In this document: positions 1 to 64,000 of the stretch, piece by piece
How the letters are laid out: every line of letters begins with the position of its first letter
Position numbering within the stretch: the stretch's first letter is position 1
Source: Hygrocybe punicea
Lineage: Eukaryota > Basidiomycota > Agaricomycetes > Agaricales > Hygrophoraceae
Assembly (NCBI GenBank): GCA_963556145.1
Contig: OY744472.1
Span: 5,518,001 to 5,582,000, forward strand
Length of the DNA: 64,000 nt
Reading direction: 5' to 3'
Made by a program: the position numbers and the translations under genes
Notes under the pieces: model-generated
What the model was told of the DNA's origin: nothing
What the model saw: the letters and a program-made list of their open reading frames with translations, nothing else
Databases searched by the model: none

Positions 1-269
1 AATGTCGGTGACGTCCATCGGCAAGGAGACTATTCAGGTACAACAAGGTCACGTGGGAGATGTCCATGGTCGGTCTGGATTGTTCTAGAAGAAGGGACAA
101 AAAGAGAACAAGAATAAGAAAATACAAGGATGTCCAAATGAAGAAACAATGACGTTGAAAGGAGGACAAAGGACAAAATGAAATGAAAAAGGAAGGTGTG
201 CAGTGCAGAATCGTCATGGTGGGTATCGGAATGGGCATCGGGGTTGGAAGCGGAGTTGGAAACATAACA
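1..269 (-). repeat. 3' LTR (partial) of pol-less LTR element, minus copy
   Basis: This stretch is nearly identical to 4650-4918 and, reverse-complemented, to the starts of the LTRs at 50493 and 55178. Read on the minus strand the LTR begins TGTTATGTTTCC at 269; the rest of the LTR lies before the window. Its outer flank, and so its target duplication, cannot be seen. Confidence 0.9.
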
Positions 270-1162
270 ATACCCCCGGAACAAGGGGAATCGTCCCGAT
301 TAACCGGAAGAACAAAGAACAAGGGAAACAAAGAACAAGGAAAAAAATACAAGGAAAGAACAGACAGTTTAACGACATGATCAAGGTCGGCAAGAAATCA
401 AAGACATGAAGAAGGAAAAAACGTCAGTCCAAAGGTCAATGCATCAAGAAGACGTTACTGAGTTTCAAGGGTTAACAAAGAAATATATTCGGGTTCGTCC
501 AATTGTTTCGTTGTCATTTTTTGTCATTGTAGATAATCAGGGGTCATTGTTGTATTGTCATTAAGTCGTCAAGGGTGTCGGGTTGAAAGGAGGTAAAGGT
601 TGTCGGGGTCCAGGTGTTCATTCAGGGTTTTCGGTTCAAAGAGAATTAGGTGGTCGGCATTTTTGGGATGAGGGAGTTCTGGATGTTAGAGAGTTCTGGG
701 TGTCAGAAGTTTATAGTCATTACGGACATTTGAATGGGCATAGATTTATATCGTTTCAGATATCGGTGTTGTTGACTGATCGTGGATTTCCTACACTCAA
801 ATGGTGTGCGAGATTTCTTCATATTCCATGAATGCAACAGGGATTGGTGTCGGTCGGAAGATGTTTGGGAATTCGGGATAAGGAAGGTGAAAGAGTTGCC
901 AGTTCCAAGTCATACATTGGCAAAGGATTTCGGATGGGGATTCATTCGTCACTGTTTCTTTTTCTGGTGCATTTACTGCCATACTGGTCAGCAGCACATC
1001 GGGTTCCTTTCCTATGTGGGATCGGAGGTCATTGGTTTGATAACCAGTATCCTTCTGGTTCAGTTCTGGTGTCCATAGACATCAAGGTTTGTTCTACGGC
1101 TTATAGCAATCATGCATGCGTCTGGGGATTGTAGATTTTATATCATTTCGGATATTCATCTC

Positions 1163-1387
1163 TTATTTATATAGCTGGTGAGAGAACCTGCTGCTTCGTC
1201 TCTTATTTGTATAGCTGGTGAGAGAACCTGCTACATGTTTCTCTATGGTCATGTTCCATCTGTCCATTCCATTTCTGTTTCTTCTCTTCTGTTTCTGGGT
1301 ATTCTGTTTCTTCTTCTGGGTGTTTTCGTTGGTGTAAATAATGTCGAGGTCGTTTACATACAAGGGAAAGTCCATTCTATGAATCAT
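1163..1387 (-). CDS. Small ORF3 of the pol-less LTR element (doubtful)
   Basis: A 74-codon ORF overlaps the end of ORF2 by 11 nt in a different frame. Its translation is identical in the plus copy (54084-54308). It is rich in Q, K, N and R and shows no domain. The DNA around it is almost identical between copies, so identity alone does not prove selection. It may be a chance ORF over a tandem repeat. Confidence 0.25.
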   Translation of the reverse strand: MIHRMDFPLYVNDLDIIYTNENTQKKKQNTQKQKRRNRNGMDRWNMTIEKHVAGSLTSYTNKRRSSRFSHQLYK

Positions 1388-1868
1388 ACATGACAGGGGT
1401 GTATCCTTTCACAAACAACATCAATCTCCAATCCAATCCATGGATGTCATTCTCCTTCCCCATCACCATACGCTCATGCATTGCACGAAATAAAGCATGA
1501 CGATGATAATCAGGTTCTTTGGTCCCATGTCTCGAGCGTTTGTTTTGCATGTTATGGCCGTCAGAACGGTGTGCACGGTCGAGTTTCTTTTTCTGGGATT
1601 GGGGAAGAAGTGGAGAGCGGCGACGTGACTGGGTTTGGAGCGAGACAAGAGGTGGAGAATACAACCAAGCTCGGTATTCATCATCCATCTCTATATGCAG
1701 TCGGTGGGTTACTTTTCGAGGGGGTGTCGGGAGATCAGTGAGACTGTCCATGTACGCATCAAAGTCATCAATGGGGGGAGTCGGATGTTCTTCACTGCAA
1801 ATGTTCACTGCACCAAAATATAGCTCATTGTCCAGATCATCGAAGATAAAGGGTACGTCGAGACTCAT
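1377..1868 (-). CDS. ORF2 of pol-less LTR element (163 aa, unknown function)
   Basis: An ATG-started ORF of 163 codons begins within the stop of ORF1 (ATGA overlap at 1865-1868), an arrangement compatible with termination-reinitiation. The protein starts MSLDVPFIFDDLDNELYFG, has an acidic first half with PTPP motifs, then a basic SRRRSPLLPQSQKKK stretch, and ends VKGYTPVMYDS. I recognise no domain. The plus-strand copy at 53603-54094 has the same length and no stop. By my reading the two differ by five amino-acid changes and one silent change, so this ORF alone does not show purifying selection. It could be a Gag-like or accessory protein. Existence as an ORF is certain; function is unknown. 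Confidence 0.6.
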   Translation of the reverse strand: MSLDVPFIFDDLDNELYFGAVNICSEEHPTPPIDDFDAYMDSLTDLPTPPRKVTHRLHIEMDDEYRAWLYSPPLVSLQTQSRRRSPLLPQSQKKKLDRAHRSDGHNMQNKRSRHGTKEPDYHRHALFRAMHERMVMGKENDIHGLDWRLMLFVKGYTPVMYDS

Positions 1869-2554
1869 CGTCGATGTCGACGGTGGGGACGGTGTCGAGG
1901 ATGCTGGACGATACGTGTGTCACGATGATTCTGGGGTACGGGTGTAAGACGAGGAGCGGGGATGCGAACAACGAATCGATGATGAGGAAGTTCCTCGTCC
2001 AAAATGTATTGGAGACGCTGGAGGAGGAATTGGCTTCGGCGATTTCTTTGCTCAGTGATCCGTAGACCACCCAGGAGACGGTGTAGTTCGTCAAGGACCG
2101 GTGTCACGGATCGTGGAAGGAAGACGAGGTGAGGAATGCGAGGATCGTTCCAGCTGATGTAGTCGACCCAGTCGTCAGGTCGGTTGAGAGGGAACCAGGC
2201 AAGATCGCACTGCCACCAGCGACGGGCAGGCCACGGGTACGGATGGTCTGGGGGACAGAGGTTGGCCAGGGTGACGACAGGTGGGTGGTTTAAAGAAGTT
2301 TTCCGTCTTCGGTAATTACCATGCCTCGTTGTCAGCATCGTGTCGGAGTTTCCAGTGATCGGTCCATGTACCAGGGTTTTGGTTGCCTCGTGGATTCGTA
2401 TGTATGATCGGGGATCAAAGTTCCAGAAAAAGAGGGTGTGTAGCGGGATATCACCTGATATGCCGATCCGCGCTATCCAAATTGGTAAGGAGTGGTATTT
2501 CGTATGTGTTCCATTCATGACAATCATCATAGTCTTGGTCATTTGTTCATCCAT
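1865..2554 (-). CDS. ORF1 of pol-less LTR element (about 229 aa, unknown function)
   Basis: The ORF starts MDEQMTKTMM and ends in a basic, His/Arg-rich tail (HPRHRPHRRHRR). The centre has a WVDYISWNDPRIPHL block, then ELHRLL and TEQRNRR, then VVRIPAP. The plus copy keeps this pattern (52914-53606) although part of the DNA is strongly diverged, which argues that the protein has been selected in the family. Basic, coiled-coil-like content fits a nucleic-acid-binding Gag-like protein, but no CCHC zinc knuckle is present and this role is a guess. The ORF is open in this copy and interrupted by an early TGA in the plus copy. It overlaps ORF2 by ATGA. Confidence 0.6.
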   Translation of the reverse strand: MDEQMTKTMMIVMNGTHTKYHSLPIWIARIGISGDIPLHTLFFWNFDPRSYIRIHEATKTLVHGPITGNSDTMLTTRHGNYRRRKTSLNHPPVVTLANLCPPDHPYPWPARRWWQCDLAWFPLNRPDDWVDYISWNDPRIPHLVFLPRSVTPVLDELHRLLGGLRITEQRNRRSQFLLQRLQYILDEELPHHRFVVRIPAPRLTPVPQNHRDTRIVQHPRHRPHRRHRR

Positions 2555-3316
2555 GTCAAACAAAGAGGGTCCCCTTTCATCTGTTCCAACAGACTACTAA
2601 GATCAACCACTTCTCTTTGTTACAACATGTACAGGTCATCACAGGATTCGGGGTTTCGTATGCATACTGGCTTTCTCTGGGCTTTCTGCATTTGGTGAGG
2701 AGATGGGGGGGAGGAGGTGGAAGGAAGGCTAGGAAGGCGGTTTGAAGGATTTATTGATTTCGGTTTGTCTAGGGCAAGGGAGTCGTAATATGTCTGGTAC
2801 AACCAAAACATATTTGAATCATGAAGGTGGGATACCTAAGGTGATTGGTTTGTCTAGCAGTGTCCTTCTGCATCTGGGGCAATGACAAGTCATGTCCATT
2901 GCATCATTCATGTCATAATTATCATATCGAGGTAGCGGAATGACAGTGGTGACGTTAGTCAGGGGTTTGTTTCAATTCAGGTTCCAGGATTGGGCTTGAG
3001 CAATTATTATGGATAAACCATAAATAATTCGCAGGGCGGCAGTCTTGAGGTTGACCATTCGGAGTATTCAACATTCGTTCAGGGGTCCGGGTGGCTAGTG
3101 TACATCAACAGATTTCAGGTCTGCATCAATAACAGGCTAGCATCGTTCGTTCGTCCATTCGTGTGGGGTCAGGGTTGAGAGAGGAATAAAGTCGAGAGGA
3201 GGAGGAGAGGGAGAGGGTGTAGGGGAGGACGAGGGAGAGATTCGGGAGAGAGGAGGGGGTTCGTTTGTTCATGTCGAAAGTTGAATGTCGGGGGAGTTGG
3301 GAAACGTTTAGTCTTT

Positions 3317-4918
3317 TGTTACGGATCGCTTCTGCAGCGGGCTCCGGCAACAATCAACTTAACAGGGGATCGGCTTCCAGAGGGGAGAACAGCAGCTTTC
3401 ATTGTTGCTTACAGCTAAGACAACGCTGCTAACAGGGGGGGTCAAGGTCTAGTGTCATTGCGAGCCGTGGGGGTTACCCAAAACAAGATGAGTCTGCCCC
3501 AAGAACCAGACTAAACGTAAGGAAAGGAAAGAAGAAAAAGTCCGAACCAACAACAAGAACAGTATATATAGTGACTGGTCTTGAGGGGAGGTAAATAGAA
3601 ATACAACCATGAAGCCATAACATGTCCAACTCTACCATGTGTTCACCATGAGGCGTACATGAGGTGTCCTCATGTCAATGTTCTCACGATCCAACTGGAG
3701 GCCCGGGTGTCATTGAGGAATAGAGGGGGTCCGGATGACTCGGATGATTTGTCATCAGATCATGTGATGTGCAGAATTGCCTATTCGGGGTCTACACTTG
3801 CTGCAACAGGCAAGTGCGCAGTCTGGCAAGTGCATTGCACGGTCGGGTTGAAGATGGGTATCGTCCAGTGTGGGGTTGGTGATGAGAGTGTCTTGAGGTG
3901 GTGTGGATGTAATGGCAAGGTTGGTATGAAAGAAAATGAAGGAATGTATAAAGGAAAAAACCAACTAGGACAGTGGGCTAGTCGAGGTCAGACATGTGAA
4001 CAGCACAAGCTGTACCGGATGACAATGTCTGTGTTGATGACGTATCGAGGAGCGATGTCTTGTCCTGTTTGTGGAGATATCAAGGTTATAGATGGAAAAG
4101 GTTAAATGAATGTGGGTCCAGGTTTCGAGTCATGGCACGAGTGACAAGCTGTGGGAACAAGTCATCGGGTACTGCATTGAAGCGGTGTCGTGCGAACAAT
4201 ATGTGATAGGGGTTGGTTCACTGTTTGGGAAGTCGTATGGTCTGTGGTCGAAGTCCAAAAGAGTATGCTTCGGCAATGGTCGGATTAGAGAGAACAGTGA
4301 AATGTCTTGTGATCGGGGATTGTTCAGAGTTCACATGCAGGTGAGGAATGTCGTCGGATCGTCAGGGAGGATAATGGTGGGCACAGGGTACGAATATGGA
4401 AACCAAATATCCGGGAATGGCAATTGTCAATTACGTGTTGATATATTGTTGAGGTGGAAGTCAGAAGTATCAATGGTGGAAGGGTTTCGGTGCCGATGCC
4501 AAAGATAGATCATAACAAGGTAGAAACCGATCAGGAAGGTGATGGCAATGCTGCCAATAACAAATACAGTAATGAGCTGTGTCGGGAGTACAGCCATTGT
4601 GATCAGTTTGTCGTGGGATAGCATAAACAAGATATCGAAGGGAAAAGACAATGTCGGTGACGTCCATCGGCAAGGAGACTATTCAGGTACAACAAGGTCA
4701 CGTGGGAGATGTCCATGGTCGGTCTGGATTGTTCTAGAAGAAGGGACAAAAAGAGAACAAGAATAAGAAAATACAAGGATGTCCAAATGAAGAAACAATG
4801 ACGTTGAAAGGAGGACAAAGGACAAAATGAAATGAAAAAGGAAGGTGTGCAGTGCAGAATCGTCATGGTGGGTATCGGAATGGGCATCGGGGTTGGAAGC
4901 GGAGTTGGAAACATAACA
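3317..4918 (-). repeat. 5' LTR of pol-less LTR element, minus copy (1602 bp)
   Basis: On the minus strand it runs from TGTTATGTTTCC (4918) to GATCCGTAACA (3317), so it has TG...CA ends. It matches the LTRs at 50493-52164 and 55178-56849 apart from small indels and substitutions. Its insertion cut a Ty3/gypsy pol whose sequence resumes at 4919. The 5-bp duplication should begin GAACC at 4919, but the other end lies outside the window. Confidence 0.9.
4427..4597 (-). CDS. Small membrane-protein ORF inside the LTR (56 aa)
   Basis: The ORF begins MAVLPTQLIT and has one strongly hydrophobic segment of about 22 residues (VFVIGSIAITFLIGFYLVMI), followed by WHRHRN and a polar tail ending NNISTRN. 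That is the layout of a single-pass membrane protein with a basic flank. The same ORF lies at 50819-50989 and 55504-55674. Between this copy and the plus copies I count three conservative changes (F/I, I/V, L/F), four silent changes and no stops. LTRs rarely encode proteins, so chance cannot be excluded. I know of no named family for it. Confidence 0.45.
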   Translation of the reverse strand: MAVLPTQLITVFVIGSIAITFLIGFYLVMIYLWHRHRNPSTIDTSDFHLNNISTRN

Positions 4919-7906
4919 GAACCCATCCGACCGGAAGACGTCAAATGCGCCTCGCCAATCGCCCTCGGCCAAAAGACACACGACAACCCCAGCCTTCTGA
5001 TAGAAGAGCTCCGTCATCGCGTCAACGACGAATGTATAGCCCATGGATTCCCACCAGCCCACAACATGGAACCACGCCCAACACCAGCCGGCCCCGACAA
5101 GGAAGAACAGCACCCGGCGAAATGGCGGTTCTGCCAAAACTACAACATGCTCAACAGGGTCACCCAAGTTTTCCCGATGCCCCAGGGCGACATACGGATG
5201 AAGCAGCGATGCCTAAGCGGCCACAGGTGGGTCCACGGATTCGATTTCGCCTCGGGCATCTACGCTGTCATGATACCACAGGACACCCGGCCGTACCTCG
5301 CATTCTACATCGAGGGCAGAGGATTTTTCACACAGAAGCGAATGCCTTTCGGCCTCACCAGCGCCCCCTCCACGTTTGCACACGTCACCGCACAAGCACT
5401 CGGCGACATACTTACCGCTCTGCAACTCGAGCTATTCGTGGATGACGGAGGCATGGCAGGGGACGAGTTCGAAGACATGCTCAATCGCACGAGACGCTTC
5501 TTCCAGAGGGTCCGGGAAGCCGGCCTGTCCCTCTCTGCCAAGAAATCGAAGTTTTTCATGTCAGAAATGATATTCGCGGGGTCCAAGGTTGGACCGGACG
5601 GTGTTCAAGCAGACGAGGCCAAGCTAACCGCAGTCGTCAGCTGGCGGAGACCCCCCGACCTCTTAGGCCTATCCGGCTTTCTGGGGTTAACGGGCTACTT
5701 TAGGGATCTAATCCACGGATACACCAAGCTGGCCCAGCCGCTGTCCGACCTCCTACGATCCGTCGACATACCCAAGCACGCCGGGAAGGCAGCATACCGA
5801 GCAGCATTGCGGAAGGTCAAATTGGCTGATAAGTGGACCGAAAAACACCAAAAATGTTTCCTCGACCTGAAAACCGCTCTCACGACCAACCCCGTTCTGG
5901 TGGCTCCTCGATTTGACGGCACCCCATTCATCATAACCACCGACGGCTGCAAGGAAGGATTCGGCGGTGTTCTATCCCAGCACATCGTGGTAACACGACC
6001 CGGCGGCAAAGTGGTCAGCAAGTTGCACCCTATAGCATACGCCTCGAAGCGCACCTCCACAGCGGAAGAACGCTACAAACCCTTCCTCCTAGAATTCGCG
6101 GCCCTCAAGTTCGCGTTGGACAAATTTGACGACATCGTGTGGGGTTTCCCAGTCGAGCTGGAAACCAACTGCCAAGCCCTCCGTGACGTATTACTCAGCC
6201 CGGATCTCAATGCAACACACGCCCGCTGGCGGGACGGGGTCTTGGCCCACCAGATTATTGACGTCCGCCATATACCAGGGAAAACCAACCTGGTCGGAGA
6301 CGCCCTGAGTCGAAAAGACGAGGAACTTCCCCGCATCCTGAATGACGGTAGCGATTGGTCGGTTTCCCCAGACTGGGAGACGGCGCGTGGCCTGGAATAC
6401 GACATGTTCACGGTGGGTGAATCTGCTTCTGAATTACACAGGACATTACGGGATCGCTTCGAAGACGAACGCGTCTTTGTAGAAGTCGTCGATGCCCTCG
6501 TAGGCATACCAGACGACGCCCCAGAGCGCGATCAACGGCGTGCGGCCCATCGCGCAAAAGATTTCTTCATCGACGACGGACGCTTGTGGAAACTTGGAGG
6601 CATCACACCGGCGCGGGCAGCATCATGCAGGGAGTGTATAACCAAAACAGAAGCCGTCGCGCTTGCTAAAGTCGAGCACAAAAAAACTCACATGGGCCGT
6701 GACGCCATCAAGATGCAGCTATTGGACAGGATATGTAGCCCCTTTTTAGACGCATCAATCACGAAAGCAATCCGCGAGTGCAGCCGCTGCAAAAATTTCG
6801 GCAACACACACCTACACGCACTGCTCCAACCCATAGTCCGGCGCCGACCGTTCGAGCTCCTGGTGGGGGATTACACTTCCATGCCGACGGGAAAAGGGGG
6901 TTTCACAAAAATTGGTTTATACGCTGACGTCTTCTCTAGGAAATTGTTCGCGTTCAAAGTGAAGTCCGCTACAGGGAAAGCCACCGTCGACAGCCTCGAA
7001 CACATCAGGAACACGTTCATAACGCCGGAGGTATTCATGTCCGACGGCGGCTCCCACTTTGATTGCGAACTGGTGCGCAATTACTGTGACAGCATTGGCA
7101 CTAAACACCACGTCGTAGCCGCTTACTCACCCTGGATAAATGGCCTGATCGAGGGCTCAAACAAGATACTGCTGAGTACACTCAAACGGCTGTGTGCACC
7201 CGGCCTTGGCAAAGACGAATACGACAGGATGGCAACAAAAGACATCCCCAAGAACTGGCCCCAGCACCTGAACGCTGCCGTAAAAAACCTCTCCGACCGC
7301 ATCCTACCAAGTCTCAAATTCTCCCCGAATGAATTACTACTGGGACTCATCACAAACCCACAAGGCACCGGCGAACCAGAAACAATGCCCATTCCCTCCG
7401 ATGCTGACATAGCAATCCACCTAGCATACGCCGACCAAACGCGACTCGACGGCCTAGCCTGCGCTGTAGACCACGCAGCGAACCGCAAGGCCTCATTTGA
7501 CGCCAAAGTCCTTAGGAGGGCACCCAGAGAAGTTATATTTAAAACTGGACAACTTGTACAAGTCTATCGAAGTGATCTGATTAATGTCTTTTCCAGTGTA
7601 CGGAAGTTGGTCCCTCTGTGGTCCGTACCCCGGCGTGTGGTGTCCCGCCTGCGCAACTCATATGTTTTGGAGACACTCGACGGCGTACCACTGTCTGGCG
7701 TTTTTAATGCACGCCGCCTCCGATCGTTTGAGCCACGAGATGGAACGAAAATGGCCCAAGCAGAGCATGATCGTCTGCTTGCTGACGATACCACACCCAC
7801 AAACGACCACGGCGAAGGGATGGAGGTTGCAGACAATGAGGATAGAGAGCTGGCATCGGGAGATGGTGTTGAGGCTGACGACGTAGCGACGAGGGCGTCG
7901 CTATGA
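4919..7906 (+). pseudogene. Ty3/gypsy pol polyprotein, 5'-truncated (RT, RNase H, integrase)
   Basis: An open frame of about 995 codons encodes most of a Ty3/gypsy Pol. The reverse transcriptase carries MPFGLTSAP and the catalytic FVDD (5435-5446) in an FVDDGG context. RNase H follows with TTDGCKEGFGG. At the third acidic position there is ETNCQAL, with Asn (6167-6169) where I expect Asp. Integrase has an HHCC-type zinc region (EHKKTH, CSRCKNFG) and a DD35E triad: D at 6869, D at 7043 and E at 7151, exactly 35 residues between the last two. The C-terminus ends LSGVFNARRLRSFEP, typical of these proteins. Gag, protease and the first RT blocks are missing because an LTR element inserted at 4918/4919. 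The frame continues upstream into LTR sequence only by chance. A purine-rich tract near 7903-7915 follows the stop. Confidence 0.92.
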
Positions 7907-8112
7907 AGAAAGGGGGCACTTGGAGTAGTAGCGAGGGCTGTGTCACGTGACTCAGTTCCCACGGTTCGTGTTGTTTGTTGGTTCCCAAAGTAGCTAGAAG
8001 ACAACCCAACCAATCCACGACCTTCGAGACTCGAGACTCAGTTCTTCGTTAGACGTCCGAGACTCCAGACCACTCCACCGGTGGCTGGTCCCTTTGTTGA
8101 TAACCCGCAGCA

Positions 8113-9119
8113 TCATTTGAGCCTTTTGCAATGGTCGCACATGTACCCTTTGATTCCGCGACAAACCGCGTTGGCAGTCACGCATGCATTGCATTGCCGG
8201 ATCTGGAACGACTGCATATACTACGAATTAGTTAGGCACAACGGATATACGAGTTCGCAAGATATTACTTACCCCCGGAAGCTTTCCCTTCGGTCCCATG
8301 TCCCCGTTCCCGCTTGTGTTCGAAAAGTCATCCCCGCTATTGTACTCCCCACGAATGGTTTCATTGTCCTGGTTGACCCTTTTATCCCGGTTGGCCTTTT
8401 TGTTCTTAAGAGCTTGGAGCCTTTCGTATTTCTGGAGTTGTTGCTTGGCCCAGTCGCCGTCCGTGTCCTCGTCCTCGTCCTCATTTCTGCGATCGCTAGC
8501 TTGTCCGGTCTCCTCCCGGTCCCTTTCCACGGCTGCATCAGCCTCCCTTTTCACTGCCACTGCCACCTTCGCCCTTTCCGCCTCCTCAATCCGCTTCTCC
8601 GCCTCTGCCCTCCTATTCATCTCCTCCTTGTATTGACGCAAATCCTCTGCCTGTTTCTGCTCGAGCTCCGCCGCCTTCTTGACCCGTTGTGTCCTCGCTT
8701 CCTCCTCCTCCTTTTCCTCCTGCAACCATGATGCTTCCTCGACTTCCCGACACACCGCCTCTTCCTTCGTGTATTCCTCCCAGCTCCGCAACCACTCCTC
8801 GACCTCCACCACCATCTCTCCACCCATTGAGAAGTCCCTCGGTTCCGTCACGTCGATTCTGTTGTCCCGGATTTCCGTCAATATTCCCCTGTAGTTCCGC
8901 TGCCGGGTATCATTAGTTCGTGCCGTTTACAGGAATGGGATCTCTTACCATGGCCCATCATCATCTCACCACCCATTGCCATGCTTCGTTCTCGAATCTG
9001 TCATGTACGATATCAATTCTGGCCACGTCAACTTCTAGTAACTCGGCTACGGCGTTCTCGAAGTCTTGCCGCGTTTCTGCATCGAGAGTGTTGAGGAAGT
9101 TGTCGTATTCCGTCGACAT
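8113..9119 (-). CDS. Three-exon gene: coiled-coil protein with C-terminal Cys zinc motif
   Basis: I assemble exons 9119-8970, 8899-8273 and 8220-8113 (complement), with introns GTGAGA...GGCAG and GTAAGT...CGTAG; the sum is 885 nt, 294 residues plus stop. The N-terminus (MSTEYDNFLNTLDAE) is an acidic helix-rich region. The middle is a long E/K/R coiled coil (EEWLRSWEEYTKEE onward) followed by a DEDEDTDGD acidic patch. The last exon encodes CNACVTANAVC and CDHCKRLK, a C-x2-C...C...C-x2-C pattern found in many agaricomycete orphan proteins that I take to bind zinc. It could start further upstream, since a Q/N-rich frame continues. It converges on the gypsy pol. Whether it is a retroelement gene or a host orphan is not resolved. 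Confidence 0.55.
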
Positions 9120-9390
9120 CTGGTGTTGGTATTGGTGTTTGTTGGGTTTGTTGGGCTTGTTGAGGTTGTTGTCGAGATTGTTGAAGTCGCGTTGAAAAGG
9201 TTTCTTGTTTGTATTTGTTGCCCTGTCACGTGACCATTATTCCCTTGTCCAGCTGTCTCGCCCATACTATTTTGGTAGCTCCAGATCGCCTGCTCCTGAC
9301 GCTTCGATACCCACTGGCTTCGACTCCATTCACGTTGTATTCCCGATTCTGTCCATTTTCGACATCGCTTCTGCTCTTTTCTTCTCATGA

Positions 9391-10215
9391 CCCCAGAATC
9401 TTCGTTACTTCGTATGGATCGACCAGGGATGGTCTCAATCTGAGTCCTGACTGGATGTAGAGGCTCCGGATCATGTGGATCCGTTTCCCCTTCATATCAG
9501 ACACCGCTCCCATCCATTTCCATTTCCATATCATCGATTCCGTTCGATTCTGCTCGTTTCCATCGATTCCGCTCTGGATTCCACCTCCGGAATCGTTCCT
9601 ACTCGCACTGCAATGTCCCTAGCGACCCGGAATCAGTACGTATATAGTCATATATCATGTATCTTCATTTCCCGTCTCCTAGTACATAGCACCACTCCAC
9701 TATTACTCGCCCCTATCATTTACAGCCTTCGCTTGTAGTACATGGTTACTACAGCACAGGATCCCTCACAGTAGTATAAAAGTAGCACATTTATACTACA
9801 AAATATATAGAAAAATACCGACACCCAGATATATAGAAAATACAGGATACCGTTACCACCTCACGTCTTATCGTCCCGTCTCATCTATACTTGCCTTCAT
9901 CCTTTCCCCATACTCTCCCTCTGACTCCGGAACCCCTGGATTCGGGTTGGATTGATTAGACCTTTCTAAAAGAAACTAAATTCCTCTGATCACTTCTTAG
10001 CTGATCACCACTTTCCGTAGATTCCCATTCTGGGTCTACAACAGAACTCGCCATCACAGTGGAGAGTACACAACGGAAGGAAACACAGATTGAGTGAGGA
10101 TGATTGGTTCTTTGAGAACTAAAATGCAAACTAGTGGAGAGGGGGGGAACTGGGTTCTTCATTGTTTTTGCTACTACAGGATCTGCTATTAGCATTTTCA
10201 TGCACAGTTAGATTA
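9391..10215. other. Non-coding stretch, no gene recognised
   Basis: Pyrimidine-rich sequence with repeated TCGATTCCG-like words to about 9600, then an AT-rich segment with ATATATAGAAAA repeats near 9790-9850. I see no coding pattern. It could be the promoter side of the minus-strand gene ending at 8113. Confidence 0.4.
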
Positions 10216-10227
10216 TGTCAGTTGCTA

Positions 10228-10285
10228 GGGATGTGAGAGTGGTTAGGGCACAGATGCAAGGTTCAAACCTCAACCAGCAGCAGGC
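10228..10285 (+). repeat. tRNA-like (SINE-head-like) sequence
   Basis: The sequence holds an A-box-like GTGGTTAGGGCA (10239-10250) resembling tRNA-Leu/Ser D-arms and a B-box-like GGTTCAAACCT (10260-10270). The spacing is too short for a functional tRNA and no cloverleaf folds, so a decayed SINE head or tRNA fragment is the likeliest reading. Confidence 0.3.
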
Positions 10286-10289
10286 CAAA

Positions 10290-11670
10290 TAGCAAGTAAC
10301 ATTTTAATGTGGTTCTGGTTATGGCTCGGGATATGGTTCTATGGTTCCGATACTGTTACGGAACCATTTGTGAAGGATTCCAACCATATCAATCTATCTC
10401 ATTACCATTGGTCAACGTTAGTTTTTTCATTGCTCTGTATGAGATCAACATATTTGACTGAGGCTGAAGTACATGAACCATTTTGCATGAATAAATTTGC
10501 AGAATGTTAGCCCTGACAACTAAAATAATCCTAGGGCCCAGTGAATCTTGCAATAGGGAATTAAATTTCTGACAGATATGTACACAACTATGAGAGAGAC
10601 AAAAAATTCTCTGCAGCCATCTTTCGAGTGCTGTGCTGGCTCCAGCTTCAGTAAGCTTCATGATTAATGCTGACTGAAATCACTTACAAGCCAAACTTCA
10701 GCTAGAATTAGATATGAAATAAATGAAGACAAAATGTAAAATACAATGCCGAACTATTATCACCACAGATAGTGTTGTTTATTTGATTTTCATGGACATG
10801 GTTGAAGGTTGAATGGCTTGCATTGATGTGGATAGGTTCACAAGACATAAATGGGTCTGTTAGGGTTATCACATCACAGTACTTTGGGGTTGTTCTAGGA
10901 GTTCCTCAGTCAACTCCTGGATTCCAAATTTTCAAATCCAATAAAGATACTTGATCTGAATACTCATAACAGGTTCTGCTCAGTCCATACATAATCATAA
11001 ATCTTGACATGAGTAGCATTAGTATTGACCAGATCATCCATTTCTCATAACAAGGCTGCCATCTATGATGTTCCACCTGCACATTGTGCAACTCCTGCAA
11101 CTTTGTGGGATTGTCTTGCAGGAAGTGTTATACCTATATTCTGTAGGTGTTTCAGCATTAGTTGTAAATTCCATCACATTTTCTTGCATTGAATCACAAG
11201 CTATTTATCATGCCCAACCATGATGCTGCCCACCACACAGTTGACTTCCGCCAACAACTCTGTCCTCCACAATGTTGGGTTAGATCAGCATAACACGAAC
11301 ATTTATATCACCATAAATATAAATATAATAAATCCCACCCTGCAGCAAAATGATCATCCCTTCCATCATTGACTCTATGATGCAGCATGGCATATATGGA
11401 AAAGGTTTAGAGAGTATGGAGCTTGTCATTCTCTCCTGTTCTGCCCTCACCATTTTTAAAGATTCAAACTCTCCCCAGTAGACAGTAAATCTCCACATGC
11501 TGAGGACCAGAATGTGGAAATAGTAAGTTGAATGCTGAGATTTACTTATTTGAGGTGTATATTTGACATTCATACAGTAGTTATTTACACATGGGATGGC
11601 TGTGCTAGATTGCAGTGTTGCAAGTATTTTCACTTGTACTCTTCCTATCCTCTGAAAGCAAAAATGTGAT
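10290..11670. other. AT-rich non-coding stretch
   Basis: No ORF here has recognisable content on either strand, and I see no clear inverted or tandem repeat. It is probably old, decayed transposon or intergenic DNA. Confidence 0.4.
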
Positions 11671-11673
11671 TTA

Positions 11674-12886
11674 CAGCCGTTTTTAATGATCTTGGCACTT
11701 TTTGAAAAATTTTGATTAAAAGAAACAATATGGACTTAGTGAAATTTTCTGTCATGAAATACTGCATGGATTAACATGGTTATAGAGGGAAAGTTGTACT
11801 GTTTCTTAAGGGCTATCTACTTCTATAACTACATTTGGACAATATTTGGTATTTGGTGACTTGTAGATGAAACAAAAGGTAAACCAGTACTTTTTGACAC
11901 CCAAAATGATATTGTCAAATTATGCCATCAAATGAGCTCATATGAAAAAGATTGTAGGGAGAAACTTCTTCAGTTTTTCAAGGGCTAGAAGTACAAATAC
12001 CGTGTTTCCCTTCATTTTTGTCCTTGGAGCCAACATTTAAAATTCATGTAATATTTCCAGCCTAATGCAGACAAACATAGTACAGATGCAATGTTGGCTC
12101 CAAGGACAAAAATGAAGGAAAATAGGCACACTCAGAGCGTGCGAAGAGTGCACGGACTTGTGTCGCGGCGTGACCTTTAGACTCTGTGGGCTGCCTATAT
12201 AAGGGCAGCCCCTGATCCGGTTTCCTTTCTGATCCCCAGATCAGGCACCATCACGATGCGCCTCATTCATCCTCAGATCTCTATCTCTCGGCCCACCCAC
12301 CTCTCCCTCTTGTTTTGTTGTTTTTTTTTTTTCTTGTCCTTTCGTGATTTGTCTCTTGTTTGTCCTGTTTGGGCAGACCATCTCTGCCTGTACAGTACAC
12401 CCAGATCGGTAGTTGTGTTTATGTAGATCTCTCCTTTTCTTATCTCACACTAGACACGACTCCTGATTTCCCCCAAAAAACCTATGACAAGAGTCTAGAT
12501 CACATCGCTATATACATCACGCTCCGTCCTCTAGTCTAGCCAAGAAAACATGAGTCACGGTATTTGTACTTCTAGCCCTTGAAAAACTGAAGAAGTTTCT
12601 CCCTACAATCTTTTTCATATGAGCTCATTTGATGGCATAATTTGACAATATCATTTTGGGTGTCAAAAAGTACTGGTTTACCTTTTGTTTCATCTACAAG
12701 TCACCAAATACCAAATATTGTCCAAATGTAGTTATAGAAGTAGATAGCCCTTAAGAAACAGTACAACTTTCCCTCTATAACCATGTTAATCCATGCAGTA
12801 TTTCATGACAGAAAATTTCACTAAGTCCATATTGTTTCTTTTAATCAAAATTTTTCAAAAAGTGCCAAAATCATTAAAAACAGCTG
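11674..12886. mobile_element. Foldback element with about 330-bp inverted arms
   Basis: The left arm (11674 to about 12003) and right arm (about 12557-12886) are near-perfect reverse complements, with ends CAGC...GCTG flanked by TA on both sides (11672-11673, 12887-12888). TA flanks suggest a Tc1/mariner-type non-autonomous element. Directly inside the left arm, a second inverted pair (about 12004-12035 and 12090-12121, TCCTTGGAGCCAAC and its complement) forms a smaller hairpin. The rest of the centre, 12122-12556, is unlike the arms. Confidence 0.8.
12122..12556 (+). other. GC-richer payload inside the foldback element, LTR-like
   Basis: This block breaks the symmetry of the foldback element. 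It contains a TATA-like CTATATAAGGGC (about 12197), a 15-bp pyrimidine tract and a run of short CT-rich words, with no ORF. It resembles a small solo LTR or captured promoter, but I could not define TG...CA ends or a target duplication. Confidence 0.35.
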
Positions 12887-13079
12887 TAATACACCACCAC
12901 ACACATTGAAAACACCCTTTTCTCACATTGAAACACTTGCCAAAAGCAAGGAATAATTGACTAAACAGATATGTCTGGAATTAGTCCTACAGAAATAATT
13001 CTGAATCATGTAATTCATTGTGAACCAACAAATTGGTGAAACAGAAAAGTATACTGATAGAGCTATCTTATGCATCATA

Positions 13080-13450
13080 ATGACCCCTTTGTGATGTCTT
13101 AATCCTCACTGAAAGCAGAACAAAGGGAAAACAATATCACAGTCTATTGAAAACACAAGTAATAAAATAAAATAAAATACAAGCAACAAATGTACCAAGC
13201 AATAGAGCAGACTAATAGACCATTACACACATCCTAAAACACCCCTTTGTGACACCAAAACACTCATCGAAAGCAGGGAACAAAGGGTAAAACAAAAACA
13301 TACAATATCACAGTCTATTGCAAACACAAGTAATAAATTACAAGCAACAAATGTACCTAGCAATAAAGCGGACTAATAGACAATGACACACATCCTAAAT
13401 CACTCCTTTGTGATGCCGAAATATTCATTGAAAGCAGGGAACAAAGGATG
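13080..13450 (+). repeat. Degenerate tandem repeat, period about 160 bp
   Basis: The words CCTTTGTGATG, GAAAGCAGGGAACAAAGG and AATATCACAGTCTATTG recur at about 13083, 13243 and 13402 in the same order, giving two to three degenerate copies. Confidence 0.65.
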
Positions 13451-13489
13451 AAACAGATACATTTGAATTTACACCCCTATGACTGGCCA

Positions 13490-13507
13490 TCAGGAAAACG
13501 TGGAGAC
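13490..13507 (+). repeat. Element terminus matching the 5' end of the 19.3-kb insertion
   Basis: TCAGGAAAACGTGGAGAC here matches 23221-23238 at 17 of 18 positions and is also preceded by A. It may be the 5' end of a second, related element. I could not find its 3' end. Confidence 0.4.
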
Positions 13508-13594
13508 ACAGGGATTTCCAGACAGATCTTATCAACAGATAGCTGACTGATATCATGTGATCTAGTGATATATAAGCTTATCACAATTTAGAAC

Positions 13595-13808
13595 TCTGAT
13601 AACAATATTGTCATACTATTCCTGTAGCTATCACATTGATATTTTAAGATAAAGTCATGTAATTCTGATAACAATATTGTCACACTATTCCTGTAGCTAT
13701 CACATTGATATTTTAAGATAAAGTCATGTAATTCTGATAACAATATTGTCACACTATTCTTGTAGCTATCACACTGATATTCTAAGATCATGTCATGTAA
13801 TTCTGATG
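13595..13808 (+). repeat. Tandem repeat, three copies of 69 bp
   Basis: Copies start at 13595, 13664 and 13733, each opening TCTGATAACAATATTGTCA. Copies 1 and 2 are nearly identical and copy 3 has several changes. The apparent minus-strand ORF across it is a product of the repeat. Confidence 0.9.
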
Positions 13809-14559
13809 TTAAGATGGTGAATTCTTCTCAGAGGTATTGCAAGACTGGAATCATTTTGTATGTGGTGATATATTAAAATCTATGCATGGTCACACTGTTA
13901 AGATTTGGCATTCCATTGTCAAGTAACTATCTTTCTTGTACCTGGAGTCTGTATAAATATGTACACATATGTTGGCACTATTTGGCTGCACACCTGTGGG
14001 TTGAACAAAATACAAAATCTTGTTCATGTCTCAATTTTTCATCCTTACACTTATATTAAGCATTCAAACTGGACAATAAGACAATAAGTGAGATAAGATA
14101 AACTTTCAAGACCTTGAGATAAGATTAGATAAAATTAATTCTAAGACCTTGAGATAACATCAGATAAATTCCAAGAAGATTTAACATGAGACCATTATAA
14201 GATAAGTGAATGAGAAAGACAATGGTTAAAAGGCAGAATTTTTTTCCCCTCCTATTACTCAATAACAGATATTCTAATATCATTGGTTACCAATGAATAC
14301 CAGAATTAGTGGTCAAGACATTGTTGGCAACTAATGCTACATTGACATCAATATGCTTGATGTGATGTATTTTCATCTAGGTAACCATAAATTATCTGAG
14401 TTGACCTGGCTGTCATCATAGTGATACTGGATGTTACTTATGATGTATCAGATCAGGTCTTATAAGGCTTTCTCATTTCATGTTCAATTTCCTGATGTGA
14501 AACCCCTCTCAAACTTTTCAAATAAAAGAAAGCAACAGAAAAGCAAAATTGAGCGGTCA

Positions 14560-15790
14560 AAAATGTAACTCCTGGGTACAATTAAGCCTGGAAACTATCA
14601 GAACAATAGCCTCAATATTCATGGCAACAGGCTATGTTTAATTGCACTTCTCAACAATGCTCCTACGCTCACCAATTTGCACACAATGCAGCACATGTGC
14701 TAGCATCACCAAAGCGAAAAATAAGAGCTATGGCAATGTGTCCCATGACCCCTAGATGTCCTAGAAACAAGCAATGAGTACAGCTCCAAAAGAATTGACA
14801 CACCTTCACAACAAGGGCTGTGTTAGTGGATATCAGAGAACTGCCACAGAATACCCCTAAGAACAGCGAAATTCTAGGGCTATAGTAACCATCCAATGCA
14901 CACAGAACAGCCCAGACAAAGGGGCAGTGATAGCAACAAAGTGGAAATGATAGCAACAATATCCAATTACAGCCTCCCCCCTTGTAATATTTCTACTCCT
15001 ATCTAATAACTGGGTAACACAGAGCATCAAAAATGCGAAATTGTGGGGCTATAGTGCACACAGAACAGCCCAGAAAAAGGGGCAATGATAGTAACCAGGA
15101 GGTAGTAATAGCAACAATATCCAATTACCAGCTTTCCCCCTTTAATGTTTCCACTCCTATCCAATGTCTGTGCAACAAACAGCAACCAAAATTGAAATGA
15201 AGTGGCCAGAACACAGTCTGGAAGCAATAGAACCCATATGGGCATCATTGGACCTGATATGAATCCATGCAACCAATTTTGATAGGGCCTGGTAGCTAAT
15301 GAGCAGATACTGCTATTGGCCAGCCAAAGTCTTGGTCCCCCTTCCATTTCTGGAGAGAACCCTGTGTCCCCGGCCTATAAAGGAGCTCAGAAAAGCCTCG
15401 TCTGAACAGATCATGGTCCACTCACTCTGCCCTACTCCATGTGGGAACTGAAGAAGCACCTCTGCAGAAACAAGGACCAGCCACTTGTTTTCCCCTCTTG
15501 GGGTGAGTGTTTAAAACTGTTCCTTTGAATCCCACTCTTTCTGCAGAAACCCTTGACCTTTTTTCCTGTGTTTCAAAGCTGTAAATACTTGGCTCAAGGC
15601 CTTGTCAGCTTGGTTCTATGACAGAACCCCCACTACTAATTGTGACTGTTCCAGGGAACTTATGTAGATTCTCTGTTCACTTTGGGAGAAATATCCCCCA
15701 GTCCAGCTGTCTTGAAGCTATTTCTGAGACCTCCTGGTCTCACCATGATAATATAACCTAACCTCATACCCAGTGAAAACCCTGTCTTAC
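14560..15790 (+). repeat. Probable LTR-like block with internal tandem duplication
   Basis: Two related units of about 165 bp (about 14865-14990 and 15035-15160) share GGGCTATAGT, ACACAGAACAGCCCAGA and AGCAACAATATCCAATTAC. They precede a TATA-like CCTATAAAGGAGC (about 15371) and a pyrimidine-rich leader. Tandem enhancer-like units before a TATA box are typical of retrotransposon LTRs. I cannot fix the ends or find a partner LTR. Confidence 0.4.
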
Positions 15791-16099
15791 ATAATCCAGT
15801 TAGATACTTTTACACAATATAAATCCTTTTATATCTATATACAACCAGTAAAATTGTTCTGAGTGAAAAGATAATGATTAAAAATCTCATAAAGGATACT
15901 GAGCCAGCTCCTGTTTTTGTACTTGCAACAAAATATTTTGCAAACGGAACAAAAAAGTGAGTTGGTCCTTTGCCCAAGTGCTGATGACATCATTGGAATT
16001 TTTTTGTTCATTCATTTCCCCCTTGCCCATGTCCTCCATCCCCATTGGCGTGTCTTTCCCCTCATCACAGCCACTCTCCTCAAGGATGTCCCTGCAGCC

Positions 16100-16862
16100 A
16101 AACACCCTTGTCGACTTCCTCATCTGTGGCCACTCTGTCACAACCACCTGTACACAATGTCCACATTTGGCACTCTTCTGGGTCACAACCAACGGCAAGA
16201 GAATTGCCTTGGTTATGGACTTTGTTCCTGGTAGCGAGTTGTTTACCCTTCTGCGACGTTCGGATGTGCTTCTCTTCCTCCCATATTTATTGTCTATCTT
16301 TTAAGCTAATTGCATACACGCCAACCAGTGATTCCCTGATCCTGTTGCAAAGTTCCATGCAGCAGAAGTCACAGTTGCTCTACATTATCTACACTCCCTC
16401 GACATCATCTGCCAAGACCTCAAACCTGAAAACATCCTTCTCAACCACGATGGACGCATCAAAGTAGCCAATTTCGGGTTCACAAAACAGTGCTCAGTCA
16501 CAATGTGGACACTCTGCAGCACTCATAGAAAGTGACCCATCGAAGCGGTACAGGAACCTGCGGCACAATGCTGGTGATGTCTTTGCTCACGCATGATTCC
16601 ACAAGGTCGACTGGGAAAAACTAGCCAATAGAGAGATAACCATGCCCTATCTGCCCCAGATAATGGGAGAGGGTGATGCAAGCGCGTAAGCACCCCTCTG
16701 CTTTCCTTGGGTTAAACCTACCACCTACTCTTATTTTTTTGTTTGTGCAGATTCGACAAGTACTTGGAAGACAATGCAGCTGTACCTGTGGATGATGCCT
16801 TCAGCATACAGTTTCCGTGCTTTGACTACATGCCTGACCATCGCCCTCCTCGTAGAAAATGA
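16100..16862 (+). pseudogene. PKA-catalytic-like (AGC) protein kinase pseudogene
   Basis: Pieces of an AGC kinase lie in order on the plus strand: IALVMDFVPGSELFTLLRRS (hinge region), then [13 protein letters not shown], then a catalytic loop DLKPENILL, an NFGF motif, WTLCST, and FHKVDWEKLANREI with FDKYLEDN of the C-terminal tail. The order and spacing match PKA catalytic subunits. Lesions are plain: a TGA precedes FPD (CGA expected), the catalytic-loop Arg is Gln (CQDLKPEN), the Asp of DFG is Asn, and the segment from the activation loop to helix H is missing near 16525, where STHRK stops and DPSKRY begins. A further TGA lies before FHKVDW. An intron (GTAAGC...GTGCAG, about 16687-16750) is retained, so this is a decayed genomic copy rather than a processed one. 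Confidence 0.85.
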
Positions 16863-17552
16863 GGACCAGCATCCACACAAGTAGACCTCTTTCCCTGGCC
16901 ATCACATGCAGACTACACATACCTTGCAAGTATGGCATCAAGGCTAGCAGCAGTGGCCACAGTAGTGCCTGTGAGACAATCAGTGTGCTCTTGTCCCCAA
17001 TGTATGTTGTTGTACAGATATCAACCTGATGTTGCAGCAGTAGCTGCTAGCCCCTAGGACCCCGGAGACCCTTAGCTGGTAGATTCCCTTTCCTGTAGTA
17101 GCTTAGTCATCCATCTCAGGGTTTTCCCTTGCTTTCCCCTCCCTGCTGCGACTCCTTCTGAGTCTTCCCCCAAGAGGTTTGGAGATTCCCTCTCCAACGT
17201 CCCAGGCCGTGTCGCCATGGGTGCCATTGCAGAAAGATCTCTCAAGACTGCATATACCCACTGTCCACACCCCGCCACTGCCGAGAAAATGGTCCAGGTG
17301 TACACACCCCACCGAGCACTGAGGTTGAATGGTGAGTGAATCTATAGAGGGTATAGTGCACCCAACAGCATCCCCCACAACATCCTGGGGAATGGGGAAT
17401 GGGGGCGTGGAACGGAATGGGGCAGTATGGGCGGCAGCGGGGTGGCAGGGATGCACCTAGACAGCAATCGATAGCAATGTTTTTTATTAGAAATGGCAAT
17501 TTTTTTTAATGTATCTTAATGGCAAAACTTCTACTCAGGGTGCAGAAATCTA
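16863..17552. other. Non-coding stretch
   Basis: Downstream of the kinase remnant there is mixed-composition sequence with no recognised gene. A GC-rich part (about 17100-17460) has only unremarkable shadow ORFs. Confidence 0.4.
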
Positions 17553-17804
17553 TTTATTGCTGTTTTCAAAATGCATGACATTTTTTGAAAAAATAAATCT
17601 TTCAAAGAACAAACATATATATCTAAAAAAATAAAACTTTCAAAGAACAAACCTATATATTTGATAGATTTATTTTTTTAAATATATATGTTTGTTCTTT
17701 GAAAGATTTATTCTTTCAAATATATTCTTTCAAATATAGAGGTTTGTTCTTTGAAAGTTTTATTTTTTCAAAAAATGTCATGCATTTTGAAAACAGCAAT
17801 AAAT
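17553..17804. mobile_element. AT-rich foldback MITE
   Basis: The ends TTTATTGCTGTTTTCAAAAT and its complement flank inverted inner copies of TTCAAAGAACAAAC. The whole unit is about 250 bp, folds into one long hairpin and has no coding capacity. Confidence 0.75.
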
Positions 17805-18123
17805 TCCTAAACTATATTTTCATGGATGTGAATCTACCTAAAAGTATCTAGATAGGCAAACTTTTCACTGGGCCTCATAGGTTATATGATGACTCTAAAC
17901 CATCCGACCGAGTCAGATTTTGGTGCAAATTTTTCAATGCATCGCTACCAGGGCTGTATAAACATTTTAAAAATAAATATTTTAAAATCAAAGGACACAG
18001 GTAAAAATAATAACTGGTGAAATACTGCACCAATTCACATAGTTTCAGAGGGAATGTTTTTCTACCTTCAGAGGGCTATCCTTCTTGGTATTTACATTTT
18101 CAAAGTATTTTATCTATAGAGTT

Positions 18124-18488
18124 ATAGGTGAATTGTTCGTTTCAGTCACTCCAACTTGTACAATGAATATCTCCACAACCAATGCTTAGATTTACATGAT
18201 TGTAGAGAGAAACTTGTTCCATTTTTCAAGGACTACAAGTCTTCCATCCCAGATTTTTTGCATCTCAAAGTTATGAAGGAGAATTATATACAAATGACCT
18301 TTGCACAAATAAGGTTACAATCAAGGTTACAATCATCTGTTAAAGTCAAAAGTATAGAAAATGCAGTTGGATGCTTGTAGTCCTTGAAAATAGAACAAGT
18401 TTCTCTTTACCATCATGTAAATCCAAGCATTGGTTGTGGAGATATTCATTGTACAGGTTGGAGTGACTGAAATGAACAATTCACCTAT
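18124..18488. mobile_element. Foldback MITE, about 115-bp arms
   Basis: The arm from 18124 (ATAGGTGAATTGTTC) is the near-perfect reverse complement of the arm ending at 18488. The loop holds a short direct repeat AAGGTTACAATC. TA is present at both edges. Confidence 0.8.
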
Positions 18489-18514
18489 ATGTCATATCCA
18501 TGCAACTCTGACAG

Positions 18515-18970
18515 ATTCCGATGATCTCTGCTCTGGACTTTTCTGCCCCATTTATCTTATCTTATCCTCTCACATATGTTATTGTTCCCTTCTTGTTATA
18601 CTTGCTATTCTTCATCATCTCCGTTACTCCGGACTCCTATTTGTTCCTTCCCTTTGTTTACTTGTCACTGTATGTAGCAATCCTTTATTCCTTTTATCCT
18701 TCTCCGAAAACTTGTTCTTCTTCCAGAGTTCTTATTATCTCTATGTTACTAAGGACATAACAATTAGTTTACTGAGTATATAAGCTAGAACCACAATGTC
18801 CTGTAACTCCATTCTGAGCACCCCTTATCTTATTCATCCTCAACATTAAGGCTTTGCCTTGAGCTCACTATTAGTCTCTGTCTTTAGTCCAAACCTCCAG
18901 ACTAACTCCACTTCATCCATCCAGTGCATACTCAGTACAACTCAAGGAAGTAGCTAAACTACTTCAAGAG
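18515..18970 (+). other. LTR-like promoter block (uncertain)
   Basis: Pyrimidine-rich sequence is followed by a TATA-like GAGTATATAAGC (about 18774) and an untranslated-leader-like region. It resembles the LTR at 21034-21948 in style but not in sequence. No ORF or partner repeat was found. Confidence 0.25.
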
Positions 18971-19667
18971 TTCACACCTCTGGTCCTCCAATTAACTCCG
19001 TTCCATCCAGAGTTACTTGCACGTCTCTGACACTATAACTTTTTGTTACTCTGATTGTACCACACAAAATCCAAATTTCATATGGACTTGTTTCCTCTCC
19101 TGGCTTCAAGCCAGACAGGGACAAGCTCTAATATATGGCTATTCACATGCTCTTAAGTAGTCAATGGTAGTTCTATTTAGCACCCCAGCACTTATGAGTT
19201 ATTAATAAAGGAATTGGCCATGGATGATGAAGATGACTATGGAATTCATATTGATCAATGAACAAGTAGTTAGTGACTAGGAGTCAATATTTTTCTGATG
19301 TGCTGGTTGTGTATGTGAAGATCTTATTTGTGTAAAATTTTGGAGAGCTGGCTACAAAGAATTTGAAGCACTATTCTAAATATTTTGAGGAGGGATTACA
19401 AATACTTTGAAGCACCACTATAAATCTTTTGAAATTCTACTATACTAGTTGTTTTGTTGTAGTTGCTGTTGGGTATTAATGGAGGAATGTGTTTGAAAAT
19501 TGTTGGTGAATGAGTATATCAGTGAATGTACTCAGACTCTGATAGGTGACTCCTATTTCCAGTGAAAAACTCAGTCCATATGTCCATTGCTAATATAGAA
19601 ATCAACCCTATCAAAGGTGGGAAAAGTAAGGCTGAGATGGGTACAGACGCTGATGAGCCAGATTGCT

Positions 19668-19712
19668 GTTGTTGTTTTGCTGTTGCTATTGCTGTTGCTG
19701 TTGCCATTGCTA

Positions 19713-19777
<65 letters not shown>

Positions 19778-19845
19778 AATGTTGCCATTGTTGTTGTTGT
19801 CATTGCTGTTGCTTTTGGATATTGTTGCTGTTGCTTTTGGATATT
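19668..19845 (+). repeat. GTTGCT hexamer microsatellite
   Basis: About 180 bp of (GCTGTT)n with a few interruptions. It keeps all six frames mostly open and creates false ORFs of alanine-valine, leucine or threonine-alanine repeats. Confidence 0.95.
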
Positions 19846-20406
19846 GCTGTCAGATAGTAGTGGCAGAAAGGTGTTTGAAAATGTGTTGATGAACATATTG
19901 GTGAATGTACTCAGACTCAGATTTCTGTCCCAGTGCTAGTGTCAGTCCATGTATTCACTGCTGACATTGGAGATGAAGGCAAAGGTGACAGTAAAGGTGA
20001 AGATAATTATGGGATTAATATGGAGTCCTGAAACAAGGAGTTAGTAATTATGAGTAGTATTTGCTGAGTAGAGATGTAGTTGAAGATGGAGACAAAGGTG
20101 ATGGCAATGAAGAGAATATGAAAGTGACTATGAGATCGATTGGAACTACTAAAAACATAATAATTAACTGAAAGTGACATTTGCTGAACATGATTGTATA
20201 TCTGAACATATAAGCATTCCCAAGACTTCTAAAAAAATGAAGGATTCTGATCTGAATACTTGGAATCATTGTTGCACTATAAAATACTGGATTAATAAGA
20301 AAACGATAGCCCAGTCCAATAGTAACCTACAGTAGTATTCAACTAAGTTAAGACATACACAAATGTGAATTTGTGTTGAACCACATAGTGGGATCTTGCT
20401 CTATGA

Positions 20407-20575
20407 GTAGGCAATGGCACGGGTATACCCACGGGTGTCCCTGAGGCCAACCCGCACCTGCACCTGCACCAACCCATACCCGTCTACCCATGGGTCTTGT
20501 TTCAGTGGGTAGACGGTGGGTAGCGGCAGGTCAGGTGCGGGTATTGACCTGTGCAGGAAACCCGGTGTCATGACC
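20407..20575 (+). repeat. GC-rich terminal block of a possible DNA transposon
   Basis: The block opens TAGGCAATGGCACGGGTATA and is dense in GGGTA/TACCC words (GGGTAGACGG, CCCATACCCG) against an AT-rich background. It resembles a hAT-type terminal region; the second end and target duplication were not found. Confidence 0.3.
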
Positions 20576-21033
20576 CCAAATAGTTTTGGGTGTAATGTCA
20601 TGGGTTTACTATTGGACCACGGACTTAGATATTTAAGTGCAACACTATGGATGCACACCTACACTCATTAGTACCCATTTTATGCCTTTCCACATTACGC
20701 ATGCTAGTGAACAGACACAAATAGCGTATATGCTTACCTTTATATCATTTATTATGGCTTCACTAGCAATGCCCAGACCTAGCTGTTTATGTATGGTGCA
20801 CAGAGGCACATCCCCCACTCATTAGTATTTATTATATATTTCTCTGTATTGTGCATGCAAGGAGACAAGCCCAACTAGTGTTCTTATCTATATTAGCAGT
20901 AATGGATTGATTACAAATCTTGTTTACTTGTATTGATCAAAAGCGGCTCAGCTAGATAATGGGAAATGATTAGATATGATGTGAACAAGAGGATGATAAG
21001 ATAATGATAAGATAGGATGCATCAGAGAGTGAT

Positions 21034-21948
21034 TGTGATAGTCTGCTTACATAAAGACAATGGTCTATTGTTCTGAGCAGTCCTTTGTTCTAAACAGTCC
21101 AAATGGAGATAGAGCCCATTGTTCACAGCCTCTTTGATGCCATCCATTGTTCTCATGACTCAGTCCCATTGTTCTCACTTTCCCATTGTTCTCAGTCCCC
21201 CATTGTTCTCCAACAGTATAAATAAGGCCCCTAAATTCCAGTAGTCAGTAGGATTTCCCCCCTCACCAATCAGTAGTCACTCTTAGTCTGGGTGAACACA
21301 GTGTGATCCCTCATTCTATTAGTACTAGTAGTCACTCATTGTAGTAGCTAGTGCTGGTAATCCAGTTCAGTTCACTCTCACTATATCATTCTCTGAGTTC
21401 CCCTTGTCAATTAAGGAGAATTTACTCAGTTCACTCAGTCCAATCAGTTCATTAGTCAGCTTTAGTCATCTTTAGTCAGCTAGATACATTTCTAAGGTTA
21501 AGGTTTCATCCTAAACAAAACAGAGTATTCAAAAGGTATTAAAGATATCCCTGAACTAGTAGCCAATGTGTGTTTGAAGCTTCAGATTTAAGTCAGATAT
21601 GATGATACCCAGAGATGCTCTTGATTGAATAGGCCCTGTAACCAAAACAATTCATATTAAATTGGTGAATATTGCTATCAGTATTCATTAATCCACGTTT
21701 TATATTCCAGTAGTGAATATATATTATTTCAGTACATCACCCTCCCCAATTGCTATTCATACCTACTCAAAGTCTCAATTCTTAATTAAAGAGACCTCAC
21801 TATTACATTCTATTGATTCATATACAACATATACCCACAAACCTCTTCCTGATAGGTTATTTGAATATTAGAAACCCATGAACAACAAGAAGGTACCTGA
21901 ACAAAGTCAACTCCGGTAATTCTTGGTGAAACAAACATTCACATAACA
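21034..21948 (+). repeat. 5' LTR of gypsy-type retrotransposon
   Basis: The 3' edge is set by CACATAACA immediately before a primer-binding site. Inside are repeated CCATTGTTCTCA units (about 21115-21210) and a TATA-like AGTATAAATAAGG (about 21215). The 5' edge at TGTGATAG (21034) is my best guess. The matching 3' LTR is not in the window. Confidence 0.6.
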
Positions 21949-21951
21949 AAA

Positions 21952-21963
21952 TTGGAGCCCACC
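21952..21963 (+). promoter_or_regulatory. Primer-binding site
   Basis: TTGGAGCCCACC follows the LTR end by three bases. Position and the TGG start fit a tRNA primer-binding site of a Ty3/gypsy element; gag starts 54 bp later. Confidence 0.6.
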
Positions 21964-22016
21964 ATGAGGAGATTTAAATCCAAATAACCCAAGCATTTCT
22001 ATACCTCTAATATACA

Positions 22017-23011
22017 ATGTCCACAAGCACCAGTACTCGTACCCCAGACATGATGCCCCTACTAGGGCAGAAGTCTGCCCCAGCTAAATTCAAAGGAAGC
22101 TATGAAGAAGTCAAGAGATTCTTAAGGCATTACAATCAAATGTTCAAATCCTATGCTGTTTCTGATAAAGAAAAATGTGAAAGGATTGTAGATTACTGCT
22201 CCACCAAAGTAGTCAAGCTCATTGAAGCCCTGGAGAGTTACATATCCCAGGACTGAAATACTCTTGAGAAAGATATTGCTTGCTACTGTGATGCTGCACT
22301 AAAGGAAACAAGATACATTGTTAGAGATCTCATGACCCTTGCATGCACTTGGAAACTTAAGCAGATCAGAACTCTCACCAAATGGAAGCAATATGAACGC
22401 AGGTTCATTACTATTGCAGGATGGTTAGAGAGCAAGAAGAAGATCTCTGCAGATGAAAAGGCTGCATACTTCTGGCATGGAATCAACAAGAACCTCAGAC
22501 ATATCATTGAGACACGTCTCAACACTGGATCAACACCTTTAGATGTCACATCTCCATTCCCTATGAAACATGTCATTAAAATTGCAGAAACTCTATTTGA
22601 AAGGAATCAGTTTGACATGAACCTAGCAGATTCAGATTCAGATATACCAGGAAGACTAGACAACTCTGTTTCAGAAGACTCTGATACAGATGATTCATCA
22701 GAGTATGATACAGATAGTGACTATGAAGCCTGCATGAAGAGAAAGAAAGCTAGCAAGAAGAAGAAGGCATTCAAATCCAAGGTATATGATTCAGATGATG
22801 AAAGTAAGGAAAGAGGCTGAGAAGAAAGATAATGGCAAGAAGGGAACAGACAAGAAGTCTACCTCCACATCATAATCACACCAGAATGAAGTAGAGTCTT
22901 TAATCAAGCAAATGGGAAAGCTATCATTGGATGATATAAAGTATGGACTAGCATACTATAGAGCTTTGAAGCTAGACCCAGACATTGCTCACTGTATTAG
23001 CCCACCTGACA
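22017..23011 (+). pseudogene. Gypsy gag, N-terminal part, interrupted
   Basis: The reading frame starts MSTSTSTRTPDMMPLLGQ and has the content of a retrotransposon capsid (FKGSYEEVKRFLRHYNQMF, then WLESKKKISADEKAAYFWHG), an acidic Ser/Asp linker and a Lys-rich stretch. It is broken by an in-frame TGA at 22254-22256, a frameshift near 22811 and a TAA at 22873-22875. After the frameshift the frame continues through LSLDDIKYGLAYYRALKLDP to AHCISPPD, where a hAT palindrome is inserted. The rest of gag lies at 42500. The frame across the two insertions reads Pro-Pro-Asp-Met-Glu-Leu, so these were one gene. Confidence 0.85.
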
Positions 23012-23212
23012 TAGTGTTGCCTCAGACCGGTCGACCAGGAAAAGCTGATCCCGGTTCTAAACTTTTGATGCACAATCAGGGGTTTCCTAGGCTCTTATTT
23101 TGTAGCCCTGGTTGAGGGCTACAAAATAAGAGCCTAGGAAACCCCTGATTGTGCATCAAAAGTTTAGAACCGGGATCAGCTTTTCCTGGTCGACCGGTCT
23201 GAGGCAACACTA
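23012..23212. mobile_element. Perfect palindromic hAT MITE (201 bp)
   Basis: Two 98-bp arms (23012-23109, 23115-23212) are exact reverse complements by my reading, separated by the 5-bp loop GGTTG. The ends are TAGTGTTGCC...GGCAACACTA. It is flanked by a perfect 8-bp duplication ACCTGACA (23004-23011 and 23213-23220), the size expected for hAT elements. No coding capacity. Confidence 0.95.
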
Positions 23213-23239
23213 ACCTGACATCAGGAAAACGTAGAGACC

Positions 23240-25035
23240 CTGGTAAGGCCTGGCGGAGTTGACAATTGCTAATCAGCTGTCCAGCCACAGATCTAGTATT
23301 ACCCTTTCTTACCTTGACACAGAATTATTTTAGGCTTAGCTCATGTAATATCATCCTGGTAAATGAATAACTGTTGTTACCATTTCAGTGCTGGAACGGC
23401 AACATTTTATCATTTACTGGTATAATGATATAGCCTTTGTATGTCCTTATCATAGTGTGGCAGCATTCCTGATTCCTGGCAGTGCATGGATGGGATTACA
23501 ATGGCCTGGCATTAATTTAGAATAAGCTCATGTGAATTCATTCTGGCCAATAAATATCTATTATTATTTCATTAGAACCTTATCAGACCACGGCAAATCA
23601 GCACATTGAACTTGTAAATGGATTTCCAAAGTCATCACTACTAGTACTACCGAGGAACTGGTGGAATTACTCCTGCTCTAGTTCAGTGCCTTGTTCCTTG
23701 GCTAGTTGTGCCCCCGCCCTCCGCCCCCTCCCATCTATCTAACCAATGACTGACTCGGATAACTTGTGCAACAGGCTGAGCTTCTCCTATTTCTGTAAGA
23801 GGATGATCAGCTAAACTGAAAAAGGACTTGAGAATCCCTACATCTTTCGTTTCCTTGTCTAGTATATCTTAGACAGCAGTAAATTCGGCAGTGGTTGTAT
23901 GTGGGTGGTCCTTTATGTAGTCGGCAGTGTAGAGGTTCCTAAAAAGTCCTAGTTTGCACCGCAAAACAGGTGCAAGCCCAGAGCACAAGCTTTGGCCCTG
24001 CACCCCGAAGTCTCCTCGTCTGCTCGCAACATGGATGAGCGTTCAAGAAAACTACAGGATTCCGAGGCACAGACACGAGAATGGAGAAGCCCACGATTGA
24101 CACGGCTGAAGGAATGGTGACAAACAGGCTTGTGCCGGTGGGTGGCATTGAGAGGAAGAGGTTTGTTGGGCCGGAAATGTATCTGCCAGTTGTGCTATTC
24201 CATTGTGGGTGAGTATGACAAGACAAACCGGATATTGCAGGGCTCCAAATGCACTCACCAACACGTAGAAGGATCCTTGCAACAATGTGAGTATGTACTG
24301 TATGTATGTATGCTCGTGTCTGGAGATTCGTCTGTAAACTTTGATGTTAGTGCGTTTTGTGGCTCTTTGGCGTTGTTATGGGTGGCTGCGTCCTGGGCAG
24401 TTGGAAGTGAGCTGAAGGGCAAGGTTATCATTATAATGGATTTGGTGGACCTTCCTCAGAGCTCACCCTTACCGTGCATCCTGAATGCAATACTTGCCTA
24501 GTGTGACCTGGTGAACTTGAAGTCTATCTGGAGGTGGGAGTATCGGAAAGACTTGAGAAATTCTAACCCGGTCCTACTATAATGCCAAAACTCACAGCCA
24601 GTGTCATCAACATGTAAGCATGCGTATTTGACACAAAGGATATGTTTGATTATCTCGCACGACACAAAAAAAAACATACCTCTGATTAGATAATAATGCT
24701 AAGTCACTACCGATCTAATCCAATGGACTGTCAATTTGTTGCTTAAAGCCGTGATCCATTTTGATCATATGGGATTGTCACTAGGGGGTGGTGTTGACAA
24801 TTGTAATTCCAGTTGAGGGAATGAACTTACCATAAATGTTGCTGTGGGGCTCTAGCATGCGCGTGAACAATTTCCATCTGAGCAGTTTCCATTTGTGCTC
24901 GCGTCAGTTGGTGGTCCATGCTGTTGTTTTGCAATATGTTAGAGAGTTTGTATCATGTATATGCATAGTGGTTAGTGCGCGAGGAGTTGACTGACCTTGT
25001 CCTGGTCTTGGGGTGACTTAGATACATATATTCCG
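23240..25035. other. Left interior of the 19.3-kb insertion, no gene assigned
   Basis: Mixed AT-rich sequence. A minus-strand ORF at 23939-24226 has a hydrophobic segment (SLFVTIPSAVSIVGFSILVS) that could be a membrane-protein fragment, but I recognise no family. Elsewhere I see no coding pattern. Confidence 0.3.
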
Positions 25036-25406
25036 TAGTGTTGCCACGGCTATAGCCGATGTTTTTTGAAAAATTGCCTTTTTAGGCTAGTAAAATTAGG
25101 CAAAATTATGAAAATATTTGAGAAGATGGGCGAAGCCAAAAGCTGAGGGGTCACTTAAGGGTGCTAAGGATTTGGGGCTCAATTCTCAGGGTTCTTCAGG
25201 GATAGCTGTTGGATGGTAGCTGGCTAGGCTCAACAGCTATGGTTGAATAACTCTGAAGATTGGGCACCAAATTCTTAGCACCCTTAAGTGACCCCCCAGC
25301 TTTTGGCTTTGCCCATCTCCTCAAATATTTTCATAATTTTGCCTAATTTTACTAGCCTAAAAAGGCAATTTTTCAAAAAACATCGGCTATAGCCATGGCA
25401 ACACTA
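25036..25406. mobile_element. Foldback hAT MITE (371 bp)
   Basis: Ends TAGTGTTGCC...GGCAACACTA, with arms of about 148 bp that are near-perfect reverse complements. The flanking 8-mers ATATTCCG (25028-25035) and ATATTCCA (25407-25414) differ at one base, as expected of a somewhat older hAT insertion. Confidence 0.9.
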
Positions 25407-25512
25407 ATATTCCATTATGCACATAATACAAGCAAAACAAAGAGTGTCAGGACTAAACAGCTGGGAAGTAGTTCTAAGCGCTTGGAAACTCGATTGAAAG
25501 AATACAACTTAC

Positions 25513-25830
25513 CATCCAAGTCCAAAATCGAGGCCCAGGTCTAATCTTGCGATCACAGTGTCATGATTCTGCTGGAGATCAGCCAGCTCGACTTCCAACT
25601 CCTTGATCTGCCTGTTTCGACTTCGCAGGACATCACGCAATTTTGTCTGGAAGTCGCTCAACTGGCGTTCTAGGTCTACAACATTTGTAAGCGTTTGTTC
25701 GGGATAACGTCAAGTGGTTACTTACCCATAAGGTTGGGGCCAGGAGGCAGCTGGCCATGGATTTGGTAAATAGTGGTGTTAATTTGGTTGCTGGCAACAC
25801 TGTTGATCGTGCTATGATTGAAGCGAATGT
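25513..25830 (-). CDS. Small coiled-coil orphan gene or fragment
   Basis: Two exons can be joined on the minus strand: about 25830-25726, and 25675-25513, with intron GTAAGT...TTGTAG. The first encodes a T/N/Q-rich segment with INSVASNQINTTIYQIHG. The second is a heptad-like coiled coil (LERQLSDFQTKLRDVLRSR) ending GLDLGLDFGLG-like before another GTAAGT donor. Start and stop are not defined. I know of no function. It lies just downstream of the carrier pseudogene. Confidence 0.4.
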
Positions 25831-25940
25831 GTCAAGCAGTTATGATCATGGGGGAGGTCATGGTGATGGAGTAAGATAGAGTTGGTCGAGTTTAGATACT
25901 TTTAGGCAAAAATGTAAATCTATCTAGAAAACGTTCTAAT

Positions 25941-27233
25941 TCATTTAAGAGTAGTTTCGTCTGCCCGTGTCTGTGCTGCCGTATGACGCAACGTCAGTTC
26001 AATAGATAGAAAATGGTTACCCCCACTCTCCTCCTCCAAGACCTCGCGCACTCGCATGGAACCAACCCCGGCCGCTTCCAGAAGCGTTCCAATGCCTCCA
26101 ATGGCACCTCCGATTCGTGTACGCAGGACCTGAAAGCCCAGTCAAATTGATGGCTCACGGACAGCAGAATAAAGAGAAAGTTAGCGCACCTCGTGTGGAT
26201 ACGTGATAAGACTCACAACAAATTTGGCTGTCCCCGCGCTACCCAACATCCCTACCCACTCCTGTACTCCACCTTTCCCTTGTGTTGGGGCAGCAATCAT
26301 TTTCAACCGCTCATATAATACCCACTGAATTGTGCCTTCTGTCACACCCAAATAGCTCGCACTAAGGCCCTTATAAAATCCTTGAATGCCCTCCTGTCGC
26401 ATAATCTGCTTGATTGTCGTCCAGCTACCGCCAAACATGTCTGTTCTGGATGTAGAGCTCCATAGTAGGTTGGCTTGCAGGTGCTTAGAAGCGGAGAGCT
26501 GCATGCGAGTCTTGACCACCCATATTGGATTGGTAGCTGTCCCAGTGATGATACCTGCGAAGGCAGCGGCGATGAGGTGCATGTAGCTGTTCTCATGTCC
26601 ATGATTAAACTGCTCCGCGATCATCTGCTTCCCATTCCCGTACGTGAAGAAGTTGATGGATCGTGCTGGAACTATGCCGACAAGGGTTGGCCAAGACCTT
26701 TGAAGAGTGCGCGGGGAGATTCCTCTTGATATATGTCACTGCAAGGCAGAATTTGAAGACCGTTGGGTAAATAAGTTTCTGGGGTGACTGACCGAAGGAT
26801 ATGTCCGGTTTCAACAAAATTCCACAGTAGACCTGCGCGTCGTTGGATAATAACTTCTCCACTTCCTACTACACGGAACTTGGCTTGTTTTTCTTGGAAA
26901 AGATCAGATTGCAAGCGTGTCTTGACCACATCAAATGGACTCATGACAATAGCACCACACATGCCTCCGAGCCTTTGTAAATTAAATCGGGTTTGTGAGA
27001 ATGAAAAACATCAGCACTGGAGCACAGAACGGAAGAACTGACACATACCCGCCAGCGACGAAGTGATGCCATGATTTGGCGGGGAGAAAATTGGTTGTGA
27101 CAGGTTTCAAGCCTGCGGGCAAGGCATCTGGCATATCTGAGATATCAACACAGAGTTCTCAGCAGACCGGGGCTGAAGAGCAATCAAACACTTAACCAAG
27201 AAATTTGGCAGACTCGACTAAAAGCAAAATCAT
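25941..27233 (-). pseudogene. Mitochondrial carrier (RIM2-like) pseudogene
   Basis: On the minus strand the copy contains all three carrier signatures: SPFDVVKTRLQ (repeat 1), NPIWVVKTRMQ (repeat 2) and YPHEVLRTRI (repeat 3, assembled across an intron). The NPIWVVKTR and QWVLYE-type motifs resemble the pyrimidine-nucleotide carrier RIM2. Start MILLLVESAKFLD at 27233 is in frame with ESAKFLDMPDALPAG. Four introns with GT...AG can be placed. One C is missing near 26690 (GGCCAACCC where GGCCCAACCC keeps frame), shifting the frame between RALFKGLG and GIVPARSINFFTYG. After YPHEVLRTRI the sequence no longer resembles a carrier and stops at 25941, so the last transmembrane helix is absent. It is probably a captured host gene in decay. 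Confidence 0.85.
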
Positions 27234-27249
27234 CAGCAAAAGTGCATTA

Positions 27250-27715
27250 TCTAGGCCTTGCCATGTCGGACCAGTAAGCTCCGGCCCTATTGGTCACACC
27301 TCTCATGGTCAGGAATGGTGGCGAACATCCTAAGTGTAACTATGTATTCTATGGCAATCTGGGTGGGAGTTGGGAAAGTTGGTGGAAGTTCATTCAGGAA
27401 CATTCACGTTCAAGGGCGAATGGCCAGGATTGGCCTTGGTTATGGCATCTGCTGCCTGGACGTTAGGGGGGCTGCAGAAGGTTGGGGTCTTTTTCTGTGT
27501 GGTGACAGCAGTGGGGGAGTGGTCCATGTTTGTGTGTGTTTCCCGAGGGGAGGAGTAGATGTGGTGGTGGATTGGTGGATGTGGGAGGTTTGTGTGCGGC
27601 GGAAACTTGAGGCCTCATCTGGATGCATTTTTAATTACCTTGAACGCTGACCGTTGCTTATATGTTAAGTGTGAATCAAATACCTTGTCTGAGATAACCA
27701 AAAATTGACCAATCA
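27250..27715. other. Spacer between carrier and Plavaka pseudogenes
   Basis: No gene recognised. The ORFs here have low-complexity Gly/Val or Pro/Thr content on opposite strands and look like chance frames. Confidence 0.4.
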
Positions 27716-27722
27716 TACAGTA

Positions 27723-30700
27723 CTACTCGTAAAACTCATATACCTGAGAGTTGCCATACATCTCCTCCATATCTGAAAGCCCAACTTCACAATCCTCCTC
27801 CTCCCGCTCGAGATCACTACTTTCAGAGTTGTCAGACTCGGAGGTGCGGTCAGATTCTTCTTCATTGTGAACTTCAACGCAGTGAAGTTCGGAATCTACA
27901 ATTGCAGTGGAAAAATCGTTGTCTTTGCATATTGGATCTTCATCGTCGCTGTGAGCATTGCTGTTTTGGTCGCTGCTGGGTTGGAAAGAGTCATGACCAT
28001 ATACATGCCCAACTGCCAAACCCCAATGATAATGCGTGACCATATCCCGATCAACAAAGCTAATGATCAGGAAGGAATTAAAAAGATGCAGCAAGTTATC
28101 AGTGATGACTCACCGATTGACGTAGTATTGAACCCAATCCTTTGCGTTTCGAGCACATTCCAAAATACTGTCACGATCCACATGCCACCTACCCGCTGTA
28201 AAAGCTTGAATCAAATGGGCACCACATAAAACATTCGCAGGATCAATGAAGCCAAAGGCTCCTTCCTCATTCATCGACGGAAATTGCAGACGATCAAGCT
28301 GCGACCGCATCCAGCCCATCTGCACTGGTGTGTTGTCCAGGTTCTCAAATGGTCGAACCCATAGAAACTCCATCCACCAAGCCCGATAGTCCAACATACC
28401 AGGTCCGGTATATATCACATTCACATGGTAGATGCCGAGAACATGAGCGTAGATATACTGATGAATCGGCAAGCTAGCTTCTTGGGAGGAGAGCAACATG
28501 ATATCGCAGTGATCTGTGTTAGGGTTTACGTTATCTTGGGCCCGTCACACGTCATATGCGGTGTAGTTTATTCTCATAATATTGTGTCTGTATATGCGGT
28601 CACCTTTGAAGTGGATGCCGTTCAGCTCACGTGTGCTGTCTGCCAGAGTAGAAGAACAGGGTTGTCGCGGTTCACTGCCAGCTTGTATCTCAGCATCCAA
28701 AAGTGCTTTGATGTGAGGTAATAGGTGTGTCTTCAGCTTTATCCAGAAGTCCTGTGAAGAGTTGAGCTGCTATATTAATTCCCGATGATGGACGCAATCT
28801 ACCTTAATAGCTGGATCCCCATCATGCGCACACAAAAAAGAGCCAATGTGCTCTGGATGGTTCTCGGAGATGCCGATATGATGATGGGCATCAGGGTGTT
28901 GTGACACTCGTTCTTTGCTTGCAGCCCTAGGAAACGCTCCAGCTACTTTTTGGCGAATGAGTCTGAGACAGGCTTGTCTACGCTCAACGCGAGCTAACTG
29001 TCACACAAATTCTTTTTTACTGGTCCGCTTGAATCGAGACTTGGGATTACAATGTTCTAGTTCGCCCTGCAGTAGTAGAAGAGATCAGGTTGATGGTCAG
29101 TGGAGACGAAGTAAAACACTCACGATTTCTGAAGTGTACAAATCTGTCGTGCCATATCTCTTGATGGCATCTACATAGTCACCCAGAGCATGGGCCTTGT
29201 AGGTCTGAAGATTCAGCGTTTTGGGTAGGCGCTGGTTAGCAGCTTCTGGCTTTCGCTTGCTGGTTGTTGGCAGAGAGGAATTAACGTCATCCCTTTCTTG
29301 CTTTGACGGCATTGTCTAGCAGCTGCTTCGGACTTCAATTCACGTGTCTGAAAATGGTGGCAGGTTTTGGATTGGAAATTGCAAAGCTGTTGTCCCAGGA
29401 TAGTCGTTTCATGATCGAGAATAGAAAGTGTGGTATCGGTGTGCATTCGCAGTTTGGCTAACCCGTGCCAGTGGGCGAAGGTGAAGAGGAGTTTCAGGAT
29501 TCTCCCGTTATGGGGTTCTGGTAATAGACCTTCAAAAACTGGAATTGCACACTGCCTCCTGCTTAATTTCGATGTTCCAGTGAGATAATGCATTTGACAT
29601 ACCTGCAGAAAATCCTCAAAGTTTCTGGCAGCCATTTTCTTCAATTCTGATGTATTGGAAGTGAAACGCCTAATTGTGTCCCTCCCAAAAGTTGGAACCA
29701 ATCGAAAACTGTGTGCACCATTAGAGACACAGTGAAATATACAGGAACTACCTACCGATGATCCAGTTCATGCAGGGCGTTCTCATCGGCACATTTGAGG
29801 ATTCGAAAGAGGTGGACCAATAAGGTCTTCCATACCCCAAGTTCGATCTCATGCATCAGATCAACCAAAAACATCAAAAAAAGATTAAATCCCAATTTAG
29901 AGAGCCATTCAGAGAAGGCATTCTACAGAGGAATGTTCCGAGTAAGAATCGCAAAGTCCAAAGTTGAATAACCTCACCAAGGTAGGAACAAGAGACTGAG
30001 GCTTGAGGATTCATTCTACAGGGGCACTGTCAACTGCGTAGTTTTTCTGATAGATGGCATTTCGAGCTTGGGTGACCATGAATTGGCGTTGCTCATCATC
30101 CACGCAGGCCAACTTGATCCTGTTGTGCTGGTCCTTTTTGGTGCCCACCATATGCACATTTGACAATAGTGTGGTGCAACATGGGCATGGACATGGACCC
30201 AAATTTCTGATGCTGGCTAGAAGGATCCTATTGTCTGCGAGTTAGTAAATCGGTAGCATAAAAAGAGAACCATTCACTTTTCGGGGTAGTCTGCCGAGTA
30301 TGTAAATATCCGAGGATAAAACCTGCGCAACACCCCATCGCAGCACTCGATCATGATGCCATGTTCATAAGCTTCTAGGAATTCATCATCAAGGATGATT
30401 TTCCACTGGGCGTGAATGCATTCGTGATGGCAGTGAGTCATGAAGGTGTTTTTCAGCTTCTTTGTGCCAGTATACTCGCTCGCGAAATCTTTGAATGAGT
30501 CCAGGAGCTAACCGCGAATCAGTAAGGAATATTGAGGAACATGAAAAAGTCATACAGTCTCGAAATAGGCCACATGTTCGCATACATTGCACGAAGGTTT
30601 ACACCGTTGATATTTCGATTTGTTTCCGAAGAACATGTATAATGGCCAAAGTTTTGTGTTTCCGAAATTTGTCAAATGAGTTGAATCAGACCAGAACATT

Positions 30701-31974
30701 AATGCAACGACAATGCGTGGAAGATCGCAGCCAGGTTCCAGAGGAGAAATTTGCAGGGAACAATGAGCGTTGATGAATGCAGGTGATGTATACAGTTCGC
30801 CATGGACGCGCACCTCTTGTGAGTTGTCAGTTGGCTGCCAGACAAGCTCATAGGGCTCGTAATGGAAATGGCGATAATCGATGGAATTCACAAGTTTTTC
30901 CGGAATGTCCAATATCAATGATCGATAATGGAAGGTTGCAGCAGTATAATCATGGGCACCAGGCCTATCTGTGAAACAATGGAAGGGTGCTGATATTGTT
31001 ACAGGCGACATCCTCCACCCAGCATCTTCATCGATCCACTCTTCCTTGTCCCAATCATTAAGCGCTAACTGGTTGTTGATCCTGTCCCAATTTGTCTTTT
31101 GGACGTATGTAGGTCTGAAATCATCATCACCCACAATAGCGAGGAGCTCTTTGAAATCCTGCTGAGACTTCTGGGCACCCCGATTCCAATACCAATCACC
31201 TAGTAGAAAAGAGTTCTGGTTTGGATAAGGTCAAAATGATGGAAGAATATCAGGGGGGTGTGAATGAGCAGAACTAGAGTCGATTATATCGGATAGAGAT
31301 GATACATTGACCTCGCTTTCTGGATCATGAGATGGAAATGTCTCGGCGAAGTAGTGACGAAACAGGCCAAAAGAATTTCTTGCAGTATTAAGGATTCAGC
31401 AAACAGGTGGATTTCCTGATGCTTTACCAGTGCTACCATCGCGGCTGTGTTGGGAAGTCAAGATAGGATTCATCAATGAATCCAATGAATGAGTCGCTGA
31501 GTCCGGAACGTCCATACCAGGTGGTGGTAGTGCAGGAACTGGCTGTGGAAGAATATCTTTCAGCCTCTTATCATGCAATTTAAGACCCACGACATGAAAA
31601 CGAAGAGGAAGTTTGTGACGCCTTGTGGGTCTTGCATCATCCTGGATTTCTGTCATAGCTGAGGTTGGATCCTGCAGACCCATGTGAATGGTGACATTAG
31701 TATGAAGGACTGCCATGGTTCCGTACCTGAACATGCCCGGGCTCAAGCTGAAGATTCTGACTGATATCGTTGTCAATGGTGTTCGCAAATGACTCCATGG
31801 TTGTATCTAGAGTGATAGCCTTCTGCTTTCTGACAGCTAGAACCTCCTTTCCAACACATGGAACAATCGTTTCTTGGTTTTCTTACAAATGTTCTGGTGA
31901 TTCTTGAATGCCCGAACATCTGAAAATGTCCTGCCGCAAGAACAGGTCTGGCTGAATGCAGAGTCCCGATCCAT
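27723..31974 (-). pseudogene. Plavaka-type (CMC superfamily) DNA transposase, multi-exon, decayed
   Basis: The gene reads from MDRDSAFSQTC at 31974 with a C2H2-like start (CSCGRTFSDVRAFKNHQNIC), typical of Plavaka N-termini. A core follows: PFHCFTDRPGAHDYTAATFHYR, FHYEPYELVWQP, VALMFWSDSTHLTNFGN and LYMFFGNKSKY (30550-31134), then CPCPCC, a QNAFSEWL-type segment near 29900, CAIPVFEGLLPEPHN (about 29540), LQFPSMNEEGAFGFIDP (about 28250) and DRDMVTHYHWGLAVGH. The C-terminus is acidic and stops at 27723. About ten short introns are implied. A frameshift near 31845-31850 separates KKRLFHVLE from EVLAVRKQ, so this copy is probably inactive. Plavaka elements are an established fungal clade of CACTA-like transposons. 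I could not assign its own terminal repeats unless they are those of the 19.3-kb insertion. Confidence 0.88.
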
Positions 31975-31989
31975 TGGACTCTGCTATGG

Positions 31990-32580
31990 GCTGACGATAT
32001 TACTAATAAAAATATTGGTGTTAGAAAAGATCCAAGCGTAGGCAGATCACTTACCCAAAGAATGATAACATGTGCAAGGAATCTCTTGGTCAAATACGCT
32101 GGCTCAGGTAGTGGTCACGAAGAAACTAACTTAGTTTGTTCAACTGAGTTTCAATGTGGATGTAATATACGAATTGTCAAATACAAGAGCGTAATAAGTG
32201 AACATAAAGAACGATGAATCATGAACCGCTGTGGACTCTGGCACCATGCGCTAACCGAGACTATGAGTCAATGCCCCAGGATGTTTTTCGTTCAGAAAGC
32301 ATCGACAATGTCTGAGAAAAATAATCAACATGAATGAACATTAGGGGCATCAGAGTCATATTAACGAACCTCAAAGGCTCATACATTCCACTCCATCAAC
32401 ACAACCTTTCAGTGTTGCCCACTTTTTTTGAAGCGAACGGGCATTCCATAAGGTGCCATAGGAATCTGTGAGTCAGCTCCCGTTGATATCTGCATCGATT
32501 GTGACATTCATTGCATCGATGCTGTTGAAGTTTAAATAGTTGGAGATGAATGTAGGCGGAACCAGAAGACTGAACGTGAT
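31990..32580. other. Spacer, no gene recognised
   Basis: Between the Plavaka start and the Reb1-like gene I see only short chance ORFs and no repeat. Confidence 0.35.
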
Positions 32581-32584
32581 TTTA

Positions 32585-34041
32585 TTATTCATTATGTACA
32601 AGGTTGGAGGCATCTTCATAGGACCACTTCGGCCTGGTACCCCCATTTTTCATGATTTTTGTTAACTCTCTCCTAAATGTAGACAATCAGTCAAAGCAAC
32701 GTCTTCATTAGAATAATTGACCATTTGGAACTGCACTGCTGTCTTCCGTGTCTGTGATTCATCCGTTTGCTCACTTCATACCAGCTGATAGTGGAGTCAT
32801 TGATGAAGTTCTCGCTTAGTTTAGGTGTCATCTCCATCATGATCCTGGTTAAATCTTCTTCTTCTGCCTTGGTCCAGCGACCTAAGAAAGTTAGGATGAG
32901 TACATTGTATAATAGAGCTCTCGTTACTCACCCTTAGCTCGCAAGTCACGATGTTTGATATGATTCCTGTAGCGGTCCCGGCAGTCGTTACTGGACCTGC
33001 CAACCTTGTGACTTACAACCTCCCAATGTTCACCATGCTGATCCACAGCTCTAGAAAGTCATTCAGCGCCAGGCATAAGATAAGAAGAAAAACCAACTGG
33101 ATTAGATCCATATCTTCATGCGGCAACCAAGGACCTTGTTTACTGTAGGGTTGACGCGATCTACGAACATGCCGGTACACAGCCATTAGAGAACGATTTG
33201 GGATGGCAGAAGCTAGCAAATTATTTTAAAAGGGGACTTGAGGGGCAAGGAGCTAACTGGCGATTATACCTATGGCTGACCAGAATTCATCATCGCGGCT
33301 GGTGGCTTCTTTCGGAAATATTATTCATAATAACTGTTGAGAATTGATGGATTTCTGCTATGAGAAGAGTTTCAGGGTTAGCTTGTGAGAGTTGAAGACA
33401 ATCGTGAATTCTGGACCGTTTGGTATGCTTGAATGGCCACTTCCACCATACGGGTTTCATCCGCTGAAAACTTGCCCTTTCGGTAAACGAGACCCTCATT
33501 TCGAGCTAAGTCGGCTAGTTGCTTAGGAGTTAGCCACTTCCTCGTCAACAACTCCACATGCTCTGGGGTGTTTTCTTTTACTGGACAATCGATAATTGCC
33601 AGTGGTTGAAAAGCGCCGTCATGTGGTAGTGGGATAATAGTATCATTCGTGTTACAAACCGGTCTTCAAAAATTTTGCTCACCTAAGTCAATGCCTGGAT
33701 CATGTACAACTGGACTGCCTCCAGCTGTATCACTGCTTTCTCCACGAATGATGAACCCTCTGTCCTTTGCAGGAGACCAACTTGAAATTGTGTTAGACTT
33801 AGTTTTGGCCTCAAATGCAGCATTGGCAGCTAGCAAGACAGCCTCAACAAAGGGGATAGATTCCATTTCACCTGACAGGCTCAGCGTCACGGACTTGTAA
33901 CTTTGCAACTTGATCTTCTGCGCGTAAGGCCTCAGCTGAGTGCCACTGAGACGACGAATGAGCTATATTATGGTGTGCTGTACTCACTTCGGCGTCCAGT
34001 ATTTCTTCCCATTGTCTACCCATGTCGCCGTCAGACTGCAT
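32585..34041 (-). pseudogene. Reb1/TTF-I-like Myb DNA-binding protein, probably degenerate
   Basis: Starting MQSDGDMGRQWEEI at 34041, the minus strand encodes a linker, then LTPKQLADLARNEGL and RKGKFSADETRMVEVAIQAYQ, the segment that precedes the Myb repeats in Reb1 and TTF-I. Then come a DDEFWSAIASAIPNRSLMAVYRHVRR block, KQGPWLPHEDMDLI, GEHWEVVSHKVGRSSNDCRDRYRNH, and GRWTKAEEEDLTRIMMEM, spread over several short introns. The gene ends ASNLVHNE at 32585. In yeast and mammals such proteins bind DNA to terminate Pol I transcription and shape chromatin. The reading between QAYQ and FWSAI needs an apparent CGA-to-TGA change near 33325-33330, so the copy may be broken. It is adjacent to and co-directional with the SPT5-like gene. 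Confidence 0.72.
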
Positions 34042-34254
34042 GATGGAGTGACTAATTTGTCTAAATAACCGGGAAGTTTTTGATCACGGACTACAACACT
34101 CTACTTGATATTATTCCAAGTCTCACTCAACGTATATTGTGTACAACCGAGTTTGGCACATGATCCTGGAAATGCAATGTTACCTCAGGGCATCTCTTGT
34201 AAAACTCCGCTATCCTCAGTGTCTCCGCCTACTACTCCTATCTCCTATCTTGTA

Positions 34255-34818
34255 AATAATGATGTACTATCTCAATCAGATGGATTGCTTTCAACTCGCT
34301 GCTGTTCAGAATTATCTTTTCCAACATCCTTTCTTCAAAGATGATTATGGGCTGGATCCCACTATAGTGAATCTTGAATCTCCAACATGACCAGGAACTG
34401 ATAATGATTGTTGTAGTTTATCCATACGAGCCAAACATCTGAGTTCCAGCAATCTTTAAGCAAAATTTCCCAGAAGAAGCAGACTATGCGCACTACACTA
34501 GTGCAGCAGCTGGATGAATTAATGAAAATACAAGACCAACTTGTTATGGAGGAATTCAGAATCGCTGGGTCTCGGGGTGGGCCAGTACACCATGACCTTT
34601 ACTGGCTTTACCACAACACAGAGCCACCTCCCCTTCCTCTCAACCTCACTCCCCATGACCTCACAATCCATCTTGAAGTTGGCGCTGGAAGTTTTGGACA
34701 TTTCAGTCAGAAGGGGAAGGACGCATTGTTGAAGACATCACACAGCCAAGAGGAGGAGGATCTGGAAAGTGAAGAGGAGGTATTTGGGACTTTTTCGCAT
34801 AGTTTCCAACAAGGGTGA
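34255..34818 (+). CDS. Hypothetical plus-strand gene fragment
   Basis: A first segment, MMYYLNQMDCFQLAAVQNYL, ends at a stop near 34390. A second frame (34486-34818) encodes LYWLYHNTEPPPLPLNLTPHD and an acidic Ser/Glu tail. Whether an intron joins them is uncertain. I recognise no family. It lies between the Reb1-like and SPT5-like genes on the opposite strand. Confidence 0.3.
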
Positions 34819-34990
34819 CTCGCTTTTCTGTTGCCCTTCAATTTTTTGAACTACAAAATTTTTGTTTTCGTGCATGTAATGTTATTCCACGGCCTGTCAC
34901 ACAGGTTTGCGATTTAAGATTGGAAAGAAAGGATTGAATTCATGATACTATCAAATTTGTTAAAATTACGAGATGCTCACGTGGAGCGGT

Positions 34991-37694
34991 TTATGAAGGG
35001 CAGCGAGAATTATCTAATGGCGCCAAATGCCACAGATATTCTCCGGCTTCCACAACGACTACATCTACTCCTTGATGATCTCCAGCAATACAAACCGTCT
35101 TTTCCTTGGCACCCCAGGGATGTACTGGTTCAAGGTAACGCAATGGGATCAGAACTGTATCAGCGCCCGGAATCATCGGCTTGATCTCAATTTCTGGTGG
35201 ATCACCACTGACAGGCATGCCCAAAGTGCGGGCAACGGTGCCTTTGCTAATACGCTTTCTCCAGCCACCCAGATTTCTGTTGAAGCCTGATACACGCAAT
35301 TTGATCGATTTTCCGTGCAAACTTTGCATGGCAAGCCAGTCTTTGTGGACACCTGTGCAAAGGAGTCAGTGCAGGGGAAATGTGACAATAGTGGAACAGT
35401 ACCCGACAGTAAGGATACCCCTCTTTCTTCTATATCGTTGTTTATCACTTTCCCTGGCCATTGTATTGAGGGATCCTGAGAGCTGGGTTCCCCACGATTT
35501 AGCCGCTCCAAGAGGGCTGTTGACAGAGAATCTCGGTCTGGCAGTGGTGTTCAGGAAGAAGGTTCCCAAGCAGGACTTCCACCCCGGGCCGAAGGAGATT
35601 CCCACATGGGCGTTGAGGGCCTGGGAACAACCGATTCAAGGGATGGTAGCAATACCGGCTGGGAAGCTTCTGGCGGGGCATCCTGAAAATAATATAACAG
35701 CCTGCGATTCCTGCATCAAGCAGAAGTCAGGCACCTTATGGAACAGGAATATAAACATGAGTTTTATGATATCTGAACCAAGAAGTCTTCTTTAAATTGC
35801 ATGACTTTGCCATTAGCATCCATGCGGACATCATACATTTTGAGATGTTCATGGGTGTGTATGATGGTCCCATGATACCCACAAAATTTATTCAACCCCA
35901 CCGCGAGCACCCTCTTTCCGGCTACTGGATCTTTGATGGTTTGCATGATGGGGCATTGGATAATGGTTCTGGCCAGGGGCCTTGGTAAACAGTTCTGCTC
36001 CACGAAATTGACATGGAAGGCATGCACTTCTATATGATCGGGAACCGAATGAACGAGGTTTGACTGGTCAAGACGACATCAACAAGAGAATCTACATGGG
36101 AGCAATGCCTTTACCTCTATATTGTTAAATCGCAAGTCAGCTGACGCCATAGTAATTTGCAAAATGTAATCGCTAGACATGCCCACTATAAAACCCGATT
36201 TACCAGCGTGAACGCCCAGTTGTACACGAACGTAGTCTCCAACACTGAAAGATTTATGAATCTGATGTGCTGGAACCTCAACTAGTTGGTCCTTGTTCAG
36301 AGCATCATTGTCGTCTTTGTGCAGGTGCACTTGCACTGAGTTGACATCCTTGGAGGTAATAATACCGCGAAGTCCTTTCAGCTCTCCTTTAATAATTTTG
36401 ATGCGATCGTTAACGCTCAATGAAGCAATGGTGTCCTTGACATTCCACCAATGCCTGGCCACTTTACACCATCCTGAACTTGTGTTGAACAATTTGATCT
36501 CCTCAAAAGCAGGACGGACATTCTTTGTGTTCAAGGTGTGAACATTAACCCATCGTTCCAAAAAGCCATCCTTAAACTTCATCCCCTGGAATGTGAGCCA
36601 ATCTTTGCCCTGTTAAACAGCTTCGGTACCAAAAATGTTGTGGGCTTGGTTGGCATCAAACAGCACGGGAAGAGGATGAGTTTCCGGTAAGCGCTTGAGA
36701 TCCTTGGAAGGCTCGAGGTAGGAGAGGCGAGGCACAAGGAACACTTTAACCTTGGCACTGTATGTGACCACCTCCGTGACATAACCAATATCCCCTTTGT
36801 ACGTGCCACTCCTGGTATGCACCCAGTCACCTTCGGCCACAGTCATGGCTGAGTTCACTGTTTTCAACTTGAGAAGTTGCACGCGCTCAGGCAGGGGCAT
36901 GAGGCTAATTTCCCGATCAACATAGACTATGTGCATGTGTGCAAAAGCACGTTGAATATCCCCAGTACTTGGGGCTGCAACATAGATAGCGCCTGGAATG
37001 GATGGTCGCCAGAAGGTGGAAGCAATCGTCAGACTCGAGCCATCAGTGCTGCCACATTTGCAAAGAAGAAATTCCAGGCAATCCAACTCCAACCCACGCT
37101 ATAACAAACAGCAACGTCAAGTTGAGTAGCAAAGACTTATTAGACCACTCACCTTGACGCTAATGCACCAAAGATTCATGTCTCCGGCATGAGGTTCATT
37201 GAGAACCCGCAATTGAGTGTCGGGAGTTGAATCAAGCGTAGTAGGGACGACACTATTCCGTTGATATTTCTCTTTGAGCCACTCCACCTGGCTTGCCAGT
37301 TCTTCGTGCTTGTCCCGAAGTGAATGTTGATAACTTGGCCGCTGGGCCCAGAAACGCTCGGTTGCGAGCGGTGCAGACTCCGAGTCGGCATCTGACCCTA
37401 GATCCATAAAGTCCTCAAATTGCAGAGGACGAGATGGGGATGATTTACCAGGCGACTCTGAGCTCATCTCTGAATCATAATTTAAATTCGAATCCATGTC
37501 CGTGTCCATGTCGTCGTGGTCATGCGCATGCAGGTCCAGGAATTTGGTGACACTATTATGCTAAGAACAAAGGTTCAAGCACTGGAAATGGTCCTGGGCC
37601 GCATTGGTATGCTCACCGTGACCTCTGAGTCCAAGTTGTAGCCCACCATGACTCTTCGTTGTTTGTAACCACCTTTGCAGTAATTTGAAGTCAT
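34991..37694 (-). pseudogene. SPT5-like transcription elongation factor (NGN + KOW), degenerate copy
   Basis: The gene begins MTSNYCKGGYKQRRVMVGYN at 37694 with an intron after SEVT. An acidic, Ser-rich N-terminus follows (37117-37509). Next is an NGN-like domain (about 37080-36830): ASTFWRPSIPGAIYVAAPS, HIVYVDREISLMPLPERVQLL. KOW-type segments follow: GDWVHTRSGTYKGDIGYVTEV, FLVPRLSYLEP, DRIKIIKGELKGLRGII, GDYVRVQLGVHAGKSGFIVG and GKRVLAVGLNKFCGYHGTI. The C-terminus has an S/P/R-rich linker and a last block ending EYLWHLAPLD. This is the architecture of SPT5, which with SPT4 clamps RNA polymerase II. An in-frame TAA at 36613-36615 interrupts the NGN/KOW junction, and I could not splice the 36.1-kb intron in frame. 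It is unlikely to be the cell's essential SPT5. Confidence 0.82.
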
Positions 37695-38138
37695 GATTGG
37701 TGCGAATTCACAATTGGGACGTTGAATTACGAAAAATAATTGTACTAACTACTAGACTGCTAGACTACTAGAGTTGCGGAAGAAAGTGATTGACTATCAT
37801 TTAGCCGAGAACCATAGCTGACACCTCAGGGCGGTTTCGAACCCGTTTTGGTATTCGGGGAAACCTGACCAGAACCTGCCCTCAGGTGAGCACTATAATA
37901 ATACAAACAATGCCACGACTTGTCACTACTCCCATCCCAATTACTCTAAATTTGTAGTAATGTTTAATTGCTAGTACAAGCAAGCTTTAGTTAAATTTAG
38001 TCGCTTTATTGAAGAATGTAATAAGCATTGAAGCAAAGACAAATCGGAATTATGCCATTATACCATCATTATATCCTCATTACCCCGTTATATCATCGTT
38101 ATATCCTCATCACCCCGTTATACCATCGTTATGTCCTC

Positions 38139-39640
38139 ATGTCTGATCTCGACCTCAATTGCGACGACAACTTGAATGATCTCCTTACTTTCTTCCACCC
38201 TGATTGGGTAAGTGATTCAGATGATATGCCATCCTCAACACTCACGAAATGAATGCATCGCCGTCCTGAGACTAATCTTTCCCTGAATTCACTCGACACG
38301 TTGTCATCGCCGTTATCGGACAATCACTTGCCACCTTTTGTGCAAAGCTCAACCTCTTCACTCGTGCCTGTCTCAACTGCGGCCTCCTCATCATCCTCCA
38401 CGCAGGCCCAGGTACTTGACTCACACACAACATCGGTCACGATCCCCCACACTTCCGGATTTTTGCTGCCTCCGGTGATCCTCTCCGATACCAATCTCGT
38501 AACATTCCAAGATGTTCAACACCATTACACCCGCATCCCCATACCTGCATCTCCGTCTTATCGAGATGGCAGTTTTACCACCGCGCTAACCTCCGAAGAC
38601 GTTGCTCAGTCATCCGATTGGTTGGCACTCGTGCAAGTGGCAAAGGGAACGTATGAAGTTGGCATCCCATGTTATTTGTGGTTTTGCGGCAAGGAACAAC
38701 GACTCCTGAATGGACATCAGGAACTATTTGTCTCAGCATTGTATCTTCATCGGTCTCGAGGCGAGCCCTACTGGCAGCCACTATATGGTACGTTACATTT
38801 CATTTTCACGACTTGTATTGATTTGTTTTTACCAGACCAGATGGATAGCAGACTGGGACATTATGTCAGATTCGGTACGGTGGAATGTCCCCACCCCGTG
38901 ATCCTCAAAGAGGTAAGTAAGCATGCTGTACTAAGTTGTCTTCAACGCTTTTTTTCTTTTTTTTGCAGATTACGGCCCATCAACGGATTCAAAACGCCAT
39001 TAAAACGCACATCATTCCTCGTATCCAGGGTGGGCATTATGGACCTATGGATAGTCTTCGGCAGGTATCCTGCCTAGATGAGCCGTCCATATTCGTAAGT
39101 CGCCTCTTAACTGTCCTAGTATCCCTCTAATTATACCATTCAGAATGTCGTCCCCGCTGTCAATTTAGGGGGTGTCATTGTCTTGGATATTATCACTGTA
39201 ATATTTCTTGGCCATGGGAATACGTCTATCCGTCCGTACTGGCTGTTTAAACAGGATGGAAAACCGAAGGTCCCCCTGAATCTCGTCCAAATAGCCAGAC
39301 TTTTGGTAAGTAATTTTTCTCAGCAGCTTGCAAGTAGAACTAATTTACTGCAGGCAATCTGGGCTTGCAACTGTGCACACGCCAACAAAGCTCTCAAAAT
39401 GAACTTGGCATACGAGCACATTTTCGATGATGTGGGTGTTCTTATTTGCCGGTATCTTAGTTACCCAATGACCGCGTCCATATATTACGGTTTGGATGAG
39501 TATTGGGTTAGCCACGCAGGTATGTGGTACCAAGCCGTGTAGATTTTGGTTTCAGTATGCAATCAAAATATTTTACACTCCCGGACACACATCGTGCCTG
39601 CAGCCGAGGTATTCTGGTAAGGATGGTCGTATGGGGAAGT
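38139..39640 (+). CDS. Orphan multi-exon gene (unknown)
   Basis: Start MSDLDLNCDDNLNDLLTFFHP at 38139, divergent from the SPT5-like gene. A Ser/Thr/Pro-rich region follows (38253-38500), then YEVGIPCYLWFCGKEQRLL and HRSRGEPYWQPLYG. Further exons, separated by GTACGT...CAG, GTAAGT...TTGCAG and others, encode RWIADWDIMSDSVRWNVPTP, ITAHQRIQNAIKTHIIPRIQ, LDIITVIFLGHG and WACNCAHANKALKMNLAYEH. Clean introns and a consistent coding pattern indicate a real gene or recent relic. I do not recognise a family and offer no function. It is part of the cargo of the 19.3-kb insertion. Confidence 0.5.
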
Positions 39641-39699
39641 CGTGTAATTGTATGTTAAAAATACATGTTTGTTGTTACTTGTGAAAATAATTTAAGTAA

Positions 39700-40556
39700 T
39701 GTGTTGTTTGCAAGGCCATTCGAGGTGGAAGTCGGTGTGCTTCTCTTCTGGGATATACTTCCAGGCAAGCTCCCCAATGTACTCTGCCCTCTCCAGCTTC
39801 GCCTCACAATCTATGAGTTTCAGGGTCAGCACTTGAATGTCTTCTTGTGCGGAGTGGAATTCTTGTTGTGCTTTCAGGAGTCATTCATTCGTGTCCCTGA
39901 TCTTGGCTTCTACACGGCGTCGGTAGGACCTTTCATTATTAGTGAAATGAGAAATGATGACTGACCATTGTGACCTTCCATAACAACAGGATCGTTATCC
40001 CCTTCGTCCATCGTGCGACAAGCCTTTTTCTTCCGGATGACCCTGAGATGATACTCGATGAAGAAGTTCTATGGTGTAGGGAGCAACACACCTCACGGTT
40101 ACTTCAATATTGTCCTCGTTACGTCGTTTGGCGACTTGCTTTTCGGAGGTGGGCATATTTTCCGTTTCAAAGTCATGTCTAATAACTTATCAGTTGCCAG
40201 GAGCTACTAGTAAATTGTCAGGTGTGTATATTTGTGCATATTCAACACCCACCAATAATGCATTACATTTTCTGAGGTCCGTCACAGTTGGCGGAGTTCT
40301 ATTATGTATCTCGACATTAATCTCTGCCAGATTTCATTTCCAGACGACTGTTTATAAAGGCTGCAGTTTTGGCAAAGATCATCTCATATCCTCCTCTATC
40401 ATCAGATTTCAAGCTAGGCAACAAGGTCTGGGATGGAAGCATCGACTGGTCGGCGGGTGCAAGATGATGCACTACAAAGCGGCCCAAGGAAGAAAGTGTT
40501 AGCGATCGTTGAGTATCCTCGTCGTGCCTGCTGACATGATTAAACAGTGCCATCAC
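39700..40556 (-). CDS. Orphan minus-strand gene with coiled coil (uncertain)
   Basis: The minus strand encodes FVVHHLAPADQSMLPSQTLL near 40450. Further down (about 39730-39960) is a coiled-coil-like stretch with EFHSAQEDIQVLTLKLIDCE, ending in a segment with AWKYIPEEK. The parts lie in different frames and their introns were not resolved. It lies convergent to the orphan at 38139 and divergent from the gene at 40541. Function unknown. Confidence 0.3.
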
Positions 40557-41772
40557 CGATCCCCTGGTACATCACGGCCATCACTTCGGTTGAGTGTCTT
40601 ATGCATTCTGCAACGTCAAGGTACTCATCACAAATGGCCTCCTTCACTTGGCAGAGGAAGACGTAACACCCCCCGAGACAATACGGTAAGTGCTCATGCC
40701 AGGAGACAGACAATTTAGTTCTCATGTCCATGTTTCTGGAAGCGAATGTCGTGAGGATAATTTGTTTCAGGAATTGCTTAAGATTTGTGTTGGCCTTGAG
40801 GAACGGCTTTTATCTGGAACTGACGAAGAGGTCAAGTTTGTTGCTGATATGGTTAGTAAACTGTCTTCAGCCATCTTATGGTCATCATACCTGCCATCAT
40901 TTAGATACAGAACGGAGCGTGCGCTGATGACACCAAAACATTGAAATTTGCGATTATTGATTGGATTACTCCGCCAGGACAGACTCTCGCTCCATCCCTC
41001 AGTCGTAAAGTCAAGACGACTCGTGGGTTCCACCACGAGAGAACGGGCGCCTTACTCTGCTCTGCTGGAATAGATTGGTCTATACCCAGGTAAGCCACTT
41101 TTGTGTGGTATGACATTGTGGGCTGAAACTACTCCCAGTGTCAAAGAGAAGCTCCACAGTGGTGAAACACACATTCGTGGTGACCAATGGCCCATCTTTC
41201 TATATGCTGACCTTGCGTATGATCCTGACGACCCTTGGAATGGATTATTGAGGAGTCAGCTCCTGGTTGCGGTTAGTTTTCATTCTGTCGTTTGCTTTCT
41301 ATTCCTCACGTTGGGTGACATAGGGATTCAAACATGTCTTTACCTCGCCGAGTTCAGTTGACGAGGATGAACAAAAAGCTACACGATCGTAGTCTCGCTA
41401 ATCTTCAATAACGCTGTCGCTGACGACCTTGTAGGTTCACTTCACCTTGTGTTCTTCAAGCACCTTCTCGTGTACAGATCTTGTCACCGATTCTGAGACA
41501 TTCTATAACAGTGTTCTCGACCTACTCGATGATCCGGAGGAGAAGGATGAAGTGCAAGACCTTTTAAATTGGTGGAATAGGTGAGTGAATCTTCATTCCA
41601 CCTTTGAATGTTGGTTCTGCACAACATTCTAACAAAGGCTTTTTATAGGAAAATCTTCCCCCATGCATGCTCTGACGCCAAAGTACCAATTGAAGGAAGC
41701 GCTCTCTCTCGCATCAAGGAGAAGAGGCACGCAGATAATATGTTCACATTAGGCGACATGAATCCTGAGTAG
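40541..41772 (+). CDS. DUF6698-like orphan protein
   Basis: Exons in order encode LFQELLKICVGLEERLLSGTD, then NGACADDTKTLKFAIIDWI with PSLSRKVKTTRGFHHERTGA and LLCSAGIDW, then SVKEKLHSGETHIRGDQWPI and FLYADLAYDPDDPWNGLLRS, and finally TVTD/DSETFYNSVLDLLDDPEE and LLNWWNRKIFPHA, stopping at 41772. Introns are short with GT...AG ends. The combination 'ADDT.LK', 'RGFHH...LLC' and 'YDPDDPWNGLLR' is a pattern I know from a large family in agaricomycetes that I believe Pfam calls DUF6698; its function is unknown. The start is uncertain and I did not verify every splice. It is the last cargo gene before the right end of the insertion. Confidence 0.6.
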
Positions 41773-41775
41773 AGT

Positions 41776-42076
41776 ATCAATTGGTCGGGAATAGTTCATG
41801 TGTGACGCTGCTTTGTATTTTCTCATTTTTCGCACGTTCACCAAATATATGTTTTTGCCTTCTATTTCGGATATTCCTGGAGTCCAATATGAGAATATTG
41901 CTGACTTCCTACCAACATGAAGTCATTGCTACATCCCCTATCATCAGTATATCAGCCATGACAATATGATGCATTAGTTGCTACATGAGCAGAACAGTAT
42001 TTCTGTGTGGTAAGGAGCTATGGTACCATACTGTTGTTGTGGTAGCAAATGGACAATAACTCTCTTGTTTTGGCTA
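41776..42076. other. Non-coding stretch before the right-end tandem repeat
   Basis: AT-rich sequence with only a chance ORF at 41781-41969; nothing recognised. Confidence 0.4.
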
Positions 42077-42346
42077 TTATGACTTTTATTCAAGCAAAGT
42101 TCAGATTCTACAACTCTGCTATATATGGTGGGATTCCTTCAACCCCACCATGACCTTCCTTTTCTTGGAGGAATGATATTCAAGGACACGCCTTGTTGAT
42201 CCATGGCACAGTTATGACTTTCATTCAAGCAAAGTTCAGATTCTACCACTCTGCTATATATGGTGGGATTCCTTCAACCCCACCATGACCTCCCTTTTCT
42301 TGGAGGAATGATGTTCAAAGACATGTGTTGTTGATCTATGGCACAT
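42077..42346 (+). repeat. Two-copy tandem repeat, period 135 bp
   Basis: Copies begin at 42077 and 42212 and share ATTCAAGCAAAGTTCAGATTC, TATATGGTGGGATTCC and TTTTCTTGGAGGAATGAT with about ten differences. The pair lies about 150-420 bp inside the right end of the 19.3-kb insertion. Confidence 0.85.
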
Positions 42347-42499
42347 CAAATATCATTCTACTAATTTGATTGACTTCTACCATCACAACCATGCCATCCC
42401 TACCTAGATCTAAGTGTGAGCATAATGTCAAACAATGTTAATGATTGTGGGTCAGCTCAAGGCATATATAACCATCTCATATCTGGGTTGATTCCCTGA

Positions 42500-44922
42500 T
42501 GGAGTTGAAGCAACCTCAGCAAAAGCAAGCAGAGTCACAGCAAACACAAAGACCCCCCTTTAAAATCTCAGCTGCCAATAGTGTTGGCCTTCCACCAAAC
42601 CCTTCTACTAGTTCATTTACCCCTACCAATTCATTTACTCCTTCCAATGAACAAAGAGGACCCATGACCTGCTATGGTTGTGGAGGACAAGGACATGGAA
42701 TGCAAACATGTTTCCAGATCAATGAATTACTCAAGACAGGCAAGATAACCAAGGATGGTCTTGGAAGGATTGTTTATCCAGATGGCTCAATAATTTGCAG
42801 AAATATGGGTGAGACATTTGTACAAGCAATTGATAGACATGTAGCTGAAAAGGCCAGCAATGTTCAATCACACTTCTATGTATTATCAGATCAATTCTCT
42901 GATTACTATCAATCTGATGCTGAAGAAGATTTTGAAGCATATACTATACCTACAATTAAGGAAGAAGAAATACAAATCCTGCCTGCAGTCAGAGGACCAC
43001 AGAAAATTGGTGCAGCAAGGAAGGAAGTATTAGATGGAGTATATCCTCCCACAGGTATTAAAGCCAAAGGAAAAGAGAATATAAGGCCCAACACAGTACT
43101 ACCACCCATTCCTAAAGGCCCAGTCAAACCTGGCCCTCTTTCAGCACAGAAGCAAGCTCAAGCACATATACCAGCACCATTACCCTTTGCTCTTAAGAAG
43201 ACAAACCCATTTCATCCTACAGAAGAACTGCATGCAAAGCAACCTGTTCCAATGGATATAAGAACCCCAATGCATATTCCTTCAGACACAGATTCAGATG
43301 TGGAAATGATAGATACTTCTCCAGCAAAGCCAGCAAAGACTCATATACAAGGACACAAGGCACACATAGATAAGAACAAGATCATGGCTGAAAGACATAA
43401 TGCTATAACTTGCCCAAAGCCTGCACCTAGACAATCAGAAATTTCAGTCAATATTGGAGAAACTCAAGTTGTCAATCAAATCCTTGACACACCAGTTACC
43501 CTGCACGTTCGTGAAGTATTAGCTTCTTCCAAGGAGTTATCTGAGCAGTTAACAGACATGATCAAGAGAAAGAATGCAAAGGTATCTGCCATTGCAAGCT
43601 CATTCATAACCAAGGATCGTGGAGTGTTAATCAGGCTTCAGATGGAATATGATAGAAGACCTATTGAAGCCATCATTGACACTGGATCCCAGTTAAATTT
43701 GATTAGTAAAAGAGTCTGGAAAGAGATTATCCAAAGACCTATGGATGTAGGAAAAATTCTCACAATGAACGATGCTAATGGAGGTGAAGGAACATTAAAA
43801 GGATTAGTCTCAGAAGTTCCATTGACTTGTGGTGGTGTCCTCACTTATGCCAATCTTTATATAGGAGAGACAGTGCAATTTGATTTATTACCTGGAAGAC
43901 CATGGCAAAGAGGCAACTATGTTTCTATTGATGAAAGAATAGATGGTACATATTTAGTATTCAAGAATCCTGAAGATTTGACAAACAGATTTGAACTAAT
44001 GGTCACACCAAACTATTCTCAAGTTAATCACATCAAAGGAGCTACTACTGCCCATGCCTCAACATCCTATTTATGCACTTTACCTATGGAACTTGAAGAA
44101 ACCACTATAATTCCTTTAACTAAGTCTTATGAACAAAATAAGGCATTAGTCTGCTATAATCCGCAATTTCAAACTCCGCTTAAACCGAATTATTTTTCCG
44201 AAATGATTACATGCTTACAGGATAAGCCTTATTTGGATAAGGATAAGTCTGAAGTAAAAGGAGATAAAAGTATCTCATGCTTTAATATCCCCAAAAATGC
44301 ATATGATGGCTCGAAACTTTTTGCATTGTCCATAGCCCATTGTGATGACATGAACAATGAAGAATCTGAATTTTCTGAAAGGAGAAAGATAAGAAATGGA
44401 TTTTCACACCAGGGAAATTTGGATAGGAATTGCTATAAAAACTCTGAAGAAATAGGAAAGACAGTAGCCATGTCTGCTGCACAAACCCCCCAGATCCCAC
44501 CTTTTATGATCAATAACCATCCTCTTCCTCTCCCTGTAGAAGGGATCCACTCCAATGGTCATCCAGATGCTGGCCGACTTATCACTTCCTTTTTAGGAAA
44601 TTCCCTTGATTACCAATCCCCCCATTTAAGTAAATTTTTGATTGCTGCCACTGTAGGATATAGGCTTTCTCTGGGGATTGATTCCCTTGGTGATCCTTTT
44701 GAGCATGGAATGTTGTTAAATGCTTCTCTAGCTACAATTAATTCTCCGAGTGTCCCCCCCTCTTTGAGAATGGGACATCTAGTTTTTCAATTTTACCCCT
44801 TTGCTAACCCTTCTACTGAGGAGAACTTTTCTCCTCCCCCTGTCCCTCCTCCTTACATAGAGGATTTTTATTCATTTCCAGTGACCCTCGCATGTGCCCC
44901 GGAGATATTATTCCACCCCTAG
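42500..44922 (+). CDS. Gypsy gag C-terminal part with zinc knuckle and aspartic protease
   Basis: This is the right-hand part of the retrotransposon gag that starts at 22017. The open frame of about 800 codons starts ELKQPQQKQ and carries one CCHC knuckle, CYGCGGQGHGMQTC (about 42670-42711). A long Pro/Lys-rich linker follows, then a retropepsin-like domain with active site IIDTGSQLNLISK (DTGS at 43678-43689) and DLLPGRPWQ further on. The apparent ATG at 42499 is composite: its A belongs to the 19.3-kb insertion. Unlike the left half, this part has no stop. No reverse transcriptase follows; the element is cut off before 45641. The frame ends at 44922 in a Pro-rich tail. Confidence 0.85.
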
Positions 44923-45612
44923 AAACGCCCCATAACCCTATTGACTTACCAGTCACACGGATTCCCACAGTTGGCTCAGCTCTCGATTCCACCTCCACTA
45001 TCAAGTTCACTGGCGAGGATGACCACGAATCGTCGCTGGTCGATGACAAAGCCCGCGGTTGGAGCCCAATTGAAGGTTGGGAATGGGACTATGAGGTGGG
45101 AAAAATCCCACTCCATCTATTCACTGATAAACAACTTCCGCTACAGTACACAGAGTGTGGCGGTAGATGCCCCTCCTCGACTACTACGACGTCTCCGGAA
45201 TATGCCTCGACCCTCACAGACTGTACTACAGACCTTTCCACAACCATGGACAACATTTTTTTTCATTTCCGGGGATCTGAAAACCACTCAACGGCCCCCA
45301 CCAACACCATTCACCATTCTGCCCTCAATATCAGCCGCGACCCATTCAAACATACGGATTATGACGGATACACAAGGGTCGATATCCACGAGGGGTCAAT
45401 GGTACTTGACAGTGTACAAACACCTGCTCAAGTTCCATCGCATAGGAGAATTCCGGCACCTTGCCGGCCACTCAACCAGGACCAAAGTGAGGATTCAATG
45501 GAAGACGACATCAGGGAGGAATTGGAGGTTGTTGGAAACATGGCTTTCGAGTCAGAAGATGAAGAGGAAGATGGCAAGGTCAGTCCAGTGGGCCGATGAT
45601 GTTGCCCACTGA
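44892..45612 (+). CDS. Hypothetical ORFs after gag-protease
   Basis: Two overlapping frames are open here (44892-45599 and 44941-45612). One is acidic and Ser/Thr-rich (GEDDHESSLVDDKARGWSP); the other is Arg-rich. I cannot tell which, if either, is coding, nor whether it belongs to the retrotransposon. No domain recognised. Confidence 0.25.
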
Positions 45613-45640
45613 AGAAATGAAACTTTGACAGAGTTGGCAT

Positions 45641-46409
45641 TAGTGATGGTCAGGTTCAGTTCAGTTCGGTTCAGGCCAAAAAAATCTGAACCTTAAACTG
45701 AACCTGAGGTTCGGTTCAGCTCATATGCTGAACCTTGAACTGAACCTTTGGTTCAGGTTCAGATAGGTTCAGTTCAGGTTCAGGCCAGGCTGAACCTGAA
45801 CTGAACCTGTGAAAATACAAGTATGCTAGCTAATCAATTTTCTCAATCCAAATTTTTCCTTTATTTCCTACCACTCTACATTGTTGTTGTGCTAATGGTT
45901 TGACTCCTCAATTACATGTACTGTGTCCATGTTCACTGTGAATAAATCAATAGAATCTTGTGTTAGATGTGTCTGAAGCACAGTAAGCATGAAATATCCT
46001 GGACAACTGTTCAGATGGTCATTGCAAATGTTTTGCTGAATTTTAACTTGCAATCAGTATAACTGAATCACACAACATGGCATCCTAGGCTGAATTTCAA
46101 CTTTACATTTTAAAATATATTCAAGTTTGCAAATATTCATGTTACAGAAGCACTAATTGCAACCATATAAACTCTAACTGATCTAGATTCTATTATTAAT
46201 GGTGCTTAAATTTCAAGTCAGTAAATAGTTGGACCAAAACTAAGTCTCTACTCAGCAGAAATTAGATTAATATGTGAAAGATTAGGTTCAGGTTCGAACC
46301 AGTTCGAACCAGGTTCACAAGATTCCATCCTTGACTGAACCTTGAACTGAACCTAAGGTTTGGTTCAGGCATTCGAACCCAGGTTCAGAACCAAACTGTA
46401 CCATCACTA
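45641..46409. mobile_element. Non-autonomous hAT, TAGTGATGGT family (769 bp)
   Basis: Ends TAGTGATGGT...ACCATCACTA, with flanking 8-mers GTTGGCAT (45633-45640) and GTGGGCAT (46410-46417) that differ at one base. Both subterminal regions are arrays of GGTTCAG/CTGAACC heptamers in both orientations (45650-45810 and 46285-46390). Clustered subterminal motifs are a usual hAT feature thought to bind transposase. The AT-rich middle has no ORF. Confidence 0.9.
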
Positions 46410-46473
46410 GTGGGCATGCTGAAGCGAGGCGAAGAGGAGTTCCATCTCCTGTTCCAAGACTGATCAAATTTGC

Positions 46474-47763
46474 ATGCCCACGAGGAGGCGCGAGGCCCTT
46501 CATGCAAATAAAAACTTCGAGCCTGCTCCAATGGCCAGAAGATGCATCAACAACCAACTAAAGCTGCTCAACAGCAATGTGGAAGCACTCATCAGCACCG
46601 TAGACCGGCTTGTGCTGAACCAGCTTCCTTGGGGTGGTTCCAAAACAGGACAGCGAGCCAGGGTGACCGGTAACAGGTGGAGGCATGGCTGATTTAAAAC
46701 CACCATTGAATGCCCTTGGGATGTGGACTGCACAGAAAAGCTGGTATGAAGTGCTAAACCATTAATGTGATGGTAACTGACGTAGCGACAGAAACTGGTA
46801 TGGGATGAGATGAACCAGCTCTTGGGTGTTGAAACAGACCTCCAAGCATTGGAGTGCCATCAGGTCTCACTTGAAGAACTCCAGGCATTCGAGGAGGATG
46901 GTTACGGTCCAAGCCTAAAGCCTATGACGATTGACTGGGAGTTTCCTATGAGCAATCCGCTAAGATCGCAATGGAATCAAGAGCTCACCGAAATTTTGGT
47001 GGAGCACTTCAACGAGGTGATGAACGAAAAACACAACTTGCGATTGACTGATGATGAAATTTCAGGGATGTTCTGCTCTCGACTCTCACGTCTCAAGTGG
47101 CGCATCAACAAAAATGGGACCCTCACCGCTGAGGACAGTATCGAGTCTGCTCGGGAAGCCGAGGAAAGGGTGAGGTCACATCACCTCAGGATGCTGGGCC
47201 ATCAACAACCTAACATGAGGAGGCAACAGGTAAAAATCCATTGCAAAGATGCATCCAAAGGGAGGGGAAAAAAATACTCATGAAGATCCTCGGCAGCTCT
47301 ACCTCATGAGAGAAGAGATTGCATTGAACAACAGAGAGAATCCAGATGGAACGATTGATCAGATATGGGATGATCTTCATAGTGTTATCAATACGCTTGG
47401 ATGAGATGGGATGAGCTCTGATGAAAGTGAGGTTGAAACCGATGGCCCAGCGATGGGAGGAGGCAAAGCAAAGTCTTTCAAGTGAAAAGGCTGGAATGGT
47501 GCTCGCCAATCATCGGGGTGTGTTTAGCCCGTGTGGACAGGGACTACAACATTACGAATGGATATGGGAACACTCGAGCTGGAAATCCTCCCCAACATCG
47601 CGAATGAGTTGGCAGAAGAGACAGCATCAGGGACGCTATCCCAAAGCTACCCATCAACTTTTATAGCACAAAGTGGTATCAGGAGCTATCGATGTGGGAC
47701 AAGAGATGCCTTGATGCCGGAGAAGAATTCAATTTAGAGGCGGTGATGTCTGCACTTGACTGA
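46474..47763 (+). pseudogene. Orphan agaricomycete-type gene, decayed
   Basis: Plus-strand pieces in order: IDWEFPMSNPLRSQWNQELTE and MFCSRLSRLKWRINKNG (46810-47283), HSVINTLG, then an in-frame TGA, DGMSSDESEVET, another TGA after KAKSFK, then NITNGYGNTRAGNPP and INFYSTKWYQELSMWD, stopping before 47765. This order (an N-terminal WN...LV block, DGMSSDES, a GN.P block, NFY..W) is one I know from uncharacterised agaricomycete proteins. Function unknown. At least two stops indicate a pseudogene. Confidence 0.55.
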
Positions 47764-47765
47764 TA

Positions 47766-48200
47766 GGAATGAGAGGCGAATGGTGATGGCCAGATTTGGC
47801 AGGAAATCGATACTATGGTGAATGAAAGCTTGTGTATGTTACGGTAGAAGCAGGAAATGCAAGGGGTATGCAGAGTTGAGTGATGCCAAAGCGGGAACGC
47901 AGCACACTAGAGTGAGGATGGAGTGAGCAGCAAGACACCACGACATCCCGCGCACGAAGCCGACAACGAGGAGGAAGTGATCAGACCGAAAGGAATTGGA
48001 GTCTGCACGGAAAACCCAGTGCACACAATCATAGGAAGAAAGCGAGAGCCTAGGAAGCAATGGAGGAATTGGAGTCTGCATGGGAAACCCAGTGCACACA
48101 TGGCGGTAGAAGTGGATGAACTTTTCCACTGAGACTTGAACTTGTCACATGTCACCTGTCACCGCCACGGTGATGGTCACAGTCATGGTACGCATCTTTT
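47766..48200. other. Intergenic stretch with a 75-bp direct duplication
   Basis: GAATTGGAGTCTGCA followed by AACCCAGTGCACACA occurs at about 47994 and again at about 48068. No gene recognised. Confidence 0.5.
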
Positions 48201-48204
48201 CTTC

Positions 48205-48510
48205 ATCCACACTTCAATGGTTTCTACCCTGAAGACTCCCCACTCCATTCTTCAGTGGTTTCTACCCTGCAGATTCCTCTATTTGCTTCATCGCGAACCC
48301 CTTCTTTGCCAGTTTTCACGTAACCCTAACATTTGCCCTATCACTTCACTCAGTGGTTTCTACCTTGAAGAATCCTATTTGCTTCAACTTGGTTCTTCAG
48401 TTGTTTCTCTACTTTGCATCGGCGCTTCAGTGGTTTCTACCCTGAAGACTTCCACTCCGCACTTCAGTGGTTTCTACCCTGCAGACACCCACTCCATTCT
48501 TCAGTGATTG
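48205..48510 (+). repeat. Minisatellite-like repeats of CTTCAGTGGTTTCTACCCTG
   Basis: The 20-mer CTTCAGTGGTTTCTACCCTG or a close variant recurs about six times (about 48207, 48250, 48350, 48424, 48460), often followed by AAGACTCCCACTCC. Spacing is about 36 bp where units are adjacent. Confidence 0.75.
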
Positions 48511-48816
48511 TGACTTCCAACTGTCCAATCCATTATGTTTGTTGTGCTGTCTGCCACCCATTGTCTTTGTAAATCCTTCCCTGCACTTTCTTTCGTGACC
48601 TCGTCTCTGCTCCTCATGACGTCAGGTTCGTTCACTGTGAACCTCACTTGTTCTGAATACTGACCTCTGTCCTCGAATCAATTCAGGTTCTTTGAGCAAC
48701 ATTGATGGTATTCTCCCAACTCCTCTCGAACCATTTCCACCATTCCTCCACCCAACCCGACCACTTCGAATCTTGAAACTGATCTGTTCACCAACTGTAC
48801 CCTACTTCACAATTAC

Positions 48817-49305
48817 ATGAACCCTGGTTGGTGGGATACAAACTATGGCCGGTTAACCTTCATACCAGTGAACCTGGTCTTCGTTGGTGTCTTTGAGTGC
48901 CTAACTCACATTCCTTCGGAGCGTGACCTAGAATCACCGAATCCTGGCCTGTTCACATTAAAATTGTCCATTCGACAGAAATGGTGTGACATCAAGGTGC
49001 TTCTACAATACGCATCTGAACAGTTGGAATCACATTCTCATCTTGATGAAGTCAGGGCAGCGGCCCGCCCCACAACCGCCCGAGCTTGGCTACACTAGAG
49101 CCCACAGAACCAAACAAACTGCTGTGCGAAAGGCCAAGATTTCTCGTTGCGGAGGCTTCATTCAAAATAAGAACATCTTACCAAGCAGGAACGGGACGGT
49201 CAGCGGCATCTGTATTGCTGCCATCTGGCAGGAGATGAAACCCATCCAAATGATGAACCAATTGATGAACCAATCTCGAGAAGTTTCTTCAACGTCAAAT
49301 ACAGC
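48817..49305 (+). pseudogene. Orphan gene, 5' part, cut by a hAT
   Basis: The frame MNPGWWDTNYGRLTFIPVNL continues with VGVFECLTHIPSERDLESP and TLKLSIRQKWCDIKVLLQYA, then switches frame to YTRAHRTKQTAVRKAKISR. The pattern (GRL.F.P..VGVFE, RDL, W..I, then TRAH.T...A.KAK) resembles an uncharacterised family seen in agaricomycete genomes. The hAT with duplication AATACAGC inserted just downstream. The likely continuation (NPEWSLTIQ...QEWHTHH) is at 56942-57264. No function can be given. Confidence 0.4.
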
Positions 49306-49779
49306 TAGTGTTGCCATAGTTCAGTTCCGAACCTAGCCGAACCCGGTTCAAACCCCGAACTGAACCCTAGGTTCAGTCTAAGTTCAGCCAAGTGCTGAAC
49401 CAGACCGCAGGTTCAGTTCCGGGTTTCGAGGCCCGCTGGATTTCCTGAACGGCTCCAAACCGCGTCCAAACTGCGAACGCGGATATTTTTCAGGTATTTA
49501 TTTCATTTGTTTTTCATATTTCTTTACTTACTATTTTGTGTTAAACGGTATCATGTGACCGGCCGCTTTCACGCAACACAGCAACATCAATGCGCGTTGA
49601 ACACAACACAATTTGTGTTGTGTTCATCAAAGTAAGTTTTCCTTTTTTTCTTCACTTTACTAATGTTACTTGCGACAGGCAACTTGACTGCGACCACATC
49701 ATGACCACATTGCGACCACACACATTGGCACAAGATGAATGCCAATGCCAGCAATTCCAACGGACGCGGGACAGCCGCA

Positions 49780-50315
49780 ACAACACCACCACCACCACCA
49801 CCACAACAGCAACGGCCAGCAGCAGCAGCAACAGTGGAAGCAGCAGCGCCAGCAGCAACGGCAGCAGCAGCAGCAGCAACAGCAGCAACAGCGGCAGCAG
49901 CAGCAGTTGCAGTTGCAGCAGGACAGCAGCTGCAGCCAATGGCCACAACAGCAGCGGCAACAGCGGCAATGGCCATCACAGCAGCAGCAGCAGCAGCAGC
50001 AATGGCCACAACAGCAGCAGCAGCAGCAGCAACGGCGGCAGCAATGGCAGCAGCAGCAGCAGCAGCAGCAACGGCCACGACAGCAGCAACGGCCACGACA
50101 GCAGCAGCAGCAGCAATGGTGACGGCAGTAGCAGCAGTGCCAGCAGCGGCAGCAGCAGCAGCAGCAGCAGCAGGAGAACAGCAGCAACGGCAGCAGCAGC
50201 AGCAGCAATGGCCATGACAGCGGCAGCAGCAACGGTGACAGCAGTAGCAGCAGCGCCGGCAGCGGCAGCAACAGCAGCAGTGGCAGCAGCAGCAGCAGCG
50301 CCAGACGGCTCCCCC
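49780..50315 (+). repeat. CAG/CAA/GGC trinucleotide array (about 0.54 kb)
   Basis: A long imperfect CAG-rich array with AATGGCCA interruptions. All six frames stay largely open, giving poly-Gln, poly-Ser and poly-Ala ORFs on the plus strand and poly-Leu, poly-Cys and poly-Ala on the minus strand. I treat none of these as genes. Confidence 0.97.
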
Positions 50316-50487
50316 ACGGCCCAACTACCTCGCGAAGTGTAGCACCGTATCAATTGATACGTGCCTGCCATTCGCGAGGAGAACGGAGCTCACGGGGTGA
50401 GCCAAGTGCGGTCTGGGTTCAGACCGCGTCTGAACCCAGACCGAACATGGAGAGACGGTTCAATGCCGTCCGGGTCCAGGTTTGGCC

Positions 50488-50492
50488 ATGCG
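50488..50492. repeat. Target-site duplication ATGCG (left)
   Basis: ATGCG precedes the TG of the LTR and is repeated at 56850-56854 after the CA of the other LTR. A 5-bp duplication is usual for LTR retrotransposon integrase. Confidence 0.95.
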
Positions 50493-52164
50493 TGTTACGT
50501 TTCCAACTCCGCTTCCAACCCCGATGCCCATTCCGATACCCACCATGACGATTCTGCACTGCACACCTTCCTTTTTCATTTCATTTTGTCCTTTGTCTTC
50601 CTTTCAACATCATTGTTTCTTCATTCGGACATCCTTGTATTTTCTTATCCTTGTTCTCTTTTTGTCCCTTCTTCTAGAACAATCCAGACCGACCATGGAC
50701 ATATCCCACGTGACCTTGTTGTACCCGAATAGTCTCCTTGCCGACGGACATCATCGCTATTGTCTTTTCCCTCGCCCTGACATATTGTTGACTTCATCCC
50801 ACGACAAACCGATTCACAATGGCTGTACTCCCGACACAGCTCATTACCGTAATTGTTATTGGCAGCGTTGCCATCACCTTCCTGATCGGTTTCTACTTTG
50901 TTATGATCTATCTTTGGCATCGGCATCGAAACCCTTCCACCATTGATACTTCTGACTTCCACCTCAACAATATCTCGACACGTAATTGACAATTGCCATT
51001 CCCGGATATATGGTTTCTACTTTCGTATTCTGTGCCTACCATTATCCTCCCTGACGATCCGACGACATTCCTCACCTGCATACGAACTCTGAACAATCCC
51101 CAATCACGAGACATTTCACTGTTCTCTCTAATCCGACCATCGCCGGAGCATACTCTTTTGGACTTCGACTACAGACCATACGACTTCCCAAACAGTGAAC
51201 CAACCCCTATCGTATATTGTTCGCACGACACCACTTCAATGCAGTACCCGACGACTTGTTCCCACAGCTTGTCACTCATGCCATGACTCGAAACCTGGAC
51301 CCACATTCATTTATCCTTTTCCATCTTTCATCTTGATACCTCCCACACTCGTTTACAACGATACCCTTTCTTGGACGATACCAACATCAGATGGACCCTA
51401 TTGTTCCATGAACAGGACAAGACACCGCTCCTCGACACGTCATCAACACAGACATCGTCATCCGGTACAGCTTATGCTGTTCACATGTCTGACCTCGACT
51501 ATCCCACCATCCTAGTTGGTTTTCCCTCCATACATTCCTTTGTTTTCCTTTATACCGACCTTGTCGCTATGTCCCTGCTACCTCAAGACACTCTCATCAC
51601 CAATCCTACGCTGGACGATACCCATCTTCGACCCGACCATGTAATGCACTTGCCAAACTGCGTACTTGCCCATTACAGCAAGTGTAGACCCCGAATTGGC
51701 AATTCTGCATGTCACATGATCCGATGACAAATCATCCGAGTCATCCGGACCTCTTCTATCCTCAACGACACCCGGGCCTCCAGTTGGATCGCGAGAACAT
51801 CGACATGAGGACGCCTCATGTACGCCTCATGGTGAACACATGGTAGAGTTGGACATGTTATGGCTTCATGGTTGTATTTCTGTTTACCTCCCCTCAAGAC
51901 CAGTCACTATATATACTGTTCTTGTTGTTGGTTCGGACTTTTTCTTCTTTTCCTTTCTTTACGCTTAGTCTGGTTCTTGGGGCAGACCCCTTGTCTTGGG
52001 TAACCCCCACGGCTCGCAATGACATTAGACCTTGACCCCCCCCCCACTTGTAGCAGTGTTGTCTTAGTTATAAGCAACAATGAAACTGCTCTTCTTTCCT
52101 CTGAAAACCGATCCCCAGTTAAGTTGATTGTTGCCGGAGCCCGCTGCAGAAGCGATCCGTAACA
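50493..52164 (+). repeat. 5' LTR of plus copy
   Basis: Runs from TGTTACGTTTCC to GATCCGTAACA. It contains the 56-codon membrane ORF (50819-50989) and longer open frames of unclear status (50993-51286, 51371-51727) that are broken in the minus copy. Confidence 0.95.
50819..50989 (+). CDS. LTR-borne small membrane-protein ORF (5' LTR)
   Basis: Fifty-six codons starting MAVLPTQLIT, with a hydrophobic segment VIVIGSVAITFLIGFYFVMI, then WHRHRN and a polar tail. It is identical to the copy in the 3' LTR and differs from the minus-strand copy by three conservative replacements. A single-pass membrane protein is predicted; expression and function are unknown. Confidence 0.45.
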   Translation: MAVLPTQLITVIVIGSVAITFLIGFYFVMIYLWHRHRNPSTIDTSDFHLNNISTRN

Positions 52165-53270
52165 AAAGACTAAACGTTTCCCAACTCCCCCGACAATCAA
52201 CTTTCGACATGAACCAATGGACCCCTCCTCTCTCCCTCGTCCTCCCCTACACCCTCTCCCTCTCCTCCTCCTCTCGACTTTATTCATCCCTCAACCCTGA
52301 CCCCACACGAATGGACGAATGAACGATGCTAGCCTGCTACTGACACAGACCTGAAATCTGTTGATGTACACTAGCCACCCGGACCCCTGAACGAATGTTG
52401 AATACTCCGAATGGTCAACCTCAAGACTGCCGCCCTGCGAATTATTTATGGTTTATCCATAATAATTGCTCAAGCCCAACCTGGAACCCAAATCGAAATA
52501 AACCCCTGACTAACGTCACCACTGTCATTCCGCTACTTCGATATGATAATTACGACATGAAATGACGCAATGGACAAGACTTCTCATTGCCCCCAGATGC
52601 AGAAGGATACTGCTAGACAAACCAATCGCCTTAGGTATCCCACCTTCATGAATCAAATATGTTTTGGTTGTACCAGACATATTATGACTTCCTCTCCCTG
52701 GACGAACTGAAAATCACCGAACCCTTCAAGCCGCCTTCCTACCCTTCCTTCCACCTCCTCCCTCCCATCTCCTCACCAAATGCAGAAAGCCCAGAGAAAG
52801 CCAGTACGCATAAGAAACCCTGATTCCTGAAATGACCTGTACATGTGACAAAGAGAAGTGGTTGATCTTAGTAGTCTGTTGGAACAGATGAAAGGGGACC
52901 CTCTTTGTTTGACATGGATGAATGAACGACCAAGATTATAATGATTGTCATGAATGGAACACATACGAAACACCACTCCTTACCAATTTGGATAGCGCGG
53001 ATCGGCATATCAGGTGATATCCCGCTACACACCCTCTTTTTCTAGAACTTTGATCCCCGATCATACATACGAATCCACGAGGCAACCAAGACCCTGGTAC
53101 ATGGACCGATCAATGGAAACTCCGACATGATGCTGACAATGAGGCATGGTAATTACTGAAGATGGAAAACTTCTTTAAACCACCCACCTGTCGTCACCCT
53201 GGCCAACCTCTGCCCTCCAGACCATCCCTACCCATGGCCTGACCGTCGGTCCTGGAGTGACCCCTACGTT
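52165..53270. other. 5' internal region of plus copy
   Basis: After the LTR comes AAAGACTAAACGTTTCCC. No TGG-starting primer-binding site is obvious, so priming may be unusual. The region is otherwise leader-like; ORF1 starts near 52914 but stops after MDE. Confidence 0.5.
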
Positions 53271-53606
53271 TGGTGTTTGCTTGACTGTTCTGACGACTGG
53301 GTTGACTATATCAGTTGGAACGATCCTCGTATCCCCCACCTGGTCACCATCCACGATATTTTCCTCGGTCCTATCTTACAGGAACTACATCGACTTCGCA
53401 ACCGTCTACGGCCTACCGCACAAAGAAATCGTCGCATTCAGACCCTCATCCACGAATTACAAGTTCTCCTCGATTTTGACGTACCATTCCATCGACTTGT
53501 TGTTCGGATCCCCGCTCCTCATCTTGCACCCGTACCCCAGAATCATCGTGACACACGTATCGTCCAGCATCCTCGACACCGTCCCCACCGTCGACATCGA
53601 CAATGA
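52914..53606 (+). pseudogene. ORF1 of plus copy, interrupted
   Basis: Counterpart of the 1865-2554 ORF. It starts MDE and meets TGA at 52923-52925 where the minus copy has CAA. The 3' half (53277-53606) is open and keeps WVDYISWNDPRIPHL, ELHRL, QRNRR and VVRIPAP. Between about 53230 and 53505 the DNA differs strongly from the minus copy with many silent changes, whereas both sides are nearly identical. Confidence 0.6.
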
Positions 53607-54094
53607 GTCTCGACGTACCCTTTATCTTCAATGATCTGGACAATGAGCTATATTTTGGTGCAGTGAACATTTGCGGTGAAGAACATCCAACTCCCCCCAT
53701 TGATGACTTTGATGCGTACATGGACAGTCTCACTGATCTCCCGACACCCCCTCGAAAAGTAACCCACCGACTGCATATAGAGATGGATGATGAATACCGA
53801 GCTTGGTTGTATTCTCCACCTCTTGTCTCGCTCCAAACCCAGTCACGTCGCCGCTCTCCACTTCTTCCCCAATCCCAGAAAAAGAAACTCAACCGTGCAC
53901 ACCGTTCTGACGGCCATAACATGCAGAACAAACGCTCGAGACATGGGACCAAAGAACCCGATTATCATCGTCATGCCTTATTTCGTGCAATGCATGTGCG
54001 TATGGTGAAGGGGAAGGAGAATGACATCCATGGATTGGATTGGAGATTGATGTTGTTTGTGAAAGGATACACCCCTGTCATGTATGATTCATAG
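53603..54094 (+). CDS. ORF2 of plus copy (163 aa)
   Basis: Same length as the minus-copy ORF2, starting in the ATGA overlap with ORF1 and starting MSLDVPFIFNDLDNE. Five residues differ from the other copy. Open throughout; function unknown. Confidence 0.6.
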   Translation: MSLDVPFIFNDLDNELYFGAVNICGEEHPTPPIDDFDAYMDSLTDLPTPPRKVTHRLHIEMDDEYRAWLYSPPLVSLQTQSRRRSPLLPQSQKKKLNRAHRSDGHNMQNKRSRHGTKEPDYHRHALFRAMHVRMVKGKENDIHGLDWRLMLFVKGYTPVMYDS

Positions 54095-55177
54095 AATGGA
54101 CTTTCCCTTGTATGTAAACGACCTCGACATTATTTACACCAACGAAAACACCCAGAAGAAGAAACAGAATACCCAGAAACAGAAGAGAAGAAACAGAAAT
54201 GGAATGGACAGATGGAACATGACCATAGAGAAACATGTAGCAGGTTCTCTCACCAGCTATACAAATAAGAGACGAAGCAGCAGGTTCTCTCACCAGCTAT
54301 ATAAGTAAGAGATGAATATCCGAAATGATATAGAATCTATGACCTCCAGACGCATGCATGATCGCTATAAGCCGTAGAATGAACATTGATGTCTATGGAC
54401 ACCAGAACTGAACCAGAAGGATACTGGTTATCAAACCAATGACCTCCAATCCCATGTGGAAAGGAACCCGATGTGCTGCTGACCAGTATGGCAGTAAATG
54501 CACCAGAAAAAGAAACAGTGAAGAATGAATCCCCATCCGAAATCCTTTGCCAATGTACAACTTGGAACTGGCAACTCTTTCACCTTCCTTATCCCGAATT
54601 CCCAAACATCCTCTGGCCGACACCAAACCTTGTTGCATTCATGGAATATGAAGAAATCTTGCACACCATTTGAGTGTAGGAAATCCACGATCAGTCAACA
54701 ACACCGATATCCGAAACGATATAAATCTATGTTCATTCGAATGTCCGTAATGACTATAAACTTCTGACAAAATTCCCTGACACCCAGAACTCCCTCATCC
54801 CAAAATGCCGACCACCTAATTCTCTTCAAACCGACCACCCTGACTGGATACCTTGAACCCGACAACCTTTACCTCCTTTCGAACCCGCGAACCCGACATT
54901 CTTTATGACTTAATGACGACATACCAACGACCCATGATTATCCACACCGACAAAAAACAATTGGACGAACCCGGATATATTTCTTTTGAAACCCTTGTAA
55001 CTCAGTAACGTCTTCATGATTCAATGACCTTTGGACTGACATTTTTTCCTTCTTCATGTCTTTGATTTCTTGCCGACCTTGATCATGTCGTTAAACTGTC
55101 TGTTCTTTCCTTGTATTTTTTCCCTTGTTCTTTGTTCTTCCGGTTAATCGGGACGATTCCCCTTGTTCCGGGGGTAT

Positions 55178-56849
55178 TGTTACGTTTCCAACTCCGCTTC
55201 CAACCCCGATGCCCATTCCGATACCCACCATGACGATTCTGCACTGCACACCTTCCTTTTTCATTTCATTTTGTCCTTTGTCTTCCTTTCAACATCATTG
55301 TTTCTTCATTCGGACATCCTTGTATTTTCTTATCCTTGTTCTCTTTTTGTCCCTTCTTCTAGAACAATCCAGACCGACCATGGACATATCCCACGTGACC
55401 TTGTTGTACCCGAATAGTCTCCTTGCCGACGGACATCATCGCTATTGTCTTTTCCCTCGCCCTGACATATTGTTGACTTCATCCCACGACAAACCGATTC
55501 ACAATGGCTGTACTCCCGACACAGCTCATTACCGTAATTGTTATTGGCAGCGTTGCCATCACCTTCCTGATCGGTTTCTACTTTGTTATGATCTATCTTT
55601 GGCATCGGCATCGAAACCCTTCCACCATTGATACTTCTGACTTCCACCTCAACAATATCTCGACACGTAATTGACAATTGCCATTCCCGGATATATGGTT
55701 TCTACTTTCGTATTCTGTGCCTACCATTATCCTCCCTGACGATCCGACGACATTCCTCACCTGCATACGAACTCTGAACAATCCCCAATCACGAGACATT
55801 TCACTGTTCTCTCTAATCCGACCATCGCCGGAGCATACTCTTTTGGACTTCGACTACAGACCATACGACTTCCCAAACAGTGAACCAACCCCTATCACAT
55901 ATTGTTCGCACGACACCGCTTCAATGCAGTACCCGATGACTTGTTCCCACAGCTTGTCACTCATGCCATGACTCGAAACCTGGACCCACATTCATTTATC
56001 CTTTTCCATCTTTCATCTTGATACCTCCCACACTCGTTTACAACGATACCCTTTCTTGGACGATACCAACATCAGATGGACCCTATTGTTCCATGAACAG
56101 GACAAGACACCGCTCCTCGACACGTCATCAACACAGACATCGTCATCCGGTACAGCTTATGCTGTTCACATGTCTGACCTCGACTATCCCACCATCCTAG
56201 TTGGTTTTCCCTCCATACATTCCTTTGTTTTCCTTTATACCGACCTTGTCGCTATGTCCCTGCTACCTCAAGACACTCTCATCACCAATCCTACGCTGGA
56301 CGATACCCATCTTCGACCCGACCATGTAATGCACTTGCCAAACTGCGTACTTGCCCATTACAGCAAGTGTAGACCCCGAATTGGCAATTCTGCATGTCAC
56401 ATGATCCGATGACAAATCATCCGAGTCATCCGGACCTCTTCTATCCTCAACGACACCCGGGCCTCCAGTTGGATCGCGAGAACATCGACATGAGGACGCC
56501 TCATGTACGCCTCATGGTGAACACATGGTAGAGTTGGACATGTTATGGCTTCATGGTTGTATTTCTGTTTACCTCCCCTCAAGACCAGTCACTATATATA
56601 CTGTTCTTGTTGTTGGTTCGGACTTTTTCTTCTTTTCCTTTCTTTACGCTTAGTCTGGTTCTTGGGGCAGACCCCTTGTCTTGGGTAACCCCCACGGCTC
56701 GCAATGACATTAGACCTTGACCCCCCCCCCACTTGTAGCAGTGTTGTCTTAGTTATAAGCAACAATGAAACTGCTCTTCTTTCCTCTGAAAACCGATCCC
56801 CAGTTAAGTTGATTGTTGCCGGAGCCCGCTGCAGAAGCGATCCGTAACA
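55178..56849 (+). repeat. 3' LTR of plus copy
   Basis: Identical in length to the 5' LTR and followed by ATGCG at 56850-56854. The bases before it (CCGGGGGTAT) make a poor polypurine tract. Confidence 0.95.
55504..55674 (+). CDS. LTR-borne small membrane-protein ORF (3' LTR)
   Basis: Second plus-strand copy of the 56-codon ORF, identical in translation to 50819-50989. Being in the 3' LTR, downstream of the usual polyadenylation region, it would only be expressed from the LTR's own promoter. Confidence 0.4.
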   Translation: MAVLPTQLITVIVIGSVAITFLIGFYFVMIYLWHRHRNPSTIDTSDFHLNNISTRN

Positions 56850-56941
56850 ATGCGCCAAACTGGACCCAAAGTTCAGTTCGTGGTTCCGCCAAAAAGGCTC
56901 GGAACTGGACCGAACTGAACTTCGGCAACACTCAATACAGC

Positions 56942-57264
56942 AACACTTCTGTTGTTTCTGAAGCGCTGTACAAATCCTGAATGGTCATTGACAATTCAAC
57001 TTGCCGAAATGAGTTTTCACGTACCTTCTATGTTTTTCATTATGGAGTCGACCCATTTATTATGGAAGAATTCAACAACTTTGATGATGAAAAATATTAT
57101 GTTAATTTCAGGCACCAAGGCTACCATTGTCGATCCGGCTCAATTCCCAGATGAGGATCATATTTCTATCTCTGAATTTCACAAGGTTTGGCAGATCCAG
57201 CTCTTCGAGAGACGAGCCCTTTCCGACAGGCAAGAATGGCACACCCACCACTGTTACTTGCCTC
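56942..57264 (+). pseudogene. Orphan gene, 3' part, between two hATs
   Basis: An open frame encodes CTNPEWSLTIQLAEMSFHVP and later QIQLFERRALSDRQEWHTHH, then runs into the hAT at 57265. It fits as the continuation of the gene at 48817-49305 once the hAT at 49306-56933 is removed, but intron positions were not worked out. Confidence 0.35.
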
Positions 57265-58519
57265 TAGTGTTGCCGCGACTTGACTAGTCATAGTCGCAAC
57301 TATGTAGCCATGACTACAACTAGACTACATAAGGGTAATTGTTCCAAGTTGAAGTCATAGTCACAACTTCAACTTAGTCGAGTTGCAACTTCAACTTTTA
57401 GTCGACTTAAACATGTTTTCGACTATACTCAACTGATAGCCGACTTGGAGCTGGCTTTCATGTGATGATATTACAATACTATGACGGAGTCATCTTCTTC
57501 TTCACCCATAGCAGCAATCAAGGTGTCGAAAGCATCATCTTCTGATCCAAATAAGTCAGCAAGGTGATCCACCTCATGTTCCATCTCCTCCATCGTGGAT
57601 AATGGCATTGTCCAACCACGAGTGAAATCCAAATGAGACTTTTTAAAACCTACACCTAGATTAATTAGTTCAGAGATTGATAAAGACAACAGCTTACCAA
57701 ACTTTAACATTTGAAGTGCCTCCATTAAAATCAGACTGATCCGATTGCGTTTACTTGTGTCCGTCTCAGCACTGGAGAATACACGATAACTGGGAACGGA
57801 GGTTGCTTGAATGGGGAGATAGTCCATTGCCATATCGAAGAGAGTGCAGTGGGTGTGTTCAGCCATCTGCAATAAAACATTACTTTATAGGACACTTAAA
57901 TGGTCAAGTCACTTACAGCCCAATATGAATGAGATCAATTCCGACTGGAGAAAGTGAGGCTGTGCTGTAAGACTGGTATTCCTCCTCAACGGAGCACAAG
58001 GAAGTGGTGGCAGGAAGATTAGTCAACATGTCATCAAGACCATACTGTGCATCTAAAGATTGCCAGGCTTCGGGATCTAGTTGGGTAGTAATCAAAGGAG
58101 TCACAGATTTTCCACAGTATCATGCTCACCCACGATACTCTCGCATCTCATGTATATCAATGATTAGAATAAAAGCATGCAAAAGATAAATGGACATACC
58201 TTCGATTGGACCCTCTCCTCCACATCTGCACTCCAGTCATCACCCCAATGTTTCTTGATCCATGACAGACGAATGGTAGGGTTGAGGACTATCAATCCAA
58301 ATCAGTAAAACAAATCGAATGAACAAACATCACTCACACATGGAAATAATATATGCATCTGTGCTGTCCATACGCCTGTAGTACTTCTGGGCCCACGTAA
58401 GGCCCACCTCAATATGTTTCTTGAGGCGAGGAATGTTTTTGCCAAGGGTTTCCCACTTGGTCATAAACATTTCGAATGCTGGTATAGATCCAGATAAGAC
58501 AGGAGTAATCTCCTTTGAC
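57265..58519 (-). mobile_element. hAT element (5-kb nest host), 3' portion with transposase remnant
   Basis: The end TAGTGTTGCCGCGACTTGAC at 57265 is followed by subterminal GACTA/TAGTC words. The other end is not seen, because a LINE inserted at 58519/58520. Terminus and transposase both match the complete hAT at 59947-62597, so they belong to one family. Confidence 0.8.
57471..58519 (-). pseudogene. hAT transposase, C-terminal half
   Basis: Minus-strand pieces parallel the complete transposase at 60142-62430: SKEITPVLSGSIPAFEMFM at the LINE junction, NIPRLKKHIEVGLTWAQKYY, SWIKKHWGDDWSADVEERVQ, DAQYGLDDM, and the dimerisation-type AMDYLPIQATSVPS-RVFSS region with EALQMLKFG near the end. Short introns separate the pieces. 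The N-terminal half is missing through the LINE insertion, so the gene is dead. Confidence 0.8.
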
Positions 58520-59946
58520 TTTTTATTATTATTATGTCAATTTTATTGTCCTTCAGAGCTATACTCTATGTCGGACATTACAGACAGGGCGGAGAGGAGG
58601 AGACTGCGACTGTACTGCTAATATGAGATTTGCCTGTAAACTATTTGACCTGTGATTGCAACCACGATGAAATAAGTCCCCCGTGGTCCCAGCATTTCCC
58701 ATGCTGTTTTAATCACCTAGCCAATGAGTGCCTGATGGGTGCCGGTGTTTGGGTCTGGTGTGTGGGGGTCTGGACCAGTTAAGTGCTTGGCCGTTGAAAC
58801 AGACATGCATGACGAAGATGGGGCCGTGGGGTGGGGTGGGGAGTGGGGAGTGTTGTCGAGTGAGGCGGGATGTTTCAGTGGAGTAAGGTCATTGTGTGGG
58901 TGAGGGACTTAGGATAGGATCGGGGATTTGGGTGGCAGGGAGTGGTGATGTATCGATTGTGTACGCAGGGGGCGGTGGTGATCTTGACGTGTACGAGCAG
59001 GTTGTTTAGTTTTGTGGGGGAAGATAGATACTGTGGGTTTCTAGTTAGCTAGTTATTGTGAGGGGAGCAGAGGTCACTGAGAAGGTCTTTTAGTCGGCCT
59101 GTATGTCGCACAAATATGATGAGCTCTTTGATCCCTTTATGGTGATTTAGGAGATAAGTTAGAGAAGTGGCGTGAGTTATGAGTGCGTTAGTAAGGGCGT
59201 GTCGTGGTCTTTGGTAAAGCGGACATTCGAAGAGGAGGTGGTGGATGGTTTCTGACGCTTGTTCACATTTAGGGCAGAGGTCGGTGTCGGACCTTTTGAC
59301 CTTGTGCAGGTAAGCATTGAGGGGGAGATGGGTTGTGCATAGCTGTGTGAGTAGACTTGTCTGGGGGTGAGTCAGGTTAGTTATTGTTTTTAAGAATTTA
59401 GTGATGGGGAAGTCGGGGTCTATACGTGTGAAATGCGCATAACGTGGGGAGCGTATCCAAAGTTCTTTCCATTGTTGTTCCAATTGTTTGCTGAACGCTT
59501 GTTTGAGGGCCGCAATGTTAGATGGTAGGGTATGCCGGCAGAGAGGGGGCGGTAGGGTGTGGGGCGGGCTAGAGAGACCTCTTGCTGCTCGTTTGGCTTT
59601 GGTATCGGCGCGTTCGTTACCGGCAACGCCGTGGTGACTGGATATCCAGAGGATAGTGATGACGAGGAGGTGGTTGGTATCAAGGAGCCGTTGTGCTGCT
59701 TTGCGAAAGATGTCTAGTGTGTATTGACCCGAGTTAGTATTGTTAGAGTATAAGGCGCGGATGGTGGATTGGCAGTCAATGTAAATGGAGACGTTATGGA
59801 GCAGTGTTTCCCTACTTAGGAGGTGCAGGGCGAGGACGCCTGCAAGATTCTCTGCTTCGACATTGTGATGGTCTTTGTTCGAGCTGAGGTGTAGGTGAAG
59901 GATCTTTGGTTGTGCGCGTCCATTCCTGTATAGTACTGCCGCTGCT

Positions 59947-62597
59947 TAGTGTTACCGCAACTATGACTAGTAGTCGACTAGTAGTCATAGTTGTAGTCGG
60001 TCATAGCTGAGTTGATAACCGACTCGACTATGACTATGACACCGACTATGACTACGACTACCCGATTCGGTCAAGTCGATAGCTGGCGGCTAAGTCCGGA
60101 CCACTTTTTTTTTTTCTTTCTTCAACAATCTCGTTCGTGACATGACCAAACGAAGTCGTCGCAAGGACAGCGACGATGGGTCCTCCAAGTCCTCGGGAAA
60201 TGCCTCATCTCTGGCTACCTCATCATCTGAACTCCCTGCCCTTACGCATGCCAAAAAGCAAGCCGCGATGAAGAAGGCCGAGCGTGCCAAGAAGAAGGCC
60301 AAGAAACGTCAACCATCTCCCGCTCCTATGCAGTCAGCAGCCCTGTCAGAGTCAGCAGCCCCGTCAGAGTCAGCAGCCCCATCTGCTACTGCCGCTACTG
60401 GGCCCAGTCAGCCCACATCCGTCAACGACCTCGTAGGCTCGGTCCAATTCAAAACGGCTGCACACGATATCTGGCACTTCTTCACGAAGGGGAGTATCAA
60501 GGAGAAGATCCGAACGATATGTAAGGCCTGTCAGTGAGTGTCTTCCCCCTTTCTATTGATTTCTGTACACTAATTATCTACCTACAGGGCACGCCGTTCC
60601 GCCGATCTGAAGTTCCTCGCCCTCAACATCAACTATACCTTTGCCCCTGCCACAGCTAACCCCAATCTCCGTGTCCACCTCGAGAAGTACCATGAGGACG
60701 AGTACGTCAAAGCCTGCAAGGAGAATGGCTGGTTGATGCAGTTGCCGAAGCGGAAGATCCGTGAGGAAACCGCTAGCCTCAGACAATCTACCCTCGACTC
60801 TAACCTTCAAGACATATCATCATCCGGCCGTCCCACCTTCACTCGCGCCGCCCTCCTTCACGCTTTGATCAACTTCGTCGTTGCGGATGATCAATCAATC
60901 AATGTCATTGAGTGTCGGGAGTTTCGAGATCTCCTCCTCCTCCTTCGTTCCGACCTTCAAGACAAAGACATCCCCCACCGCACCAAGTTGCGTGAGGCAA
61001 TCATTGCAGCCTGGGAGTCCCACTTCAAGGCCCTGCGGCTCGAACTCGCCGACGCTGTAGGGAAGGTTAGCTTTACCGCGGACCTCTGGTCTGACAAGAA
61101 TCTTCGCTCGTACCTCGTTGAAGGCTTCACCAACACTGCACTCGTTGATCCCGTGGAGACCTTCGTTGCTGCGGACCGTCCACATGAGCCTGGTGCTCAA
61201 ACATTTGAGGAGGCCATCAAGCGTGACCCAATTGCACTCGGTCGTGTAGTAGTTCGCAAAGTTCGATCTTCCGGTCAACGCCGTGAGCACTTCAAATCCA
61301 TCATCATTGAGGGCAACAGCAGGGCCCACTTCACACTTCCGGATGGCCGCACAATAACGGTCCCTCTCCTACAACTACTTCGCGATGTCAAGACGAGGTG
61401 GGATTCAATCTACTACATGATCAATCGTCTTCGCATTTTGCAGCCTGCCATCGATTCCTTCCTCGCAAGCCCTGTCAACAAGGATCTTCAAACGCTCCGT
61501 CTCACAGACGTTGAGTGGAATACCCTTCAGGACATCGAGGCAATCCTAGCTGTGCCCCATGCAGCCCAACAAACAATGTCGAAGGAAACCACACCGATTC
61601 TGTCTGGCTCCATCCCAGCCTTTGAAATGTTCATGTCGTCTTGGGAGCAGCTCGCCGAGAAGATTCCCCGCCTCAAACCATTCATCGACGAAGGCCTGAA
61701 ATGGGCGCTCAAATACTATGAGCGGATGGACCGAACAGATGCCTACGTCGTCGCAATGATCATCAACCCAGCAGTCTGCACATCTTGGATCAAGAAACAC
61801 TGGGCCGCAGACTGGTTCGAGAAAGCCGAAACCACCTTCCTTGACCTCATGCAGCAGTACCGAGACAAATCCAAACCTGTAGCCCCCGATGAAGTCTTAC
61901 CCACTAGGCCGGCCGTCGCTTCCGTTGAGGCATGGCAAACACTTGACTCGCAATATGGCCTCGACGACATGTTCGAAACAGCCGAAGAATCAGGAGAGTT
62001 GGCAACGGTCAACGAAGAATACAAGTCCTATGTCAAAGGCCCACTCTCGAAGCCAGGGACGAACCTTCTTCAATTCTGGTCCATGTCCGATTCAACCTTG
62101 CCGACAATTTATTCTATTGCAATGGACTATCTACCTATTCAAGCGTCATCTGTCCCAAGTGAGCGTGTTTTCTCATCAAGTGCCGAGACTGACACACACA
62201 AACGCAACTGCATCCATCCCCTCCTCATGGAGGCCCTTCAAATGCTCAAATTCGGCCTCAAGAAATCTCGACTTGACTTCATGACTGGGTGGGCAGTCAA
62301 CGAGGCCAGCATGATGGATGTAGAGGAGGAGGTGGTGGATTTGTTGGGTGCATTGTTTGAGGGGGACAAGGACCAAGCATTTGATGTGCTGATGGCAGCC
62401 ATGGGTGAGGGAGATGACGGGGATATATAGATCGTTAGCATTTTTGTAGTGAGAACCCCGCCTGAGCCGCGACTGAAGTTGACTGTAGTCGGTAGTCGTG
62501 ACTACCGACTACAACTATATGAAATTGTAATGAATAGTCTAGTTGAAGTCGCGACTTTCCTAGTCGACTATTGACTAGTCGAGTCGCGGCAACACTA
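59947..62597 (+). mobile_element. Complete hAT transposon (2651 bp) with 8-bp duplication
   Basis: Ends TAGTGTTACCGCAACTATG...GAGTCGCGGCAACACTA; flanks CCGCTGCT at 59939-59946 and 62598-62605 match perfectly. Subterminal regions are dense in AGTCGACTA, GACTAGT and related words. It carries one spliced transposase gene and sits in the RNase H region of a LINE. Confidence 0.97.
60142..62430 (+). CDS. hAT transposase (about 744 aa, two exons)
   Basis: Exons 60142-60533 and 60588-62430 join in frame (intron GTGAGT...CTACAG, 54 bp) to 744 residues. The N-terminus is Lys/Ser/Ala-rich. A BED-type zinc finger spans about residues 100-170 (WHFFTKGS, ICKACQ, VHLEKYH). The first catalytic Asp lies in FTADLWSD (about residue 296), the TRWDS motif at about 400, and the C-terminal dimerisation region has YLPIQASSVPSERVFSSSAE with EALQMLKFGLKKSRLDF. 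Between WSDKNLRSYL and TRWDS only about 100 residues remain. I do not see the expected segment with the second catalytic Asp and a C..H motif, and the text jumps from SYL to VEGFTNTALVDP. I infer an in-frame internal deletion, so this open gene may be catalytically dead. Confidence 0.88.
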
Positions 62598-63242
62598 CCG
62601 CTGCTCCAATGCCGCCGTCGAGGGTGGAACCATCAGAGTAGATTTTTATATCAGAGTTGTCGGTGTCATGTTGCCGGATAGAGTCCTCTTTTGAGTCGGC
62701 GATGGAGATATGGAGGGCTGGATTTGTATGATGGCGTGGAGGAAGAGGGCAGATGGGTTCGATGCTGTCAGGGTCGATGTGGTAAAGGTGGGTGAGTATG
62801 TGGAGGGGGGACTTGTGTTTGGCGACCAAATGTCTGGCGCAACTCCTCAGTGGTTTGAACAGGGGATGTGTGGCTGGGAGAGTCGCCATTCTGAGTATTG
62901 ATCTATGGCAAATTTTGTGCATTAGTATGTTGATGGGAAGTGTACCAGCATGAAGGTCGAGCAGATCATTAGGTGTGGATCTTAGGGCTCCCGTTATGGG
63001 TATCAGGGCGATTCGCTGGATTTTTGTTAGTTCACGCATTGCTCTTACCGATCCTCTTTTGTGCGTGCAGTTGGGCGGCTTGTGCGTAGGGGTGTACCAG
63101 ACATCGGCAGCATAGGTCATTTTAGGTATTGCCACCGCAGTGTAAAAACGTCGCATGAGCTTTCTGGGTATGCCTGACTTGGGGCATGCTAGTCTTCAGA
63201 ATAGGTGGATCCATTTCGAAGTTTTTGCGATTGCGTTTTCCC

Positions 63243-64000
63243 TAGTGTTGCCGAAGTTCAGTTCGGTTCAAGCTTTTCTCAAACCGGAACTGGAACCGGA
63301 TGGAACCGTTTATCCAGGTTTGGTTTGGCATTCAGACGGTTTGAACCCGGTTTCATAGCATCAGCATGGCTACATAACAGCTCGCTACAATATCATTAGT
63401 CTGTCCCCATGCTTTCAAGTGACACCAATGCCTCCAATGCCTCCACCTCACCAGCAGAAGAGATGATTCCAGCCTTGTACCCACCTTTCAAAATCTGCAC
63501 TGCTTCAAACATACGAGGCGAGATTCGGTTACGAAAGTCCGTTCCAATGTGGCGCATGCTCAAAAACAGCTGCTCTGATCCTACAGAGGACCCCAGTATC
63601 ACAAGGTAGTCCCGGGCTATACGTGTGAGTGTAGGGAATTGAACTTGGTGATCTCTCCACAAATGGAGAATGTTGCCGTACGCTAGAACAAGGGGACTCT
63701 GGAGATAATCTTGCAATTCTCGTCAGGGATCTGCTGAGGCACGCTCAGCTCGAACCCGCTGGTGGACTGCATTCCGCATCCACGCTGCACTGTACCCCAT
63801 ATCATCCAGCACACTTGCTTCCTGTAAATTATCATCGAGAGGAGGGGGAGGAGCAGTAACACAGTAGCGATCGAATACTTTGTTGAGAATGTCAGTGCCA
63901 CGTTCAATATACTCGTCATCCCAATGGACCTTGAAGTATTCCATCTTGATTCCCGGATCAAGGACGAGAGAGAGAAAATAGATATTTGTGTCGTCTGTGT
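63243..64000 (-). mobile_element. hAT element, partial (runs off the window)
   Basis: The end TAGTGTTGCCGAAGTTCAG begins at 63243 with GTTTTCCC just before it as half of the expected 8-bp duplication. The terminus and the GTTCAGTTCGG subterminal words match the CAG-array hAT at 49306-56933. It carries a transposase on the minus strand. Confidence 0.8.
63396..64000 (-). pseudogene. hAT (Ac-like) transposase, C-terminal part
   Basis: Minus-strand segments read VLDPGIKMEYFKVHWDDEYI, SAAWMRNAVHQRVRAERASA, then LVLAYGNILHLWRDHQVQFP, LTRIARDYLVILGSSVGSEQ, LFLSMRHIGTDFRNRISPRM and EAVQILKGGYKAG, the hAT dimerisation region. The two parts lie in different frames around 63716-63725, which needs an intron or a frameshift. 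The remainder lies beyond 64000. Because its termini match the CAG-array hAT, this could be the family's autonomous type. Confidence 0.75.

Follow-up and report, generated by a model that had tools for sequence, protein, structure and literature searches.

A giant PlavakaB-type transposon in the mushroom Hygrocybe punicea with an Spt5-like gene in its conserved core and captured host DNA

A 19,283-bp unit that interrupts a retrotransposon gag gene in Hygrocybe punicea is very probably a decayed giant cut-and-paste transposon of the PlavakaB lineage, with a conserved gene core and captured host DNA. It spans 23219-42501 (+) of the window, by which we mean the whole 64,000-nucleotide stretch analyzed (contig OY744472.1, positions 5,518,001 to 5,582,000), and has the ends CATCAGG and CCTGATG. 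Earlier work has already described Plavaka, its terminal sequences, and "Plavaka giant repeats"; what is new here is the gene content and the definition of giant copies rather than the class itself. The features discussed below are as follows.

13488 to 14497, plus strand: 1010-bp non-autonomous element, ends CATCAGG..CCTGATG
22018 to 23009, plus strand: left portion of the retrotransposon gag split by the element; frame disrupted, start taken from the sequence
23012 to 23212, unstranded: palindromic hAT-like MITE, 201 bp, exactly on the left junction, with the 8-bp duplication ACCTGACA at 23004-23011 and 23213-23220
23217 to 23218, unstranded: left target-site duplication GA, from empty sites
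23219 to 42501, plus strand: whole giant PlavakaB-type transposon, from shared ends and empty sites
25036 to 25406, unstranded: second MITE, same TAGTGTTGCC..GGCAACACTA ends, duplication ATATTCCG/ATATTCCA, 7 of 8 alike
26181 to 27134, minus strand: captured RIM2-type mitochondrial carrier gene, introns kept, lacking roughly its final 60 codons and frameshifted
27723 to 31806, minus strand: Plavaka transposase gene (PF18759), several exons, in-frame stops in the window copy
33381 to 33962, minus strand: open frames between the transposase and Spt5-like genes
34991 to 37560, minus strand: Spt5-like gene with NGN-KOW1-KOW2 core, extent approximate
38253 to 39542, plus strand: open frames of 274 and 140 aa
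40905 to 41772, plus strand: exons of the DUF6698 gene (PF20414)
42077 to 42345, plus strand: pair of 134-bp direct repeats close to the 3′ end, 93% alike and present in other copies too
42502 to 42503, unstranded: right target-site duplication GA, from empty sites
42504 to 44922, plus strand: right gag part, with DUF4100 and gag-asp_protease matches, both under the Pfam cut-off

RESULTS

Borders and target-site duplication. A first-pass annotation had proposed that a unit of about 19.3 kb was inserted whole into a retrotransposon gag. This proved right: a genome search for both termini at matching distances found other copies with both ends, at comparable spacing and in the same orientation. 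The exact borders were defined by alignment of related gag copies within the genome. All nine copies examined (among 29 gag matches listed) have an empty site reading CACCT-GA-GTTGAA, which places the borders at 23219-42501 rather than at 23221-42499 as annotated earlier. Since the empty copies read CCT-GA-GTTG, the terminal CA and TG are part of the element; the earlier join, CCT GAC ATG GAG, was wrong and kept the gag frame only because six bases had been added.

These empty sites also bear on the class of the element. It had been suggested that the unit is a Helitron, a rolling-circle element running from TC to CTGA between A and T without a duplication; the ends and the flanking A and T can indeed be read in this way, and host gene pieces, present here, are frequent in Helitrons. 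The predicted empty alleles differ, being CCTGACATGGAG for a Helitron and CCTGAGTTG for a Plavaka insertion with a single GA. However, in nine of nine cases the empty sites lack CATG and reveal a GA duplication, other copies are flanked by GG, TA, AA, or GCT duplications, and neither a helicase nor Rep was found among the open frames scanned, a subset of all frames. Insertion between A and T without duplication thus fails, and we consider a Helitron extremely improbable. The second suggestion, CAGG...CCTG ends with an AT duplication, is ruled out by the same empty sites.

Assignment to PlavakaB. Passages of Kojima 2025 (PMC12730594) describe PlavakaB, of the CMCT clade, as Agaricomycetes elements with a Plavaka transposase, CATCA..TGATG termini, and 2- to 3-bp duplications. 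The ends of the unit have these termini, as do most of its relatives: other 5′ matches fetched read CATCAGG in 28 of 31 cases and CATCAGA in one, the terminus being missing in two, while the 10 other 3′ matches fetched read CCTGATG in eight cases and CCTAATG in one, with one interrupted (its real end, found later, is CCTGATG). Duplications of 2 to 3 bp match directly in five of seven end pairs (GA for the window copy, W; GG for copy B; TA for E; GCT for D; AA for a sister-family copy on C3) and agree only crosswise in the other two, A and C (TC and TG). Copies A and C face each other, and an inversion between them would explain the crosswise agreement.

The Plavaka-type transposase noticed earlier inside the interval was confirmed, with a match to PF18759 above the Pfam cut-off. 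We sought the motifs D, D, and E plus C(2)C and H(3-4)H; by eye, the frames of copy A contain FWSD, SADYPEK, and CPCPRC, with H-H and E left without assignment. The class, previously called unclear, matches PlavakaB in the published termini and duplications and is Plavaka by its transposase. A related start noted near 13490 is also real and belongs to the 1010-bp repeat, which has the same ends as the unit and occurs in at least 40 places, the window's included, at 97 to 100% identity (40 of 113 candidates scored); in the window its flanks disagree (GC versus TG), so that it has no matching duplication.

Copies in the genome. The W family comprises six copies (W and A to E) of 19 to 31 kb that have both ends in common; A to E are collinear with W in blocks of 85 to 99% identity, and the larger copies contain further inserts. 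Two of eight close 5′ ends of this family had no 3′ end found, and four of 10 near-identical 3′ ends had no 5′ end found. Decay is evident in the window copy, which has in-frame stops, CpG deamination, and two later MITEs, the one on the left junction probably a later hAT insert. One could imagine that nested insertions built the interval in place, with the Plavaka gene one guest among several, and the two nested MITEs and the inserts in larger copies are in keeping with this. Yet five copies elsewhere have the same ends and internal order, which contradicts such assembly, and the MITE at 25036-25406 is missing from all five, as a late insert should be; we rate this origin as very unlikely.

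A sister family is typically 25.5 kb long. Eighteen of its 19 5′ ends pair, in orientation, with its 3′ region, giving 18 paired copies and 520 kb in all; identity is 99.1 to 99.97% over 9.7 kb (four comparisons). Judged by this near-identity, the sister family is evidently a recent burst of whole units of about 25 kb.

A conserved core with an Spt5-like gene. Both families, as well as more distant ones, have a syntenic core of transposase, Spt5-like gene, and DUF6698 gene. A transposase match lies within 20 kb of the Spt5-like match in 53 of 77 cases (random mean, 4.6; maximum, 11; 1000 trials) and a DUF6698 match lies near it in 51 of 77 (random mean, 4.2; maximum, 11), and the Spt5-like gene stands between the other two in 43 of 44 triplets, counts to which members of one family do not contribute independently. 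In distant families, the transposases are 57 to 69% and the Spt5-like proteins 23 to 50% identical to those of the window, and many frames are open.

The element gene has the Spt5 order of domains, NGN and then KOW, with an NGN-KOW1-KOW2 core at 36079-37098 (-) that contains one in-frame stop in the window copy; its closest solved relatives are Spt5. A predicted model of protein P0001 (91% identical; mean pLDDT, 71.6; pTM, 0.45) found Spt5 chains as its best structural matches, with a low whole-chain TM (≤0.38) and a TMt of 0.82 for KOW1-linker. A long spliced Spt5-like query gave four matches, three of them named spt5 of Serendipita; so few were found because scoring was confined to the 7993 candidates with the most words in common.

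Could the Spt5-like and DUF6698 genes be passengers, caught long ago by a genuine Plavaka element and without any role in transposition? This is quite possible, if somewhat short of probable. Other pieces inside the elements (RIM2, CAND1, and kinase) are clear passengers, and 25 of 79 Spt5-like matches have no listed transposase match within 20 kb. Among W-family copies, the dN/dS of the Spt5-like gene is near neutral (0.30 to 1.05), indicating little purifying selection, as expected for decaying copies but equally for a passenger; W-family dN/dS values are of limited use because 66 to 82% of transitions within the family are in CpG context. Against this, the gene order recurs in diverged families, many with open frames, and the core is constant while passengers vary between the two families examined. 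In addition, a tree sets element proteins A and B together with P0001 to P0003, apart from canonical Spt5 (100/100, with long branches flagged).

Captured host genes. Captured host pieces sit in a variable segment between the core and the 5′ end, so that intron-bearing host sequence lies inside the element ends, as in gene-capturing (Pack-type) elements. The RIM2 piece of the window retains a 54-bp GT..AG intron but lacks its end, and the sister family carries CAND1 and kinase fragments. Capture of host DNA happened at the DNA level. Native RIM2 was not recognized in a limited first-look genome search; a RIM2-like match on C35 was rejected as the host source, as an element flank adjoins it (92% over 201 bases), and it looks like another element fragment.

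Starships, whose hallmark is a DUF3435 tyrosine recombinase near one end, offer another comparison, in which the element would be a cargo carrier whose functional mitochondrial carrier gene helps its host. Large size and the long RIM2 frame in copies B and E would fit. The truncation of RIM2, which has lost roughly its final 60 residues and still contains introns, contradicts beneficial cargo. Moreover, the frame is broken in A and C, there is no match in D, dN/dS among copies is 0.56 to 1.87, and no DUF3435 captain was seen in the subset of frames scanned. We regard this explanation as highly improbable.

DISCUSSION

We favor a history in which a family-encoded DDE transposase recognized the CATCA..TGATG ends and moved a unit of about 19 kb into a retrotransposon gag, duplicating GA, and in which the variable segment adjoining the 5′ end had taken up host DNA, here the truncated RIM2 carrier. 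The Plavaka protein presumably moves these ends, and the Spt5-like protein may aid transcription of the element itself, as a dedicated elongation or anti-silencing factor.

The elements described here, 19 to 25.5 kb long, differ from PlavakaB as presented in PMC12730594 in their Spt5-like and DUF6698 core and their captured RIM2, CAND1, and kinase pieces. Some published PlavakaB elements carry the accessory gene TET/JBP, according to passages of that paper; here, none of 96 over-cut-off TET/JBP matches falls inside the 24 paired elements. Spt5 does not occur in the main text of PMC12730594, and in our literature search no paper joined Plavaka with Spt5 or mentioned DUF6698. The Plavaka giant repeats of Amoebidium, as portrayed in passages of PMC11244446, consist of intron-poor genes clustered in tandem, with tyrosine recombinases as the product of many of them, unlike the elements here; those passages do not give termini, duplication, or Spt5.

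Other enlarged or gene-capturing DNA transposons are mentioned in parts of PMC6431247. Cited there are the En/Spm elements of the red alga Chondrus crispus, which belong to the related CACTA group and are likewise enlarged DDE elements with extra ORFs (16 to 20 kb, 4 to 5 ORFs); the likeness drawn here is one of size and added ORFs. Pack-MULEs and other gene-capturing DNA transposons also hold host gene pieces between their ends; unlike these, the capturing elements here retain the transposase and other core genes.

This study defines, in a mushroom, the complete ends, duplications, and gene content of giant Plavaka elements. The 18 paired copies show that units of about 25.5 kb recently moved whole, a length well over the 6-kb cargo above which DDE transposition is said, in a passage of PMC6431247, to fall off. 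The surprise is the Spt5-like core gene, and the results point to an Spt5 paralog as a conserved transposon gene. The NusG paralog RfaH, a specialized bacterial copy of the NusG/Spt5 elongation factor that activates xenogenes in E. coli (PMC7593976), may be an analog. One can envision, tentatively and with considerable doubt, that a major mushroom transposon lineage encodes a specialized Spt5 that would load onto RNA polymerase II and drive transcription across long stretches of methylated element DNA, acting in a eukaryote as RfaH does on xenogenes, and that this might allow growth to 25 kb, collection of host genes, and bursts. The Spt5 paralog opens to direct test the idea that a selfish element can bring along an RNA polymerase II elongation factor of its own to counter silencing.

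Borders, termini and class of the element

All nine related copies of the interrupted gag gene that we examined, among 29 gag matches listed, carry an empty site reading CACCT-GA-GTTGAA; they are about 96% identical to the window gag over 99 bases and are relatives, not the same allele. Because of these sites, the window copy (W) of the giant element can be placed at 23219-42501, inserted as one unit and flanked on both sides by GA. These borders replace 23221..42499, proposed in the first-pass annotation.

Features of the window
4832-7906, long frame of a retroelement, carrying integrase, RNase H and reverse transcriptase domains
13488-14497, 1010-bp non-autonomous PlavakaB-like element
23012-23212, palindromic MITE exactly on the left junction of W
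25036-25406, palindromic MITE
26.2-27.1 kb, RIM2 carrier
27.7-31.8 kb, minus-strand open frame within this interval, whose match to Plavaka transposase (PF18759) exceeds the Pfam cut-off
35.0-37.6 kb (approximate), Spt5 relative
40.9-41.8 kb, DUF6698 gene
60733-62430, 565-aa frame with a hAT dimerisation region (PF05699)

The genome (92.2 Mb, 42 contigs) was searched with the ends of W, and the element-side matches listed, including the window, numbered 32 at the 5′ end and 11 at the 3′ end. All 31 other 5′ matches were fetched: 28 begin CATCAGG and 1 CATCAGA, and 2 do not have the terminal 25 bases. At the 3′ end, CCTGATG was found in 8 of 10 other matches and CCTAATG in 1, with 1 interrupted. 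Beyond CATCAGG and CCTGATG, the bases vary across the fetched matches. In Kojima 2025 (PMC12730594), PlavakaB is given termini 5′-CATCA..TGATG-3′ and duplications of 2 or 3 bp, and W fits that description exactly in termini and duplication. In the copy A transposase, FWSD, SADYPEK and CPCPRC, read by eye, are consistent with the D, D, C(2)C part of the motif set. The Plavaka protein probably moves the element by cut-and-paste.

A direct duplication match was seen in 5 of 7 element end pairs.

Target-site duplications
W (window): GA
Copy B (C1): GG
Copy E (C33): TA, true 3′ end located by pattern
Copy D (C39): GCT
Sister-family copy (C3): AA

On C39, copies A and C lie in opposite orientation with their 5′ ends inward, separated by about 4.7 kb; their flanks differ directly (TC/TG and TG/TC) and agree crosswise. 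Inversion of the intervening segment would produce such a match; the segment, at C39 ~3744525-3749180, appears inverted, with duplications agreeing crosswise only.

The 1010-bp element occurs at 40 places in the genome, including the window, at 97-100% identity (40 scored of 113 candidates); its window flanks are GC/TG, with no matching duplication. This family may be mobilised in trans. Both MITEs have TAGTGTTGCC..GGCAACACTA ends and 8-bp duplications and are probably hAT-like; these two related elements landed after W inserted.

Copies of the W family and a sister family

The first-pass annotation had proposed looking for other copies with both ends of W, and such copies exist: for 6 of 8 close 5′ ends (93-100% identity) the 3′ end is in place, while 6 of 10 near-identical 3′ ends are paired and 4 unpaired. 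Copies A to E align to W in the same order, in blocks 85-99% identical. The family's copies span 19 to 31 kb; the extra length consists of blocks without a W match, which we read as later insertions.

The related sister family shares its first 346 bases with W at 86%. Over 9.7 kb, four of its members match a fifth at 99.1-99.97% identity, 18 of 19 5′ ends pair with a correctly oriented 3′ region (none was found for C34:1666868), and a 549-aa stop-free frame is open in 13 transposase matches; from these features, a giant element seems to have multiplied in a recent burst. The length computed for four pairs is 25,518 bases, and 18 copies total 520 kb, the last 128 bases being extrapolated from the C3 copy for 17 of them. 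Among the matches listed, none to the transposase falls in the C3 copy.

An Spt5-like gene beside the transposase

In copy A, the Spt5-like gene is an intact 339-aa frame with NGN, KOW1 and further KOW matches, and it aligns to yeast Spt5 of solved elongation complexes (E 1.7e-31). The AlphaFold model of P0001, a database protein 91% identical to it, is of modest confidence (mean pLDDT 71.6, pTM 0.45); Foldseek ranked Spt5 chains top, yet whole-chain TM was low (≤0.38), and the KOW1-linker domain reached a target TM of 0.82. A 16-protein tree, with long branches flagged, set A and B, together with P0001-P0003, which may or may not be element-borne, apart from canonical Spt5 (support 100/100).

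On 13 long contigs with 77 Spt5-like matches, a listed Plavaka match lay within 20 kb of 53 (random mean 4.6, maximum 11 in 1000 trials) and a listed DUF6698 match near 51 (random mean 4.2, maximum 11). The Spt5-like gene was counted between the other two in 43 of 44 cases with both near; one of these, C6:5010681, is flanked by DUF6698 matches left and right, and choosing the closer one would turn it into an exception. The pairing spans at least five identity classes, copies within a family not being independent.

Transposase/Spt5-like pairing classes (approximate identity to W)
92-100/89-100%
65-68/41-43%
69/50%
68-69/31-34%
62-63/23-25%

Among the matches listed, 51 of 133 transposase matches are near an Spt5-like match; therefore, many Plavaka copies or fragments have no recognised Spt5-like partner. 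Conversely, with second exon matches collapsed before counting (79 of 82 used), 25 of 79 Spt5-like matches had no transposase within 20 kb among the matches listed, and thus some are solitary, host-type or missed pairings. No listed DUF6698 match falls within 20 kb of W or B, though W has the gene. Genome-wide, there are at least 273 DUF6698 matches, and they cluster near Plavaka genes, 59 of 113 among the matches listed lying within 20 kb of one (random mean 6.8); 96 of 122 TET/JBP matches exceed the cut-off.

Captured host DNA and decay

The RIM2 carrier scores best against RIM2 proteins of Agaricomycetes (68% to Serpula), so the host is probably a mushroom-forming fungus. The carrier retains a GT..AG intron of 54 bp, apparently has another intron following residue 30, and is without about the last 60 residues of Serpula RIM2; since introns are kept and terminal residues missing, it was captured at the DNA level and is truncated. 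Copies A and C hold a broken version and D no match; among copies its dN/dS is 0.56-1.87. The captured DNA of the sister family includes part of an SNF1-like kinase and stretches of CAND1 that cover residues 150-278 and 338-453 in 1u6g numbering.

With copy A frames as reference, the three transposase segments of W contain 2, 0 and 1 in-frame stops. Its Spt5-like gene contains 1; this gene is stop-free in A, B and C and has 3 stops in D and 1 in E. Among W-family copies, dN/dS is 0.30-1.05 for the Spt5-like gene and 0.29-1.34 for transposase segments, both from small counts. Differences of W from A, B, D and E are mostly transitions (ts/tv 5.8-11.5), and because 66-82% of these across 23219-42501 are in CpG context, they suggest past cytosine methylation, with deamination of the copies.

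Precedent and possible role

Giant size with Plavaka has precedent, since one account describes Amoebidium "Plavaka giant repeats" of up to 50 kb (PMC11244446). Another source mentions En/Spm elements of 16-20 kb and states that transposition becomes less efficient once cargo exceeds 6 kb (PMC6431247). In the open-access collection searched, we found no paper joining Plavaka and Spt5, none combining Spt5, transposon, Basidiomycota and transposase, and none naming DUF6698. The Spt5-like protein may aid transcription of long, silenced element DNA.
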